In this document: positions 1 through 53,845 of the stretch, piece by piece
Position numbering within the stretch: position 1 is the stretch's first letter
Layout: the number at the start of each line of letters is the position of its first letter
Source of the DNA: Spirochaetales bacterium
GTDB taxonomy: Bacteria > Spirochaetota > Spirochaetia > SZUA-6 > JAFGRV01
Assembly (NCBI GenBank): GCA_016930085.1
Contig: JAFGHO010000053.1
Coordinates: 1 to 53,845, forward strand
Direction: 5' to 3'
Length of the DNA stretch: 53,845 bases
Position numbers and translations under genes: made by a program
Notes under the pieces: model-generated
Told to the model about the DNA's origin: nothing
What the model saw: only the letters and a program-made list of their open reading frames with translations
The model's database searches: none

Positions 1-263
1 TATTGTCCACTACTCTTGCGAGTAGCAGATTTCTTGACTCATAACCCGCTCTTGTTTCTCCCTTCCCTCTATATTTCCAAAGATCAAACGCCTTGAGAGG
101 CCGAATTGTAATGTATATAAAAAAACGGCCGCACGTCAAGAGGTAATGAACATTACATCACCCTTTTATTCAGGGCGGGTTCATTAATATTAAGAAAACC
201 ATCTCATTCGGAAGTGGTTTTTTGCTATAATTGAGTAGTTTTTCCCGAATTTACCGGAAAAAA
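1..263. other. Left-edge non-coding stretch
   Basis: No convincing gene. The minus strand of positions 1-157 is open in one frame but has no ATG and no ribosome binding site, so it is at most the edge of a decayed gene. Two small dyads are visible: CTACTC-TTGC-GAGTAG at 10-25 and GTAATG-AA-CATTAC at 143-156. A terminator-like hairpin lies at 195-223 and is listed separately. Confidence 0.4.
195..223. terminator. Weak intrinsic terminator downstream of the phosphatidyltransferase gene
   Basis: AAAACCA (195-201) pairs with TGGTTTT (215-221) across a 13-nt loop, and the right arm runs into six T residues. It lies about 40 nt past the minus-strand stop codon at 264. The A/T-rich arms give it some terminator character in both directions. 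The stem is AU-rich, so the strength is doubtful. Confidence 0.35.
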
Positions 264-851
264 TTACTTAATCTTTTTATCTATATGTTGCCAGAAAACA
301 GATGAATAGTCAATCACTGAAATTACAGCAATGACCGCACACAATATAAACACAATTTCCTTTACGCATGTCACTATGTCATTGATTTGAGGAAACATCA
401 ATAGCTTTCGTAATGAAAAATATATCATACCTGTAATACCCGCGCAGGCATAAAACCATGCCTTAATCTTGCCCGACCATCGGGAACCGAACATAATGCC
501 TCTTTTTGCGATAAAAAGTCTGATAAAGGAAACGGTGATGTCCCTGTAGACGAGGACAAGCAGAATCCAGACGGGCATAAATCCCATTCCGGTAAAACAG
601 ATGAAATAGGTAAGCCTGCTGAATGAATCCGCAAACGGATCGAGCACTTTCCCCAGTTCGCTTTCTTCGTTTCGCCTCCGGGCAAGTATACCGTCAAATA
701 GGTCGGATAGTTCAATAGCGATGAAAAGTATCCAGAGAATGATAAAGAGGAACCATGTCGCAGCGGAGCACACATCGATAACAAAAAACAGGATAAAAAA
801 AACAGGTGAGAGAATGATCCGCAGTATTGTTACTTTATTTGCCTGAGTCAT
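264..851 (-). CDS. pgsA: CDP-alcohol phosphatidyltransferase, probably phosphatidylglycerophosphate synthase
   Basis: This integral membrane enzyme transfers a phosphatidyl group from CDP-diacylglycerol to an alcohol, most likely glycerol-3-phosphate, in anionic phospholipid synthesis. The signature D-G-x2-A-R-x8-G-x3-D-x3-D is complete in 'DGILARRRNEESELGKVLDP' followed by FAD, with all the metal and CDP-binding aspartates. Several hydrophobic helices surround it. The length of 195 aa is typical of bacterial PgsA. The ATG at 851 (MTQANKVTILR) matches how the family begins; an ATG 45 nt upstream would add a tail not usual in the family. The alcohol acceptor cannot be fixed from sequence alone, so another CDP-alcohol transferase is possible. 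The gene is followed downstream by a weak hairpin. Confidence 0.85.
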   Translation of the reverse strand: MTQANKVTILRIILSPVFFILFFVIDVCSAATWFLFIILWILFIAIELSDLFDGILARRRNEESELGKVLDPFADSFSRLTYFICFTGMGFMPVWILLVLVYRDITVSFIRLFIAKRGIMFGSRWSGKIKAWFYACAGITGMIYFSLRKLLMFPQINDIVTCVKEIVFILCAVIAVISVIDYSSVFWQHIDKKIK

Positions 852-904
852 GAAATTATAGACGATACCCGCCCGGTATTGAAGAATGATCTGCATCAGG
901 GTGT

Positions 905-1972
905 CTATTTTTCTTTTTCATTTTCGTCCTTTTCTTTGTCCCTTCCGGTATCGAATCCTTTCATCATGTTGTCAAAAAAATCACCGATATCCTCGACCGC
1001 CTTATTTACTCCCTTGATGATATTATCAACCGGCTCGGAAAGAACGCTCGCAAGGGGGTCTTTCGATCTTTTCATATCTTCTGTGTATTGTTCGGCCGCC
1101 TTTCTCAATCGATTGACGACATCCTCCTTGTTTTCATCTTCTCTCCTGATGTATTCCCCGCCGAGTGTTTTTTCATAATCGCCGCGATCGATCCATGTTT
1201 TTAATTCGGTAAGCCGTAATACGGGAAACGGATGTGTCTGCCTGAGAAGGACCAGTATTTTAAAGACGCTGTCGATGATATCACCCCCTTCGTCATACTC
1301 CTGTGCCTGTTTGAAAAACTCGTCAATATTCATTTGTTCGACCTTGGTCCCCCCGGCCAGTTTCATAAGCAGCGTATAGGATACATTGGGGTCCTGCACG
1401 GCAAGGAGTCCCGCCCTGTCCGCACTCAATTCACTTTTCCTGAACCATTCATACAGGGCGGCGATAATCGCCTCGATGACCATCCGTGAAATCGGCAGCT
1501 GGAGAAGGTAGAGGGAAAGGTTGATAAGCAATATAAGAAGAGTTCTGTAGAGGGCGTGACCGCTTATGCAGTGACCGACCTCATGCCCCAGAATGGCCAC
1601 GGCCTCTTCGTCCGTGAGTTTTTCGACGATTGAAGAGTTGAGAATAATAAATGGTTTTTCATAACCGAGTGCACCTGCGTTCATGAAAGGGTTCTCGGCA
1701 ACATAGAGTTCGGGAAGATATGGGGTATCGAGTGTGGTGCACACCTCCTGTAAAAGCGTATGGTAGCGGGGAAATTGATATGCGTTCACCCGGACAGCCG
1801 AACCCAGAGCGATGAGACGGAAGGCCTTGTCGCTGACGATTCCCAGTAATTTCTGTAATAAAATATCGAGCGCGGGAATCTGTTGCAGCGATGCGAGGGT
1901 CGCCCTGTCTGCGGGATGTTCCCATGCGAACGGACTGATATTCGTTAATATCACTTTTTTCTTTTTGCCCAT
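905..1972 (-). CDS. M48 family zinc metalloprotease
   Basis: A peptidase of the HtpX/Ste24-like M48 family. The zinc-binding helix reads GHEVGHCISGH, and the third ligand glutamate is in the downstream ELSADRAGL motif. Between them lies a hydrophobic stretch of about 30 residues that could insert in the membrane. The first 130 residues are a soluble domain with PELYVAENPFMNAGALGYEKPFI, typical of M48 proteins. The C-terminal 60 residues are highly charged and end in a lysine/glutamate tail. The start at 1972 (MGKKKKV) is chosen because AGGAGG lies about 7 nt upstream; an ATG further out has no such site. The substrate is unknown. The protein is about 355 aa and the gene ends 53 nt before the pgsA start, so the two could be co-transcribed. 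Confidence 0.88.
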   Translation of the reverse strand: MGKKKKVILTNISPFAWEHPADRATLASLQQIPALDILLQKLLGIVSDKAFRLIALGSAVRVNAYQFPRYHTLLQEVCTTLDTPYLPELYVAENPFMNAGALGYEKPFIILNSSIVEKLTDEEAVAILGHEVGHCISGHALYRTLLILLINLSLYLLQLPISRMVIEAIIAALYEWFRKSELSADRAGLLAVQDPNVSYTLLMKLAGGTKVEQMNIDEFFKQAQEYDEGGDIIDSVFKILVLLRQTHPFPVLRLTELKTWIDRGDYEKTLGGEYIRREDENKEDVVNRLRKAAEQYTEDMKRSKDPLASVLSEPVDNIIKGVNKAVEDIGDFFDNMMKGFDTGRDKEKDENEKEK

Positions 1973-2121
1973 ATTCCCTCCTCCTGTCGTCTGTTCATGA
2001 TTGATATTATCACTATATCGCTCTTTATTGTACAATGTCAAGGTATGGCGTTTCCACCGGTTTGGGTGTGTTTTTCAGGGTTAAACTGTGTTTATACGAA
2101 TTTATTTTTCTCCAATAAAAG

Positions 2122-2150
2122 TTGACCAGAAGAAATTTTTATTATAGATT
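2122..2150 (+). promoter_or_regulatory. Sigma-70-type promoter of the response-regulator diguanylate cyclase gene
   Basis: TTGACC (2122-2127), a 17-nt spacer, then TAGATT (2145-2150). The predicted transcription start is near 2157, directly at the GTG (2159) or a few bases before the ATG (2165) of the gene. No ribosome binding site fits in between, so the mRNA would be leaderless or nearly so. Confidence 0.55.
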
Positions 2151-2158
2151 TTTAACTA

Positions 2159-3196
2159 GTGTCAATGGAAAGGGTAAATCTATTAATAGTCGACGACGAG
2201 AGTGAATATCTCGACCAGATGGTCGAAATCCTCAGGGAAGAAGGATATTCCATTTTTACGGCCCCTTCCGGGGACGGCGCTCTTGCCGTTATGCAAAAGG
2301 AAAATATCGATATCGTTCTCCTCGATATCCTGATGGGCGGGATGACCGGATACGAGGTCTGCAAGGAAATCAGAAAGCGTTATAATACGAAACCAATGCA
2401 AATCGTACTCATTACCGGTCTGACGGAGGATCACTATCTCGAACAGGCGATCGAGGTCGGGGGAGATGATTTCATTCATAAACCCATAACGCCGATCGAA
2501 CTCCAGCGTCGAATAAAGGCGGCAGTGATCAGGTTACGAAGCCAAAAGAAATTATTCAGCGAGCGCGAACATCTCAAAGAAACGGTTATTGAAAAGGAAA
2601 AATTTTCCAATAAAGTACTCGATCAGCATAAAACACTGAAAAAGGAATATGAAACGATCAAGAAAATGAATGTCGAACTCACGACGTCGAACAAGGAATT
2701 GAAAATAATCGCCCGCTTCGACATGCTTTCCGGTCTTCTTAACAGGATGAGTCTATTCGATCAGATCGACAAAGAGATAGAACGTTCGGTACGTTCGGGT
2801 ACGACATTGACCGGTATTATGCTGGATATCGATCATTTCAAGAATATCAATGACAATTTCGGTCATCAGGTTGGCGATATGGTCATCAAAGCCCTCGGCG
2901 ATATGCTCAGGAAATCACTCAGAAAGTATGATTATGCGGGCAGATACGGGGGGGAGGAGTTCTATATGGTACTCACCTCGGCCAATCTTCAACAGGGGTT
3001 TATCATCGGCGAGCGCTTCAGGAGGGAAATGGAAGAAAATCCGATTAATTGTGCGGGGAAAGAGGTTCATGTCACGGTCTCCATGGGAATCGCACAGTAT
3101 CGTACCGGTGAATCGCGTGATTCCTGGATTCAGCGTGCGGACAAGGCCATGTACAAGGCCAAAAAACTCGGAAGAAACAGGATTGTCCTCGAGTAG
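2159..3196 (+). CDS. Response regulator with diguanylate cyclase (REC-GGDEF)
   Basis: Phosphorylation-controlled synthase of cyclic di-GMP from two GTP. Residues 1-125 are a receiver domain with the acidic pair DD (12-13), phospho-acceptor D56 in LLDIL, T86 and K108 in FIHKP. A coiled-coil linker (about 130-190) leads to a GGDEF domain with active-site motif GGEEF at 264-268. The product-inhibition site RxxD is present as RKYD exactly five residues before the motif, so feedback inhibition by c-di-GMP is expected. The start is GTG at 2159 or ATG two codons later; neither has a clear ribosome binding site. No partner histidine kinase lies nearby. It is one of two GGDEF genes in the window, and a PilZ effector lies at 47.0 kb. 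Confidence 0.93.
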   Translation: MSMERVNLLIVDDESEYLDQMVEILREEGYSIFTAPSGDGALAVMQKENIDIVLLDILMGGMTGYEVCKEIRKRYNTKPMQIVLITGLTEDHYLEQAIEVGGDDFIHKPITPIELQRRIKAAVIRLRSQKKLFSEREHLKETVIEKEKFSNKVLDQHKTLKKEYETIKKMNVELTTSNKELKIIARFDMLSGLLNRMSLFDQIDKEIERSVRSGTTLTGIMLDIDHFKNINDNFGHQVGDMVIKALGDMLRKSLRKYDYAGRYGGEEFYMVLTSANLQQGFIIGERFRREMEENPINCAGKEVHVTVSMGIAQYRTGESRDSWIQRADKAMYKAKKLGRNRIVLE

Positions 3197-3310
3197 GAAT
3201 AGCCCGTCGAGAAACTGTTACGCCGGGCTGTGATATACGTCAATAAGCCGCAAAACTCGAGCGTCCCTGACTTCCTCGCGCCGCCGGTGTTATCGCTTTC
3301 ACAAGCGTTG

Positions 3311-3337
3311 AAAAATTGAACGCGCATGAGGATGCGC
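3311..3337 (-). terminator. Intrinsic terminator of the cyclase/ATPase operon
   Basis: Perfect hairpin GCGCAT (3322-3327), loop GAGG, ATGCGC (3332-3337). Read on the minus strand it is followed after six bases by a run of five U. It lies 10 nt past the stop of the cyclase-ATPase gene. The gap before the U-run is longer than ideal. Confidence 0.5.
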
Positions 3338-3346
3338 ACCCATATA

Positions 3347-5116
3347 TCATCTGAATTGCTTTTTTATAAACCGGTCAAACTCGGCGGAAAAACAGGCAAG
3401 CGAATCATCTTCGTTTCTTACAATATATCCCTTTCGTTCCAGTGCCTCGGCGGGAGGAGAAGCCCCGTCAGGTTGTTTTCCCCCTGCTATCCTGCCGAAT
3501 ATGTCCCGTTCATCATCCGATAACATTTCGAACACATATTCAAAATGCGGTGTTGCCTCTTCCCTGAACATATCGGTGACATCCCTGGGGGTGGTTTTCC
3601 TTACAAAATTTTCGGCGTCACATCCTTCACAATCAAGATATTCGAACCAGGCCGAACAGGCCATCTGGAGGAAGAAAGGGTACGTTCCTCCCAGTTCGAG
3701 TATCTTGTCGCAGACAGGGGCAAGTGGAATCCCCCACTGTTCCGAGGGTTTTTCTATCAATTCACGGGCTTCGTTCGTCGTAAAAAGACCGATGTGATGG
3801 ACCGCGAATATATTGAAAAAGGGAGAATCCGATATCTGGTGCGATACGCACATGTCTTTTAAATTCTTCCCGGAAGCGGTGACAAAGGCCAGGGCGTAAT
3901 TGTTGGCAAGGGATCGAAAGAATGAATAGAATGCCGGGCCGATATGTTCGTTTTTTGTCACGGATTCAAACTCATCCAGAAAAAGTATAAACTTATACCC
4001 GCTTTCCGTTATCTGTTCACAGAGAAAGCGTAACCCGTCAAAGTCTTCCTTGCATACTATCTCTATCTCTTTTCCCATCTGTTTTTTCAAGGCGGAAAAA
4101 ATCATTGTAATGACCTGGGTTTCGTCCGTTGCGCGCATTTGTTGAAAATCAATGAAGAGAAAAAGGTATTGCTGCGCCTCCTCCATTCCGGACAGCCTTG
4201 TTTGAGGAAAGTTGAGATAATTGAGGAGCGATGATTTTCCGATCCGCCTTTCGCCGACAAGCGAGACGGACTGCGGACTTTCTGAGGAAATGCGCCTCAG
4301 GATTCTTTTAACCACCGATTTCCTTCCGAAAAACATATCAGGGTGGGGGATCATCACACGGTTGAGATAGGGGTTGCCTTTTGTCATCAGAGGTCTGATC
4401 TCTTTCTGTTTTTCCTGCAGATCGACGGGCTTCCTTATGACGACTTTCTGCTTCAGCGGAACGGCTTTTTTTACAGCCTGGGCTGGTTGCATGCGGCTGT
4501 TCCATGATTTCCTTATATCTTCTTCCGGCCTGTTGTCCCAGTTCACGACATAGAAATCGATCTGCTTCGTCTTTCCTTTTACGAAATCCTTACCCAGAAA
4601 AACGAGGGGGAAATCCTGATCCGCTATTTTTTCCTTTAGTGATCCGGAGATGAGGATTTCGGCGGCTCCGGCACGGGCTTCGACCCTGGCGGATGTATTG
4701 ACCATATCACCGAAGAGATCCCTGTCGTCGACGACCGCCTCTCCAAAATGAAGCCCCATCCGGACCTGTATCCTCTGATTTTCGTGCTTTGTGGCATTAT
4801 GTGAGGCGAGGGCGGTCTGCATCTCGATCGCGGATCTGATGCTTTTAACTGGGTCTTCGAAGCTTGCCATAATCGAGTCGCCGATCGTCTTGATGATTTT
4901 GCCGCCATACTTCTCGATGATGGGGAAAAGGAGATCGTTATGGGTCTGAATCATCTGCCTTCCCGCGATATCGCCCATTCGTTCGAAATAATGGGTTGAA
5001 CCCACGATATCGGTAAAGAGAAGGGTAATCGGTTTGGTGTATTCCTTGAGAATCTCACCGTCGATCTCTTCGAGTAATGCTTGTCTCTGTCGTAACAGTT
5101 CTTCGATATTTTTCAT
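3347..5116 (-). CDS. Class III nucleotide cyclase fused to a STAND-like P-loop ATPase
   Basis: Residues about 28-190 form a class III cyclase domain: metal ligands D36 (LFTDIVGST) and D80 (KTIGDSIMASF), K76, D137 in FGDMVN, and the transition-state residues N140 and R144. All catalytic positions are filled, so an active enzyme, probably adenylate cyclase, is expected. A linker of about 60 residues leads to the motif NPYL...PDMFFGR (248-265) and a P-loop ATPase with Walker A GERRIGKSS (288-296) and Walker B FILFLDEFE (D381, E382), followed by the GGTYPFFLQ motif of the PF01637-like group. There is no membrane span, so it is cytoplasmic. It is last in a four-gene operon, 21 nt after a related ATPase; AGGAAG precedes the ATG. 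I infer that the ATPase module senses something and gates cyclase output. Confidence 0.88.
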   Translation of the reverse strand: MKNIEELLRQRQALLEEIDGEILKEYTKPITLLFTDIVGSTHYFERMGDIAGRQMIQTHNDLLFPIIEKYGGKIIKTIGDSIMASFEDPVKSIRSAIEMQTALASHNATKHENQRIQVRMGLHFGEAVVDDRDLFGDMVNTSARVEARAGAAEILISGSLKEKIADQDFPLVFLGKDFVKGKTKQIDFYVVNWDNRPEEDIRKSWNSRMQPAQAVKKAVPLKQKVVIRKPVDLQEKQKEIRPLMTKGNPYLNRVMIPHPDMFFGRKSVVKRILRRISSESPQSVSLVGERRIGKSSLLNYLNFPQTRLSGMEEAQQYLFLFIDFQQMRATDETQVITMIFSALKKQMGKEIEIVCKEDFDGLRFLCEQITESGYKFILFLDEFESVTKNEHIGPAFYSFFRSLANNYALAFVTASGKNLKDMCVSHQISDSPFFNIFAVHHIGLFTTNEARELIEKPSEQWGIPLAPVCDKILELGGTYPFFLQMACSAWFEYLDCEGCDAENFVRKTTPRDVTDMFREEATPHFEYVFEMLSDDERDIFGRIAGGKQPDGASPPAEALERKGYIVRNEDDSLACFSAEFDRFIKKQFR

Positions 5117-5137
5117 GGCTTCCTGTACCTTTGGCGG

Positions 5138-6139
5138 TTAATAATATTTCTGCCCCTTGAAAAGCCCGGCAGCCGGATTTCGTTTGAGAAAAGCGAGAAA
5201 AGCAGGTGAAAAAGGAGATAACAATTCATCGTCTTCAACAAGAAATCCATGCCGGATCAAAGGCCGGAGAAGATGAACGTCTTTTTGATCGGGTTGCCTT
5301 CCTTTTGCTATGTGCTTGAGCGGTGAAGAGGCTTCTTTCGGTAATATTGTCAATATTTCTTCGAAGTATGGGGAAATGACGGGCAATAATTTTTGTTCGT
5401 AATGGTTTTCATCCAATTGTAAAAGAGCGGGATTTTTTTCATATCCGCAAGCGATAAGCTTGATCATATAGGGGATGGGACCAGCCCACGATATGATGTT
5501 ATCGGCGACCTCTTTTTCGATCCCGGAGATCGTTTGAAGCAGTATTGCGCCGTTTTGCACGGAAAGCGGGCCAATGGCGAAATTGGTAAAGATATTGAAA
5601 AAAGGAGATTCTTCTATATCCTTGGCGACACATAATTTCTGGAGTTCCAAAAACGATGTGGTTACATATGCGACATTATAATTGTTGGCCAGTGAACGTA
5701 AAAAAGAAAAAAACTCCAGGGGGAATTCCTTGTTTCCGGTGACAAAGTGAAAATCATCGAGCAGGAGAATGAGTTTTTTCCCCGCCTGATGAATATCCTG
5801 CACTATTTTCTGAAGCGTCGCATACTGATTCGTATCCGGTTCCATATCCGGTGAGGCGCTGCCGATTATTTTTGAAATGAAGTGTTCGGCCCGTTCCGAG
5901 GCATGCTCCTGTGAATGCATCAGATAAAAGATATAGTTATCCGGTTGTTTGAGGTGCTCGTTTCTGATTTTCTCATTGAATATATAGTTTATAATCGATG
6001 TTTTCCCGCTTTTTCTTCCGCCGATAATCGCGATCGATTGGGGCCTCTCGGCGCCGATACGGGAAAATATCCGTCTGATGATAGCCGTTCTTCCGAAGAA
6101 ATCATCGGGATTGGTGACAGGTGCATCGGGATCGATCAT
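5138..6139 (-). CDS. STAND-like P-loop ATPase without a partner domain
   Basis: A 333-aa protein made almost entirely of the same ATPase module as its two operon neighbours. An N-terminal PDDFFGR motif (11-17), Walker A GGRKSGKTS (40-48) and Walker B LILLLDDFHF (D128, D129) are visible, followed by a GPIPYMIKLIACGY segment matching the GG-x-P region of the related proteins. The second acidic residue of Walker B is Asp where the others have Glu, so hydrolysis may be weaker. There is no membrane segment and no signal peptide. AGAGGAG lies upstream of the ATG, and the gene starts 16 nt after the stop of the envelope-protein gene. It may form hetero-oligomers with the cyclase-ATPase. Function unknown. 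Confidence 0.8.
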   Translation of the reverse strand: MIDPDAPVTNPDDFFGRTAIIRRIFSRIGAERPQSIAIIGGRKSGKTSIINYIFNEKIRNEHLKQPDNYIFYLMHSQEHASERAEHFISKIIGSASPDMEPDTNQYATLQKIVQDIHQAGKKLILLLDDFHFVTGNKEFPLEFFSFLRSLANNYNVAYVTTSFLELQKLCVAKDIEESPFFNIFTNFAIGPLSVQNGAILLQTISGIEKEVADNIISWAGPIPYMIKLIACGYEKNPALLQLDENHYEQKLLPVISPYFEEILTILPKEASSPLKHIAKGRQPDQKDVHLLRPLIRHGFLVEDDELLSPFSPAFLAFLKRNPAAGLFKGQKYY

Positions 6140-6155
6140 GAATATTCGTCTCCTC

Positions 6156-7091
6156 TTAAAAGTTAAAAAACAGGTATATATTTAAATTGGCAAATAAAAA
6201 CCGCAGCATATCCGGGATAATGTCAATCGAATCATAGCCTGAAGTAATCTCGGACGTTTTTGAACCGAGCATCAGATCGAGTCTTACGATCTCGACTTCT
6301 GCGGCAAGTCCCAGACCTATACGCCAGATCACTTCACCGTGGCCACATAGACCGAGGGAATGGGTAAAGCCATAGTAATTGCGGTCGTTTTCAAGATAAT
6401 TGTCCAGAGAAAAGATATAATATGTCGATAACCCGAAAACGACCTGTTCTATCCTGAACTCCGGAATCCAGATGATCCCGCCCTGAACGCTGAAATTTTC
6501 GAGCAGTCTTGCCGTCAGCTGAACTCGTGCATCGAGGACCAGGCTGAAATCCTCACTCAGGTTATAAGCGTAATGAAGCCCCGGTTGAATGATCGAAAGC
6601 AGGGTATCCTGGTGTTTAACAAGCGATGTAATGATACCGATATTGTGCCGTTTTGTCGTTCGTGAGAACCTGGCGAGGTATTCGGTTTTAACTTCATTAA
6701 AGAGTTTGATGAGTCTGGGTGGCACGACGGTAGGATCGTCGAGTTCGAGGCCCAGATCGAGACGTATCGCCTGGAGAAAGAGAAATCTAATCTCTTCCTG
6801 ATAACCTTCGGTCAGAAAAACAAATGAAACCATAGCCCGAAGCACATAGATATCCGACCGGACGCTGACCGGGTAGAATATGTCCTTTTCCAGAAATTCG
6901 TAGATATATGAATCAAGAAGCTGTTTGCATTCTTCATATTCTCCCTGATCATAGAGTTCTTTCGCATTCATGTATTTCATCTGCGCTTCTTTTCTCGATT
7001 CCGGCGTATCGGCGCCCCCCTGTGCTTGGATTGCCGCGCAAAAAAATGATGTGATTGCGAGCATGGTGATGATATATCCGGTGGTTCTCAT
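6156..7091 (-). CDS. Exported protein with TPR-like N-terminus and probable beta-barrel
   Basis: Not recognised as a named family. A signal peptide (residues 1-23, ending AIQAQ) is followed by a helical TPR-like region (about 35-130; YMNAKELYDQGEYEECKQLL). The rest (about 145-311) alternates hydrophobic and polar residues as in an outer-membrane beta-barrel and ends in NIYLFFNF, a terminal aromatic residue typical of BAM substrates. The start codon lies 3 nt after the stop of the PEGA-ATPase gene, and its AAAGGAG site lies next to that stop codon, so translation is probably coupled. Its position between ATPase genes suggests that the operon links an envelope component to cytoplasmic ATPases. 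Confidence 0.72.
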   Translation of the reverse strand: MRTTGYIITMLAITSFFCAAIQAQGGADTPESRKEAQMKYMNAKELYDQGEYEECKQLLDSYIYEFLEKDIFYPVSVRSDIYVLRAMVSFVFLTEGYQEEIRFLFLQAIRLDLGLELDDPTVVPPRLIKLFNEVKTEYLARFSRTTKRHNIGIITSLVKHQDTLLSIIQPGLHYAYNLSEDFSLVLDARVQLTARLLENFSVQGGIIWIPEFRIEQVVFGLSTYYIFSLDNYLENDRNYYGFTHSLGLCGHGEVIWRIGLGLAAEVEIVRLDLMLGSKTSEITSGYDSIDIIPDMLRFLFANLNIYLFFNF

Positions 7092-7094
7092 CAG

Positions 7095-9206
7095 CTACTC
7101 CTTTAAGATTTCGGGTGGTTGTTTTTTGGTGAGATCCCAATCGATGGTTAGGGTTTTCCCCTCTTCGACCGTGACGGTGACGGTCTCGGATATCTTGAGG
7201 CTTTCGTTTTCAATTTTCAGCTGTTGCGTGCCCGCTTCCACCCTCAGGGGTTTCACCCGCGGGGTTTCGACCGGGTGGGCCACTTTTTCCTCGAACTCGA
7301 TCACCGAGGTATCCTCGAAATAGACAAGTGCAGTGGGCCGTATCCGCAAGACAATGAAGCCGGATATGCGTTCCAGGTCCATTTCGACTGTTATCGGGGC
7401 TTCCTTGTCGACGGCGACCTCTTTCGATACCGTTCTGTGACCTTTGAGTTTTAGTTCCACCGTATATGTGCCGGGATCAAGCCCGCTCAAGACATTCGGT
7501 GTTTTCAAATCCGTCTTTTCCCCGTTCACGATGATGTCCGCGCCGGGGGGGGTGCTTGAAATGATGATCGAACCGATGGCGGCTTTTTGGACAGTCCGCG
7601 GAGTTTGCTTATTTTCCTGCCCGGCAGCCCCCGACTCCTTCTTGAAACTGACCTCGATCGCCTGGTTATCGGTATTCACCAGTGTCGCCATATTGATTTT
7701 TTCACCCGTCTTCGGATATATAAATTGAAAAGTATGGTCTCCGGCGGTCATGACCGGGTAGACGATCGTCAAAACATCGTCACCGCCTTCACTTGAAAGG
7801 GTCAGGGCTTCGTCGATGACCACACGAAATGGCCCGTAATTCGAACGGAAAACGATATCGTTCACTTCACTCCCGGCTTCAACGCCCGTGCGTATGTCTT
7901 GCCCGTTTCCTTCGGCGATACCGGTAGCCTCGGGGCCTTTCAGGTTGGCGCCGGAAAGAATAAAAACCCAGAAGAGAATGATGCCGATGACCGGCACTGA
8001 AGCGATGAGGCCGACGATGACGGGATTTACGGGCCTTTTCAATCCCAGACCTATTTCCTTTGTCACTTTCCAGATGGAATGCTCTTTTTTTATCCATCTC
8101 CTGAAGATATCCATGCGAAAAGAGTATTCCTGGCGGTCGTTTTTTTTGAGAAATTCCATATGGTAGGCATCTTCAAGCAGAATATTAATACGTTCTTTCT
8201 TGAACGGCAGCTGGATCTTGTTTTTCATCAGGTATGCATAGATTTCCTGTGTTCCCGCTACTGCCGCGGGTCCTTTCAGCACTCCGCTTAATGCGGAAAG
8301 TATGAGTCTGATATAATCGCCGAGGTTGTTCCACGAGTAGATCATCTGGGGTAATGGATTGTTGACGATATCCTTGATAACGGTTTTGAGATCCTCCGGG
8401 GAAACATCGTTACGCTCTTCCTCGATAAGCAGGTCGACGATATTCTGGCATATCACCTGAGTGTAGAAGGGTTGGCCCCCGGTAAGTCTGTAAATCGACC
8501 CTATGACATCTTCCGGATAATCGATGTAATCTTTCAAAGGATCGGTAATAAGCCGCGCGGTATCGTTTTCAGAGAAGTAGGAAATTTTTCTGTATATCGA
8601 TTTTCCGAGTAGCGATTTCCAGAAATCGACCTTCCTGTTTTCCAGATTTGTCGACCCCGTAAAAATAAACGACACCTTGTACGGGCTTTCCAGAATCCCC
8701 GAAAGAAAATGGATGACCGATTCACTGAATGTCCCGTCCTTGATCTTTGTTTCGATCAGTTCATATTCGTCGAGAAGAAAGAGTACTATTTTTTCCGGAT
8801 ATCGCTCCCTGACAAGATCCAAAAATGCCGTAAAAAGACTCTCGGTTTTTTTCTCCGGGGCGGTGTTTTTAATCGTATCGATCGTAAGTCCCGGTATTGA
8901 GAGTTGTGAACACGCGACATCGAGGATTGCTTTGAAGAAATCAGTATCGTTTTTTATGCCGGCGAGTATCTGCATATCGATAAGAATGGGAAGGAATTCT
9001 CCGCCGAGCCGGCCGAGCCGTATCTGAAAAAGAATCGATGTTTTGCCGCTTCTTCTGTCACCGCAGAAAATCAGAACCTGATTCGAGTGGCCGCCTCCGA
9101 TCTTTCGGATTACATATTGAAAATCGTCTTCCCGGCCGAAGAACATCTCCTTTGTCTTTATAGGATTACCGACAATATAGGGATTATAGGGTATCTTTTT
9201 CATCAC
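7095..9206 (-). CDS. Membrane-anchored STAND-like ATPase with PEGA domain
   Basis: First gene of the operon, 703 aa. The motif NPYIVGNP...EMFFGRE (8-25) precedes Walker A GDRRSGKTS (49-57) and Walker B VLFLLDEYE (D146, E147), then the GG-x-P motif LTGGQPFYTQ (about 242-250) and a helical region to about 385. A transmembrane helix (about 396-418) places the remaining 285 residues outside the cytoplasmic membrane. A PEGA domain (about 545-610; SSTPPGADIIVNG) lies there, a fold found in surface or cell-wall-associated proteins. The start is GTG at 9206 or ATG at 9203; no ribosome binding site is seen, and a TATAAT box ends 9 nt upstream, so a leaderless transcript is possible. The layout suggests a transmembrane sensor. 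Confidence 0.85.
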   Translation of the reverse strand: MMKKIPYNPYIVGNPIKTKEMFFGREDDFQYVIRKIGGGHSNQVLIFCGDRRSGKTSILFQIRLGRLGGEFLPILIDMQILAGIKNDTDFFKAILDVACSQLSIPGLTIDTIKNTAPEKKTESLFTAFLDLVRERYPEKIVLFLLDEYELIETKIKDGTFSESVIHFLSGILESPYKVSFIFTGSTNLENRKVDFWKSLLGKSIYRKISYFSENDTARLITDPLKDYIDYPEDVIGSIYRLTGGQPFYTQVICQNIVDLLIEEERNDVSPEDLKTVIKDIVNNPLPQMIYSWNNLGDYIRLILSALSGVLKGPAAVAGTQEIYAYLMKNKIQLPFKKERINILLEDAYHMEFLKKNDRQEYSFRMDIFRRWIKKEHSIWKVTKEIGLGLKRPVNPVIVGLIASVPVIGIILFWVFILSGANLKGPEATGIAEGNGQDIRTGVEAGSEVNDIVFRSNYGPFRVVIDEALTLSSEGGDDVLTIVYPVMTAGDHTFQFIYPKTGEKINMATLVNTDNQAIEVSFKKESGAAGQENKQTPRTVQKAAIGSIIISSTPPGADIIVNGEKTDLKTPNVLSGLDPGTYTVELKLKGHRTVSKEVAVDKEAPITVEMDLERISGFIVLRIRPTALVYFEDTSVIEFEEKVAHPVETPRVKPLRVEAGTQQLKIENESLKISETVTVTVEEGKTLTIDWDLTKKQPPEILKE

Positions 9207-9214
9207 TGATCAAA

Positions 9215-9220
9215 ATTATA
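9215..9220 (-). promoter_or_regulatory. Minus-10 box upstream of the ATPase/cyclase operon
   Basis: A perfect TATAAT on the minus strand (9220 to 9215). No good -35 hexamer is found 16-18 nt upstream. The predicted start point falls within a few bases of the first codon (9206 or 9203). Confidence 0.35.
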
Positions 9221-9396
9221 ATACATTTTGAACCGTAATGGTAGGTTAATACTTCTTTTTTTTATAATAGAAGAATAAAAATTGAGTCGAATTATTGTAT
9301 AGCGAATATTGTCGTTCAGCGTGCGATTTTCTCACCGGAATGAAGCATCTCCGCCCTGTTTCGGCGTTTTTTTGAATCACCTCGACGGATATTATT

Positions 9397-9428
9397 GCGG
9401 CTGTACGCGAGAAATTCGCGATAGCCGC
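9397..9428. terminator. Strong nested hairpin after the small-protein gene
   Basis: GCGGCT pairs with AGCCGC and, inside it, CGCGA pairs with TCGCG around a GAAAT loop, with a small internal loop (GTA opposite AT). It starts 9 nt beyond the minus-strand stop at 9437. No U-run follows on either strand, so it may be a Rho-independent-like stop, an mRNA stabiliser or a protein site. Confidence 0.4.
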
Positions 9429-9436
9429 TTTATCGG

Positions 9437-9655
9437 TTACGGTTTACTTCCGATGAGGGTGATATTCATTCCGATCTGGTAACGTTCTCCGCTTTCCGGA
9501 TTGGTTACCTTTTCACCTGCATAAAAACCGACCGATCCCGTTGAAAAATGTTTTTTCCCGGCGATAAACGATCCCCAGGTCTTCCCCTCCGGGGATGTAA
9601 TTGTTACTTGAAGAAAATCCGGCGCTTTCTGGTCTCTTTTTTTCGGTTCGGGCAT
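9437..9655 (-). CDS. Small conserved-looking protein of unknown function
   Basis: A 72-aa polypeptide with no signal peptide or membrane segment. It contains beta-rich segments (FLQVTITSPEGKTWGSFIAG, then VGFYAGEKV), a glycine-rich middle and an N-terminus rich in Lys, Arg and Asp. A textbook AAGGAGG lies 5 nt before the ATG, which argues that it is translated. It stands alone, upstream of and in the same direction as the ATPase/cyclase operon, separated from it by a strong hairpin. I do not recognise the family. Confidence 0.6.
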   Translation of the reverse strand: MPEPKKRDQKAPDFLQVTITSPEGKTWGSFIAGKKHFSTGSVGFYAGEKVTNPESGERYQIGMNITLIGSKP

Positions 9656-9883
9656 GGAACCTCCTTTTGAAATATATGTTCGACTGGGTGCTGGCTATTT
9701 ATACATCAGGTTGAGGAATATGTCAATATTTCGGGGGCATTGCAGTTATTTCAAGTATCCGGATGTTTTTATATATCGGTTTTTATATTATACTGTTTCC
9801 TGAACAATATAGTTATATATCCGGACGACTCTGAACCGGGTTCGGTTTTATTTAACAGGATAATTCGATATGGTGTTAAATAA

Positions 9884-10720
9884 AAGACCGGAAAGCAGGC
9901 TCCTCATTATACTCCGGAAGGACACAGCGACAGAATCGTTGCGTTATGTATCGCCCCCGGAGGAAAACGAATTATTTCCGTTAGCAGGGACAGGACATTA
10001 AGAATCTGGGATGCCGATATGGGGCGGTGCATGATCTCGATTAAAAAGGGTATTAAAGACATTACCTCACTGGCAGTAACGCCCGACGGTAATCATTTTT
10101 TGACGGGCGGGAAAAACGGAGTCATAACGATGCGGGCTTTGGAAAACGGAAAAAAATGTAATAGATTCGAAAGTAAATTATCGGCAGTAAATAATGTTCT
10201 GGTCACCGGGGACGGGAAATATGTTATATCGGGGAGTGAGGATAAAACGGTGAGAATATGGAACCTGACTTCAGGAAAATGTCTTTGGATTGTCGGGGGA
10301 TATCATTGGGAAAATAATGCGGCGGTTCGTTCAATGGCTATAACACCCGGCGGCCGCTATATTGTATCGGCAGGTCTGGATATTGTTATCTGGAAATTCG
10401 GTAAATTGACGTTAAAGCTGCCGGATTTGATTCGTTTTATATTGTGGGGATTAACGCGGTCAGGTCCGGCACGAATTTTTACAATAGACGGTTATATGTA
10501 TGCAAATGTGCTATTGATTATTAACGGTAACTATATCGCTTACTCATCGGACCGAATTGGGGAAGTTAATTTGATAAAAAGAAATAATGGGAAATGTGTT
10601 TGGGTTTTGGAATCGATGAATACGAAGAACACCGTACTGTCTCATACGGACGGCACACTAATAGCAGCCGGCTGTGAAAACGGCACGATACACCTCTGGG
10701 ATTTAAAACTTATAGTATAA
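9884..10720 (+). pseudogene. Decayed WD40-repeat gene lacking its 5' end
   Basis: The reading frame is open from 9884 and immediately encodes a good WD40 blade (GHSDRIVALCIAPGGKRI then SVSRDRTLRIWDAD). The first in-frame start codon (ATG 10019) falls after that blade, just past the RIWDAD. Four or five further blades follow (for example ISGSEDKTVRIWNLTSGKC and AGCENGTIHLWDL), with a poor region near 10400-10560. A short open frame with an ATG at 9870 lies in another frame, so a frameshift or 5' deletion is likely. A complete propeller would need seven or more blades, so the expressed part from 10019 (233 aa) would be an incomplete propeller. It may be the remnant of a larger WD40 protein. Confidence 0.65.
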
Positions 10721-10738
10721 GCAGGATTTACAGAAATA

Positions 10739-10909
10739 ATGAAACGCACGATAATTATCGGGGACATTCATGGCTGTATCGACACCGGTATATGTCACGG
10801 GGGGTATCTTACAGCAGACACTATTCCCGATTTCAAGATATATTCGGTCAAGGCCGCTAAGAATTATTGGTCCAAAATCAAACATGAATGGAAGGGTATT
10901 GAATTATGA
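10739..10909 (+). pseudogene. Collapsed metallophosphatase relic (N- and C-terminus joined)
   Basis: The 56-codon frame begins MKRTIIIGDIHGC, the metal-binding N-terminus (GDIHG) of calcineurin-like PPP phosphatases such as diadenosine tetraphosphatase or PrpE. It continues directly into CIDTGICHGGYLTA, which matches the C-terminal D-T-G-x-x-x-G-G-x-L-T-A motif of the same family, then ends with a plausible C-terminus. Roughly 150 central residues, with the GNHE and other metal ligands, are missing. The start, the frame and the stop survive. It follows the WD40 relic by 18 nt on the same strand. It cannot be an active phosphatase. Confidence 0.7.
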
Positions 10910-10975
10910 GTGTTGGTTCATTGAAAACATCATCCGCTCCCTTCACAGGTTTTCGATAGTGGATGTGCTATCGGG

Positions 10976-12685
10976 TCATTTTACCTTTATTTCAATAAGG
11001 CCGTATTTGCCTTTATCCCTGACCGCAATATAGTAAATACCATTTTTTTCTTTTAATATGTAGGCGTTTTCAAACAACGGTTCAATAATAATTCTTCCAT
11101 CACGGTCGATCACACCGGATTTATCATCTTTCTTGATTCGTCCCCAATTTATGTAATATTCAACCATATCATACCGTGGTTCTACGATTGTGCCGGTTGA
11201 CGTATCGACAAAGCCCGCTTTTCCGTTCTTGATAATAATTATATATTTATTTTGAACACTGTAAATTGAATCATATTTCGGTTCTACGACTATATGTCCT
11301 ATTTTATCGATAAAACCCCATTTGCCTTCACTTTCAAAGGACGCCATTTCTTCCAGTATGAAATCACCGACGTCAACAAAAGACGGTTCGATAACAAGTG
11401 TGCCGTTTCTGTCCAGGAATCCCCACAAACCGTTTTTATTGATTTTAGCCAGCCCATGATAAAATGTTTTTCCGACATAATCATACTGCGGTTCAATGAT
11501 TGTTTTCCCGGTCTTATTGATAAAGCCTTCTTTTCCTTCGATTTTTATTGACGCGTAGTCATTCTCGAGTTTCCCGATACTGTCATACACAGAAGCCAAC
11601 ACAATATTGCCGTCAGTATCCATTAATCCGTATTTGCCTTCTTTCGTCACCTTAAGTAAATCCCTGAATTCTTCCCTGTTTTCCGAACAACAAGTGAAAT
11701 ACTCTATTGTATCAAGCTGGGGTTCAAGAAGTGTTTTGTTCCCATATTTATCCATTATTCCCCATTTACCGTTTTTTTCTATCAATAAATTGCCGTCAAG
11801 AAGATTTTTAATGCAACTATATTGTGGAGGCTGCTTTATCCTGCCTGTGACATCAATGAGTCCCCATAACATGCCGGATTTTATCTTGAACACATTTGTC
11901 ACAATTTCCCCCTCATTATTCGAAAAAGAAAGCGCTTCCATTTCATTGTATTCCGGTTCGATTATGATTTCTCCCCGGGATGACATCATTCCCCACCGGT
12001 TGTTTTGTTTAATCATGACATAATTTTTTCCCGGATAATCGCTGATTTTCACTTCATCGAACATTGGATTTATCAATAATCTGTATTTAAAGTTGAAAAA
12101 TCCCCATTTCCCGTTTTTTCTGACCGGTGTTATTCCTGCAAAACCAAGGCGTTCTCCTAATTCGTCAAAGCATGGTTCAATGACGAAGTCTCCATTTATA
12201 TCAATGAATCCCCATCTGCCTTCTATTTCAACACCCATCATTTTGCCTAAAAACGACACTTCGACGGTATCAAACCTGGGTTCAATAATGAAGTTTCCTT
12301 TTTTGTCAATGAATCCCCATTTCCCTTCTTTTTCAACGCCAACCAATCCTTCCGAAAAAAAATAATATGCCCGGTGAAATTGAGGAGGAATCACTATTTC
12401 ACATTCGGTATTAATAAAGCCTGCTTTTTGATCGAGCCATATCCGGGCGAAATCATCATGCCCGGGATGCTCGATAGATCCGTATTTTATATCCAATACC
12501 ATATTACCGGATTTATCGATGATACCCCATTTATCATTTTTCTCGATAAGAAAACGATTGTCGTCGAAAACCTCTATTTTCTCGAATTCAGGTTTCAATA
12601 TATATCGATAACCGTTACCGGAGCTGCATTGGAATAACAGAATGACTGAAAATAATAAAATGAATATAGCTGTAATTTTATTCAT
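10976..12685 (-). CDS. WG-repeat lipoprotein
   Basis: A 569-aa lipoprotein: the signal peptide ends in a lipobox (SVILLFQC, C20). About 15 tandem repeats of 33-40 residues follow, each with the core [KR]WGFIDKxGxxxIEPxxD, the WG beta-repeat (PF14903-like). Copies include KWGIIDKSGN, KWGFIDKKGN, RWGFIDINGD, LWGFLDRNGT and KYGLIEIKVK at the end. Such repeats form solenoid or propeller-like surfaces used in protein or ligand binding, but the role here is unknown. AAGGAG precedes the ATG. Base composition is more AT-rich than that of the core genes in the window, and the neighbours are relics, which suggests an accessory gene. Confidence 0.85.
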   Translation of the reverse strand: MNKITAIFILLFSVILLFQCSSGNGYRYILKPEFEKIEVFDDNRFLIEKNDKWGIIDKSGNMVLDIKYGSIEHPGHDDFARIWLDQKAGFINTECEIVIPPQFHRAYYFFSEGLVGVEKEGKWGFIDKKGNFIIEPRFDTVEVSFLGKMMGVEIEGRWGFIDINGDFVIEPCFDELGERLGFAGITPVRKNGKWGFFNFKYRLLINPMFDEVKISDYPGKNYVMIKQNNRWGMMSSRGEIIIEPEYNEMEALSFSNNEGEIVTNVFKIKSGMLWGLIDVTGRIKQPPQYSCIKNLLDGNLLIEKNGKWGIMDKYGNKTLLEPQLDTIEYFTCCSENREEFRDLLKVTKEGKYGLMDTDGNIVLASVYDSIGKLENDYASIKIEGKEGFINKTGKTIIEPQYDYVGKTFYHGLAKINKNGLWGFLDRNGTLVIEPSFVDVGDFILEEMASFESEGKWGFIDKIGHIVVEPKYDSIYSVQNKYIIIIKNGKAGFVDTSTGTIVEPRYDMVEYYINWGRIKKDDKSGVIDRDGRIIIEPLFENAYILKEKNGIYYIAVRDKGKYGLIEIKVK

Positions 12686-12901
12686 TTTTTCTCCTTTTTC
12701 ACGTATCAGCGTTAATGTAACAAGTATAAAAGCTGTAAAGATAAGGAAAACAGATAATAATAAATTATTTTGATTTACGGGTCAAGGAAAGGAAAATAAA
12801 CGCTGAAACGGCCATATGACTGTTGGAACTGAGTGGTTACTTATCGAATTATGTTCTCCCCCGCCTCCATCTCCCCAGGTTGGAACGAGAAGTAAATGAA
12901 A

Positions 12902-12913
12902 CCGCCATGGCGG
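12902..12913. repeat. 12-bp perfect palindrome CCGCCATGGCGG
   Basis: A perfect 12-bp palindrome in the gap between the WG lipoprotein gene (starting 12685, minus) and the end of the 12961-13590 gene. It lies in otherwise featureless sequence, with no U-run. It could be a binding site or chance. Confidence 0.25.
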
Positions 12914-12960
12914 AAAGAGATGCTCCTGTTTGCACCGGCGGCAATGCGTAAGACTTTCTG

Positions 12961-13590
12961 TCAGAACGAAAAATCAAGGAAGAGAACGAGTTTCAAAAAC
13001 TCGAACCGGTATTCCGGAAGGTCCGGCCGGGGATTAAAAGTGAAGGGGTGGATTATTGCCTTGATTCCCGTAGAAAAACTGAAGAAACGGATCGCAATTC
13101 CCGCGCCACTGCACACATACACACAGGTGCCTAAAAGCGCCGCCTCATCTTCGGTAATAAGTCCATATCCTTTACCAAAGCGCCACTGGACTGTCCCCAT
13201 CCCGATTTCCATGAACGGGTCTATTTTCGCCTCACCGCCGAGGAAGTGAAAAGCGGCAAAAACACTGAAATCAAAAACAATGAAGGTGTATATGGGATTA
13301 CCGAGTGCGTCATAGCCCGGGTAATTTACCAGTAACAGAAGCATACCGATTCCCAGCTTGTCAAAAGTGATTTCAGTGTGGGCGCCGTACCTGAAGTCCT
13401 CTTCCATATGAAAAACCATCTCTGTGTCTCCTGAAACGAGGGCGTCGATATCGAGGTTGGCGGCCATATCGATTCCAAGATGTACATCGGAAAACAGGAA
13501 TGAAGAGACCAGCAGAAGGGGCGGCACAAAGCACGACATCGCGATCCCGGTAATGTGTCTGCCGGGGGACTTCTTGCATCGGTTTTTCAT
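12961..13590 (-). CDS. Exported protein, probable small outer-membrane beta-barrel
   Basis: A 209-aa protein with a long basic N-terminus and a hydrophobic signal segment (about 17-34; SCFVPPLLLVSSFLFS). The mature part is rich in aromatic and glycine residues with alternating hydrophobicity (FDFSVFAAFHFLGGEAKIDPF; GMGTVQWRFGKGYGLI) and ends KLVLFLDFSF. The terminal Phe is typical of outer-membrane barrels. GTAGGAC lies 8 nt before the ATG. I do not recognise a family. It resembles the beta-barrel half of the protein at 6156-7091 only in style. Confidence 0.6.
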   Translation of the reverse strand: MKNRCKKSPGRHITGIAMSCFVPPLLLVSSFLFSDVHLGIDMAANLDIDALVSGDTEMVFHMEEDFRYGAHTEITFDKLGIGMLLLLVNYPGYDALGNPIYTFIVFDFSVFAAFHFLGGEAKIDPFMEIGMGTVQWRFGKGYGLITEDEAALLGTCVYVCSGAGIAIRFFSFSTGIKAIIHPFTFNPRPDLPEYRFEFLKLVLFLDFSF

Positions 13591-13758
13591 AATAATGTCC
13601 TACATTGATATGATAAGTGATTGCATGACCGAAATCAAGGGAATCCGGATGACAAAGTCCTGTCAGAAGGGGTCATTATAAACAGGTGTATTCAAGATAA
13701 TTTCGAATCGTAAAACTCAAGCGGGATGAGGGACAGCCTGGTGAAATCGATATTTCGA

Positions 13759-13786
13759 TTGACAAATGACCATAAAATACTAAGAT
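13759..13786 (+). promoter_or_regulatory. Promoter with overlapping dyad upstream of the STAS-like gene
   Basis: TTGACA (13759-13764), a 16-nt spacer, TAAGAT (13781-13786). A perfect dyad AATCGA-TATT-TCGATT (13745-13760) abuts and overlaps the first bases of the -35 element, so it could be an operator. The predicted start point is around 13793, at the ATG of a 21-codon leader ORF (13792). Confidence 0.5.
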
Positions 13787-13791
13787 TATCA

Positions 13792-13857
13792 ATGGAGGTG
13801 TTTGTAAAAATCGACTCGATTAAATATGAAGTATGTAATACAGGAGAATTAAGTTGA
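13792..13857 (+). CDS. Possible 21-codon leader ORF coupled to the STAS-like gene
   Basis: ATG at 13792, within a base or two of the predicted transcription start, opens 21 codons beginning MEVFVKIDSIKYEV. The stop TGA (13855-13857) overlaps the TTG start of the next gene as TTGA. This geometry allows translation of the leader to feed the downstream gene. An alternative is that it is the frameshifted 5' end of that gene. Confidence 0.35.
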   Translation: MEVFVKIDSIKYEVCNTGELS

Positions 13858-14219
13858 ATGATAAACTATCGATAATTACTTACAATGGTCAAAAGATAAT
13901 ATTTCTGGATCTGACGAATTTAAAGGAGGAACATATTCTTGCAACCCATCCTGACCTGGTGGAATTTTCCGTAAAAAACAACATCCGGCTATTATTAATC
14001 GATACGACGAATACAATAACGACACCAAAGGTAAAGGAATCATCTGCCAATACGACAAATAGAATTGAAGAAAAAATCGGCAAGACGCTTATTGCCATAA
14101 TCGGGTTGCGGGGAATTCAAAAATTAATTGCGAATGCTATCGTCAAAGGAATTTATTTTGCAAAAGATAAAGACGATGGCTGCGAGTGGCTGGTTAAAAA
14201 CTCCGGTAATTTGAGTTAG
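13854..14219 (+). CDS. STAS/SpoIIAA-like protein
   Basis: A 121-aa cytoplasmic protein. The sequence YNGQKIIFLDLTNLKEEHIL, a central LLLIDTTNT strand, then IAIIGLRGIQKLIANAIVKGI and a C-terminal CEWLVKN follow the pattern of small STAS-like proteins, which often act as partner-binding or regulatory modules. The start is TTG at 13854 with AGGAGA six bases upstream; no in-frame ATG is available at the N-terminus. The stop of the 21-codon leader ORF overlaps this start. The binding partner is not evident; the next gene downstream (GAF-GGDEF-EAL) is 254 nt away. Confidence 0.6.
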   Translation: MNDKLSIITYNGQKIIFLDLTNLKEEHILATHPDLVEFSVKNNIRLLLIDTTNTITTPKVKESSANTTNRIEEKIGKTLIAIIGLRGIQKLIANAIVKGIYFAKDKDDGCEWLVKNSGNLS

Positions 14220-14406
14220 GCTTGACATTATAAGGAGGATATTCCTGCTTTTTGCCGGAGCCGGAATATTGATTAAAAAAACAATGTCTCACGGACGCCG
14301 ATCTCCTGAATGTATGTTATATATATGTTGTCTGTAAGCGCAGTTCTGAGAATATTCTTATCTTTTTTCTTGATAGATAAAATGAAAACTCCTATTATTT
14401 ATAGAA

Positions 14407-14451
14407 GGGATACCGAGTATCCCCGGGAATCCGCCGGTACGGGTGTTCCCG
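14407..14451 (+). promoter_or_regulatory. Tandem hairpins in the leader of the GGDEF-EAL gene
   Basis: Two adjoining hairpins: GGGATAC-CGA-GTATCCC (14407-14423, 7-bp stem) and CGGGAA-16 nt-TTCCCG (14424-14451), the second ending 22 nt before the GTG start. An alternative pairing ATCC (14428-14431 region) with GGAT (14452-14455) competes with the second stem. It does not match the c-di-GMP-I riboswitch core I remember. It could be a regulatory leader or a transcription factor site. Confidence 0.4.
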
Positions 14452-14473
14452 TGGATGCGAGAGGATAATTCTT

Positions 14474-16438
14474 GTGATTGATAAAGATTATAAGAAAATA
14501 AACAATTCTCTGAAACAGACGATAAAGGACAAGGAAAAATATATCGAATACCTGGAACAGGTCATCGTCTCCCAATTCAATACCATCCTTCTTTCCGATA
14601 AAGCCCGCATGGATGCGGATCAAACCGTCAAAGCCTATGAGATGGTTCAACAGCTTTCCGAAAATGAAATAAAGGACAGGGACAATATAATCAAAGCCCA
14701 TGAGAATCTCATGCAGCTTTCGGCGCAGGAGTTGATTCATAAAGACAGAATATTGAATACGATCCTCGAAACAAATCAGTATATATGCACTATTATAGAA
14801 GAGAATGAGGTTCTCAACAAAACATTGACAAATCTCGTCAAGGCACTCAGGTTCAAACGGGGGATATTGTTTCTCGAGAAAAACGAGGAGCTTTCGGGGG
14901 AAATATATTACGGGATGGATGAGGGCGAACTGAAAAAAGACTATTTTTCATTCCCACTCGGGCATATCGCTCACGTACGGGAGAAGAGGAAAAGTGTCAT
15001 TCTGAAAAACTCAAGAATTTCCATTAACGGGCAGGCCACGATCATCTCGATTGTCTGTCTCCCGCTTGTTTACCAGAACGATTTCCTCGGTCTCATTTAT
15101 ATCGATACGATCGGTGAAGAGATACAACTCTCTTCCCACGACCTCGAGACGGCCCATATTTTCGGGACGCAGGCTTCGATATCCGTTAACAGTGTCCTCA
15201 TTTACAAGGCGCTAAAGGAGCAATCGATCATCGACAAATTTACCGGCCTGCCGAACAGGAAGAAACTCGAAATAGATCTGGAAACCCCCGGTGCTAAAAC
15301 AATCGCCCTCCTCAATATCGACGGGTTTTCAACCATCAATGTCGCATATGGAATCGAGGCCGGCAATCATGTCCTGTTGACGATGGTTCGACGGTTAAAG
15401 GAAATCATGCCCCCGCAGACACAACTCTACCGGCTTTCCGCGGACGAGTTTGTCGTCCTGTCATGGAATAAAGATTTCACGCCCGGACTTATCAAAACGT
15501 CGATCAAGAATCACATCGCCAACTCGTCGATCGAATACAGGAAAATCCTCATCAACATCAATCTTTCCATCGGTATTGTCCATGATGAAGAAAAGGAATT
15601 GCTGCGAAAAGCCGATATCGCCCTTAAAGCGGCACGGAAAAAGGGGCGGGGATATGTGGTGATTTATGATGAAACCCTGAACGAGATAAAAAAGTACAAG
15701 GAAACCTTTTTCTGGATAAACAAAGTAAAAAAGGCCGTCAGACAAGATAAAATGATACCCTATTTTCAGGGAATTCACAACAATACCACCGGTGCTATCG
15801 ATATCTATGAATGCCTCGTGAGGATCGTCGACCAGGATGAAAATATAATTCCACCGCGAAAATTTCTCGAACCGGCCAAGCAACTCGGGCTTTACAGCAC
15901 TGTTTCATATTGTATGATCGACAAGACCTTTCAATATTTCGAAGGACGCCGGATTGTTTTTTCTATTAATCTGTCGGATGAGGATTTTACGGATGAAAAA
16001 CTCCTCGACTATATAAGTTACAAGCTGAACAAGCACAATATTGTTCCGCAAAATGTTGTTTTTGAAATTGTCGAAAATTTCAGCCTTAAAAGTATAGAGA
16101 TCTCCCTTGATTTTATTAAAAAGCTGAAAAGTCTGGGAGTCAAAATCGCGATCGACGATTTCGGTTCGGAATTTTCGAACTTTTCCCGTCTCCTCTCGAT
16201 CGACGCCGACTACATTAAAATCGACAGTGACTTTATCATGAATATCAACACGGACAAAAACAGCTATAAAATCGCCCAGTCGATTACCAATTTTTCCCAC
16301 AGTATCGGCGCCCGCGTCATTGCCGAGTATGTTCACAGCAATCCGATACAGGAAAAGGTGCTCGAACTCGGGATCGATTATTCGCAGGGCAATCTTTTCG
16401 GAGAACCGGTCAATCATATCGACGCCGTTGCCATATAA
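14474..16438 (+). CDS. Coiled-coil/GAF/GGDEF/EAL protein with altered active-site motifs
   Basis: 654 aa, cytoplasmic. Residues 1-90 are coiled coil; about 95-245 a GAF-like sensor (FKRGILFLEKN, GLIYIDTIG). A GGDEF domain follows (about 255-405), but its signature is SADEF (322-326), so cyclase activity is unlikely. The EAL domain (about 415-650) reads ECL (446-448), keeps the IDDFG and DYIKID motifs and the YSQGNLF glutamine, but has AEYVHS where AEGVE is usual. Phosphodiesterase activity is therefore possible but uncertain; it may instead bind c-di-GMP or GTP as an effector. The start is GTG at 14474, with GAGAGG upstream. The gene is single and has a structured leader. Confidence 0.9.
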   Translation: MIDKDYKKINNSLKQTIKDKEKYIEYLEQVIVSQFNTILLSDKARMDADQTVKAYEMVQQLSENEIKDRDNIIKAHENLMQLSAQELIHKDRILNTILETNQYICTIIEENEVLNKTLTNLVKALRFKRGILFLEKNEELSGEIYYGMDEGELKKDYFSFPLGHIAHVREKRKSVILKNSRISINGQATIISIVCLPLVYQNDFLGLIYIDTIGEEIQLSSHDLETAHIFGTQASISVNSVLIYKALKEQSIIDKFTGLPNRKKLEIDLETPGAKTIALLNIDGFSTINVAYGIEAGNHVLLTMVRRLKEIMPPQTQLYRLSADEFVVLSWNKDFTPGLIKTSIKNHIANSSIEYRKILININLSIGIVHDEEKELLRKADIALKAARKKGRGYVVIYDETLNEIKKYKETFFWINKVKKAVRQDKMIPYFQGIHNNTTGAIDIYECLVRIVDQDENIIPPRKFLEPAKQLGLYSTVSYCMIDKTFQYFEGRRIVFSINLSDEDFTDEKLLDYISYKLNKHNIVPQNVVFEIVENFSLKSIEISLDFIKKLKSLGVKIAIDDFGSEFSNFSRLLSIDADYIKIDSDFIMNINTDKNSYKIAQSITNFSHSIGARVIAEYVHSNPIQEKVLELGIDYSQGNLFGEPVNHIDAVAI

Positions 16439-16501
16439 CGGTACGTTTCGGCTTTCCTTTTGACGGTTTTATTGCGTTTCACCGTTTATATGCCCTTTCC
16501 C

Positions 16502-16531
16502 TTGACGCCGCTTCATCCATTATGCTATGCT
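16502..16531 (+). promoter_or_regulatory. Promoter of the topoisomerase gene
   Basis: TTGACG (16502-16507), 18-nt spacer, TATGCT (16526-16531). The predicted start point is near 16538, giving a leader of about 32 nt before the ATG at 16570. No clear ribosome binding site is seen before that ATG. Confidence 0.55.
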
Positions 16532-16569
16532 GGCCCCATATACCGTTTATATGATACCGATTCGAATAA

Positions 16570-18660
16570 ATGAAAACGATCGTTCTTGCAGAAAAACCTT
16601 CGGTGGGCAAGGATCTTGCCCGTGTTCTCAAATGTACGAATATGCACAAGGAATATATCGAAGGGGAGCGGTATATCGTCACATGGGCATTGGGCCACCT
16701 CGTTACCCTTGCCGAACCCGAAGACTACGATCGGCGATACCGGGAGTGGCGGCTCGAATACCTCCCCATGCTTCCCGACCGGATGCGACTCAAAGTCATA
16801 CCCAAAACATCACATCAATTCAACGTCATAAAGCGGCTTCTCTCGCAGCAGGGGAGCGACCGGCTTGTTATCGCGACCGACGCGGGTCGTGAAGGGGAGT
16901 TGGTCGCCCGATGGATTCTCAAACTCTGCGGATGGAAAAAACCGGTACAACGACTCTGGATTTCGTCACAAACGGACAGAGCGATCCGTGAAGGGTTTGC
17001 CCGGCTTAAACCGGGCAGTGAGTATGAAAACCTTTTCATGGCGGCCGTCTGCAGGTCGGAGGCCGACTGGCTGGTCGGTCTCAATGTGACCAGGGCAATG
17101 ACCTGTAAGCTCAATGCGCAATTTACCGCGGGAAGGGTCCAGACACCGACCCTTGCCCTGATCGTGGAACGGGAGGAAGAGATCAGAAATTTCGTGCCCA
17201 AGGATTACCGGCTCGTTTATGCCGATTTCGATGGCTATTCCGGTCTGTGGAAGAACGCCCGCGGTGAAAGCCGGTTGTTCGATGAGGCAAAGGCAGAGGA
17301 GATCGTCCGGAAAGTCCGGGGGGGCAAGGGGGTTGTCGTCGATTGCAGGCGGGTGGAAAAGAAGGAGTATCCTCCGCTTGCCTATGACCTGACGGAATTA
17401 CAGCGGGATGCGAATAGGCGGTTCGGATTTTCCGCTAAAAAGACACTTTCCCTTCTCCAGATTCTGTATGAACGATACAAACTCGTTACCTATCCGCGGA
17501 CCGATTCCCGTCACATTACTGAAGATATGGTCCCCACGCTTCCCGAACGGCTGCATGCGATCGCGGTACCTCCCTATAAAGGCATTGTGCAGCCGCTTCT
17601 TGCGAAAAATCCACAGCCGGGGGGCCATTTCGTGGACAACACGAAGGTATCGGATCACCACGCCATTATTCCGACGGAACAGCGACCCGCGCTTGAAAAA
17701 CTCTCCGGCGACGAAAAGCGGATATACGACCTCATCGTTAGACGGTTCATCGCCGTCCTTTACCCCCCGCACCGTTACATGCAGACCGATATCGTAACGG
17801 AGGTCAACGGTGAGCGCTTTTATTCAAAAGGGAGGGAGACCATCGACAAGGGATTCCGTATCGTGACCTCAGGGTATGAGAGTGCCGATGATGAAGCATC
17901 CGGTGACGATGAGGAGAGAACACCGCTTCAGCAGGTGGGGGTATTAAAAAAAGGGGATATCAGGGAAGTGAAAAACTGCCGGACCGAAAACCGTAAAACA
18001 CAACCTCCCCCGCGCTATACGGAAGCGACGCTTCTGACCGCGATGGAACACGCGGGCAGGTTTATCGAGGAAAAGGAGTTGAAGGAATCGATAAAGGGGT
18101 GCGGTATCGGTACCCCCGCGACCCGGGCGGAAATTATCGAAAAGCTTTTCTACAACAACTACACGGAGCGTCACGGGAAAACAATTTTCCCGACAAACAA
18201 AGGGAAAAAACTGATCGAACTTGTCCCCGATCAGCTTAAGTCCCCCAGGTTGACGGCCGAATGGGAGCAGCGGCTTTCCCGAATTGAAAAGGGGGGAGAA
18301 AAAGCAGGACGGTTTATGGAGGATATCAGGAAAAATACCGTATCACTCGTGAATGAGGTGCGTTCGATCAACCAGACCTACACGCCCGATAACGTCACCT
18401 CCGTCCCCTGTCCCCTCTGCGGCAAACACATGCTGTCCATGAGGGGAAAGCGGGGAAGGATGCTTGTCTGTCAGGACAGGGAGTGCGGATTCAGACAGCC
18501 GGAAAAGCGCGGTGACGGGAAATGGTTTGAAAAATCAAAAGCGGAGCGGATAAGGACAAAAAAGCTTATCGAAACTTATACCGATACATCGGATGAGTCG
18601 ATTTCGTTCGGGGACCTGCTTAAGAAGGCGATGGAAAATAAGAAAAAGAAGAAGCAATGA
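16570..18660 (+). CDS. topB: DNA topoisomerase III (type IA)
   Basis: Type IA topoisomerase that cuts and passes single strands, resolving recombination and replication intermediates. The TOPRIM domain starts at MKTIVLAEKPSVGKDLARVL and includes VIATDAGREGE. The catalytic tyrosine is Y308 in TYPRTDSRHI. Conserved signatures such as FTAGRVQTPTL and GIGTPATRAEIIEKL are present. The C-terminus carries one zinc finger (CPLCGKH...CQDRECGF, about 612-645), then a lysine-rich tail. The length of 696 aa is usual for TopB. The gene is alone, with its own promoter and a terminator just behind it. Confidence 0.95.
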   Translation: MKTIVLAEKPSVGKDLARVLKCTNMHKEYIEGERYIVTWALGHLVTLAEPEDYDRRYREWRLEYLPMLPDRMRLKVIPKTSHQFNVIKRLLSQQGSDRLVIATDAGREGELVARWILKLCGWKKPVQRLWISSQTDRAIREGFARLKPGSEYENLFMAAVCRSEADWLVGLNVTRAMTCKLNAQFTAGRVQTPTLALIVEREEEIRNFVPKDYRLVYADFDGYSGLWKNARGESRLFDEAKAEEIVRKVRGGKGVVVDCRRVEKKEYPPLAYDLTELQRDANRRFGFSAKKTLSLLQILYERYKLVTYPRTDSRHITEDMVPTLPERLHAIAVPPYKGIVQPLLAKNPQPGGHFVDNTKVSDHHAIIPTEQRPALEKLSGDEKRIYDLIVRRFIAVLYPPHRYMQTDIVTEVNGERFYSKGRETIDKGFRIVTSGYESADDEASGDDEERTPLQQVGVLKKGDIREVKNCRTENRKTQPPPRYTEATLLTAMEHAGRFIEEKELKESIKGCGIGTPATRAEIIEKLFYNNYTERHGKTIFPTNKGKKLIELVPDQLKSPRLTAEWEQRLSRIEKGGEKAGRFMEDIRKNTVSLVNEVRSINQTYTPDNVTSVPCPLCGKHMLSMRGKRGRMLVCQDRECGFRQPEKRGDGKWFEKSKAERIRTKKLIETYTDTSDESISFGDLLKKAMENKKKKKQ

Positions 18661-18662
18661 AC

Positions 18663-18690
18663 GGAAGGCACCTTTCCTTGTTTTTCCCCT
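18663..18690 (+). terminator. Intrinsic terminator of topB
   Basis: GGAAGG (18663-18668), loop CAC, CTTTCC (18672-18677), then TTGTTTTT. The hairpin contains one G-U pair and begins 2 nt after the topB stop. Confidence 0.65.
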
Positions 18691-18761
18691 TTTTCTGACG
18701 GCATATCCCCGATGCACCCGGTCGGTGATTTTCTTATAGTCTCCGATTCCTTCGGCAATAA

Positions 18762-18790
18762 TTGACATTATGCTTTTTTATATTTACATT
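18762..18790 (+). promoter_or_regulatory. Promoter of the GH94 phosphorylase gene
   Basis: A consensus TTGACA (18762-18767), 17-nt spacer, TACATT (18785-18790). The predicted start point is near 18797, leaving a leader of only about 16 nt before the ATG at 18813. Confidence 0.6.
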
Positions 18791-18812
18791 AAGTGAGTGA
18801 CTTATTGAAGAA

Positions 18813-21203
18813 ATGGAGAACAATGACGTGCTTAAGAAGAAGACAGAGCGGAAATTTCGACCTGGTTTTTTTGATCCTGAAACATATGAATATGTGCTTG
18901 AAGATCCGAGAACACCGATGCCCTGGATGCATTATCTTTTCAACAGGGAATACACGACGCTTATTTCCGTAACGGGGGGCGGGTACAGTTTTCATAAAAC
19001 GGCAAAGGACAGACGAATTCTCAGGGCACGTCCGAACAACATTCCCTTCGACCGTCCCGGACGATATATCTATATCCGCAATAACAACACCGGGGATTTC
19101 CATAGCGCCGGCTGGGCGCCTGTCATGAAAGATCTCGATGAGCAATCCTACCGGTGCAGGCTTGGTGCCGGATATATCGGTATCGAATCCCTTTATAAAG
19201 GGATTTTCTCCGAACTCACCTATTTCGTCCCCTTGAATGACAACCTGGAAGTCTGGCGTCTGCGCATAAAAAACGAGGGGAGGGAGGACCTTGATCTCTC
19301 TCTCTTCACCTATGCCGAGTTTGCCATTTTCGACGCCGTCAATGACAGGGATAACTACCAGTATACCTATAATATCGCGACCTGCTACCGGGAGGACGAA
19401 TACATCTTCCATGATACATTATACTGTCTCTTCGGAATCATCGCCTACCACGGAACTTCCCGCATGATAGAAGGGTTCAGCTGCGACAGGGAAGATTTTA
19501 TCGGAGGCTACAATACCGAAGCGAATCCGCGGGGTGTCGTCGCGGGGACGCTGAACAATAAAAATATTTCCGGCGGGAATCCGTGCAGCGCAATCCATAT
19601 CAAGATGCCGCTTTCTCCGGGCGGCAGTGAAGAGATTATCTTTGTCACCGGTCTGGAAGAGACGAAAGAAAGAATCAAGGAGGTTTCCCGGCCTTATTTT
19701 TCTCCGGATTTTACCGATGCCCGGTTGCATGAGGTGAAAAATCACTGGAAGCGATTGTTCGACCGTTTTATCATCGACACTCCCTCGAAGGAGATAAACT
19801 CGTTTTTAAACGTATGGAATCCATACCAGATACGAACGACATTTTATCTGAGCCGCGGGGCTTCCATATACGAGGGCGGGATCAAACGCGGGATGGGATT
19901 CAGGGATTCGAATCAGGACACCCTTGGCCCCGCCTACCAACTCGATGACGAACTGCACGGACTTCTCGCGGAGATCCTGGGTTTTCAATACACGGACGGC
20001 AAAGCCTGTCACGGTTATTTCAAGCTGACCGGCGAGGGCTATGGCGAGGCGACCTATTCGGACGACCATCTCTGGCCGATTCTCTCCCTCACGAATTATA
20101 TAAAAGAGTCGGGAGATATCGGCTTTCTCGAAAAGACGATCCCCTTCTATGGGTCGAATGAAAAGGCCTCGGTGTTCGAACATCTGCTCCGGGCACTCCA
20201 TTTCAGCAAGACCAATCGCGGAGACCACCGCATACCATTGGCCTTTCACGCGGACTGGAACGACTGTCTCAATCTCCGGGGACCCCGGGGGAAGGGGGAG
20301 AGCGTCTGGGTCGGGTTTCTGTATCATAAGGTGCTTATGGATTTCATCGAACTCTGCCGGGCGCTGGGCAAGCAGGATTGCGTCGAGCAATACGAAGATG
20401 ATGCGCGGGAGATCAGGGATATTATCAACAAAGAGGCATGGGACGGCGCGTGGTATGTGAGGGCGTTCGACGATAACGGGCACGTTATCGGTTCGGATAA
20501 AAACACCTACGGAAAGATTTTTCTCAATGCGCAGACATGGGCCGTTTACAGTGGTGTGGCCCCGCTCGAACGGGGACGCGGCGCGATGGATGCGGTACGC
20601 GATAAATGTCTTTCCGAACACGGTCTCGCCCTTCTGTGGCCGGCGTACCGGGAATACGATATCGCGATCGGTTCCATTACCTTATATCCTCCGGGACTCA
20701 AGGAAAACGCGGGTATATTCTGTCACGCCAACACCTGGGCGATTCTGGCTGAATGCCTGCTGGGGAGGGGGGATATCGCGATGGATTATTATTTCAGACT
20801 GCTTCCCCCGCACTCAAACAGGATAGCATCACTTCACAGAAGCGAACCGTACGTCTACGCCCAGGTGATAGCCGGCCCCGAACATCCAGATTTCGGCCTT
20901 GCACGGAATTCGTGGCTTACCGGGACGGCAAGCTGGATGTACTATGTCTTTACTCAGTACATACTGGGTATCCGGCCTTTTTATACCGGCCTCCTCGTCG
21001 ATCCTTGTATTCCCTCTTCCTGGGAAGGCTTTTCCGTAAAGCGGCAGTTCAGAAAGACGGTCTATGACATCACAGTGAAGAATCCGCATCATATCTGCAA
21101 GGGGGTGAAGGGAATGATCGTCGACGGGCGGAAGATTGACGGAAATGTGATTCCCCTTTCGCCCGCAGAAACGGTTAAGGCGGAAGTGATCATGGGCCGG
21201 TAG
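18813..21203 (+). CDS. GH94 glycoside phosphorylase, cellobiose/chitobiose phosphorylase-like
   Basis: Reversible phosphorolysis of a beta-linked disaccharide to a sugar-1-phosphate and a free sugar, in the cytoplasm. The N-terminal half follows the GH94 pattern (GGGYSFHKTAKDRRI, RPGRYIYIRN, GDFHSAGWAPV). The catalytic (alpha/alpha)6 domain has GFRDSNQDTLGP and ADWNDCLN (about 480-487), where the general-acid aspartate lies. The length of 796 aa fits cellobiose and chitobiose phosphorylases (about 800 aa). I favour a cellobiose-type enzyme from the N-terminal similarity, but the acceptor-site residues cannot be judged here. No transporter or glycosidase is next to it. It is preceded by a strong promoter. 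Confidence 0.88.
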   Translation: MENNDVLKKKTERKFRPGFFDPETYEYVLEDPRTPMPWMHYLFNREYTTLISVTGGGYSFHKTAKDRRILRARPNNIPFDRPGRYIYIRNNNTGDFHSAGWAPVMKDLDEQSYRCRLGAGYIGIESLYKGIFSELTYFVPLNDNLEVWRLRIKNEGREDLDLSLFTYAEFAIFDAVNDRDNYQYTYNIATCYREDEYIFHDTLYCLFGIIAYHGTSRMIEGFSCDREDFIGGYNTEANPRGVVAGTLNNKNISGGNPCSAIHIKMPLSPGGSEEIIFVTGLEETKERIKEVSRPYFSPDFTDARLHEVKNHWKRLFDRFIIDTPSKEINSFLNVWNPYQIRTTFYLSRGASIYEGGIKRGMGFRDSNQDTLGPAYQLDDELHGLLAEILGFQYTDGKACHGYFKLTGEGYGEATYSDDHLWPILSLTNYIKESGDIGFLEKTIPFYGSNEKASVFEHLLRALHFSKTNRGDHRIPLAFHADWNDCLNLRGPRGKGESVWVGFLYHKVLMDFIELCRALGKQDCVEQYEDDAREIRDIINKEAWDGAWYVRAFDDNGHVIGSDKNTYGKIFLNAQTWAVYSGVAPLERGRGAMDAVRDKCLSEHGLALLWPAYREYDIAIGSITLYPPGLKENAGIFCHANTWAILAECLLGRGDIAMDYYFRLLPPHSNRIASLHRSEPYVYAQVIAGPEHPDFGLARNSWLTGTASWMYYVFTQYILGIRPFYTGLLVDPCIPSSWEGFSVKRQFRKTVYDITVKNPHHICKGVKGMIVDGRKIDGNVIPLSPAETVKAEVIMGR

Positions 21204-21252
21204 ATCCGGGGAAAGGGAACCTGGGCTCTCGCCGCTATTCGACTCACAGCCG

Positions 21253-22134
21253 CTATTCCGTCAATCGTTTGATAATCAGGTCCTTGTTTCTCCATTTTGG
21301 CGAAACCTTTACCCGGAAATCGAGATGTATGTAGTAAGGGAAAAGATCTTTCAACTCCTCACGGGAGGTTTCAAGTATTTTTCTGATTTTTTCCCCGTTT
21401 TTTCCGATAAGAATCCCTTTCTGCGACTCCCGCTCGACACAGATAAACCCCCTCACCCAGAGCATGTTTTTTTCTTCCCTCATTTCCATATCCTGTATGT
21501 CGACAAAGAGGCAATGGGGGAGTTCCTGTTTGGTTTCAGCTATGGCGGCCTCCCGGATGATTTCGGCAATCCGGAAATCCGGCGGCTGATCGGTGTAGAA
21601 CTCCTCGGGATACATCGCTTCACCTTCCGGGGCCGTTTCGAACAGTGCCTCAAGAAGCTTCTGGAGCCCGCCTCCGGTCGCCGCAGAGATATCGTAAAAA
21701 GAAAGGTCCGGCAGCATCTGTTCCAGGTCGGAGACGATCGATTGTCTGTAGTTATGCGTGATATCGATTTTATTCAGACCGACGATGACCGGCTTTTCCG
21801 TTTTGCCGATGATCCTCATGATTTCCCGTTCTTCTTCACCGGTATCGCGGGAAATATCGATGAGGTAGAGAACCATATCGCTTTCCTCGATGGAGGAGTG
21901 AACGAGTTTTTTCATGTAGATATTGAATTTTTTTTTCGAAGAATGAAAACCCGGGGTATCGATAAAAACAAGCTGTCCGGCCCCTTCATCGGCATTGTAT
22001 ATACCCCTGATTTTATTTCTTGTCGTTTGCGGGACCGGGGAGACAATCGAGACCTTCCGTTGACAGATCCGGTTGATGAACGTTGATTTCCCTGAAGAAG
22101 GCCGCCCGACCAGGGATACGAATGCGAATTTCAC
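21253..22134 (-). CDS. era: GTPase Era
   Basis: Ribosome-associated GTPase needed for 16S rRNA maturation and 30S assembly. G1 is GRPSSGKST (10-18), with Ser where most bacteria have Asn, as I recall for spirochaetal Era. G3 is DTPGFH (59-64) and G4 NKID (121-124). The C-terminal KH domain contains GILIGKNGEKIRKI. The length of 293 aa is normal. The start is GTG at 22134, with AGGAGA about 12 nt upstream, a little far. It converges on the GH94 gene with a 49-nt gap and diverges from the giant lipoprotein gene. Confidence 0.95.
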   Translation of the reverse strand: MKFAFVSLVGRPSSGKSTFINRICQRKVSIVSPVPQTTRNKIRGIYNADEGAGQLVFIDTPGFHSSKKKFNIYMKKLVHSSIEESDMVLYLIDISRDTGEEEREIMRIIGKTEKPVIVGLNKIDITHNYRQSIVSDLEQMLPDLSFYDISAATGGGLQKLLEALFETAPEGEAMYPEEFYTDQPPDFRIAEIIREAAIAETKQELPHCLFVDIQDMEMREEKNMLWVRGFICVERESQKGILIGKNGEKIRKILETSREELKDLFPYYIHLDFRVKVSPKWRNKDLIIKRLTE

Positions 22135-22316
22135 GCGGTTGGTTGTTCTCCTTTCAGCTTTTGTTCAACCTTTACGGCGGGTCAAGTATGACCGTTTTCG
22201 GGAAAAATATCAACATGTTTCGATGCACCGGACGGCCTGTCCTTCCGTATGATTTCGGGTCCGGTCTTGTGAAAAAAAAATCATCATGTATTATAATGAA
22301 AGAAGGGGGCGTTGCA

Positions 22317-25300
22317 ATGAGAGAACGAACGGATACGACATATGTCGCAATTATAAAAGCCGCGTATTTTCTTTTTATTCCGATTGTGTTTTGTGTTATT
22401 ACCGCCTGTACCTCCAATCCGAAACAGGAAGAAAAAGCGGAGGCACCAATCGCGAACGTCAATAAAACCGAATCGACGGAAAAGTCCGATTTATCCGAAC
22501 TTTTCAAGAAACTGCTGGACGACAAACGGGAGAACGGTACGGTGGATGAAGAGGCGATATCTTTTTTCATCGATCCCGGATTTTATCCGGAAACCGTCAC
22601 CTGCTCTGTCATGTTTCATGAAAAGAATGAGATGATTACGGGCGGAAATGACGGAATTATCCGTGTTCTGGATCCGGACACCGGAAAGGAAAAGAGGAAA
22701 ATGCGCTTTGAGCGATCCGGCCGGCCGGATGGGGGAATCGTCCGCTTGGCATTGTCATCGTGGAAAGGGGTGCTTGCGGCCGCCGTTTGTCATGAAGGAG
22801 TGGCGAACCCCGTAGTCGAAATATACGAATACGCTACGGGAAAAGAAATCGGGAATATTTCACTGTCGGGAAAGACAATTTCACGGATGGTATTTTCCGG
22901 CGACGGAAACCGTCTCGCTGCCGCTTGCGGGGATGATACGGTCATGTACTGGAAGGCAGAGGAGGAGTACCGGACCGGGCGGACGATACACCCCGGGGTT
23001 GGGATGATAACCGCTTTGGCGTTTGCGGAAAACGATATTATTATAGCCTCAGGGGACAACCGTGAGGTAAAATGCCATTCCCTTGAAACCGGGACACCGG
23101 TTCATGAATACTCATCCGAGACTCCCGTTACCGATCTGGCCGTTCACGCCGACTATATCGCGGCCGGATGCGCCAATAATACAATCGTCGTCTTTGATCG
23201 CGAACTCAGACCGGTGAAGACAATCCGCGACGGATATCATTCGGGTATTTTATCGTTTTCGCCTGATGGAGATCACCTGCTTTCGATACGTCCTTCCGGC
23301 AAGTTTTTTGTTTATTATGATGTGACATCCGATTTCGAGCAGTCCGTCATCGCCATCGGGAAAGAGATCGACCCTTTCGGCGTACATTTTATCGATAACG
23401 ATCGTCTGATCATCATCGGGGGCGGGCGTCCCGAATTCAATGTGATGGACATTGCTTCGGGGTCCTTGATAAGGCATGAGGCACCGGCCGTTTACGGGAT
23501 TTCGGAGGCGATAATCACAGAGAATGCGCTTGTAATAAAAAAAACGTCTGCTGAGGAAGCTTCCGCTTTCAATCTGAATGATTTCACCTTCAACCCCGCT
23601 GAAAAATCCCCGGTGACCGGGCGTCTTTCCCCTTCCATCGACGCATACGCCATTTCGCAGTGCGATACTCCGGGCGGAAATGAAAGCGGTCTGAACTATG
23701 AAATCAGGCATGGAACATCGACAGCCTCTCTATCCACGGACCTGGTGAACGGCGGTTTTTTCGGTTTCATGGGGGACGATACTATTCTCGTCGAACAATC
23801 GGGAGGATATATCGCTGTTTATGACAGGGAAGCGAAGAAAATCTCGACATTGTCCGGACTCTCGGGCCGTCTCAAGGATCTCTCGTTTCATTCCGGTTTT
23901 ATCGCCGCAATGGACGTCAATAACCTGATCGCCATATGGCGGGAGGAAGACATCGCGGGCGGAACGCCTTTCGTGCCGCAACACCTTCACTTTTTTATGC
24001 GCAGCGATAATAGCTGGGTACTTGCAAGCCGGAACGGCTATTACACGGAAAAAAACGGCGGATCGCAGGTATTATGGCTTTATCAAAAGGAGAAAAACGG
24101 GACGAAAGCGTTCTGCGGCAGTGTCGGGATCTTCTCGGAAATATATCACCGGAAAGACGTTATCGGACTCCTTGCCGGGGGTAAAAGTTATCGGGAGGCC
24201 GCCTCGAGCATTGGTGAAAAACAACCGTTACGGCAGGTGGCAAGAATTTTCCCCGAAGAATCGTATTACCTTTCCGATATCGGCGGTTCATGGTTCCCGA
24301 TGGACTCGCTTAAAGAGACGAACCAGCTTATTTCAACGGCATACATGCACAAAAATTTCAAATATTCGGTCATGATAATGGAAGAGAAAACGGGGAATCC
24401 CTTTGTCTTTCCCGGACTCGAAAATTATTCGGACAGGATGCTTGCCGGTTATTCACATACCATTGCCGACTGCAAACTTCTCTCAAAAAAGGAATTCACG
24501 GTGAACGGGAAGAACGGAATTTTATTGATATTGACGGGAAATGCGGGTAAACTCGCCATCCAATATTATATCTGGTTTTATTGCAGTAATGACCGTGTGT
24601 ATCAGTTGGTGTCATGGAAAATGGATGACGGAATACAATCGACCGATATCCCCGAAGATATCATGGGGTTTTACGGCGGTTTCAATATCTTTTCCACGGA
24701 TGCAGCGGAACACCGCCCGGACGGCGGGGCTCCCTACGTTTCCGGTTACGGCTATACCATCAATTTCCCTGCGTCGGGATTCAGCCGGTGGGACGATATC
24801 GGTGAGTATTACAATATCGCGGAATCGGGAGGGTACCGGGGGAATGATATCGCATTTTTTATTACGCCGATAGATACCGGTGAAATCGATCCTTCGATTG
24901 AAGCATTGACAAGGGGATTTCTCGAAGCGCAGGGTATCAATGTTACCAACGCCGATCTCAAGGGATACAAACGGATAGAATACAATGGCCTCCGCGGTGT
25001 TGAGTTCAGTTACCTTTCGGATTATCATTACTATTTCCGGATACTGAAGACTCTTCCGGCCCGTCATTGTGCTTATTATATCGCTTTGATCGAGAAAAAA
25101 ACCGGGCTCGCCGATGCCGGTCTCATGGAAAAATTTTATGACTCGATTTCATTTACCGGCGGAAATGACGGGAAGGAAGAAGGACGAGCGGAAAATCAAA
25201 AAACGGGGTCTGACATGGATCTCAATTCAGCTTTAATCATGAACAAGATGGGACTTTTTTATTTCAGCAACTCCCAGTACATAAAATCTCTTTCCTGTTT

Positions 25301-27845
25301 CCGGGCCGCATTCGAAAAGAACAACCATGATGCGGATTATTTTGAGAATGTCCTTCATTGCCTCTCCATCCTGGAAAAATATAACGAGGGCCTTCAGTAT
25401 CTCGATACCTACCTCACTCACTTTCCGGATAATATTTCCGTCAGGTCCTATCTCGCCTTTTTTCTGAAACAGACGGGACAAAAAGATAAAGCGGCCGGGG
25501 AATATAAAGCCCTTTTCGATCAGGAATACAGACAGGATTACGATTTCGTCGATTATCTGAATCTCCTGTGGGAGATGGAACGGAAAGAGGAGGCCTTCGA
25601 TGCGATTAAAATGTACCAGAAAGAAAAATTCTCCGTTCTCGTCGCCAGGAAAGAAGCGGATTTGTATGAACGGGAAGGGCAGTACGAGAAGGCCATAACA
25701 ATGCTAAAGGATGTGTATGAAACAACGGTCTTCGATCAGGATGTCGTTCTGGATCTCTGTATGATTCTCAATCGTGCGGGAAGGAGTCAGGAGGCGATAG
25801 ATATCTGTGAGGAACTGATTCGTGACGATCATAGATCGGCGGATATCTATTTCGTGATGGGACTCAATCAACTTGAATTGAACTGGTATCAGGAAGCAAA
25901 ACTTTCTTTCGAAAAGGCACATGAATTGAATCCTACGGACACGGATATAAAAGAATATATCGATTATGTCTCCGGGCTTCTGGGAGAAAAAGACAACACG
26001 TCGATAAAAAAAGAAATCAAGGCAGTCATGATCTCACCCGAATACCTGGAGGTCCCGGATCCCGGTGTAATGAAGGATGTAAGCGACCGTGACGCCTTTT
26101 ATTTGCATCGTGTCACTGCTTTTTTTTATAAAAAAGACCTCGAAATGAAGTATACCATGTATTACCGGATCAAGGTGCTCACGTATCCGGGTATTTCCCA
26201 TTTCAGCACATTCACCCTGCCGTTCGATCCCCTGGATGAAGGAATATATGTCAACGAATTGAAGGTATTCGACGAAAAGGGAAAACTCGTTTCCGAAGGC
26301 GACCCGTCAAAGTACTTTGTCATGGACGATACTTCTTCCGATATGGCCACGGGGGGTAAAGTACTCAATGTACCGATCCCGGGATTGCAGCCGGGCTACT
26401 CTTTCAGTATTTCAGCGACATGGAGCAATCATAATTTCAACGATGGCCCCAGGTATTATTTCGATTACCTTGCCCGCACTTACCCGATCATCAACAATTA
26501 TGTGATCATAACCGGCGACATTGACGCTTTTGCTTACAGCACGAAAAATATGCCGTCCCCCCAGAAAAAGGACGGCGAACTTGTCTTTCGGGTTCCCCGG
26601 CACATTGAAATTTCATGGGAGCCGTATCAGGATATGGAGGCGTCGGAGGTGCCCGAAATACATATCGGCTGCGCATCGAACACCTGGAAAGGGGAAGTGG
26701 ATTCCTACCTTGATGAAATAGAAGAAAAGCTCGTTCCCCGTGAAGATGTCGTCCGGCTTTCAGACGGGCTTGTTTCGGGCTGCACAAATGATGAGGAGAA
26801 GATAGAGAAACTGGCCAGATATGTTCAGGCGAACTACACATACAAGGCGATCGAGTTCGGGAGAAGGGGCTGGGTGCCGAACGACGGAGACGTGATCATA
26901 CATAACAAGTACGGCGACTGCAAGGACCTGTCGTTACTGCTGTACCTGATGCTCAAAGCGGAGGGTATTCTTTCGCATCTTGTGCTGACAAGCACGTCCA
27001 CCGTCGTGGCGCCCGATCTGCCCGATCTCGACCAGTTCGACCACGTCCTGCTTTATATTCCGGGGGTCGGAGACGGGCAGTTTCTAGACCCGACAAACAA
27101 GTCGTACGATATAACCCGCCTGCCGCCCGAGGGTCTATCCGGACAATATTGTCTTGTCCTCGACCGGCAGAATCCCCGAATCATCAGGATGACCTCCTAC
27201 CCCGCCCACTGTAACGCAATCGAATCGGAAAGAACGCTCGAGGTTGGGGATGACGATTCGATCAATGTGAGGGAAACGCTGTATTTCAAGTTGTACGCGG
27301 CCTCTTTTCTCCGGGCGTATTTGAACCAGTTCGACAACAGCCAGCGGCAGACGCAGATACAATCCTATATGGCTTCCATTTTGCCCGGGGTGAAACTGAA
27401 GAAGATGGAAACACTCAATCTGGACGATACGGGAAAGGATTTCATTTTACATCTGGAATACACGACGGGGACGGTCGTCAAAGACCATGACAGGCGTTTT
27501 ATATCGAGACTCCCGGCCGTCTGGGAACGGGCGCATATTTTCCAGCAGCATCTCGCCGAACGGAAAACACCGTTTCGTTTGTATTTACCTCTTTCCTTTA
27601 AAAGCCGTATCACGATCAGGGATAAGGGAGACCTTTCCGGGAAAAACGAGTTGAAACAGAAAAAGGAAGAGAATGATTTTACCCGATGGTCGATCGCAGG
27701 GAAAATGGAAAATGGCGCTTTCGTTATCAGGTTCGATTTTTATCAGAAACAGGTGGCATACCCGAAGGAGGACTACCATCGCTTCGAAGCTGCCCTGAAT
27801 GCCGCGGTCGAGCATCTCGAGACAAGGATTAATCTTTTGCGGTAA
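22317..27845 (+). CDS. Giant lipoprotein: WD40 propeller, TPR and DUF3857/transglutaminase domains
   Basis: About 1842 aa. The signal peptide ends in the lipobox VITAC (about C35). Residues about 60-560 hold WD40-type repeats (NDGIIRVLDPDTGKEKRKM; AACGDDTVMYWK). About 600-960 contain two similar modules of unknown fold. TPR repeats (about 968-1220) lead into a DUF3857 domain and a transglutaminase-like core with a complete triad: C1535 (YGDCKDLS), H1576 (FDHVLLY) and D1591 (FLDPTN). A protein-modifying or peptide-bond-processing role in the periplasm is possible; DUF3857-transglutaminase proteins are often uncharacterised. The start is ATG 22317, after AGAAGGGGGCG; in-frame codons upstream overlap era and are not likely used. 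Confidence 0.85.
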   Translation: MRERTDTTYVAIIKAAYFLFIPIVFCVITACTSNPKQEEKAEAPIANVNKTESTEKSDLSELFKKLLDDKRENGTVDEEAISFFIDPGFYPETVTCSVMFHEKNEMITGGNDGIIRVLDPDTGKEKRKMRFERSGRPDGGIVRLALSSWKGVLAAAVCHEGVANPVVEIYEYATGKEIGNISLSGKTISRMVFSGDGNRLAAACGDDTVMYWKAEEEYRTGRTIHPGVGMITALAFAENDIIIASGDNREVKCHSLETGTPVHEYSSETPVTDLAVHADYIAAGCANNTIVVFDRELRPVKTIRDGYHSGILSFSPDGDHLLSIRPSGKFFVYYDVTSDFEQSVIAIGKEIDPFGVHFIDNDRLIIIGGGRPEFNVMDIASGSLIRHEAPAVYGISEAIITENALVIKKTSAEEASAFNLNDFTFNPAEKSPVTGRLSPSIDAYAISQCDTPGGNESGLNYEIRHGTSTASLSTDLVNGGFFGFMGDDTILVEQSGGYIAVYDREAKKISTLSGLSGRLKDLSFHSGFIAAMDVNNLIAIWREEDIAGGTPFVPQHLHFFMRSDNSWVLASRNGYYTEKNGGSQVLWLYQKEKNGTKAFCGSVGIFSEIYHRKDVIGLLAGGKSYREAASSIGEKQPLRQVARIFPEESYYLSDIGGSWFPMDSLKETNQLISTAYMHKNFKYSVMIMEEKTGNPFVFPGLENYSDRMLAGYSHTIADCKLLSKKEFTVNGKNGILLILTGNAGKLAIQYYIWFYCSNDRVYQLVSWKMDDGIQSTDIPEDIMGFYGGFNIFSTDAAEHRPDGGAPYVSGYGYTINFPASGFSRWDDIGEYYNIAESGGYRGNDIAFFITPIDTGEIDPSIEALTRGFLEAQGINVTNADLKGYKRIEYNGLRGVEFSYLSDYHYYFRILKTLPARHCAYYIALIEKKTGLADAGLMEKFYDSISFTGGNDGKEEGRAENQKTGSDMDLNSALIMNKMGLFYFSNSQYIKSLSCFRAAFEKNNHDADYFENVLHCLSILEKYNEGLQYLDTYLTHFPDNISVRSYLAFFLKQTGQKDKAAGEYKALFDQEYRQDYDFVDYLNLLWEMERKEEAFDAIKMYQKEKFSVLVARKEADLYEREGQYEKAITMLKDVYETTVFDQDVVLDLCMILNRAGRSQEAIDICEELIRDDHRSADIYFVMGLNQLELNWYQEAKLSFEKAHELNPTDTDIKEYIDYVSGLLGEKDNTSIKKEIKAVMISPEYLEVPDPGVMKDVSDRDAFYLHRVTAFFYKKDLEMKYTMYYRIKVLTYPGISHFSTFTLPFDPLDEGIYVNELKVFDEKGKLVSEGDPSKYFVMDDTSSDMATGGKVLNVPIPGLQPGYSFSISATWSNHNFNDGPRYYFDYLARTYPIINNYVIITGDIDAFAYSTKNMPSPQKKDGELVFRVPRHIEISWEPYQDMEASEVPEIHIGCASNTWKGEVDSYLDEIEEKLVPREDVVRLSDGLVSGCTNDEEKIEKLARYVQANYTYKAIEFGRRGWVPNDGDVIIHNKYGDCKDLSLLLYLMLKAEGILSHLVLTSTSTVVAPDLPDLDQFDHVLLYIPGVGDGQFLDPTNKSYDITRLPPEGLSGQYCLVLDRQNPRIIRMTSYPAHCNAIESERTLEVGDDDSINVRETLYFKLYAASFLRAYLNQFDNSQRQTQIQSYMASILPGVKLKKMETLNLDDTGKDFILHLEYTTGTVVKDHDRRFISRLPAVWERAHIFQQHLAERKTPFRLYLPLSFKSRITIRDKGDLSGKNELKQKKEENDFTRWSIAGKMENGAFVIRFDFYQKQVAYPKEDYHRFEAALNAAVEHLETRINLLR

Positions 27846-27849
27846 CCGG

Positions 27850-27880
27850 CGGCAGACCGCATTGCGGCCTGCCGTTCTCT
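27850..27880 (+). terminator. Strong hairpin after the giant lipoprotein gene
   Basis: CGGCAG (27850-27855) pairs with CTGCCG (27869-27874), and CCGC pairs with GCGG inside, separated by one A/C mismatch and an ATT loop. It is followed by TTCTCT. It lies 4 nt past the stop and is GC-rich, but the U-run is interrupted. Confidence 0.55.
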
Positions 27881-27949
27881 CGCGCCAGCCGATACCGGTT
27901 TTCTCCGGGCTTTTCACGATCGCGGGTATTGTGTAGTATTTATCCGGTT

Positions 27950-28978
27950 ATGAAATATATTCCGTTTCTCCTCTGTACAGCGGTTGTCTCATGCGGACCG
28001 TATCTTTTTCGCGAATCGCGGCCGGCCCTCTCGCTCACCAATCCGATTCCCGTTACCGTCGTCATTTATACGGAAACGGAGCCGGATTGGGATGCGATGT
28101 ACCGGTTTCTGAACGAACGGGCCGTGCTTTTCGACCACAGGGCCGGGGAAAGCCCGGTCCGGGAACTCAACGAAAACGGCTGTGCCGATATGCCGGAATC
28201 GGTGTATCATGTCATCCGCACGGCCTGTGATATCGCCCGAAAAAGCGGCGGTGCGTTCGATCCCACGGTGCTTCCGCTTCTCGTACTCTGGCAATTCGAC
28301 AGGGGCGAAAAGCTTTCGGGATTGCATTTTACGGCGGAAACGGACCTTGCTCCTCCTGAAAGCGGCGCGATCGACGAGGTGCTCGATGCAGTCGACTATA
28401 AAAAAATCCGCTTCGAAGAAGGGCGGCGCATCTGCCTGCCTGAAGGGACGAGGATCGATCTCGGTGGGATCGCGAAAGGCGCCTGTATCGATCTGCTTGC
28501 CGATTATTGCGAATCGATGGGGTATTCGCGGTTTCTCATCGAAGCCGGCGGGGACATTATCGTATCCGGCCTGAAACCGGGAGAAAAACAATGGAAGATC
28601 GATGTACAGCATCCCCGCCGGTTGAACGACCGGGCGGGTATACTGAGTATCGGGGAGGCGGGAGAACGGTTTGCGATCGTGACCTCGGGCGATTATGAAC
28701 GGGGGTTCGAGTACGGCGGCAAATGGTACCACCATCTCCTCGATCCGCATACCGGCTATCCGGCGGAAGGGGCGGTCTCGGTCACCGTCGTCGCCAAAAC
28801 TGCGACAATCGCCGATGCCCTTTCGACGGCCTGCTTTGTTTTGGGATTCGGAAAGGGCCTCGCTTTGCTCGAAGCGGAAGAAGGGGTGGAAGGACTTGTT
28901 CTCCGCGAAGAAGGAGAGGCCCTCGGGGAAGGAACGACGGAAGGGTTCGGAAGGTACTATGAGGATGTGCTGCAATAG
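27950..28978 (+). CDS. apbE: ApbE family FAD:protein FMN transferase, lipoprotein
   Basis: Transfers FMN from FAD to Thr or Ser of exported flavoproteins such as RnfG and NqrC, or hydrolyses FAD. The signal peptide ends in the lipobox AVVSC (C15), so the protein is anchored at the outer face of a membrane. Family motifs: GGAFDPTVLPLLVLW, RIDLGGIAKG, FLIEAGGDI, HHLLDPHTGYP and IADALSTACFVLG (metal-binding region). The length of 342 aa is usual. The ATG at 27950 is chosen because it gives a proper lipoprotein signal. No obvious flavoprotein substrate is encoded in this window. Confidence 0.93.
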   Translation: MKYIPFLLCTAVVSCGPYLFRESRPALSLTNPIPVTVVIYTETEPDWDAMYRFLNERAVLFDHRAGESPVRELNENGCADMPESVYHVIRTACDIARKSGGAFDPTVLPLLVLWQFDRGEKLSGLHFTAETDLAPPESGAIDEVLDAVDYKKIRFEEGRRICLPEGTRIDLGGIAKGACIDLLADYCESMGYSRFLIEAGGDIIVSGLKPGEKQWKIDVQHPRRLNDRAGILSIGEAGERFAIVTSGDYERGFEYGGKWYHHLLDPHTGYPAEGAVSVTVVAKTATIADALSTACFVLGFGKGLALLEAEEGVEGLVLREEGEALGEGTTEGFGRYYEDVLQ

Positions 28979-29130
28979 ACGGGCGGGGGGCGTGTTTCGG
29001 CGAAAGGTGTATGTATGGCATTACCGGTACCGGATGCGGCGTGAATGAAACAGATCTGACGATACGGCTGCCTGGGGATTGATTAATCAGAAGTAAAAAT
29101 ATAAAATAATGTTGGAACAAGGAGAATTGT

Positions 29131-29325
29131 ATGAGATTGATTATCAATATAAAAGACAATTCAAAAGCATCTCATTTGATAAAATTTTTAAAGGACATTC
29201 CGTTTATCGAGATAGAAGAAAGCAGAAAAAAAGAATCACTCAAGAATATTATGGATTTGTATGGCATATGGGAAAATAGTGATATTTCGATTGATACAAT
29301 TCGGGCAAAAGCCTGGGGCAGATAG
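29131..29325 (+). CDS. Orphan antitoxin-like small protein
   Basis: 64 aa, with AAGGAGA upstream of the ATG. The N-terminal MRLIINIKDNSKASHLIKFL and the C-terminal LYGIWENSDISIDTIRAKAWGR match the layout of antitoxins paired with PIN-domain toxins: a DNA-binding or folding N-terminus, then a toxin-neutralising tail ending around WxR. The expected toxin gene (a PIN protein starting a few bases downstream) is absent: only a 10-codon frame follows before the convergent helicase fragment. This is a call by pattern, not by a definite family hit. Confidence 0.5.
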   Translation: MRLIINIKDNSKASHLIKFLKDIPFIEIEESRKKESLKNIMDLYGIWENSDISIDTIRAKAWGR

Positions 29326-29378
29326 TATATGATTTCCAAAATCCCTAAACCCGCTTATTAATTCCATCTCATCCATAC

Positions 29379-29831
29379 TTAAGCCCAATATCCCCTCAGT
29401 GCTTCCGAACCCGGAACCACGTCATATGTCATATTATTGAGCATCGCCAATGACCTTGCATATTCCTTTTTTGCCGACACCACCGGGTCATCGAGGCGGT
29501 TGTCGCCTTTTATCTCCACAATCGAATAACTGCCGTCCTTTTTCTTGATGAGAAAATCCGGGAAATAATGACGGAGGGTATGGCTTTCAGGGTCGATATA
29601 GCTGATCATGAAATCGGACTGGCCGTGGATGAGCATGCCCGTAAAGGTGGCAACAAGGATTTCAGAGGAAGCTACCAGTTTTTCGACCAGCAGATAGAGA
29701 ACCCGTTCAACGATTGTAAGTGTCTTGCCCGAACCTGGACCTGCGAGAATAAGGAGTGGCGATTCCGTTGTCGTGATGGCTTCGATTTTGGAAGGTTCGA
29801 GGTTTGGACTTGGTAAGTTGTAGTTATTCAT
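29379..29831 (-). pseudogene. UvrD/Rep-type helicase-nuclease with its centre deleted
   Basis: The 150-codon frame has the N-terminus of a superfamily 1 helicase: the Q-motif-like LEPSKIEAITTTESP, Walker A AGPGSGKTLT and SEILVATFT (start of motif Ia). It then passes directly, at about residue 66, into the C-terminal part of the same kind of protein: PESHTLRHYFPDFLIKKKDG, with SIVEIKGD giving a PD-(D/E)xK nuclease pattern (D...ExK), then KKEYARSLA and the end. Helicase motifs II to VI are gone, several hundred residues in all. Start and stop are intact. It overlaps the end of the methyltransferase fragment by 8 bases, as in a compact operon. Confidence 0.75.
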
Positions 29832-30009
29832 ATTTATTAAAAATCATATCAGAATAAAACTGTCTATTTTTAAACTTGCCTTTATTAGGATCATAAAAAG
29901 ATTGTGGTTTTTCAGGTCCACCAAGCAACCATAGACGAAGCCATTGGTCATAGAAATAATTAGTAACACCATAATAAGGTGGAGATGTAAAGAGAAGTGA
30001 CGGTTTCAT
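29824..30009 (-). pseudogene. DNA methyltransferase fragment
   Basis: A 61-codon frame carrying the catalytic TSPPYYGVTNYFYDQWLRL motif, with TSPPY the hallmark of N4-cytosine or N6-adenine methyltransferases, followed by LWLLGGPE. A stop codon lies one codon upstream of the first ATG, and the SAM-binding FxGxG region is not present. The frame stops after about 25 further residues, just where the helicase fragment begins. It is a remnant of an ordinary enzyme of 300 residues or more. With the helicase-nuclease relic it suggests a former restriction or anti-phage locus. Confidence 0.65.
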
Positions 30010-30493
30010 CGCTTAATAAGCCTTCTTTTTCGAAGTTTTCACCCATTTATATCGATAACCTCTCATTGCTTTTTTACATAACAGAATTTATGGTAGAAAA
30101 ATTGTATTAACAATGCTTTCCTATCATAAAACATGTTAACTTAAAATCGGGAAATACCCTACATCCTGCTAAGAGATTCCCTTAGATTATCGAATAAATA
30201 TTTCACATTAGTAATTTTTTTTCCATTTATAATCAATATAAATTCAACCTGAAGAGAAAGTGTCGTTGTATTTTCTCTTCCGTAATTTTTTATTATAATC
30301 GTCAAATTGAACAGTGACAAACAAATTTATTATTTCACGTTGTTTTTTTTGCTGGATAAATTCCCGTAATATATGGTTGATTACCCAATAAGCCATCAGA
30401 TTCACATGTTGCCCTTTTTACATTGAGGGATCAAAGTAAACGTGGAAAACATATAAATTGACACGAGTATCAGGAATAATATACAATAAAGAG
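30010..30493. other. AT-rich spacer between the methyltransferase relic and hicAB
   Basis: About 480 nt, clearly more AT-rich than the flanking core genes. I see no coding frame on either strand that resembles a protein. The right end holds the promoter of the hicAB locus (30458-30487). Its composition suggests foreign DNA, consistent with the surrounding relics. Confidence 0.6.
30458..30487 (+). promoter_or_regulatory. Promoter of the hicAB locus
   Basis: TTGACA (30458-30463), 18-nt spacer, TACAAT (30482-30487); TATACA two bases earlier with 16-nt spacing also fits. The predicted start point is at or very near the hicA ATG (30494), so a leaderless transcript is likely. Confidence 0.6.
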
Positions 30494-30649
30494 ATGAATA
30501 AGGATAAATTGCTGAAAAAGCTTTTATTAAACGCTAAAAATATCCGGTTTTCCGATGTCCAATTATGTGTGGAAGCATGTGGATTTTACCTTTCCGGGAT
30601 AAATGAAAGTCATCATTTACAACTTATTGAAAAGTATAATCACATATGA
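30494..30649 (+). pseudogene. hicA: HicA-family toxin gene with central deletion
   Basis: 51 codons. The N-terminus MNKDKLLKKLL, then IRFSDVQLCVEACGFYLSGI and ESHH follow the HicA pattern, in which the GSHH histidine is the RNase residue. After SHH the sequence passes directly to LQLIEKYNHI, the usual C-terminus (FLKLVEKYN). About 25 residues with the central beta-strands are missing, so the double-stranded-RNA-binding-like fold cannot form. Start, frame, promoter and stop survive. The intact antitoxin gene follows 13 nt later. Confidence 0.65.
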
Positions 30650-30662
30650 CGGGGGGAAATAA

Positions 30663-30881
30663 ATGAAAGATTATCATATTAATATATTTTATAGTGAAGA
30701 AGATGAGGGGTATATTGCCGACATACCCGATCTTGAATTTTGTTCCGCTTTCGGAAATACACCGGATGAAGCGTTACATGAAGTACTCATTGCAAAACAA
30801 GCGTGGATTGAATCTGCAAAGGAAAGCGGCAGGCATATTCCTTTACCCGGATATAAACCGGTAATATATCAGGTTTCTTGA
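30663..30881 (+). CDS. hicB: HicB-family antitoxin
   Basis: 72 aa. YHINIFYSEEDEGYIADIPDLEFCSAFG and PDEALHEVLIAKQAWIESAKE are the typical partial RNase-H-like HicB fold, which binds and neutralises HicA. The C-terminus (IPLPGYKPV) is complete, but there is no additional helix-turn-helix, as in short HicB proteins. The ribosome binding site is GGGGG upstream of the ATG. Since its toxin is internally deleted, it is probably an orphan antitoxin that may still act as a repressor or antidote for other HicA proteins. Confidence 0.82.
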   Translation: MKDYHINIFYSEEDEGYIADIPDLEFCSAFGNTPDEALHEVLIAKQAWIESAKESGRHIPLPGYKPVIYQVS

Positions 30882-30963
30882 TATACGAATTACACGTCCG
30901 CGAGGATTCAGTCGATTCCTTGGGTATGGATATCCGGCTGGTTCTTTCTTACCGCTTCCCCGC

Positions 30964-31830
30964 TCACTCCCCGTTCCAGTATTTACCGTAAAACAGGGCG
31001 AGTTTTCGCCGGGTTTCAAAGGGAATCCGCGAGGGTTCGGTCATGATCGCGTACTGAGCCGCGTGCCTGCATTCACAGTCGACCCGCGGGGCAAGGCCCT
31101 CGATGAGTCTGCCCGTGATCGTCTTTATTGCCGTTACGTTTTTTTTCATGGTCGCGAGCACCATATCGACCGTTACCGCTTCCTCGGCCTCGTGCCAGCA
31201 GTCGTAATCCGTCACCATGGCGATCACCGCGTAGCAGATCTCCGCCTCGCGGGCGAGTTTTGCCTCGGGCAGTGCGGTCATGCCGATGAGGTCCGCCTTC
31301 CACTGCCGGTAGAGGAGGGATTCTCCCTTTGTCGAAAAAAGCGGACCTTCCATGGTGATGAGTGTTCCCGTTTTATGGAAGGGGTACCGGTTTTTTTCGA
31401 AAACGCCGATCACCTTTTCCCGCATGCCGGAGCAGAAGGGTTCCGCGAACCCGATATGGCCGACGATCCCCTCCCCGAAAAAGGTCCACTCCCTTCCCCG
31501 CGTCCGGTCGACCAGCTGGTCGCAGACGACGAAGTCGCCCGGTTTGTATCCTTCCCCGAGGGAGCCCACGGCGCTGATCGAAAGGATCTGCGATACGCCG
31601 AGGGATTTCAAGGCCCAGATATTCGCCTTCGAGGGTACTTCCGTGGGAAGCAGGCGATGGCCTTTGCCGTGGCGGGGAAGAAACGCCACGTTCGTATTGC
31701 GGATATTGACGATCGTGATATAGTCCGACGGCATTCCGAACGGGGTGGGGATATCGATTGTTTCGACGACCGACGCCCCCTCTATTTCATAGATACCGCT
31801 TCCGCCGATCACACCGATGGTTGCTGTCAT
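30964..31830 (-). CDS. mtnP: S-methyl-5'-thioadenosine phosphorylase
   Basis: Phosphorolysis of methylthioadenosine to adenine and methylthioribose-1-phosphate, in purine and methionine salvage. The N-terminal GVIGGSGIYEIEG is the phosphate-binding glycine loop; FLPRHGKGHRLLP and GMTALPEAKLAREAEICYA are family motifs, and TDYDCW is the purine-discriminating segment (Asp favours 6-aminopurines). The length of 288 aa is typical. AAGGAG lies 7 nt before the ATG. A paralogous inosine-type phosphorylase is less likely given TDYD. Confidence 0.92.
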   Translation of the reverse strand: MTATIGVIGGSGIYEIEGASVVETIDIPTPFGMPSDYITIVNIRNTNVAFLPRHGKGHRLLPTEVPSKANIWALKSLGVSQILSISAVGSLGEGYKPGDFVVCDQLVDRTRGREWTFFGEGIVGHIGFAEPFCSGMREKVIGVFEKNRYPFHKTGTLITMEGPLFSTKGESLLYRQWKADLIGMTALPEAKLAREAEICYAVIAMVTDYDCWHEAEEAVTVDMVLATMKKNVTAIKTITGRLIEGLAPRVDCECRHAAQYAIMTEPSRIPFETRRKLALFYGKYWNGE

Positions 31831-32008
31831 TATTGTACTCCTTGCCGTTATGGTTAAAGGTTCCCTCAGTCACTCTATAACAATCGAGCGTGTTGTGCAA
31901 CCTGATTTCGAAGGCCGGCGACGGAAGGGGGAAAGTCTGCCTATTACAACCGAAAGCCGAAGAAAGAAGGTAAAGCCGGATTATATGATCTTTTTTTGAC
32001 GCGCCCGC

Positions 32009-32037
32009 TTGATTTTTTCTTTACGGCTTACTAATAT
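32009..32037 (+). promoter_or_regulatory. Promoter of clpP
   Basis: TTGATT (32009-32014), 17-nt spacer, TAATAT (32032-32037). The predicted start point coincides with the first ATG (32044), again a leaderless or nearly leaderless arrangement. Confidence 0.5.
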
Positions 32038-32043
32038 AAGGTC

Positions 32044-32637
32044 ATGATTTACAATAACATGGCAGAAGAAAACGAGGATAAAGAGCAGGATATCTTTTTT
32101 CAGAAAATACTCAAAACCAGATCGATATTTCTGGCCGGTGAAGTCAACAAGGCGTTGGCGGAAAAGATTGTCAAACAGCTTATTCTACTCGAAGCCGACG
32201 GCGATGAACCGATCAAGATGTTTATCGATTCACCCGGGGGCGATGCGGATGCGGGATTCGCGATTTATGACATGATTCGATTTATCAGACCGCAGGTCTA
32301 CACGATCGGTATGGGACTCGTGGCAAGTGCCGCCGCGATCATTCTCCTTGCCGGAGAAAAGGAATCGAGGGTCGGCCTTCCCAATTCCCACTACCTGATT
32401 CATCAGCCCCTGAGCGGGATCCGCGGTGTGGCGACGGAAATCGAGATCCACGCGAAGGAACTCGACCGGATCAGGAATAAGATCAACAGACTCATATCGG
32501 AAAAAACGGGACAGGATTTGAAAAAAGTCGAAAAAGACACCGACCGTGACTACTGGATGAACGCGGAAGAAGCCCAGAGTTACGGACTGCTTTCACGAAT
32601 CATCACACGGCAGGAAGAATTAAAAACAAAAGCATAG
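32044..32637 (+). CDS. clpP: ATP-dependent Clp protease proteolytic subunit
   Basis: Serine protease that forms the tetradecameric chamber for Clp ATPases. The catalytic triad is visible: S95 (GLVASAAAII), H120 (HYLIHQPL) and D169 (DTDRDYW). The oxyanion segment SPGGDADAG is present. The Ser environment (VASAAAI rather than the usual AASMGAFL) suggests a second-type, divergent ClpP. Start at 32044 or the in-frame ATG at 32059 (MAEENED); neither has a strong ribosome binding site. It is followed closely by purC, so the two are probably co-transcribed. Confidence 0.9.
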   Translation: MIYNNMAEENEDKEQDIFFQKILKTRSIFLAGEVNKALAEKIVKQLILLEADGDEPIKMFIDSPGGDADAGFAIYDMIRFIRPQVYTIGMGLVASAAAIILLAGEKESRVGLPNSHYLIHQPLSGIRGVATEIEIHAKELDRIRNKINRLISEKTGQDLKKVEKDTDRDYWMNAEEAQSYGLLSRIITRQEELKTKA

Positions 32638-32650
32638 ATTGGAACACGCA

Positions 32651-33613
32651 ATGACGGCAGTAAACGAACTCGATTGTGCGGCATTGAAAAAGAGGGGAGT
32701 GCTGTCTGCCGGCGATAAAAGCCGGTATTACCGCGGCAAGGTGAGGGATATCCTCGATTACGGGGAACATCTCTTTATCTATACCACGGACAGGATTTCC
32801 GCATTCGACAGGGTCCTTGCCGCAATCCCCCGTAAAGGGGAAATACTGAATCAGTTGTCCCTCTTCTGGTTCAGGAAGACTGAAGATGTCATTCGCAATC
32901 ACATCGTGAAGGAAGTGACGCCGAGGTCCGTTATAGTAAAAAAATGTTCGATCGTCCCGATCGAGGTAGTCGTTCGCGGTTACCTTACCGGTTCGGCGTG
33001 GCGGGATTATAAAAAGGGGAACCCTGTTTCCGGAATCACCCTTCCTCCGGGGATGAAGATGAATCAACGCTTCCGGGAACCGATTATCACCCCGTCAACC
33101 AAGGCGGAAAAAGGGCTTCACGACGAACCCGTTTCACGCGAGGAAATAATCCGGCGTGGTATTGTCGGGGAGGATCTCTGGGACAAGATAGAAGCATCTG
33201 CTTTGGCCTTATTCAAACGGGGAACAGAACTCGCTTCGGCGCGCGGACTTATTCTCGTCGATACCAAATACGAATTCGGCATGAACGGCGAACATCTTTA
33301 TGTCGTCGATGAAATCCATACGCAGGATTCGAGCAGGTACTGGTATGCGGACGGTTATGAGGAACGATTCGGGAAAGGGGAGGATCAGCGGGAACTCGAC
33401 AAGGAGTTTTTCAGAAAGTGGCTGATGGCACGGGGGTACATGGGGGACGGAACACCGCCCGAAATCGATAAGGAGATCGCGATGCAGATATTTCACCGCT
33501 ACCGTGAAGCCTTTTCCATTATCACGGGAGCCGAGTTTGTCCCGGCGTCCCTTGAACCGGAGGCCGAACTCGATGCGATCGCACAAACCCTCAATGAAAT
33601 CAGAGGCGATTGA
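32651..33613 (+). CDS. purC: Phosphoribosylaminoimidazole-succinocarboxamide synthase
   Basis: Purine biosynthesis: joins aspartate to CAIR using ATP. Motifs: YRGKVRDILDYG (N-terminal ATP site), TTDRISAFDRVLA, VVRGYLTGSAWRDYKKG and LILVDTKYEFG. The length of about 320 aa matches the longer, single-domain bacterial and yeast-type enzymes. An in-frame TTG (32639) lies 4 codons upstream; I prefer the ATG at 32651 in the absence of a clear ribosome binding site for either. The gene starts about 14 nt after the clpP stop. Confidence 0.93.
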   Translation: MTAVNELDCAALKKRGVLSAGDKSRYYRGKVRDILDYGEHLFIYTTDRISAFDRVLAAIPRKGEILNQLSLFWFRKTEDVIRNHIVKEVTPRSVIVKKCSIVPIEVVVRGYLTGSAWRDYKKGNPVSGITLPPGMKMNQRFREPIITPSTKAEKGLHDEPVSREEIIRRGIVGEDLWDKIEASALALFKRGTELASARGLILVDTKYEFGMNGEHLYVVDEIHTQDSSRYWYADGYEERFGKGEDQRELDKEFFRKWLMARGYMGDGTPPEIDKEIAMQIFHRYREAFSIITGAEFVPASLEPEAELDAIAQTLNEIRGD

Positions 33614-33629
33614 TACCTCAAGGAACGTT

Positions 33630-34670
33630 ATGAAGGTCGCCCCCATTGTCTTTACCGTCGTGTTCTCTCTCTTTTTCTCATGCCGGAAAGACATTACCGT
33701 CATGAGTTATAATGTCCAGACGCTGTTCGACGATGTCGATGACGGGACGGAATATCCGGCGTTCGATCCGGGTTCCGGAAAATGGAACAGCAACCTCTTT
33801 GCGATCAAACTACAGGCGGTGGGCAAGGTGATCAGGGAAGCCTGCCTCAATGGGCCGGATATTCTCGCTTTGCAGGAAGTCGAAAACGGAAATACGCTGA
33901 CAATGCTGAATACGAGGGTTCTGAAGGAATGCGGCTATACCTGGAAAGTCCTTGTACCCGCGCCGGGATCGGCCACAAATACCGCGATTCTTTCCAGGTA
34001 CCCGATTCTCCGGACCCACGCCCATCATACCGGGCTGCCGGCGCTTCGCTTTATTCTGGAAGTCGAAATATCGATTGACGGCCGGATACTTTATCTTTTC
34101 AACAACCATTGGAAGTCTCACACGGAAGGTTCCCGGGTAACGGAGCCGTCTCGCCGGGAGGCCGCGTATGTCCTGAAGCAAAGAGTCGCGGTCATTCTCG
34201 AACGGAATCCGGGCGCGGCTATCATCGTTACCGGTGATTTCAATGAGAATGTCGACGAGTATCGTGAAAGAACGTTTAGCTACCAGACGGCATTCATTCC
34301 TTCGGATATCGATGTTCCCGGAGATTTTCACGAAAAAAGCGTTTTTTTAACGCCGGATACCGGGGAAGCCGGATATTCGGAAAACAGACTCGTTCTGTAC
34401 GATTTGTGGTATGAACTTCCCCGTACAGGATGGGGTAGCTACGCGTATAACGGGAGGTGGTATACGTTCGATCACGTCCTTCTCACGCGTGGATTATGCG
34501 ATGGGGACGGCCTCGATTACCGTACCGGAAGCTTTTCCGTTGTGAAGCATTCTTTTCTTGTGGATAAGCATACCGGTTTCCCGATAAAATGGGATACCTC
34601 CCGGAAAAAGGGATATTCGGACCATCTCCCTCTCCTGATAAAAGTGGGGGTAGCCGGAAACAATGAATAA
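33630..34670 (+). CDS. Endonuclease/exonuclease/phosphatase-fold lipoprotein
   Basis: 346 aa. The signal peptide ends in the lipobox FSLFFSC. EEP-fold motifs are complete: MSYNVQTLFDD, ILALQEVEN (catalytic Glu), FNNHW, VTGDFNEN, FDHVLL and YSDHLPLLI (catalytic Asp-His). Such lipoproteins may be extracellular nucleases, sphingomyelinase-like phospholipases or inositol phosphatases; the substrate cannot be told. AAGGA precedes the ATG, and the gene starts 16 nt after the purC stop, so it is probably in that operon. A longer upstream extension in frame overlaps purC and is rejected. Confidence 0.82.
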   Translation: MKVAPIVFTVVFSLFFSCRKDITVMSYNVQTLFDDVDDGTEYPAFDPGSGKWNSNLFAIKLQAVGKVIREACLNGPDILALQEVENGNTLTMLNTRVLKECGYTWKVLVPAPGSATNTAILSRYPILRTHAHHTGLPALRFILEVEISIDGRILYLFNNHWKSHTEGSRVTEPSRREAAYVLKQRVAVILERNPGAAIIVTGDFNENVDEYRERTFSYQTAFIPSDIDVPGDFHEKSVFLTPDTGEAGYSENRLVLYDLWYELPRTGWGSYAYNGRWYTFDHVLLTRGLCDGDGLDYRTGSFSVVKHSFLVDKHTGFPIKWDTSRKKGYSDHLPLLIKVGVAGNNE

Positions 34671-34701
34671 CGGGAGGGGGTGGATTACGCGACTTTCCCG
34701 G

Positions 34702-35142
34702 TCACAGGTAGATTTCGCATTTTTTGAGGAAATATTCGATTTCCTTCATATACTTTCCCATGATATCATTGCAGATCGATATTTTCTGGACGGGCGAACA
34801 ATAGGCGAGAAGGGACTGGTGTGCTTCGATAATCTCGAGCCATATATCGGGGTCGGAGACGAGACCGAGTTTCCTCATATTCGCGATACACTCTTCTTCG
34901 CTGTTCGAAATGGCTCCGAATTCCGAGACCTCGACGATCTTGAAAAAAATATGAACGACGATCTCGATCGCCCGTCCGAACCGGGAGAGAAAGATGCCGT
35001 ACGAAGCAAACTCGGAATCGGAGTAGTCCTTTTCTTCCGCGAGTGGAGGGAGCGTCTCTTTCCCCGAGAAAAGCGGTTCGACCGCTTTTTTTACCTTTTC
35101 AAAATTCGATACAAGCAGATCCTTTTGCTTTTCCATATTCAT
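34702..35142 (-). CDS. Unknown all-helical protein, HEPN-like
   Basis: 146 aa, rich in helices. FASYGIFLSRFGRAIEIVVHIFFKIVEVSEFG followed by EECIANMRKLGLVSDPDIWLEIIEAHQSLLAY resembles the four-helix HI0074/HEPN substrate-binding partners of small nucleotidyltransferases. The usual nucleotidyltransferase gene is not next to it, and the R-x4-6-H RNase motif of toxic HEPN proteins is not seen. Confidence in the family is low, but the length and regular helical pattern suggest a real gene. It faces the EEP gene. Confidence 0.5.
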   Translation of the reverse strand: MNMEKQKDLLVSNFEKVKKAVEPLFSGKETLPPLAEEKDYSDSEFASYGIFLSRFGRAIEIVVHIFFKIVEVSEFGAISNSEEECIANMRKLGLVSDPDIWLEIIEAHQSLLAYCSPVQKISICNDIMGKYMKEIEYFLKKCEIYL

Positions 35143-35265
35143 TTACCATTCAAATGCGAAGTCCGCTTGCCCGCAATCGGACGATGTTCGACTCTACCAT
35201 TGAACGGATGAAATGGCAACGACGGTGATTGAAAAAGGTGTAAAAATCGAATGTCACGGAGGAGC

Positions 35266-36474
35266 TTATTTTTCCCTTTTGATAACCGGCGGCCGCCACT
35301 TTGTGATTTTTTTCTTATGAATGTTTTCTTGCGTACCCAGGCCCGATTCTTTTTGTTCCGCCTCCGTTCGCGATTTCTCCTCACGAGATGGGGTTTCAAG
35401 AAGGTTGAGCAGTCCGAGATACCGGTCATACAACTCCGCCGTGAGAGGCGAGGTGCAGGAGGTATCCGCTATAATATATTGATTTCCGCAGGCCGCATCC
35501 GCTATTTCGGTTGCGGCCTCGATGTACTGTCTTTCGGCCCCGCGTTCCTTTCCGCCAAAAACAAGCTGTGTATAGTCGATCCTGTTTTTCTTGAAAAGAC
35601 CTATGTAATGAAAGGTATCCGCCCGGTCGTCCGGTAATCCGTCGGTAAAAAGAATGATTTTGTTACAGATATCCCTGTCCTTGTGGTGGAGTACTTTTTT
35701 AATGAAGGACGCATAACGGCGTTCTTTTTGAGGTATTTCCCTGCCTGAAAGCGGATAGAAAAGCGGTTTGCATTCATCCGAAAATGCGTAAAGACGTAAT
35801 TCGGTTCCTTTGAGAAGGGGGACGAGACGTGTATGGAGAAACCGTAAAGCGGCGTTGACCGCATCCCAGTTTTCCTTTTCTTTCACGCCCCCCGAATAAT
35901 CCACGACACAGTGAAGCAGTACCTTTCTGTCCCGCGGCAGGGAAAAAGGAAGAGATGTTCCGCGAGAGAGAAGGTGTCCCAGTGATACAACGGTATCCGG
36001 ATTTTTGAACAATGAAGGAACAAGCGTCGACGAGCCGGGAGTAAACGGCAGGGTGAATGAGTTGTATCTGTCTTTTATACAGGCCGCCGGGTTCACGCAT
36101 TCCGTTTCGGAAAGCGGTTTGTCGAGGGGATCGGTAAGGGAGGCTTTTTCAAAGACGATTTTTTTTTCAGAGAAATAGGAGGAGCGGACCGCATTGAGTT
36201 TTTGAACGAACTCCTCCCCGTCTCTGATCCGGCGGGATATGGTGACGGGCCTGATACCGGGGTAAACCCGCGCGACCAGAATATCACGTTCATAGAGGAA
36301 ACGGTACCGGTCTTTGAGTTCTTCGATAAGCCCCGCCGTGAGAACGGGAAAGCCCCTGAGTTCATAGGGAACCGTGTCATTGATGAGGATGCCCCCCAGA
36401 AAGATCATCCCCGGTTCTATCTCACGCCATTTGATTTTTTCTATCTTTTTGATTCCTTCAATAGTAAAGAACAT
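35266..36474 (-). CDS. VWA-like protein with degenerate metal site
   Basis: 402 aa. The middle region (about 205-355) has a von Willebrand factor A-like layout: LLHCVVDYSGGVK (where DxSxS is expected), LRLYAFSDECKP, and IILFTDGLPDD as the third metal-site loop. The first site reads DYSGG, so metal binding may be impaired. The N-terminal 200 residues have no clear domain. There is no signal peptide. The C-terminal 60 residues are charged and probably disordered. It is divergent from the moxR-bat operon, with a 308-nt gap between, and is likely a functional partner of the Bat proteins or the MoxR ATPase. Confidence 0.65.
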   Translation of the reverse strand: MFFTIEGIKKIEKIKWREIEPGMIFLGGILINDTVPYELRGFPVLTAGLIEELKDRYRFLYERDILVARVYPGIRPVTISRRIRDGEEFVQKLNAVRSSYFSEKKIVFEKASLTDPLDKPLSETECVNPAACIKDRYNSFTLPFTPGSSTLVPSLFKNPDTVVSLGHLLSRGTSLPFSLPRDRKVLLHCVVDYSGGVKEKENWDAVNAALRFLHTRLVPLLKGTELRLYAFSDECKPLFYPLSGREIPQKERRYASFIKKVLHHKDRDICNKIILFTDGLPDDRADTFHYIGLFKKNRIDYTQLVFGGKERGAERQYIEAATEIADAACGNQYIIADTSCTSPLTAELYDRYLGLLNLLETPSREEKSRTEAEQKESGLGTQENIHKKKITKWRPPVIKREK

Positions 36475-36782
36475 ACATCAAGTCTAAAGGCAATATGAAA
36501 AGATTTCAAGAAGGCGTATCTTCGTTCGAGAGTTTTTACCGGCAATACTGTTGACAAAAACTTTAGAACGATTAATATAGCCTGTAATCGGGAAAAATTG
36601 TAACTTTTCCCGCCATGTGTGGTTTATAAAAAAAACATAGTCATCGTTATTTTAATGACATCGAAAATAATGCCCGTTTGTATCTTCCGGAAAGGAAACG
36701 GGTATGGAGAGGTCGGTACGGCCTTCACCGTAACGCGTACCGGACTCTTATGCGACTCGATATGACAGAAAGGGGATAAGCA
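36475..36782 (+). promoter_or_regulatory. Promoter and long structured leader of the moxR-bat operon
   Basis: TTGACA (36551-36556), 16-nt spacer, TAATAT (36573-36578); start point near 36585. Then come three perfect-stem hairpins: CGGGAAAA/TTTTCCCG (36589-36612), CCCGTTT/AAACGGG (36673-36702) and CGGTACG/CGTACCG (36714-36742), and about 40 nt to the moxR ATG (36783), preceded by AGGGG. No ORF fills the leader. The first hairpin lies directly at the 5' end of the RNA and lacks a U-run, so it could stabilise the message. Confidence 0.5.
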
Positions 36783-37772
36783 ATGGCTTTAGATGTGAAA
36801 AAGATCGGGGAAAAGGTTGAAAAGGAAAGCGGTACACTTACGAATATCAGAAAAGAAATACAGGGAGTCATTATCGGACAGGAATATCTTGTCGAACGCC
36901 TTCTGATCGGGCTGTTGTGCAACAGCCATATCCTTATCGAGGGAGTACCCGGTCTGGCAAAAACGCTTTCCGTCACCACGCTCGCGAAAACGATCGACGC
37001 CTCATTTAAGCGTATTCAATTCACCCCCGACCTCCTGCCGGCAGACCTAGTGGGGACACTCATCTACCATCCGAAAACGGGAGAGTTTACCACCAAAAAA
37101 GGTCCTATTTTTTCGAATATCATCCTTGCCGATGAAATCAACCGGGCACCTGCCAAGGTGCAAAGCGCCCTCCTCGAGGCGATGCAGGAGCGCCAGGTAA
37201 CGATCGGAGACGAAACACACAGGCTCGACGATCCCTTTATGGTCCTGGCTACCCAGAATCCGATCGAACAGGAAGGGACCTACCCGCTCCCCGAAGCCCA
37301 GGTCGACAGGTTTATGCTCAAACTCAAAGTCACGTATCCCTCGCGGGCCGAGGAACTCCAGATATTGCGCCGTATGGCGGTGAGTTCGGTGAATATCGAT
37401 GTAAAGCCGGTCCTAAAGCCAAAGGATATTATCCGGCTGAGGGGACTCGCGGACGAGATCTATATGGATGAGAAGATCGAGGAATATATCGTCGATATCG
37501 TCCAGGCGACCAGGACGCCTTCGACCTTCAATCTCGATATCGAGGACCTGATCCAGTACGGGGCGTCCCCGCGTGCGACCATTTATCTTACCGTCGCCTC
37601 GAAGGCCCACGCGCTTGTCGAGGGACGCAGTTATGTCACGCCGCAGGATGTCAAATCCATCGGCATGGATGTGCTCAGACATCGGGTCATCGTGAGTTAC
37701 GAGGCGGAAGCGGAGGAAAAAACGCCCGAGGATATAATACAGCAGATATTTGATACAGTCGAAGTGCCATGA
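36783..37772 (+). CDS. moxR: MoxR-family AAA+ ATPase
   Basis: 329 aa. Walker A GVPGLAKT (54-61), Walker B ILADE (114-118), the EAMQERQVT sensor region and the second-region motif QVDRFMLKLKVTYPS are those of MoxR AAA+ ATPases, which act as chaperones activating metal-dependent VWA proteins. It heads an operon of nine genes; the next gene starts in the stop codon (ATGA overlap). AGGGG precedes the ATG. Confidence 0.95.
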   Translation: MALDVKKIGEKVEKESGTLTNIRKEIQGVIIGQEYLVERLLIGLLCNSHILIEGVPGLAKTLSVTTLAKTIDASFKRIQFTPDLLPADLVGTLIYHPKTGEFTTKKGPIFSNIILADEINRAPAKVQSALLEAMQERQVTIGDETHRLDDPFMVLATQNPIEQEGTYPLPEAQVDRFMLKLKVTYPSRAEELQILRRMAVSSVNIDVKPVLKPKDIIRLRGLADEIYMDEKIEEYIVDIVQATRTPSTFNLDIEDLIQYGASPRATIYLTVASKAHALVEGRSYVTPQDVKSIGMDVLRHRVIVSYEAEAEEKTPEDIIQQIFDTVEVP

Positions 37773-38644
37773 TATCGAAAGAACTATCGCGTAAAATAAG
37801 GTATATACAGATCTATACCACAAAGGCGGTCAATAATGTATTCGCCGGCGAGTACGAAAGTGCGTTCAAGGGACAGGGGATGGAGTTCGAGGATGTCCGT
37901 GAGTACCAGCCGGGCGACGAGGTGAGAAGCATCGACTGGAACGTGACCGCGCGAATGGGAAGACCTTTTATCAAACGGTTTGTCGAAGAGCGCGAACTCA
38001 CCGTTATTTTTCTCGTCGACCTTTCCGCTTCCGGCTCGTTCGGAAGTGTCAGGAAATCGAAGAATGAAATCGCGGCCGAACTATGCGCACTCCTGTCCTT
38101 CGCGGCAATAAAAAACAATGACAAGGTCGGACTCATTGTCTTTACCGATGTGGTTGAAATGTTCATTCCGCCAAAAAAAGGAAATACCCATGTCCTTCGT
38201 CTCATACGCGAGCTTCTCATGTTCAGGCCGGGAAAGGTCGATACCGATATCCGTGAAGGACTCAATTATCTGGGCCGGGTGACGAGAAAGCGGGCGGTCG
38301 TCTTTCTGGTTTCCGACTTTCTGGAAACGGGATTTGAAAGGCAGATGCGGATCATGGCCAACCGCCACGATTTGATCGCGGTATCGATTACCGATCCCCG
38401 TGAAGTAAACATGCCGAATGTGGGGTTGCTCGAGCTGGAAGACGCTGAGACCGGTGAGATTATCACCATCGATACGGGTGATCCGGCGGTAAGAAGGATG
38501 TACGAACGCCGGGGAAGGGAACGGGAAGATCTTCTGAAAAAGCTTTTCCATTCCACGGGCGTCGATCATATCGATATACGGACGGACCGGGATTATTTGC
38601 AGAAAATCATGCGGTTTTTCCTCGAACGGGAAAAACGGCCTTAA
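37769..38644 (+). CDS. DUF58 protein
   Basis: 291 aa, next to moxR as in almost all Bat clusters. The family signature GMEFEDVREYQPGDEVRSIDWNVTARMG is complete, followed by a VWA-like half with FLVDLSASGSFGS (DxSxS) and VFLVSDFLE. It likely binds the MoxR ATPase and a metal ion; the exact role is unknown. The gene overlaps moxR by 4 nt, so translation is coupled. Confidence 0.92.
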   Translation: MISKELSRKIRYIQIYTTKAVNNVFAGEYESAFKGQGMEFEDVREYQPGDEVRSIDWNVTARMGRPFIKRFVEERELTVIFLVDLSASGSFGSVRKSKNEIAAELCALLSFAAIKNNDKVGLIVFTDVVEMFIPPKKGNTHVLRLIRELLMFRPGKVDTDIREGLNYLGRVTRKRAVVFLVSDFLETGFERQMRIMANRHDLIAVSITDPREVNMPNVGLLELEDAETGEIITIDTGDPAVRRMYERRGREREDLLKKLFHSTGVDHIDIRTDRDYLQKIMRFFLEREKRP

Positions 38645-38662
38645 GAAATCCAGGAGTAACAG

Positions 38663-39739
38663 ATGAGTGATAAAAAACTTGATTTCAGTCTTCCGGAAAC
38701 AAAACAAAAGAATTCCGCCGCACAGCTTGTTATGCTGATCCTGCTCGCGGGTATTCTCGTTGTCGGGACCCTCAATCTCGTCTTCGTCTTTTTCCCTCCG
38801 GCAGGAGGAAAGGCGGCGGACGCTTCGAACCGGCTTTCCGCAGGGAAACAGAAGGAACTTGCCCTCAAACTCCAGAAGAGGGGACTCCATGAAGCGGCCG
38901 CCGCCGCATGGGAGGATTATCTCGCGAAAGCGGCGATACCGGACCCCGAACGGGCGTCGATCTGGTATACGATAGGAAAAATCCGGCAGGAAGCGGGGGA
39001 TTACGAAGGGGCCTTAACCGGTTATTATATGTCCGAAGCCGTTTTCCAGGTGGAGGAACTGATACCGGAGATCGGGAGGAGGGTACAGGAATGTATCGAA
39101 GCGCTCGGTAAGTTTGCGGCACTCAGGCGGGAACTTTCGGAACGGGTGGGTATGGAAGAATCGGTTTCCGGCGATCACGTTGTCGCCGAGATAGGACCTG
39201 AAAAGATCACCAAAGCGGATCTGGACGGCAAGATCGAACAGTATGTGGGGCTGTTGATCTCCCAATATGCCGCATTTATGGAACCGGATGCTTTGAACAA
39301 GCAGAAAGAGGAGTTGTTCAAGCAGTTTTCGGGAAAAGACGGCCGGGAACGGATGCTCAATCAATATATTATCGAAGAGATTCTCTACAGAAAGGCGAGG
39401 GAGGAACAACTCGCGGAAAAACCGGAGGTGCGTTCGCTTCTCAAGCAGACTGAAAAACAGCTTTTGGCGCAGCAGCTTCTCGCCAAAAGGATCGCCGAAC
39501 GGATCAACATTACCGAATCGGACCTTAAATCCTATTATGAGGGGAATAAAGGAAAATATATCCAGGACGGCAAACAGAAAAATTACGAGGAGGTAAAATC
39601 CGAGGTTTACCGGGATCTACGCGGTGATAAGGAACGGGAAGTTCAGGAAAATTTTCTCGAAGAACTGCGGCAGCAGTATAATGTTGTCGTCTATCCATCT
39701 CGTTTGACGGGGGAGACGGGTGGTGAAGATCGGGAATAA
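38663..39739 (+). CDS. Membrane-anchored TPR/SurA-N-like protein of the bat operon
   Basis: 358 aa. A single membrane span (about 22-46) follows a short basic N-terminus. Residues about 60-150 are TPR-like (GLHEAAAAAWEDYLAKA; AGDYEGALTGYYMSEA). The rest (about 165-345) is like the N-terminal chaperone domain of SurA/PpiC proteins: GPEKITKADLDG, MLNQYIIEEILYRKAREE and ITESDLKSYYEGNKGKY, but the parvulin catalytic core is not present. I infer a periplasmic chaperone or scaffold for the Bat proteins. The insertion between DUF58 and the DUF4381-like gene is not part of the bat order I know, so it may be lineage-specific. Confidence 0.7.
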   Translation: MSDKKLDFSLPETKQKNSAAQLVMLILLAGILVVGTLNLVFVFFPPAGGKAADASNRLSAGKQKELALKLQKRGLHEAAAAAWEDYLAKAAIPDPERASIWYTIGKIRQEAGDYEGALTGYYMSEAVFQVEELIPEIGRRVQECIEALGKFAALRRELSERVGMEESVSGDHVVAEIGPEKITKADLDGKIEQYVGLLISQYAAFMEPDALNKQKEELFKQFSGKDGRERMLNQYIIEEILYRKAREEQLAEKPEVRSLLKQTEKQLLAQQLLAKRIAERINITESDLKSYYEGNKGKYIQDGKQKNYEEVKSEVYRDLRGDKEREVQENFLEELRQQYNVVVYPSRLTGETGGEDRE

Positions 39740-40928
39740 TCATTCGATATCGTTGCCGGCGCGGCTTTTTTCCGTACTACTCCTCGTTGTTTTCTCCTGC
39801 GGTCCCGCTGAAAAGAAATGGGACGAGGCGGCGGTTTTCGAGATCGAAAAAAAATATGAAAGGGGTCCCCTTACCCTGCTTTTAAAAATAGATAAAAAGG
39901 AAATCACGATCGCGGATCGAATCACATTTGTTCTGGATGCGACGATCGGGAAGGAGTACCATATACAATTCCCGGAGTTCGGCGAAAATCTCGAACAGTT
40001 CAGCATCGTCGATTTCAGGAATCCCGCCCCGAAACTTGTCGACGACCTGCATATTCGCAAGACCGTTACCTACGAACTCGAACCCTTTCTCTCCGGCGAA
40101 TACACCATTCCGGCCATGACCGTGAAATTCTGGACTGATGAAGAAGATCCGGACGATCCGCACATTCTGCAAACGGAAGCAGAGACGATAACGGTCACAT
40201 CGATTCTCACGGAAGAGGGAAAGCTTGAAGTGAAGGACGTCACCGGGCCGGTCAGTCCGCCTCCGCCGGATCTCGGCTGGCTTTTTACCCTGATCGGCGG
40301 TATCATCCTCGGTGGTGCGGGGATCGCGGGCGGCCTCGTATGGTTTTTTCACTCGAGGAAGGCTGACAACCCGATTATCACGATTCCGGCGCATGAGGCG
40401 GCATTCAGGGAGTTGAAATCCCTTGTCGCGATGGGCCTCGTCGAAAAAGGAGCATACAGGGAGTTTTATTTTCGAATCAGCAATATCCTGAGGCACTATC
40501 TCGAAAACCGCTTCCACCTCCATGCGCCGGAGCAGACGACGGAAGAGTTTCTCCACGATATAAAACAAAGGGAATTACTTTCCGCCGAACAAAAGAAGCG
40601 GCTGTCTGCGTTTCTCACGCACTGCGACCTTGTCAAGTTCGCGACACATCTTCCGACGAATGAAGAGGTCCAGTCGACATTCGATTGCTGCAAGGATTTT
40701 ATTACGACGACCCGTGACGATAATGCCAGGATTGAAGAGAGGACATCGACGGTTAAAACGGCGGATACGAACGCCGAAACCAAAGCTCCCCCTCACTCCG
40801 GCGGTACCATCGGCGAGATGTCCGATGATGCTGTCGCCGACACTTCCGACGGCAAAGCCGTCGATACTTCCAAACATACCACCATCGATTCTTCCCGGCA
40901 TACGATGGAACGGAAGGAGGGAAAATAA
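39720..40928 (+). CDS. DUF4381-like lipoprotein of the bat operon
   Basis: 402 aa. The signal peptide ends in the lipobox VVFSC. The exported part (about 30-185) is beta-rich and resembles the oxygen-tolerance module of BatD (YERGPLTLLLKIDKKEITIADRI, TYELEPFLSGEYTIPAM). A membrane span (about 195-215) is followed by a DUF4381-type cytoplasmic tail (RELKSLVAMGLVEKGAYREFY, LENRFHLHAPEQTTEEFL). The last 60 residues are low-complexity, with Asp, Thr, Ser and His. The start is GTG at 39720, overlapping the preceding gene by 20 nt. Both a lipobox and an internal span are present, which is unusual. Confidence 0.75.
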   Translation: MVKIGNNHSISLPARLFSVLLLVVFSCGPAEKKWDEAAVFEIEKKYERGPLTLLLKIDKKEITIADRITFVLDATIGKEYHIQFPEFGENLEQFSIVDFRNPAPKLVDDLHIRKTVTYELEPFLSGEYTIPAMTVKFWTDEEDPDDPHILQTEAETITVTSILTEEGKLEVKDVTGPVSPPPPDLGWLFTLIGGIILGGAGIAGGLVWFFHSRKADNPIITIPAHEAAFRELKSLVAMGLVEKGAYREFYFRISNILRHYLENRFHLHAPEQTTEEFLHDIKQRELLSAEQKKRLSAFLTHCDLVKFATHLPTNEEVQSTFDCCKDFITTTRDDNARIEERTSTVKTADTNAETKAPPHSGGTIGEMSDDAVADTSDGKAVDTSKHTTIDSSRHTMERKEGK

Positions 40929-42011
40929 ATGCTTCACTTCGATGCTCCGCTGGCATTCCTTCTCCTTCTTATTTTCCCTTTTCTCATCTACATGCATTTT
41001 CGAGGGAAAAAGAAAACGGGAATCCGTTTTTCTTCGACGCAACACGCCGCCCGGGTTCCCGTTTCGCTCCGGCAGCGTCTATCCGTCATACCGTTCGTTT
41101 TAAGGCTTCTTGCCCTTCTCCTGTTTATAATCGCGATCGCCCGTCCGCAGGAGGGGAAGGAGATGGTCCGGGACATGAGCAGGGGTGTGGCGATCGAGAT
41201 GGTCCTCGACCGGTCGAGCAGCATGACACTCATGAAGGATATCGGGAATAAAACATATACCCGGCTCGATATCGTAAAAGAAGCTTTCGAGGAGTTTGTC
41301 GGGGGCAGCGGGAACGGTCCTTCCGGCGGGTCACTTGCCGGAAGGCCGCAGGACCTGATCGGAATGATCGCGTTCGCCCGTTATGCGGACACGATGTGCC
41401 CGCTTACCCTTTCCCACGGCGCGCTGCTCCGTTTCAGTGAAAGCGTCAAAACCGTGGTTCCAGGCGGTCCGGAAGACGGGACCTCGATCGGGGACGCGGT
41501 CGCCCTCGCCGCTGCGCGGCTCAAGACGGCGGAGGCGTCCCTTGCCGAACAACTGGAAAATGACGAGTCGGACTACGAGATTAAAAGCAAGGTGATCATT
41601 CTTCTGACCGACGGCGAGGATACGGGCATCGGGAAGCGCACCCCCCTCGAAGCGGCGGAACTCGCTGCGGAATGGGGAATTAAGATTTACACGATCGGAT
41701 TGAGTGGAAGAGACTGGTATGCGATCCAGGAAGATTTTTTCGGCAGGCGGAGGGTGCCCGTTCCCTCGCGAGTCGACACCTCGATTCTGAAGAAAATGGC
41801 GGACGAAACGGGCGGGATCTTCCGCATCGCCGAAGACCTCAATTCACTCAAGGACATCTACGGGGAGATCGATTCTCTCGAAAAAAGTGAAATCGAGTCG
41901 ATCCGTTTCCTCGATTACAGGGAGCTTTTCGTTCCATTCGCCCTGATCGCCTTGATATTGTTGATCGCTGAAGCGGCGCTTTCGGCCACCATATGGAGGC
42001 GAATACCATGA
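40929..42011 (+). CDS. batA: BatA, VWA-domain membrane protein
   Basis: 360 aa. Membrane segments at about 6-22 and 56-71 and near the C-terminus (about 332-352) flank a VWA domain with an intact MIDAS: D94, S96, S98 (DRSSS), then FARYADT and LTDGEDTG. The Bat proteins are known from Bacteroides (aerotolerance) and Leptospira; their role in the latter is unresolved. The ATG follows the previous stop directly. It is followed by batB with an ATGA overlap. Confidence 0.9.
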   Translation: MLHFDAPLAFLLLLIFPFLIYMHFRGKKKTGIRFSSTQHAARVPVSLRQRLSVIPFVLRLLALLLFIIAIARPQEGKEMVRDMSRGVAIEMVLDRSSSMTLMKDIGNKTYTRLDIVKEAFEEFVGGSGNGPSGGSLAGRPQDLIGMIAFARYADTMCPLTLSHGALLRFSESVKTVVPGGPEDGTSIGDAVALAAARLKTAEASLAEQLENDESDYEIKSKVIILLTDGEDTGIGKRTPLEAAELAAEWGIKIYTIGLSGRDWYAIQEDFFGRRRVPVPSRVDTSILKKMADETGGIFRIAEDLNSLKDIYGEIDSLEKSEIESIRFLDYRELFVPFALIALILLIAEAALSATIWRRIP

Positions 42012-43057
42012 ACGGGATATTTTTCAGCAATGTCGGGGCATTCTTTCTCTTGTGGGTTCTCCCCCTCATCGTCTTTTTCCATATGTATGCCGGGTATCAA
42101 CGGAAAAAAAGTCTCATGAGGTTCGCCGACGAACAGATGCTCGCTCGCATCAATGTCAGCGTGCAGCCCGGAAGGCGAAAGGTGAAACTCGTCCTCCTGC
42201 TTGCCGCGTTCTCGTTCGTCGTCGTGGCAATGGCACGGCCGGGATGGAATCCCCAGCCGCGAAAGATACAGCGAATGGGGAGGGACGTCGTTTTTGTGAT
42301 CGATGTCTCGAAGAGCATGCTCGCCGAAGATTTGGCGCCGAACAGACTCGAGCGGGCGAAACTCGCCGTTATCGATTGCGTCGAACGCCTCGAGGGCGAC
42401 CGGGTGGCGCTCGTCGCCTTTGCCGGAACCGCCGCCGTCAAGTGTCCCCTCACCCTCGATTACGGATTTTTCCGGAACATGGTGGAGGATATATCTGTCT
42501 ACAGCATCGCGCGGGGGGGGACCAATATCGGGGACGCGATCCGCGCGGTGATCGATAACGTGTTCGACGACAGGGAAAAGCGTTACAAGGACATCATCCT
42601 CATCACCGACGGAGAAGACCACGACAGTTACCCGGAAGATGCGGCAAAGGCTGCCGGCGAAAAGGGCATCCGCCTTCTCGCGTTCGGCCTGGGCGACGAG
42701 AACACGGGCCGCCGTATTCCGGTTACGGATGAAAACGGTAACAGGACGTTTCTGCGTTATACGGACAAAAACGGGGAGGAAGTGGAGGTCTGGTCCAAAC
42801 TCGACGCCGATATGCTGAGGAAGATGGTGAACGCGACGCCGGGAGGGAAGTACCTGAATGTCGCGACGGGCACCTTCGACCTGGGAGAGATCTATCTGAA
42901 CCTCGTCGCGAGCGCGGAAAAAAAGGAACTCGAATCTTCCACCATCACCCTCTATGAAGAACGCTTTCAGTTTTTCCTGCTGTTGGGTGTCGTCCTGCTG
43001 TGCGTCGAGGAACTCGTCGCCATACGAAGGGGGAGAAAAAAAGATGAAGCCGGATAA
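42008..43057 (+). CDS. batB: BatB, VWA-domain membrane protein
   Basis: 349 aa from ATG 42008, chosen because GGAGG lies 8 nt upstream and the ATGA overlap with batA is typical; an ATG five codons earlier is less likely. Two N-terminal spans (about 8-26, 58-75), a VWA domain with MIDAS D99, S101, S103 (DVSKS) and LITDGEDHDS, and a C-terminal span (about 320-340) match BatA. It presumably pairs with BatA and is remodelled by MoxR. Confidence 0.9.
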   Translation: MNGIFFSNVGAFFLLWVLPLIVFFHMYAGYQRKKSLMRFADEQMLARINVSVQPGRRKVKLVLLLAAFSFVVVAMARPGWNPQPRKIQRMGRDVVFVIDVSKSMLAEDLAPNRLERAKLAVIDCVERLEGDRVALVAFAGTAAVKCPLTLDYGFFRNMVEDISVYSIARGGTNIGDAIRAVIDNVFDDREKRYKDIILITDGEDHDSYPEDAAKAAGEKGIRLLAFGLGDENTGRRIPVTDENGNRTFLRYTDKNGEEVEVWSKLDADMLRKMVNATPGGKYLNVATGTFDLGEIYLNLVASAEKKELESSTITLYEERFQFFLLLGVVLLCVEELVAIRRGRKKDEAG

Positions 43058-44138
43058 GGTATTTTGCATGCTGTTGGCGATACTGCCGTCTTTCCTTTTC
43101 GCGTCGGGAAGCGGAGAAAAGATCGCTTCGGGAAACAGGGCGCTCGCCGGGGGAGATTTCGCGAAGGCGCTTTCACTTTACGAGGAAGCGGCGGTCGCCG
43201 AGCCCGAGTCCCCGTATGTGTATTTCAACAAGGGGCTCGCCTATTACGGCCTCGGGGATTACGAAAAGGCCAGAGAGTCCTTTCTGGAATCGGCGGCAAA
43301 AACGCCGGATATTTCACTCGAAGCAAAGGCGTATTATAATCTGGGGAACTGCGATTTTTTCGATGCCGCCCGTTTTGTCGAAACCGATCTCGAGAAAGCG
43401 ATCGAACTCTATCAAAGTGCGATCACCAATTACCGGCTCGCCCTCGAACGCAACGAAACCCTCACGGATGCAACGCAAAATATCGAGGTGACGAGGCTTA
43501 TCGTGAAAGACCTGCTCGACAAACTCAAACAGCAGCAGGAACAACAGAAAGAGCAGCGCCAGAAGCAGGAGGAGATTGCAAAAAAAATCAAGGAACTGAT
43601 CGATCGCGAGCAGAAAGAGATCGAACATACGGCGGCACTCAGGGACGAAAAGGCCGGAAAGGGAACTTCGCCGTCGCTTTCGAACAGCGTGAGAAAGGTA
43701 AAGGAGAATCAACAGCAAATACGGAAGGAAACGGTCGAAACCTCGGGGAAAATCGAGGCGTTGATGAATCAGGGGATGGGGCAGCAGGGTTCCCCCCTCG
43801 GGGCCGCAAAGGAACATGTGGATATGTCCGTCAATCATCAGCAGCTGGCGGAAAATCAGCTTACTTCGATGAATCTCGAGGGGGGGGTGGGGAGTGAAGA
43901 GGATGCGCGCGATGAACTCATCAAGGCCCTCGAAGCCCTCACGGGAGAACCGCAGGGGGGTGGTGAGAAACAGCAGGAAGAGCGGGAACGACAGGAAGGA
44001 GAGCGGCAAAAGCAGAGTGAGGAGGAAATGAAGGCGCAGGCTGAAAAAGCGGAGGATATTCTCGATGAAGAAGAGGAGAACAGGAAAAAAGTGCAGCAAC
44101 AGGCAACCGGTTATCAGGCGCCGCCGAAGGATTGGTGA
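43044..44138 (+). CDS. batC: BatC, TPR protein
   Basis: 364 aa from ATG 43044 (MKPDKVFCMLLAILPSFLFAS signal), preceded by GGGGGAG and overlapping batB by 14 nt. Three TPR units (about 30-150; SPYVYFNKGLAYYGLGDYEKA) lead to a long Gln/Glu/Lys-rich coiled segment (about 155-355) and a terminal PPKDW, which resembles the KDW end of other BatC proteins. It is exported and probably a scaffold of the Bat complex. Confidence 0.85.
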   Translation: MKPDKVFCMLLAILPSFLFASGSGEKIASGNRALAGGDFAKALSLYEEAAVAEPESPYVYFNKGLAYYGLGDYEKARESFLESAAKTPDISLEAKAYYNLGNCDFFDAARFVETDLEKAIELYQSAITNYRLALERNETLTDATQNIEVTRLIVKDLLDKLKQQQEQQKEQRQKQEEIAKKIKELIDREQKEIEHTAALRDEKAGKGTSPSLSNSVRKVKENQQQIRKETVETSGKIEALMNQGMGQQGSPLGAAKEHVDMSVNHQQLAENQLTSMNLEGGVGSEEDARDELIKALEALTGEPQGGGEKQQEERERQEGERQKQSEEEMKAQAEKAEDILDEEEENRKKVQQQATGYQAPPKDW

Positions 44139-44142
44139 TGAT

Positions 44143-45999
44143 ATGAAGAACGGGACGAATGTACCATTGAACGTATTCATCATAAGCGTGCTTTTGATTT
44201 TTCTGATGACGCCGGCAGCGGCGGCCGCGGATGATCTCGCAGCGGTCGCTTCCGTCGAGAAAAGCGATGTATTCCTGGGTGAGGATTTCATCTACCAGAT
44301 TTCGGTCAAAGGGAGTAATTCCCCGGAGCAGCCGCAGCTTTCGGGTATTTCGGGATTCGATGTCTCATATCTGGGGGGCGCCGACCAGTCGAATTCGTTT
44401 ACCATCATCATCAATGGTGAAAAAACGGTCAACGAAAGCAAGGCGTATATTTTTCAGTACCGGCTGACCCCGCGGCAGACGGGCACACTCACGATCCCGT
44501 CGGTGATGGTAAGGGCCGAGGGAAAGAACCTCGCGACCTCGCCGATCGTAATACGGGTGTCGAAGCCGGAAGAAGTCGCGGATTACAAGTTTCGTCTCCG
44601 GTTTTCGAAGACGAGCTGTTATATCGGTGACAGCATCACGGTCACGGCAGTATGGTATTTCGCGAAGAATGTTCAGGATCCGTCTTTCAATGTGCCGCTG
44701 TTCGAGGACAATCACTTCAGGGTCGTCACCCCGGAGATAAAGAGGGAACCGGGAAAGGAATATTTACAGCTTCGGGTCGGTAGCGAACAGGTCGTTACCG
44801 AATATTCCGAGAACGGATCGCTCGACGGAAGAAAATACAATACGATCACGTTTAAAAAAATACTTATCCCCAGGCTTCCGGGCAGGGTGACGGTGCCGCA
44901 GGCAAGCGTCACTTTTAACGGGGTATATGAATACAGACGGGTAAGGGACTTCTGGGGGACGAGGGAACAGCCCCTTTTCAGGCGTTTTTCCATACCGTCG
45001 AACACGGCAACACTTTCGCTGCTTCCATTGCCGGAAGCGACCAAACCGCTTTATTTCTCCGGTCTTGTCGGCACCTACTCACTGTCGGCCCGTGCCGCCC
45101 CCACCGACGTCCGCGTGGGCGATCCAATTACCGTCGCGCTTACCCTGAAAGGGGACGGGTATCTCGAAGAAGCCGATCTTCCGCCGCTTCACGAGATTCC
45201 GGAACTGGCGGGAGATTTCAAGATTCCGGAGGACATGTCTCCCGGTGAAATAAGGGACGGCGGAAAGGTGTTTACCCAGACATTCAGGGCAAAACACGAA
45301 CATATAACCGCGATTCCCGAAATCTCGATTCCATTTTTCAATCCGAAATCGGGAAAGTATGATTATATGACGACAAAACCGATTCCAATTTCAGTCCGTC
45401 CGGCCGCGAATGAACTCACGGTGCTCGATTTGGAGGGGAGGGACCCCCTCGAACTCCAGCGGATTCTGGAGGTGTGGGAAGAGGGGATCGCCCATAACTA
45501 CGAGGGTGATGATGTTCTCGGAACATCAATGGCCAACCTGATCGCCTTTATCGGCAATCCTTTCATCTTCCTCGTTATGGTACTCCCCTTTGCCGCTTAT
45601 CTCGTCCTTCTTTTTATCTTCAGAATACGGCCGGTCCTTCTCGGCGACAGACAGACGTTGATGGTGAAAAACACCCTGATATCGCTTAAAAAGGCGGTGG
45701 AAGGGGTTCGCGCCGCCGGGACGCCGGATGCTTCGTTTGCAGAAAAAATCATGGAGTGCCTGAAGGCTTACCTTGCGGCAAAGACGGGTCACAAAGCCGC
45801 CTCACTTACCTATAACGATATCGTCGAACCGCTTCTGCGGCACGGGGTATCCGGAAAGGCAATGGAAACCCTGAAAAAGGTGTTCGATGCGTGTGAAGCG
45901 AGTCATTATGCCGGCGGCGCTTTCCTCCCCGAAGATATCAAACAGCTTGCCGACCAGACTGAAGCGAGTGCGGAGGAAATCGAAAGGAGTTACGCATGA
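44143..45999 (+). CDS. batD: BatD, oxygen-tolerance family membrane protein
   Basis: 618 aa. The signal peptide (MKNGTNVPLNVFIISVLLIF) is cleaved after AAA or similar. The exported part has repeated beta-domains (ASVEKSDVFLGEDFIYQISV, LPGRVTVPQASVTF, VRVGDPITVALTLKG) as in the BatD family (PF13584), then a membrane span near 488-512 (FIFLVMVLPFAAYLVLLFIF) and a cytoplasmic helical tail of about 100 residues. The start at 44143 follows the batC stop by 4 nt; an upstream in-frame extension overlaps batC and is rejected. Confidence 0.88.
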   Translation: MKNGTNVPLNVFIISVLLIFLMTPAAAAADDLAAVASVEKSDVFLGEDFIYQISVKGSNSPEQPQLSGISGFDVSYLGGADQSNSFTIIINGEKTVNESKAYIFQYRLTPRQTGTLTIPSVMVRAEGKNLATSPIVIRVSKPEEVADYKFRLRFSKTSCYIGDSITVTAVWYFAKNVQDPSFNVPLFEDNHFRVVTPEIKREPGKEYLQLRVGSEQVVTEYSENGSLDGRKYNTITFKKILIPRLPGRVTVPQASVTFNGVYEYRRVRDFWGTREQPLFRRFSIPSNTATLSLLPLPEATKPLYFSGLVGTYSLSARAAPTDVRVGDPITVALTLKGDGYLEEADLPPLHEIPELAGDFKIPEDMSPGEIRDGGKVFTQTFRAKHEHITAIPEISIPFFNPKSGKYDYMTTKPIPISVRPAANELTVLDLEGRDPLELQRILEVWEEGIAHNYEGDDVLGTSMANLIAFIGNPFIFLVMVLPFAAYLVLLFIFRIRPVLLGDRQTLMVKNTLISLKKAVEGVRAAGTPDASFAEKIMECLKAYLAAKTGHKAASLTYNDIVEPLLRHGVSGKAMETLKKVFDACEASHYAGGAFLPEDIKQLADQTEASAEEIERSYA

Positions 46000-46832
46000 G
46001 ACTGTCCGGAATAATGAAAGCCGTCTCTACGATCGCCGCCCTTTTCATCTGCTCTCTCTTTCACGTTACAGCAGCTACACTCGGAGAAGAACAGATCGAA
46101 TCCCTTTTTAAGGAAGGAAACGAGCTTTTTCGCCAGGCGATCGAATTTTCATCGAAATCACCCTGGCAGTCGAAAGAACTGTTTATCAAGGCGGCCCTTC
46201 ACTATGAGCGGATTGTCGAAGAAGGCGGAATACGGAATGGAAAGCTTTATTACAATATCGGAAACGCCTATTTCCGGTCCGGAGATATCGGGAGGGCGAT
46301 TCTGGCATATGTGCGGGCAGCCAGGTTTATCCCGCAGGATCCGAATCTTGCCCGGAATCTCGCCTACGCACGGTCAAAACGTATCGATAAGATCCCGGAA
46401 AAACAGCAAACCGTGATATTCAGAACCGTTTTTTTCTGGCATTATGATTTTTCTCCGGGCGCGCGGTTTACCGTTTTCCTTGTCTGTTTTGTCACGATCT
46501 GGATATTGGCCGGCCTGCTATTTTTCTTCAAACATCCGTTTGTCAAGTGGGGCATCATTTCCGCCGCCGTTATCGCCGTCCTGTTTTTAGGCTCCCTGGT
46601 GATCGACATGACCGCCGCTTCGAATAACAAACCCGGGGTCGTCCTCTCACAGCAGGTGACGGCGCGAAAAGGGGACAGCGAGGCGTATGAACCGGGCTTT
46701 CAGGAACCCCTTCACGCCGGGACCGAGTTCAATCTCATCGAAGAGCGTCGCGGGTGGTACAATATCGAACTCGATGACGGAAGAACCTGCTGGATTCCGG
46801 CGGAAGACGCGGGCCTCGCATTTCCCGACTGA
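45996..46832 (+). CDS. batE: BatE, TPR/SH3-like membrane protein
   Basis: 278 aa. Signal peptide (residues 1-26), TPR units (about 35-130; GKLYYNIGNAYFRSGDIGRA), two membrane spans (about 158-180 and 186-205), and a C-terminal SH3-like module (about 220-278; EFNLIEERRGWYNIELDDGR). BatE is typically encoded last in the operon. The ATG overlaps the batD stop (ATGA). A hairpin follows at 46841. Confidence 0.88.
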   Translation: MRLSGIMKAVSTIAALFICSLFHVTAATLGEEQIESLFKEGNELFRQAIEFSSKSPWQSKELFIKAALHYERIVEEGGIRNGKLYYNIGNAYFRSGDIGRAILAYVRAARFIPQDPNLARNLAYARSKRIDKIPEKQQTVIFRTVFFWHYDFSPGARFTVFLVCFVTIWILAGLLFFFKHPFVKWGIISAAVIAVLFLGSLVIDMTAASNNKPGVVLSQQVTARKGDSEAYEPGFQEPLHAGTEFNLIEERRGWYNIELDDGRTCWIPAEDAGLAFPD

Positions 46833-46840
46833 ACGGCTTT

Positions 46841-46865
46841 GGCGGTTTTATCTCGAAAAGCCGCC
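46841..46865 (+). terminator. Hairpin after batE
   Basis: GGCGG-TTTT pairs with AAAA-G-CCGCC (46841-46865), with a single bulged G. It lies 8 nt past the batE stop. No U-run follows, so it may protect the 3' end rather than terminate. Confidence 0.35.
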
Positions 46866-46898
46866 GGTGAAAATATCAGGCTGCCATACATTTTTATC

Positions 46899-46927
46899 TT
46901 TTCAAATGAAAAAATTTTTACTATAGT
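46899..46927 (+). promoter_or_regulatory. Promoter of the leader-PilZ-DUF362 operon
   Basis: TTTTCA (46899-46904), 17-nt spacer, TATAGT (46922-46927). The start point would be near 46934, ten bases before the leader-ORF ATG at 46944. Confidence 0.4.
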
Positions 46928-46943
46928 TTATTCAGGGGAAGGG

Positions 46944-47045
46944 ATGTTTTCGATTGACAGAAGCAAACGATTCCCGGAGAGGGTCATCTTCCCGGGGGAG
47001 GACTGTTGTTATGAATCCCGCAAACACTCAAGGGGGAGGAGATGA
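46944..47045 (+). CDS. 33-codon leader ORF overlapping the PilZ start
   Basis: An ATG with AGGGGAAGGG upstream opens a 33-aa frame (MFSIDRSKRFPERVIFPGED then CCYESRKHSRGRR), basic at the C-terminus and with a Cys-Cys pair. Its stop TGA (47043-47045) overlaps the PilZ ATG as ATGA. Its end encodes the PilZ ribosome binding site (GGGGGAGGAG). Translational coupling, or a role as regulatory leader peptide, is possible. Confidence 0.4.
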   Translation: MFSIDRSKRFPERVIFPGEDCCYESRKHSRGRR

Positions 47046-47392
47046 ATGAAAAAAGAAAATTCGACAGGTATCTGTTGGTCACCGATGTCGAACAGCATAA
47101 AATGCAGTCGAAAGAACGTTCGCGCGGAAAGACGAAAAATATCAGCAGTGGGGGCATTTGCATAACAACGGAAGATGCGCCGTTGGGTCACGGCGAACTC
47201 TATCTCCTTCGGTTTACGCTGCCGGAATCCGGAAATTTTATAGTCGAAGTGAAGGCAAAGGTCGTCTACAACCGTCATTATTTTTCGGGGTCACACAATC
47301 TCTACGATAACGGCCTCCAGTTTGTCGATATAAAAAAGGAACTGCTTGAACAGATCGATGAATATAAAATCGGAAGTGTGTTCGAGGGATGA
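47042..47392 (+). CDS. PilZ-domain c-di-GMP effector
   Basis: 116 aa. RKFDR (RxxxR) near the N-terminus and NISSGGI (D/N-x-S-x-x-G) are the two halves of the PilZ c-di-GMP-binding site, so binding is likely. No other domain and no signal peptide, so the output partner is unknown. The ribosome binding site is GGAGGAG. The gene overlaps the DUF362 start by 4 nt. The two GGDEF proteins in this window may supply its ligand. Confidence 0.9.
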   Translation: MNEKRKFDRYLLVTDVEQHKMQSKERSRGKTKNISSGGICITTEDAPLGHGELYLLRFTLPESGNFIVEVKAKVVYNRHYFSGSHNLYDNGLQFVDIKKELLEQIDEYKIGSVFEG

Positions 47393-48555
47393 GGGCGGAT
47401 GAAATGAAACCACCTCCCGTGTCAGTCGTCGATGCCGGACGTTATGATCCGCTTGTCATTGGGCCGGCAATACAAAAGGCCCTTGATGCTCTCGATATCA
47501 GGATTCCAAATCACAGCACGGTTCTCATCAAACCCAATATAATGGCCCAGAACAGACCCGGGCAGCATACCGTCACTCATTATACGATTATCGACGCCCT
47601 GTGCCGGATGTGCGCCGATAACGGCTGTACCATACAGATAGGAGAATCGATCGGTTTTTTCCAGAAAAAACTGACTCGAAAAGGATTTCTCACCTCACAC
47701 ATCCGTAGTGTTGCCGAGCGGTATGGGGCCGAGCTTGTTCCTTTTGATGAGGAGCCCTTGAAAAAGATATCGATCAAGGGAATCGCGAACAATCTTGCTT
47801 TCACGGAACTATATATTCCCCGGCGGGTGTTGGAGGCGGAAATGGTCATCAATGCCTGCAAGCTGAAGACACACGGCGGGGCATTGCGTTTTTCCGGAGC
47901 CGTCAAGAATATTTTCGGCTGCCTTCCGGGGGGCTACAAACAGCGGCTGCACAAGTTCGCGGGATATGATTTGGGATTGTGCGAACTTTTTATCGTCCTT
48001 CATAAAATCATCAAACCGGCGCTGCATGTTATGGATGCGGTTGTCGGACTCGACGGCGGTCCGTCCGCGATCGGGCGGCCCACTCCGATCGGAGTTCTTC
48101 TGGCTTCCCCGAATCCGGCCGCACTCGATGTTGTCGCATCCGGAATAATCGGCTACCGTCCGGAAGAAATCGGGATTCTGGTGAAGGCGAAAGAGATGGG
48201 GATGATCGAGAATTTCGACACGATCAAGGTGATCGGAAAACCCCCGTCAGTTCCTTTCAAACGCCTCAGGCGGGGTCCTCTTGAAAGAGAAAAACAAAAA
48301 GAGGGCTTTTTTATCAAGCATACCTATGTCTTTCCTCGAATTATAAAATCCCGTTGTACCGATTGCAGGGAATGTGTTTCGTTTTGTCCGGCAGGTGCAA
48401 TTTCAAATGCCGGTCATTCAACCTATCATGTCGATTATGAAAAATGTCTATTCTGTTATTATTGCTTTTCCCGGTGCCCGGAAAAGGCGATTACATTCAG
48501 GGCCAAACCGATGAACCGGCTCGTCCGGTTTTTATGGGCACTTCTGAGATTATGA
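47389..48555 (+). CDS. DUF362 protein with 2[4Fe-4S] ferredoxin domain
   Basis: 388 aa. The DUF362 part (about 20-280; VLIKPNIMAQNRPGQHT, NACKLKTHGGALRFSGAVKNIFG) is followed by a ferredoxin domain with two clusters: CTDCRECVSFCP and CLFCYYCFSRCP. Its reaction is unknown; DUF362-ferredoxin proteins are presumed redox enzymes of anaerobes. The start is ATG 47389, overlapping the PilZ stop (ATGA). The C-terminal tail is basic and hydrophobic. It converges on the acyltransferase gene with a 30-nt gap. Confidence 0.88.
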   Translation: MRADEMKPPPVSVVDAGRYDPLVIGPAIQKALDALDIRIPNHSTVLIKPNIMAQNRPGQHTVTHYTIIDALCRMCADNGCTIQIGESIGFFQKKLTRKGFLTSHIRSVAERYGAELVPFDEEPLKKISIKGIANNLAFTELYIPRRVLEAEMVINACKLKTHGGALRFSGAVKNIFGCLPGGYKQRLHKFAGYDLGLCELFIVLHKIIKPALHVMDAVVGLDGGPSAIGRPTPIGVLLASPNPAALDVVASGIIGYRPEEIGILVKAKEMGMIENFDTIKVIGKPPSVPFKRLRRGPLEREKQKEGFFIKHTYVFPRIIKSRCTDCRECVSFCPAGAISNAGHSTYHVDYEKCLFCYYCFSRCPEKAITFRAKPMNRLVRFLWALLRL

Positions 48556-48585
48556 ACGAGGACGGTACCTTTTCAGGTAATGCGT

Positions 48586-49890
48586 TTATTGCGGGTCGAG
48601 ATGGCGTATCGTATTCCCGTACCAGGTTTGAAGATTCATGTCATGGGAATGGATTCTGCCCGTCCGGCAGGTGAGAAATCTGTTTCCCTTTACACCGGGA
48701 ATATGAAAAGGCGGATTAATGTTGATTCCCCGCATACTTTTTTCAATAATTTCTTCCACACTCATCATCTCCCCCTGCCGTTGGGAGACTTTTTCAACGT
48801 CCACGCTGATCGATGTATAACGGTCGTAAAGGATTTGCATGCGCTTTTCACATTCAGCCAGTGAGAGTTCGTCGTCTTCGTCCATGGCCCGGTAAAGAAG
48901 GGTGAGGGGGAAAATGGACTCCAGCAGACCTATTTTCTCTTTCAATTGCTTAGCGTATCGAAGCAGATCCCTCATGGATGAGAAACTGTCCTGATTGAGT
49001 ATTTCCGGTTTCCCGTAGTGAACCACGATATCGAGTTTCGCATCGTGATGAGTATGGCTGAATCGCGGATAATTGAAATAGGTGAAATGCTGTTCCCGGA
49101 TATACCGGATCACTTTTTGTATCTTTCCGTTTTTTGCCGGATGGACTATGTAGGGAGCATCCGGCACTTTTGAATACGAGATATTGACAGGTGTTACATA
49201 GAGTTTGGTGGATGATATTTTCGTGAGCGCTTTGAGTTTGTCGAAAAAAATATAGCTGATATTCCGTAATTTTCCCGTTTTCGTTCTTCCTCCGCTTCGG
49301 GTGCGTGTTGCCGGGTTTTTTTCCTGTTCAGCGTAAATGATCATGTCTTTTTTAATTGAATTGCCGTCGCTACCGTTGAACATTTCCTGTTTCATATAAG
49401 CGGGAAATACTTCATTGATATATCGTTTTTTCGTGAGAAAGACCTTCGAATACCCCTTTTTTTTAATCACCGCGTCTTCCCGGAGAAACATGACCGCGCC
49501 GTATTTTCTTATAAAATCACCGAAGCCCGATATGAAAAGGTTGTTGCCGGCCAGAAACATGACATTCGGATTAATCAATTTGTTATGCATCGGTTGCTGT
49601 ATCGCATAATCGAAGAGGCTTCTGTGCCGCGGAACAATCAATTCAACTGCGTCATTCGTCTGCGCAAGCTTAATGTGAGGGGCGATTCCTTTCATAACGA
49701 GTTCGGAGTAGAGGGAATCGACCCCTTCCCCATTGAGCTTGAGGATGTCCTCGGATACCCTCGAGATGTGCTCCTCCTCGAAAATGGTGCCGGTAAGATA
49801 GATATACGGCTTTGTCGTTGGTATAAAATTCTGATCTATTTCATGTCCGATATACGGAAAATAATCCTCTGTTTTTTCAAGCTCTTTCAT
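48586..49890 (-). CDS. PlsB-like glycerol-3-phosphate acyltransferase
   Basis: 434 aa, without PlsB's long N- and C-terminal extensions. Motif I is HRSLFD (89-94, HX4D); motif II GAVMFLRED (131-139); motif III ends SGGRTKTGK (199-207), compared with EGGRSRTGR in PlsB, so the conserved Glu is replaced by Ser; motif IV is VTPVNISYSKVPDA. The enzyme would acylate glycerol-3-phosphate or another acceptor at the membrane. The insertion and Glu change in motif III suggest an altered acceptor. The ATG is preceded by AGGAGA. Confidence 0.75.
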   Translation of the reverse strand: MKELEKTEDYFPYIGHEIDQNFIPTTKPYIYLTGTIFEEEHISRVSEDILKLNGEGVDSLYSELVMKGIAPHIKLAQTNDAVELIVPRHRSLFDYAIQQPMHNKLINPNVMFLAGNNLFISGFGDFIRKYGAVMFLREDAVIKKKGYSKVFLTKKRYINEVFPAYMKQEMFNGSDGNSIKKDMIIYAEQEKNPATRTRSGGRTKTGKLRNISYIFFDKLKALTKISSTKLYVTPVNISYSKVPDAPYIVHPAKNGKIQKVIRYIREQHFTYFNYPRFSHTHHDAKLDIVVHYGKPEILNQDSFSSMRDLLRYAKQLKEKIGLLESIFPLTLLYRAMDEDDELSLAECEKRMQILYDRYTSISVDVEKVSQRQGEMMSVEEIIEKSMRGININPPFHIPGVKGNRFLTCRTGRIHSHDMNLQTWYGNTIRHLDPQ

Positions 49891-49958
49891 CTATTCTCCT
49901 TAAGCAAACATTGGTGCTGTTATTTCTCAGTATGAGAACCATACAATGAATCGAAATA

Positions 49959-50144
49959 TTATTCTATCTTTTTTGCTAAAAAAGTATCGTGATTCCGATG
50001 ATAGTCAATAACATACGCATATGAACCGGAAACCCTTTGAACAAAAAGGGCGAAGCACTTTCCGGCCGGGGATGTATGTTTCGAGTGCTCATATAAATCC
50101 CGGTTGCAGAAATCGATTGCCGTTTTGAAAAACTGATAGTGCAT
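49959..50144 (-). CDS. Doubtful 61-codon ORF
   Basis: A minus-strand ORF starting MHYQFFKTAIDFCNRDLYEH and containing SYAYVIDYHRNHDTFLAKK. Its amino-acid composition looks like a protein, but the ribosome binding site is weak (GAGAT at spacing 3) and no family is recognised. It lies 68 nt upstream of the acyltransferase start, on the same strand. Confidence 0.25.
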   Translation of the reverse strand: MHYQFFKTAIDFCNRDLYEHSKHTSPAGKCFALFVQRVSGSYAYVIDYHRNHDTFLAKKIE

Positions 50145-50199
50145 CCGATCTCAAAAAGAGAACCGCCTGCAAGTTATTCTTTTGAAGATTTGAGGCTTT

Positions 50200-50217
50200 C
50201 TGGCATTTTATTGCCAG
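50200..50217. promoter_or_regulatory. 18-bp dyad just upstream of the ilvE promoter
   Basis: CTGGCATTTTATTGCCAG: a perfect inverted repeat CTGGCA/TGCCAG separated by 6 nt, ending 4 nt before the -35 hexamer. The position suits an activator or repressor operator. No known family consensus is matched. Confidence 0.45.
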
Positions 50218-50221
50218 GCAC

Positions 50222-50251
50222 TTGACTTATCTTTTATATTGTGTGTAAAAT
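50222..50251 (+). promoter_or_regulatory. Promoter of ilvE
   Basis: TTGACT (50222-50227), 18-nt spacer, TAAAAT (50246-50251). The start point is near 50258, giving a leader of about 24 nt that contains GAGGG before the ATG at 50282. Confidence 0.55.
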
Positions 50252-50281
50252 CTTTCATATTTTCTTGTGAGGGTAAATAAA

Positions 50282-51379
50282 ATGGCAAAGGGTTTTACGC
50301 TGGAAATCAATCCTGTCGTTTATATTGCGAAGTACCGTGAAGATGGGAAATGGGACGAACAATACATCGAGAAACCCCATCTTGGGCGTGAAGATGAAAA
50401 CAGGATGACGGATGAGAAAAAAGCAGAATTATTGGAAAAACGCAATTCCTTCCCGGAGCTGCCGCTTGTCAATTACACGACACAGTATGGATTCGGCTGT
50501 TTTGAAGGACTGAAGGCGTTCCCTCAAAAAGACGGCGGTCTCAGACTCTTCCGGCCCGACGAAAATGCAAAACGAATGGCACAGTCAATGGAGGGTTTGA
50601 TGATGCCGGTATTTCCCGTCGAATCGTTTATCAACGCAGTCAAACGGATCGTGGCAAAGAATCAGGCGCTTGGATTTACTCCGATATACGACAAGGAGTG
50701 GGAAAAGGATGATTTTGTGCTTGGCCACTCGATGTATATACGGCCGTTTTCGTATTCCGAACCGGGTATCGGACTCAATCTGAGTCACGCCCCGTGGGTC
50801 GTCATGGTGACAACCGCCGTTGGAGCATATTTTATGCCGGGAAACTCGAAAGCGAAAACAACTGAGATGGTACGGGCATATCCCAAAGGAACAGGCTGGA
50901 TTAAATGCAATGCGAATTATGTCACTTCGACACTTGCAAAAAAAAGGGCGATGTCGGAAGGATATATGGAGGCGGTTTTTCTGGATGCCGCCAATCGTCA
51001 ATATATAGAGGAAGGTTCTTCATGTAACATTTTTTTCCTGATAAAGAATGATACGCTGGTCACACCCGAGCTCGGGGATACGGTGCTTCCGGGTATTACA
51101 AGAAAATCGATATTGCAGATTGCAAAGGATAATGGCCTTGAAACAGAAGAGAGAAAAATTTCGATCGAAGAGGTCATGACGGAAGTCACGGAAACATTTG
51201 TTACCGGAACCGCAAGTGGTGTCTGCTATATAGAATCCATGACACATAACGGAAAGACCAAAGTGTTCGGGGACGGAAAAATTGGTGAAAGAACCCGCTA
51301 TTTTCTCAAGACACTCAAAGGGATACAGTACGGCAAACTCGAAGATAGATACGGTTGGATGATGGAAGCGGCACTATAG
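50282..51379 (+). CDS. ilvE: Branched-chain amino acid aminotransferase
   Basis: PLP enzyme that interconverts valine, leucine and isoleucine with their keto acids. 365 aa, the long (type II, eukaryote-like) class. Signatures: YGFGCFEGLKAF, MYIRPFSY, the PLP lysine K208 in GTGWIKCNANYV, and YIEEGSSCNIFF. The PLP lysine context (KCNANY) differs from the usual KxGGNY, a conservative change. The ATG at 50282 is chosen because of GAGGG upstream; a GTG five codons earlier overlaps that site. The gene is monocistronic, with a dyad at its promoter. Confidence 0.92.
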   Translation: MAKGFTLEINPVVYIAKYREDGKWDEQYIEKPHLGREDENRMTDEKKAELLEKRNSFPELPLVNYTTQYGFGCFEGLKAFPQKDGGLRLFRPDENAKRMAQSMEGLMMPVFPVESFINAVKRIVAKNQALGFTPIYDKEWEKDDFVLGHSMYIRPFSYSEPGIGLNLSHAPWVVMVTTAVGAYFMPGNSKAKTTEMVRAYPKGTGWIKCNANYVTSTLAKKRAMSEGYMEAVFLDAANRQYIEEGSSCNIFFLIKNDTLVTPELGDTVLPGITRKSILQIAKDNGLETEERKISIEEVMTEVTETFVTGTASGVCYIESMTHNGKTKVFGDGKIGERTRYFLKTLKGIQYGKLEDRYGWMMEAAL

Positions 51380-51419
51380 ACCGGGATCACTCAAAAGGAA
51401 CAAAGCGGTTTCAAAATCG

Positions 51420-53845
51420 TCAATATTCGATTTTTGTTGAAAAGAGATTATCGATATCCGGTGTTTCGGTATCGAGAGGGATGTCGTTATAGATGAGAAG
51501 CTCATAGCCGGTCTGCGGATAGAGAACATGCCGTTGATTGAGGTATGGTAGGCTTTTCGTCACCTTATCCCGCTCCATCGTTTGGGGGTTTTCAATAAGT
51601 CTGTCAAGGATATCGTAATGCTCCGAAGATTTGGTGAGGTAGACAAGTCCTTCGGATTCTTTTCTTTCATTTTTTGAAACATCGGACAGTTTTAAAAGTG
51701 TAACACCAAGATTATTGTAGGTTCTCATAATGAAATTGACAAGGGATCTATGTTCGGGCTCTTCCAGCGGTCGCAATATTTCGATTTTATCCATCTTTTT
51801 TTGGAGAATATCGAGCAGATGTTGATAATATCCCTGTGCGGCGAAATAATCGCCTCTGAAATAGAGAGCGTTTCCTACCGCAAATATCACATTGATATTA
51901 TTCCGCAAGCCCCTTTCGGCCTTATAGAATTCAATGAGGGCATTGAGGTAGTCCTCGTTTCTGTAATACACATACCCTGTTTTATAGTTCATCGACGGAT
52001 TGGAATATAGATTTTCTTGAGCTTTCCCGAAGTACGCAAGAGCGGCATCAAACAGTTTCGCATCGTAATAGAGAGAACCGCGGTTATAATAAACAAGACC
52101 GCAATCGGGGTATTTTCCTAAAATATTCCTCGATTGCTTGTCCTCGATAATGGAAATCGCGTCATCAAATTCGATTTCGGCCAGTCCTGTTCTCCCTTCT
52201 TCGGTATACCGCTCTCCGAGTCTGTTATAGGTGTCGATATATCTTCTTAATCTTTTTTCAGTGAATGAAAGCGGGGGTACTTTCATAAAGAGGGATTTTG
52301 CCTCGATAAGGGCCTTTTTTTCCTCACCGGGTTCATTCATTATTTTGAAATATCTGGCAAGGTGGTAGTGAATTTCAGGGACGGATGAATCGGCTTTTCG
52401 TGCGCGATCGAGCATGTCCCTGACATCGGTATATTCATTTTTGTCAATCAAATATCCGCCAAGCTGGGCATATATCTCGGCATTTATATCGGCGTTTTTA
52501 TCTGCCTGAAAATAATTTTTTAATTCCATGACGCGGTCAATATCATCTTTCAGAATAAAATACCTGAGGTACCGGAATTTTATTGCATCGTCACTATATT
52601 TACTCTGATAGACGGCATAGGCATTGCTTGCCTCTTCGTAATATCTTTCATCTTCCTGCGCCCATTCGAGAAAATTGTCTCCTGCTGCGAGAAGTCCTTT
52701 TTTGTGATATGGTTCGTGAAAAATGAGATATTGAAGCAGGACTGAGGCCTTCCTGTAATTTCCGCGAATATTGGTTTCAAAGTCAGCGTACGCAATAATG
52801 CCGTTATTATCACGGTTGCCCATACCTGCGATGTTATTTCCGTCCCAATAGATGTCGAGGAGGTCTTCATATTTTTCCTGTGCATAATGATACTGGTTTC
52901 TTTTTACGAACGTATCAGCGTATTTTATATACCAGCTTTCGTCAGGCCACCTGGTATATGCGCGATCGAACGTTTCATTCCCCAATGAATAGTTGTCTTC
53001 CTCGATATATCGAATGCCCTGCTTATACATATTCTGTACGTCAAACCATACATATAGATTGTATATTCCGATACCGACAAAGAAGAGCACGATGAGAGAA
53101 GGAATGATGACACTCAGCATCGGCAGAATATTTTCCCTGAGAACATAACCGAAAGATTTTCGCTCTTCCTCGAATACGTCACCGGTTTTTTTCTCGAAAC
53201 GTTTTGGGAGGATTATTTTCTTGCCGGTTATCTCGGTTACCAGAGCGGCAATATCCGGCGCAGAAGCCTCTTTCACCAACAAATCGACCAGATCTTTTAG
53301 CTTTTGGCTTTCTGCCGCCGCTTGCGCAATCAATTCCTCAACGCGGATCTTCAAGTTGATAGGTAGTGTTTCGAGTGTCTTTTGAATCGATTTGAACTCG
53401 GTATCCGTTATTAAAATTTCCCGATCAATATCCTTTAGCGGCGGTCCCGACTTTTCCTCGTCAATACCTTCTTCAAGTACCGATTCTTCATTTCGTTTCG
53501 CCTCAAACTCTTCGTCCATTTCCGGTAAACTGAACTCATCGATAAAAAACTCTTCTTCATCACCGACTTCAAAAGCTTCAATCCCGGAATCCGCATCGCC
53601 CCCGGGAGATGCGGATTCTTCCAGTGTATCCGACGGCGGAACCGCATCGGAGATTTCGCTTTCAGGTTCCTCCTCTTCCCGGGTAAAATCTTCGGGGATT
53701 GGTAATTCTCCCAATCCTTCGATTTCTTCGGGCATTTCTTCGGTCACACCGGAAGGGATTGCCGAATCTTCGAGTTCATCGGAAGGCCCTTCTTCGACAC
53801 TGAAATCGGCGGGGATGCCGAAGTCGGAGAGGTCTTCATCGGAGA
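51420..53845 (-). CDS. flcA: TPR membrane protein, probable periplasmic flagellar collar protein FlcA; 5' end outside the window
   Basis: The frame stays open to the right edge, so the N-terminus is missing; the visible part is about 807 codons. The first 150 residues are extremely acidic, with two similar units (SDFGIPADFSVEE, ELPIPEDFTREEEE). A short helical domain precedes one membrane span near codons 240-262 (IIPSLIVLFFVGIGIYNLYV). The remaining 550 residues are TPR-type helices (NGIIAYADFETNIRGNYRKA, YYNRGSLYYDAKLFDAALAYFGKA). This acidic cytoplasm/span/TPR periplasm layout is the one I recall for spirochaetal FlcA (BB0326), a collar protein. The identification rests on layout, not alignment. 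Confidence 0.6.
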   Translation of the reverse strand, partial: SDEDLSDFGIPADFSVEEGPSDELEDSAIPSGVTEEMPEEIEGLGELPIPEDFTREEEEPESEISDAVPPSDTLEESASPGGDADSGIEAFEVGDEEEFFIDEFSLPEMDEEFEAKRNEESVLEEGIDEEKSGPPLKDIDREILITDTEFKSIQKTLETLPINLKIRVEELIAQAAAESQKLKDLVDLLVKEASAPDIAALVTEITGKKIILPKRFEKKTGDVFEEERKSFGYVLRENILPMLSVIIPSLIVLFFVGIGIYNLYVWFDVQNMYKQGIRYIEEDNYSLGNETFDRAYTRWPDESWYIKYADTFVKRNQYHYAQEKYEDLLDIYWDGNNIAGMGNRDNNGIIAYADFETNIRGNYRKASVLLQYLIFHEPYHKKGLLAAGDNFLEWAQEDERYYEEASNAYAVYQSKYSDDAIKFRYLRYFILKDDIDRVMELKNYFQADKNADINAEIYAQLGGYLIDKNEYTDVRDMLDRARKADSSVPEIHYHLARYFKIMNEPGEEKKALIEAKSLFMKVPPLSFTEKRLRRYIDTYNRLGERYTEEGRTGLAEIEFDDAISIIEDKQSRNILGKYPDCGLVYYNRGSLYYDAKLFDAALAYFGKAQENLYSNPSMNYKTGYVYYRNEDYLNALIEFYKAERGLRNNINVIFAVGNALYFRGDYFAAQGYYQHLLDILQKKMDKIEILRPLEEPEHRSLVNFIMRTYNNLGVTLLKLSDVSKNERKESEGLVYLTKSSEHYDILDRLIENPQTMERDKVTKSLPYLNQRHVLYPQTGYELLIYNDIPLDTETPDIDNLFSTKIEY

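Follow-up and report, generated by a model that had tools for sequence, protein, structure and literature searches.

A conserved spirochaete gene cassette that may couple envelope STAND and barrel proteins to a predicted class III adenylate cyclase

Introduction

What could a bacterium gain from encoding a class III cyclase next to three P-loop ATPases and a predicted outer-membrane-type barrel? The question is raised by four adjacent genes in a stretch of 53,845 nucleotides (the window; contig JAFGHO010000053.1 of assembly GCA_016930085.1) from a Spirochaetales bacterium, whose genome comprises 5.36 Mb in 135 contigs. The original prediction, made from the bare sequence, read these genes as an operon for envelope-to-cytoplasm signalling.

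Results

Organization and distribution of the cassette

A recheck of the open reading frames recovered the four genes with the predicted coordinates and strand, separated in transcript order by 3, 16 and 21 nt. The features of the locus are:

9215..9220, minus strand: putative -10 box TATAAT, 11 nt before the ATG at 9203
7095..9206, minus strand: gene 1 (P0004), PEGA-STAND protein, 703 aa; eight other genomes have orthologues at 48-59% identity
6156..7091, minus strand: gene 2 (P0003), exported helical/barrel protein, 311 aa, from predicted structure and hydropathy
5138..6139, minus strand: gene 3 (P0002), bare nSTAND2 ATPase, 333 aa, from Pfam and motifs
3347..5116, minus strand: gene 4 (P0001), class III cyclase-nSTAND2 fusion, 589 aa, from Pfam and motifs
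3317..3342, minus strand: terminator-like hairpin (11 pairs) with a T-run behind it, just past the end of gene 4 (a consensus match only)

When each protein was searched against 148 related genomes, all four genes were found together in nine free-living spirochaete genomes of one class (the window genome, G001, G002, G004, G007, G008, G012, G017 and G029), always in the order PEGA-STAND, barrel, bare STAND, cyclase-STAND, the cyclase gene running off the contig end in G008 and G029. The genes are thus not scattered among relatives, and the operon of the original prediction holds up on this point. The flanks are mostly unshared: G001 has three shared genes on the 3' side, and the sister genera G007 and G012 have one 5' gene in common. 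That four unrelated genes lie together by chance is scarcely credible given this all-or-nothing presence and an order that stays constant across nine loci while the flanks vary, and we rejected this explanation.

The cassette is absent from the remaining 139 or so of the 148 relatives, even from G003, a genome of the same family, and is therefore not essential. Sampling the class more widely (395 genomes) and the phylum evenly (393 genomes) brought no further cassette; the class sample yielded only a distant barrel homologue in G010, which is located without the ATPases and was discarded as a trace of the cassette. Among the 148 relatives the nSTAND2 family (PF20702) occurs in these operons only, in two copies each, the one single-copy case being a cyclase gene cut by a contig end. 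A search for phage and plasmid relatives returned none but generic cyclase domains and one distant STAND, of the first type defined below, on an Acinetobacter plasmid; P0002 had no match on plasmids. The rpoB tree and the tree of the concatenated operon agree in their supported groups, (G000,(G002,G004)) and (G017,(G007,G012)), and differ in the weakly supported position of G001. Several losses are needed to account for the pattern of presence. Mostly vertical inheritance with losses would be more in keeping with a signalling module retained over long times than with a fast-turnover defence system.

All nine genomes have a TATAAT-like hexamer 7-21 nt ahead of gene 1 (9203-9220 in the window, and loci L082-L089); it is perfect in seven of them, against a background of 2 perfect boxes in 96 other ORFs. 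Because the hexamer is so close, the transcript may carry no more than a few bases ahead of the initiation codon of gene 1 (GTG at 9206 or ATG at 9203), which would make it a near-leaderless mRNA. Shine-Dalgarno-like motifs are present at most of the downstream genes, and the promoter-like box together with the 3' hairpin supports a putative single transcription unit. A fifth conserved gene was sought in the nine loci and none was found. One candidate for this place, a 72-aa ORF upstream of the cassette (9437-9655, minus strand) with a strong ribosome site (AAAGGAGG), has counterparts of 72% identity in G002 and G004; it was set aside, being shared with these two genomes only and located elsewhere in G002.

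Two second-type ATPases, one fused to a cyclase

Pfam and hydropathy bear out the predicted division of the three ATPases into one with a complete cyclase, one with a membrane span and a PEGA domain, and one bare; all three also carry the (E/D)MFFGR or DDFFGR motif directly before an intact P-loop. P0001 matches Guanylate_cyc (PF00211, E 4e-21, residues 25-190) and nSTAND2 (8e-38, residues 260-589), and P0002 matches nSTAND2 (3e-26); their PF20702 scores are 130.7 and 92.9 bits, for a curated cut-off of 24. In P0001 the GERRIGKS P-loop and the DEFES-type Walker B are intact in every orthologue that reaches these motifs; P0002 has the P-loop GGRKSGKT, the Walker B LLLDDFH and, in FLRSLANNY, a conserved presumed finger arginine. 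A search of PDB sequences with the cassette ATPases found no relatives.

The catalytic residues of class III cyclases comprise two metal-binding aspartates (here D36 and D80), a Lys/Asp pair that binds adenine (K76 and D133) and an Asn/Arg pair for the transition state (N140 and R144). All six are invariant in the nine sequences, so that P0001 has the complete set expected of a class III adenylate cyclase. From established knowledge of class III cyclases, the K76/D133 pair points to ATP as the predicted substrate. The best solved relative of the cyclase domain is Ma1120, with which it aligns.

A membrane-anchored STAND and a barrel

P0004 shows PEGA (E 3e-15) and a weak ATPase_2 match in Pfam. 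Its STAND ATPase (residues ~8-385) is followed by a span (~396-414) and three beta-sandwich domains, among them PEGA at 545-613. The predicted model has the same succession, with a helical/winged-helix part before the span, at a pLDDT of 73 and a pTM of only 0.37 that leaves the arrangement of the domains uncertain. With this limit on the model, its ATPase part resembles ORC/Cdc6 most in fold comparison, then plant NLRs and Avs3, and P0004 combines the P-loop ATPase, winged-helix tail and ORC/NLR-like fold of STAND NTPases. The span near residue 396 is strong in all nine orthologues, with basic residues on its N side in most. P0004 is thus predicted to be an inner-membrane STAND with a periplasmic PEGA/beta-sandwich part.

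P0003 matches no Pfam family. Its predicted model (mean pLDDT 80) consists of a signal helix, five helices and then eight strands, and its best PDB matches are the barrels of OprF, Ail, NspA and OmpA, headed by the N-terminal barrel of OprF with a TM-score of 0.78 (by target length). A signal-like N-terminal segment is seen by hydropathy in all nine P0003 proteins. P0003 is therefore a predicted outer-membrane-type barrel with a helical, TPR-like periplasmic part. Of the exported TPR/beta-barrel protein originally announced, the signal-like segment and, as a predicted fold, the barrel are borne out, while the TPR part rests on predicted helices and has no TPR profile match. Small barrels of the OmpA/OprF type are also eight-stranded but carry a C-terminal OmpA peptidoglycan-binding domain, whereas the helical part of P0003 is N-terminal. 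The barrel gene is the fastest evolving of the cassette, and in six relatives it overlaps the PEGA-STAND gene by 4 nt.

Across all orthologues, hydropathy gives one span in P0004, the N-terminal segment in P0003 and none in P0001 or P0002. These spans, signal segments and predicted structures would place the products of genes 1 and 2 at the envelope and those of genes 3 and 4 in the cytoplasm.

First- and second-type STANDs

The original prediction took the three ATPases for one and the same module; profile comparison and the tree instead separate two kinds. The cyclase-STAND and bare STAND profiles match each other at E 3e-59, and the PEGA-STAND profile matches these two at 2e-12 and 3e-8; on sequence grounds, P0001 and P0002 are nSTAND2 sister paralogues and P0004 is of a different family. 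Distant PEGA-STAND matches led to four other two-gene STAND pairs:

L091, genome G011: STAND pair with an N6-methylase
L092, genome G088: STAND pair with HEPN
L093, genome G016: STAND pair with HEPN, 1 kb apart
L121, Acinetobacter plasmid NZ_MH220285.1, 194747-202512: STAND pair with HsdR and an N6-methylase

In all four, the upstream gene scores 67-113 bits against the PEGA-STAND profile and the downstream gene -1 to 17; the downstream member has its best score with the bare or the cyclase profile. Against the bare profile, the second partners reach 32-51 and the first-types 9-20. The assignment to first and second type rests on these profile scores; the STAND tree backs it in part, its deep branches and the second-type placement of L091 and L121 being weak. 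Because pair partners split in this way, the cassette is, as judged by profile, one first-type plus two second-type STANDs with the polarity of the two-gene pairs. The presumed finger arginine, in the column of the FRSL/LREL helix, follows the same division: 17 of 17 cyclase and bare ATPases have Arg, and all nine PEGA-STANDs have Ser or Ala. This pattern fits complementary partners, and one reading of it is that the cyclase and bare subunits would supply the finger arginine to the PEGA-STAND site.

Two of the loci met in these comparisons deserve mention for themselves. The L121 operon is a restriction system with a STAND pair: it encodes HsdR, an N6-methylase/specificity protein whose fusion partner is a first-type STAND, and a second-type STAND ATPase. 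In the cassette carrier G004, a TIR-domain gene overlaps a multi-span first-type STAND ATPase (L152:6944-10343), possibly a separate conflict system; by eye its TIR protein gave the impression of an eroded second-type STAND, which profile comparison did not support.

Discussion

We consider it somewhat probable that the cassette is a trans-envelope signalling device derived from an immune-type STAND pair, in which a STAND relay would control a cyclase. A more detailed version, in which the outer-membrane barrel acts through the membrane-anchored STAND and a hetero-oligomeric STAND ring on the fused adenylate cyclase, so that an immune-type pair has been rebuilt as an envelope-to-cAMP sensor, is put forward tentatively, as a possibility that we hold with some doubt. 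In the broader reading, a change in the outer membrane or periplasm would reach the PEGA part of P0004; the membrane STAND would then exchange nucleotide and nucleate a mixed ring with the bare and cyclase-bearing STANDs, and this ring would bring the cyclase domains together. Class III cyclases are active as dimers. The cAMP produced could be read by the host's many cyclic-nucleotide-binding proteins (the genome has 27 cNMP-binding and 15 cyclase-domain matches); none of the four genes encodes a cAMP receptor, and this output is assumed. The fast evolution of the barrel and the lack of the cassette in many relatives also weigh against this reading. The signalling role originally proposed thus gains from the conservation of the block and from a topology that fits, while its direction, the assembly of the ATPases and the control of the cyclase remain inference.

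The cyclase-ATPase arrangement has a precedent in mycobacterial proteins of the Rv0386 type, in which a class III cyclase is N-terminal to a STAND-like ATPase with an HTH. P0001 shares this order of cyclase and ATPase but is devoid of the HTH or TPR tail, and its ATPase is an nSTAND2 encoded with two further STANDs and envelope proteins. No description of a cyclase-PEGA-STAND set was found in open-licence publications, and the original view that no described system has these parts stands for the whole set. It does not stand for the ATPase core, which belongs to or borders the nSTAND2 systems described by Kaur et al. 2021 (PMC8195603, Fig. 6C): mobile two-gene operons with two STAND modules, both with a conserved arginine finger, which are predicted to form a hetero-multimeric ring that drives effectors, most commonly GT4 or HEPN. 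The cassette and these pairs have in common PF20702 and a STAND NTPase core of which one member bears a variable effector. They differ in several respects (PMC8195603): (i) the pairs are defined by two adjacent STAND genes, whereas the cassette has three STANDs in four genes; (ii) the cassette effector is a class III cyclase, although GT4 and HEPN are not strictly defining; (iii) the effector-fused STAND is inactive in the pairs, with eroded NTP-binding motifs, but keeps its P-loop and Walker B in the cassette; (iv) the cassette adds a membrane/PEGA part and an outer-membrane-type barrel; and (v) it is mostly vertical, while the pairs are mobile. What would be new is thus the cyclase effector, the envelope input and the extra bare ATPase.

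This kinship raises the main alternative, which we regard as unlikely though worth weighing, that the cassette is itself an anti-phage or conflict system, in which the barrel and PEGA part or the STANDs would detect phage at the envelope and a cyclic nucleotide alarm would lead to dormancy or death, as in a Pycsar system under STAND control. The nSTAND2 pairs are predicted to be counter-invader systems (Kaur et al. 2021, PMC8195603), STAND-pair relatives lie beside HEPN (L092, L093), HsdR/N6-methylase (L121, L091) and TIR (L152), and the presence of the cassette is patchy. P0001 also shares with Pycsar a predicted class III-type cyclase that makes cyclic nucleotides, but the PADLOC matches are weak and at the level of domains (E 4e-9), the cyclase is STAND-fused and adenine-type (K76 and D133), and the paired membrane or NADase effector of Pycsar, which is gated by cyclic nucleotides and encoded next to the PycC cyclase, is missing: no conserved effector gene was found in or beside the cassette at any of the nine loci. 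The cassette thus has neither toxic effector nor receptor, the inspected flanks have no clear defence genes, and neither the mostly vertical descent with losses nor the plasmid and phage searches above suggest island hopping. Stable vertical inheritance would also suit a machine for envelope assembly or maintenance, whose STAND ATPases would act mechanically to put the barrel, or a partner bound to PEGA, in place, while the cyclase reports the state of the ATPases; the translational adjacency of barrel and PEGA-STAND in the six relatives with overlapping genes points the same way. We nevertheless hold this to be improbable, for the ATPases are by fold and family STAND/ORC-like switches, not members of known motor families, and nothing about the barrel suggests that it depends on an assembly device of its own.

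Most of what is known of STAND switches (NLRs, Avs, MalT-like proteins) concerns sensors in the cytoplasm. If the signalling interpretation is correct, an inner-membrane STAND with a periplasmic part, a barrel and a cyclase output would widen what such switches sense and do, and would show a route from a predicted immune module to a signalling module. The cassette would also be a four-gene system with an easily measured cAMP output.

Other parts of the window carry further genes with repeat or ATPase domains. A WG-repeat lipoprotein-like protein (10976-12685, minus strand) adjoins a WD40-repeat ORF (10019-10720). On the plus strand, 22083-27845 encodes a 1920-aa protein that combines WD40 and TPR regions with transglutaminase-like ones, and 36783-45999 holds a cluster that extends from a MoxR AAA ATPase (36783-37772) to BatD (44065-45999).

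Follow-up and report, generated by a model that had tools for sequence, protein, structure and literature searches.

Very probable remnant of a metallophosphoesterase gene at the edge of a conserved gene block in a Spirochaetales genome

Metallophosphoesterases of about 330–350 aa, mostly from Bacteroidota (e.g., Mucilaginibacter, L042; Flavobacterium, L044; Chitinophaga, L046), are the nearest counterparts of the short frame described here. They carry GDIHGC near the N-terminus and a IDTGACHGGYLTA...VKxxKDYW stretch, both shared with the frame, which in contrast has neither their 165-residue middle nor their C-terminal tail. Somewhat further away stand the phosphatase domain of bacterial PnkP and the symmetrical Ap4A hydrolases, whose models TIGR04075, NF001204 and NF010148 weakly match the C-terminal half of the frame (E 0.00016, 0.01 and 0.017), at scores far under the curated cut-offs (20 of 750, 15.2 of 176 and 14.6 of 340 bits, respectively). 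Both ends of the frame also match one solved structure, 4j6o_A (“Metallophosphoesterase”), which we take to be a PnkP phosphatase domain, at residues 16–26 and 223–255 and thus about 200 residues apart, the N-terminal match being weak when taken alone (7.2 bits). A broken member of this group is found in Pseudobacteroides cellulosolvens (L041, 2650–3490), the top-scoring relative in our scan of genome contigs, so that decay of this phosphatase gene is not unique; its damage is of another kind, however, with the start missing, stop codons inside and the middle partly kept. Among titles and the beginnings of abstracts, we found no literature on this gene, only general work on pseudogenes.

The window, the whole 53,845-nt stretch of DNA analysed here, holds the following features around the frame:

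3350–9206, minus strand: four consecutive genes whose order is kept in same-family genomes
9437–9655, minus strand: 72-aa gene, with which the conserved syntenic block 3350–9655 ends (72% and 68% identity in two same-family genomes)
9884–10720, plus strand: WD40-repeat frame, ending 18 nt before the probable remnant
10739–10909, plus strand: 56-codon open frame, a probable metallophosphoesterase remnant, with ATG at 10739 and TGA ending at 10909; encodes MKRTIIIGDIHGCIDTGICHGGYLTADTIPDFKIYSVKAAKNYWSKIKHEWKGIEL
10739–10777, plus strand: N-terminal piece MKRTIIIGDIHGC, comprising the first strand and the first of the metal motifs (GDxHG)
10776–10779, plus strand: putative deletion join, with about 495 bp (165 codons) missing
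10778–10909, plus strand: C-terminal piece IDTGICHGGYLTA... through the TGA stop
10976–12685, minus strand: 569-aa gene with many short W-G-like (WG-type) repeats, following the frame

The two ends of the frame were compared with a profile built from 11 members of the metallophosphoesterase family, leaving out the window sequence. Residues 1–15 match profile positions 1–15 (16.5 bits) and residues 14–52 match positions 179–217 (49.0 bits), so that two ends of one family stand here in their proper order and reading frame, lacking a piece of constant length between them. This agrees with the first-pass annotation, which had described a metallophosphatase reduced to its two ends. GDxHG is a short and common motif, and one could suppose that two unrelated small motifs have met by chance; yet the whole frame scores 60.8 bits against 9.4 for the top of 2,000 shuffles and both pieces are in register with a single family, which makes such a meeting exceedingly improbable. 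We consider instead that 10739–10909 is very probably a pseudogene remnant of a metallophosphoesterase gene, left by ordinary gene decay in a lineage-variable stretch. The two correctly ordered matches to a single family profile, the constant spacing in relatives, a WD40 neighbor without a start and the absence of the stretch from three related genomes all support this reading.

Conserved motifs tell what the frame has kept. GDxHGC is invariant in one alignment of family members (A1), and the GDxHG metal motif is present in the N-terminal piece, as is the DTGxxxGGxLTA motif in the C-terminal piece. GDxVDRG, GNHE and the later His metal ligands are missing, and none of the conserved columns of a second alignment (A2), namely GD (38–39), GNHE (65–68), H (121) and GH (179–180), is represented; in this family these columns carry metal ligands. 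Because GDxHG is the only metal-binding motif kept, the remnant should not be a phosphatase, and judging from its residues we expect no such activity and a loss of function.

One point that counts against a pseudogene is that the frame runs open from a start to a stop, like a small gene. It had been called unusual for random decay for this reason, but one deletion in three would be in frame by chance, and thus 56 open codons make no strong case for selection. The open frame, together with a C-terminal half that matches the family well over 39 residues with no stop, could also be taken to mean that the remnant is kept as a functional small protein, such as a phosphatase partner or decoy. We regard this as very unlikely, as the join is found in no other locus that we fetched, the genome holds no intact family member and the predicted structure of the 56-aa frame is poor (mean pLDDT 62.4, pTM 0.36). 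The leftover frame may or may not be translated, and there is only a slim chance that the cell still produces it and uses it for a separate function, as a mini-protein retaining two strands of the phosphatase fold, the first and the last.

The extent of the missing piece can be read from relatives. A scan of genome contigs, with the join IHGCIDTG among the seeds, gave 22 loci, of which 19 were measured, leaving out L061 (an unrelated protein matched by chance), L062 (cut by the end of its contig) and L041. From the Cys of GDIHGC to the Ile or Leu of IDTG the distance is 165 residues in 16 of the 19, and 164, 172 and 232 residues in the other three, so that most likely about 495 bp were lost in frame; the two halves do belong to one protein as proposed earlier, at slightly more than the “about 150” residues then given. 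In 17 of the 19 relatives the protein continues for roughly 110 residues or more beyond the position of the window frame's stop (L060 ends near that point and L057 is shorter), and the window frame has no such tail. Therefore, of the frame, start and stop that were said to be retained, the open frame and its ATG stand, while the stop is doubtful as an original feature, since the tail is nowhere in the genome. The relatives L041–L060 are 45–58% identical to the window frame in tblastn matches, and the join was placed by comparison with relatives 53–58% identical over the aligned residues because no intact copy was found in a near relative.

How the two ends came together is less clear-cut. A deletion between short repeats had been suggested from a shared GC-x-D, which is not supported: this pattern is present on the N-terminal side in 12 of the 19 relatives, but on the C-terminal side the residue before Ile/Leu-Asp is Gly in all 19 and never Cys. 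At the DNA level, uninterrupted identity across the putative join amounts to 2 bp in 10 relatives and 0 bp in nine, and no direct repeat able to explain the join lies within 9206–10980. A deletion with little microhomology fits these sequence comparisons. The ancestor was very probably a metallophosphoesterase gene of the ApaH/PrpE/PnkP-phosphatase type, in the form of about 340 aa that our scan finds mainly in Bacteroidota, presumably acquired from outside the lineage. An in-frame deletion of about 165 internal codons, involving little or no microhomology, would then have joined the two ends, and the C-terminal tail was probably lost by a second lesion.

Neither an intact copy nor the middle or tail was found elsewhere in its own genome with the family profile up to E 10, which answers the earlier suggestion to look for the intact gene there. 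The profile picks up just the two remnant pieces, the C-terminal one being its only strong match; ten PF00149 matches lie elsewhere in this genome and the family profile recovered none of them at E 10. At E 1e-10 the same profile has a match in 31 of 198 genomes, own included. The only match in a same-family genome (G004) was rejected as the missing ancestor, being an intact phosphatase of 212 aa set among other genes. Searched against 60 relatives (61 genomes with its own), the 56-aa frame gave nothing better than E 0.016.

A conserved family of such short proteins, which would speak against decay, was sought in genome contigs, viral contigs and plasmids, including scans of the genome and viral contigs seeded with IHGCIDTG, and was not found; among 195 loci the join motif is present in just four, all of which cover the window's own location. 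No Pfam family matched the 56-aa frame; one weak match came from PHROGs (E 0.11), two weak ones from phages (aminotransferase) and six weak ones from plasmids (E 0.1–1), of which four carry the annotation polynucleotide kinase-phosphatase. Viral contigs gave no match to the frame, and in a family-profile scan the join was in none of the best 80 of 178 viral-contig relatives.

Given that the assembly is a draft of 135 contigs and that the join is seen in a single genome, misassembly or a minority variant might have removed the middle of a gene that is in fact intact. We hold such an artefact to be unlikely, as the joined points share only 0–2 bp in relatives, which disfavors repeat collapse, the missing middle and tail are on no other contig and the adjoining WD40 frame looks damaged as well. 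That frame, 9884–10720 (plus strand), is preceded by a TAA at 9881–9883 and has no ATG, GTG or TTG before 10019, a first listed start that lies within the repeats, while its WD40 matches already begin at residue 3 when translation is read from 9905; because of the preceding stop and the lack of a usual start it is probably 5′-truncated, damaged like the remnant. Elsewhere in the genome there are WD40 open frames of greater length (1,044 and 1,484 aa).

The pseudogene reading also agrees with the position of the remnant. The minus-strand genes 3350–9206 and the 72-aa gene are conserved in two same-family genomes (G002 and G004), and in a third (G001) conservation reaches only to 9206. At the corresponding place these three genomes, which hold the flanking block, have no match to an intact ancestral gene, the WD40 frame, the remnant or the WG-type repeat gene, the contig of G004 ending about 1.7 kb past the 72-aa gene; thus the remnant lies in a stretch not shared by them, at the edge of a conserved block. 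The WG-type repeat gene has partial matches (26–57% identity) at other places in four same-family genomes. Automatic annotation could list the remnant as a small phosphatase or small protein, and beyond annotation it is of little importance; it offers a clean example of how a deletion may leave behind a frame open from start to stop, and of gene decay bordering a conserved block.

Some minor observations concern the surroundings. An antisense frame overlapping the remnant, at 10706–10903 (minus strand), weakly matches G004 (28% identity, E 2e-5) inside the place of the conserved 703-aa gene in that genome, and was taken as chance. Promoter-like and terminator-like hits in the region are consensus matches only. 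Within the conserved block, part of the 3350–5137 protein also matches relatives of its neighbor 5141–6181 at about 30% identity. Among the loci collected, L095 (4218–6800) holds a long series of short direct repeats separated by spacers, with repeated SIPACTGKP/GLSPRVRGN peptides, and looks like a CRISPR array.
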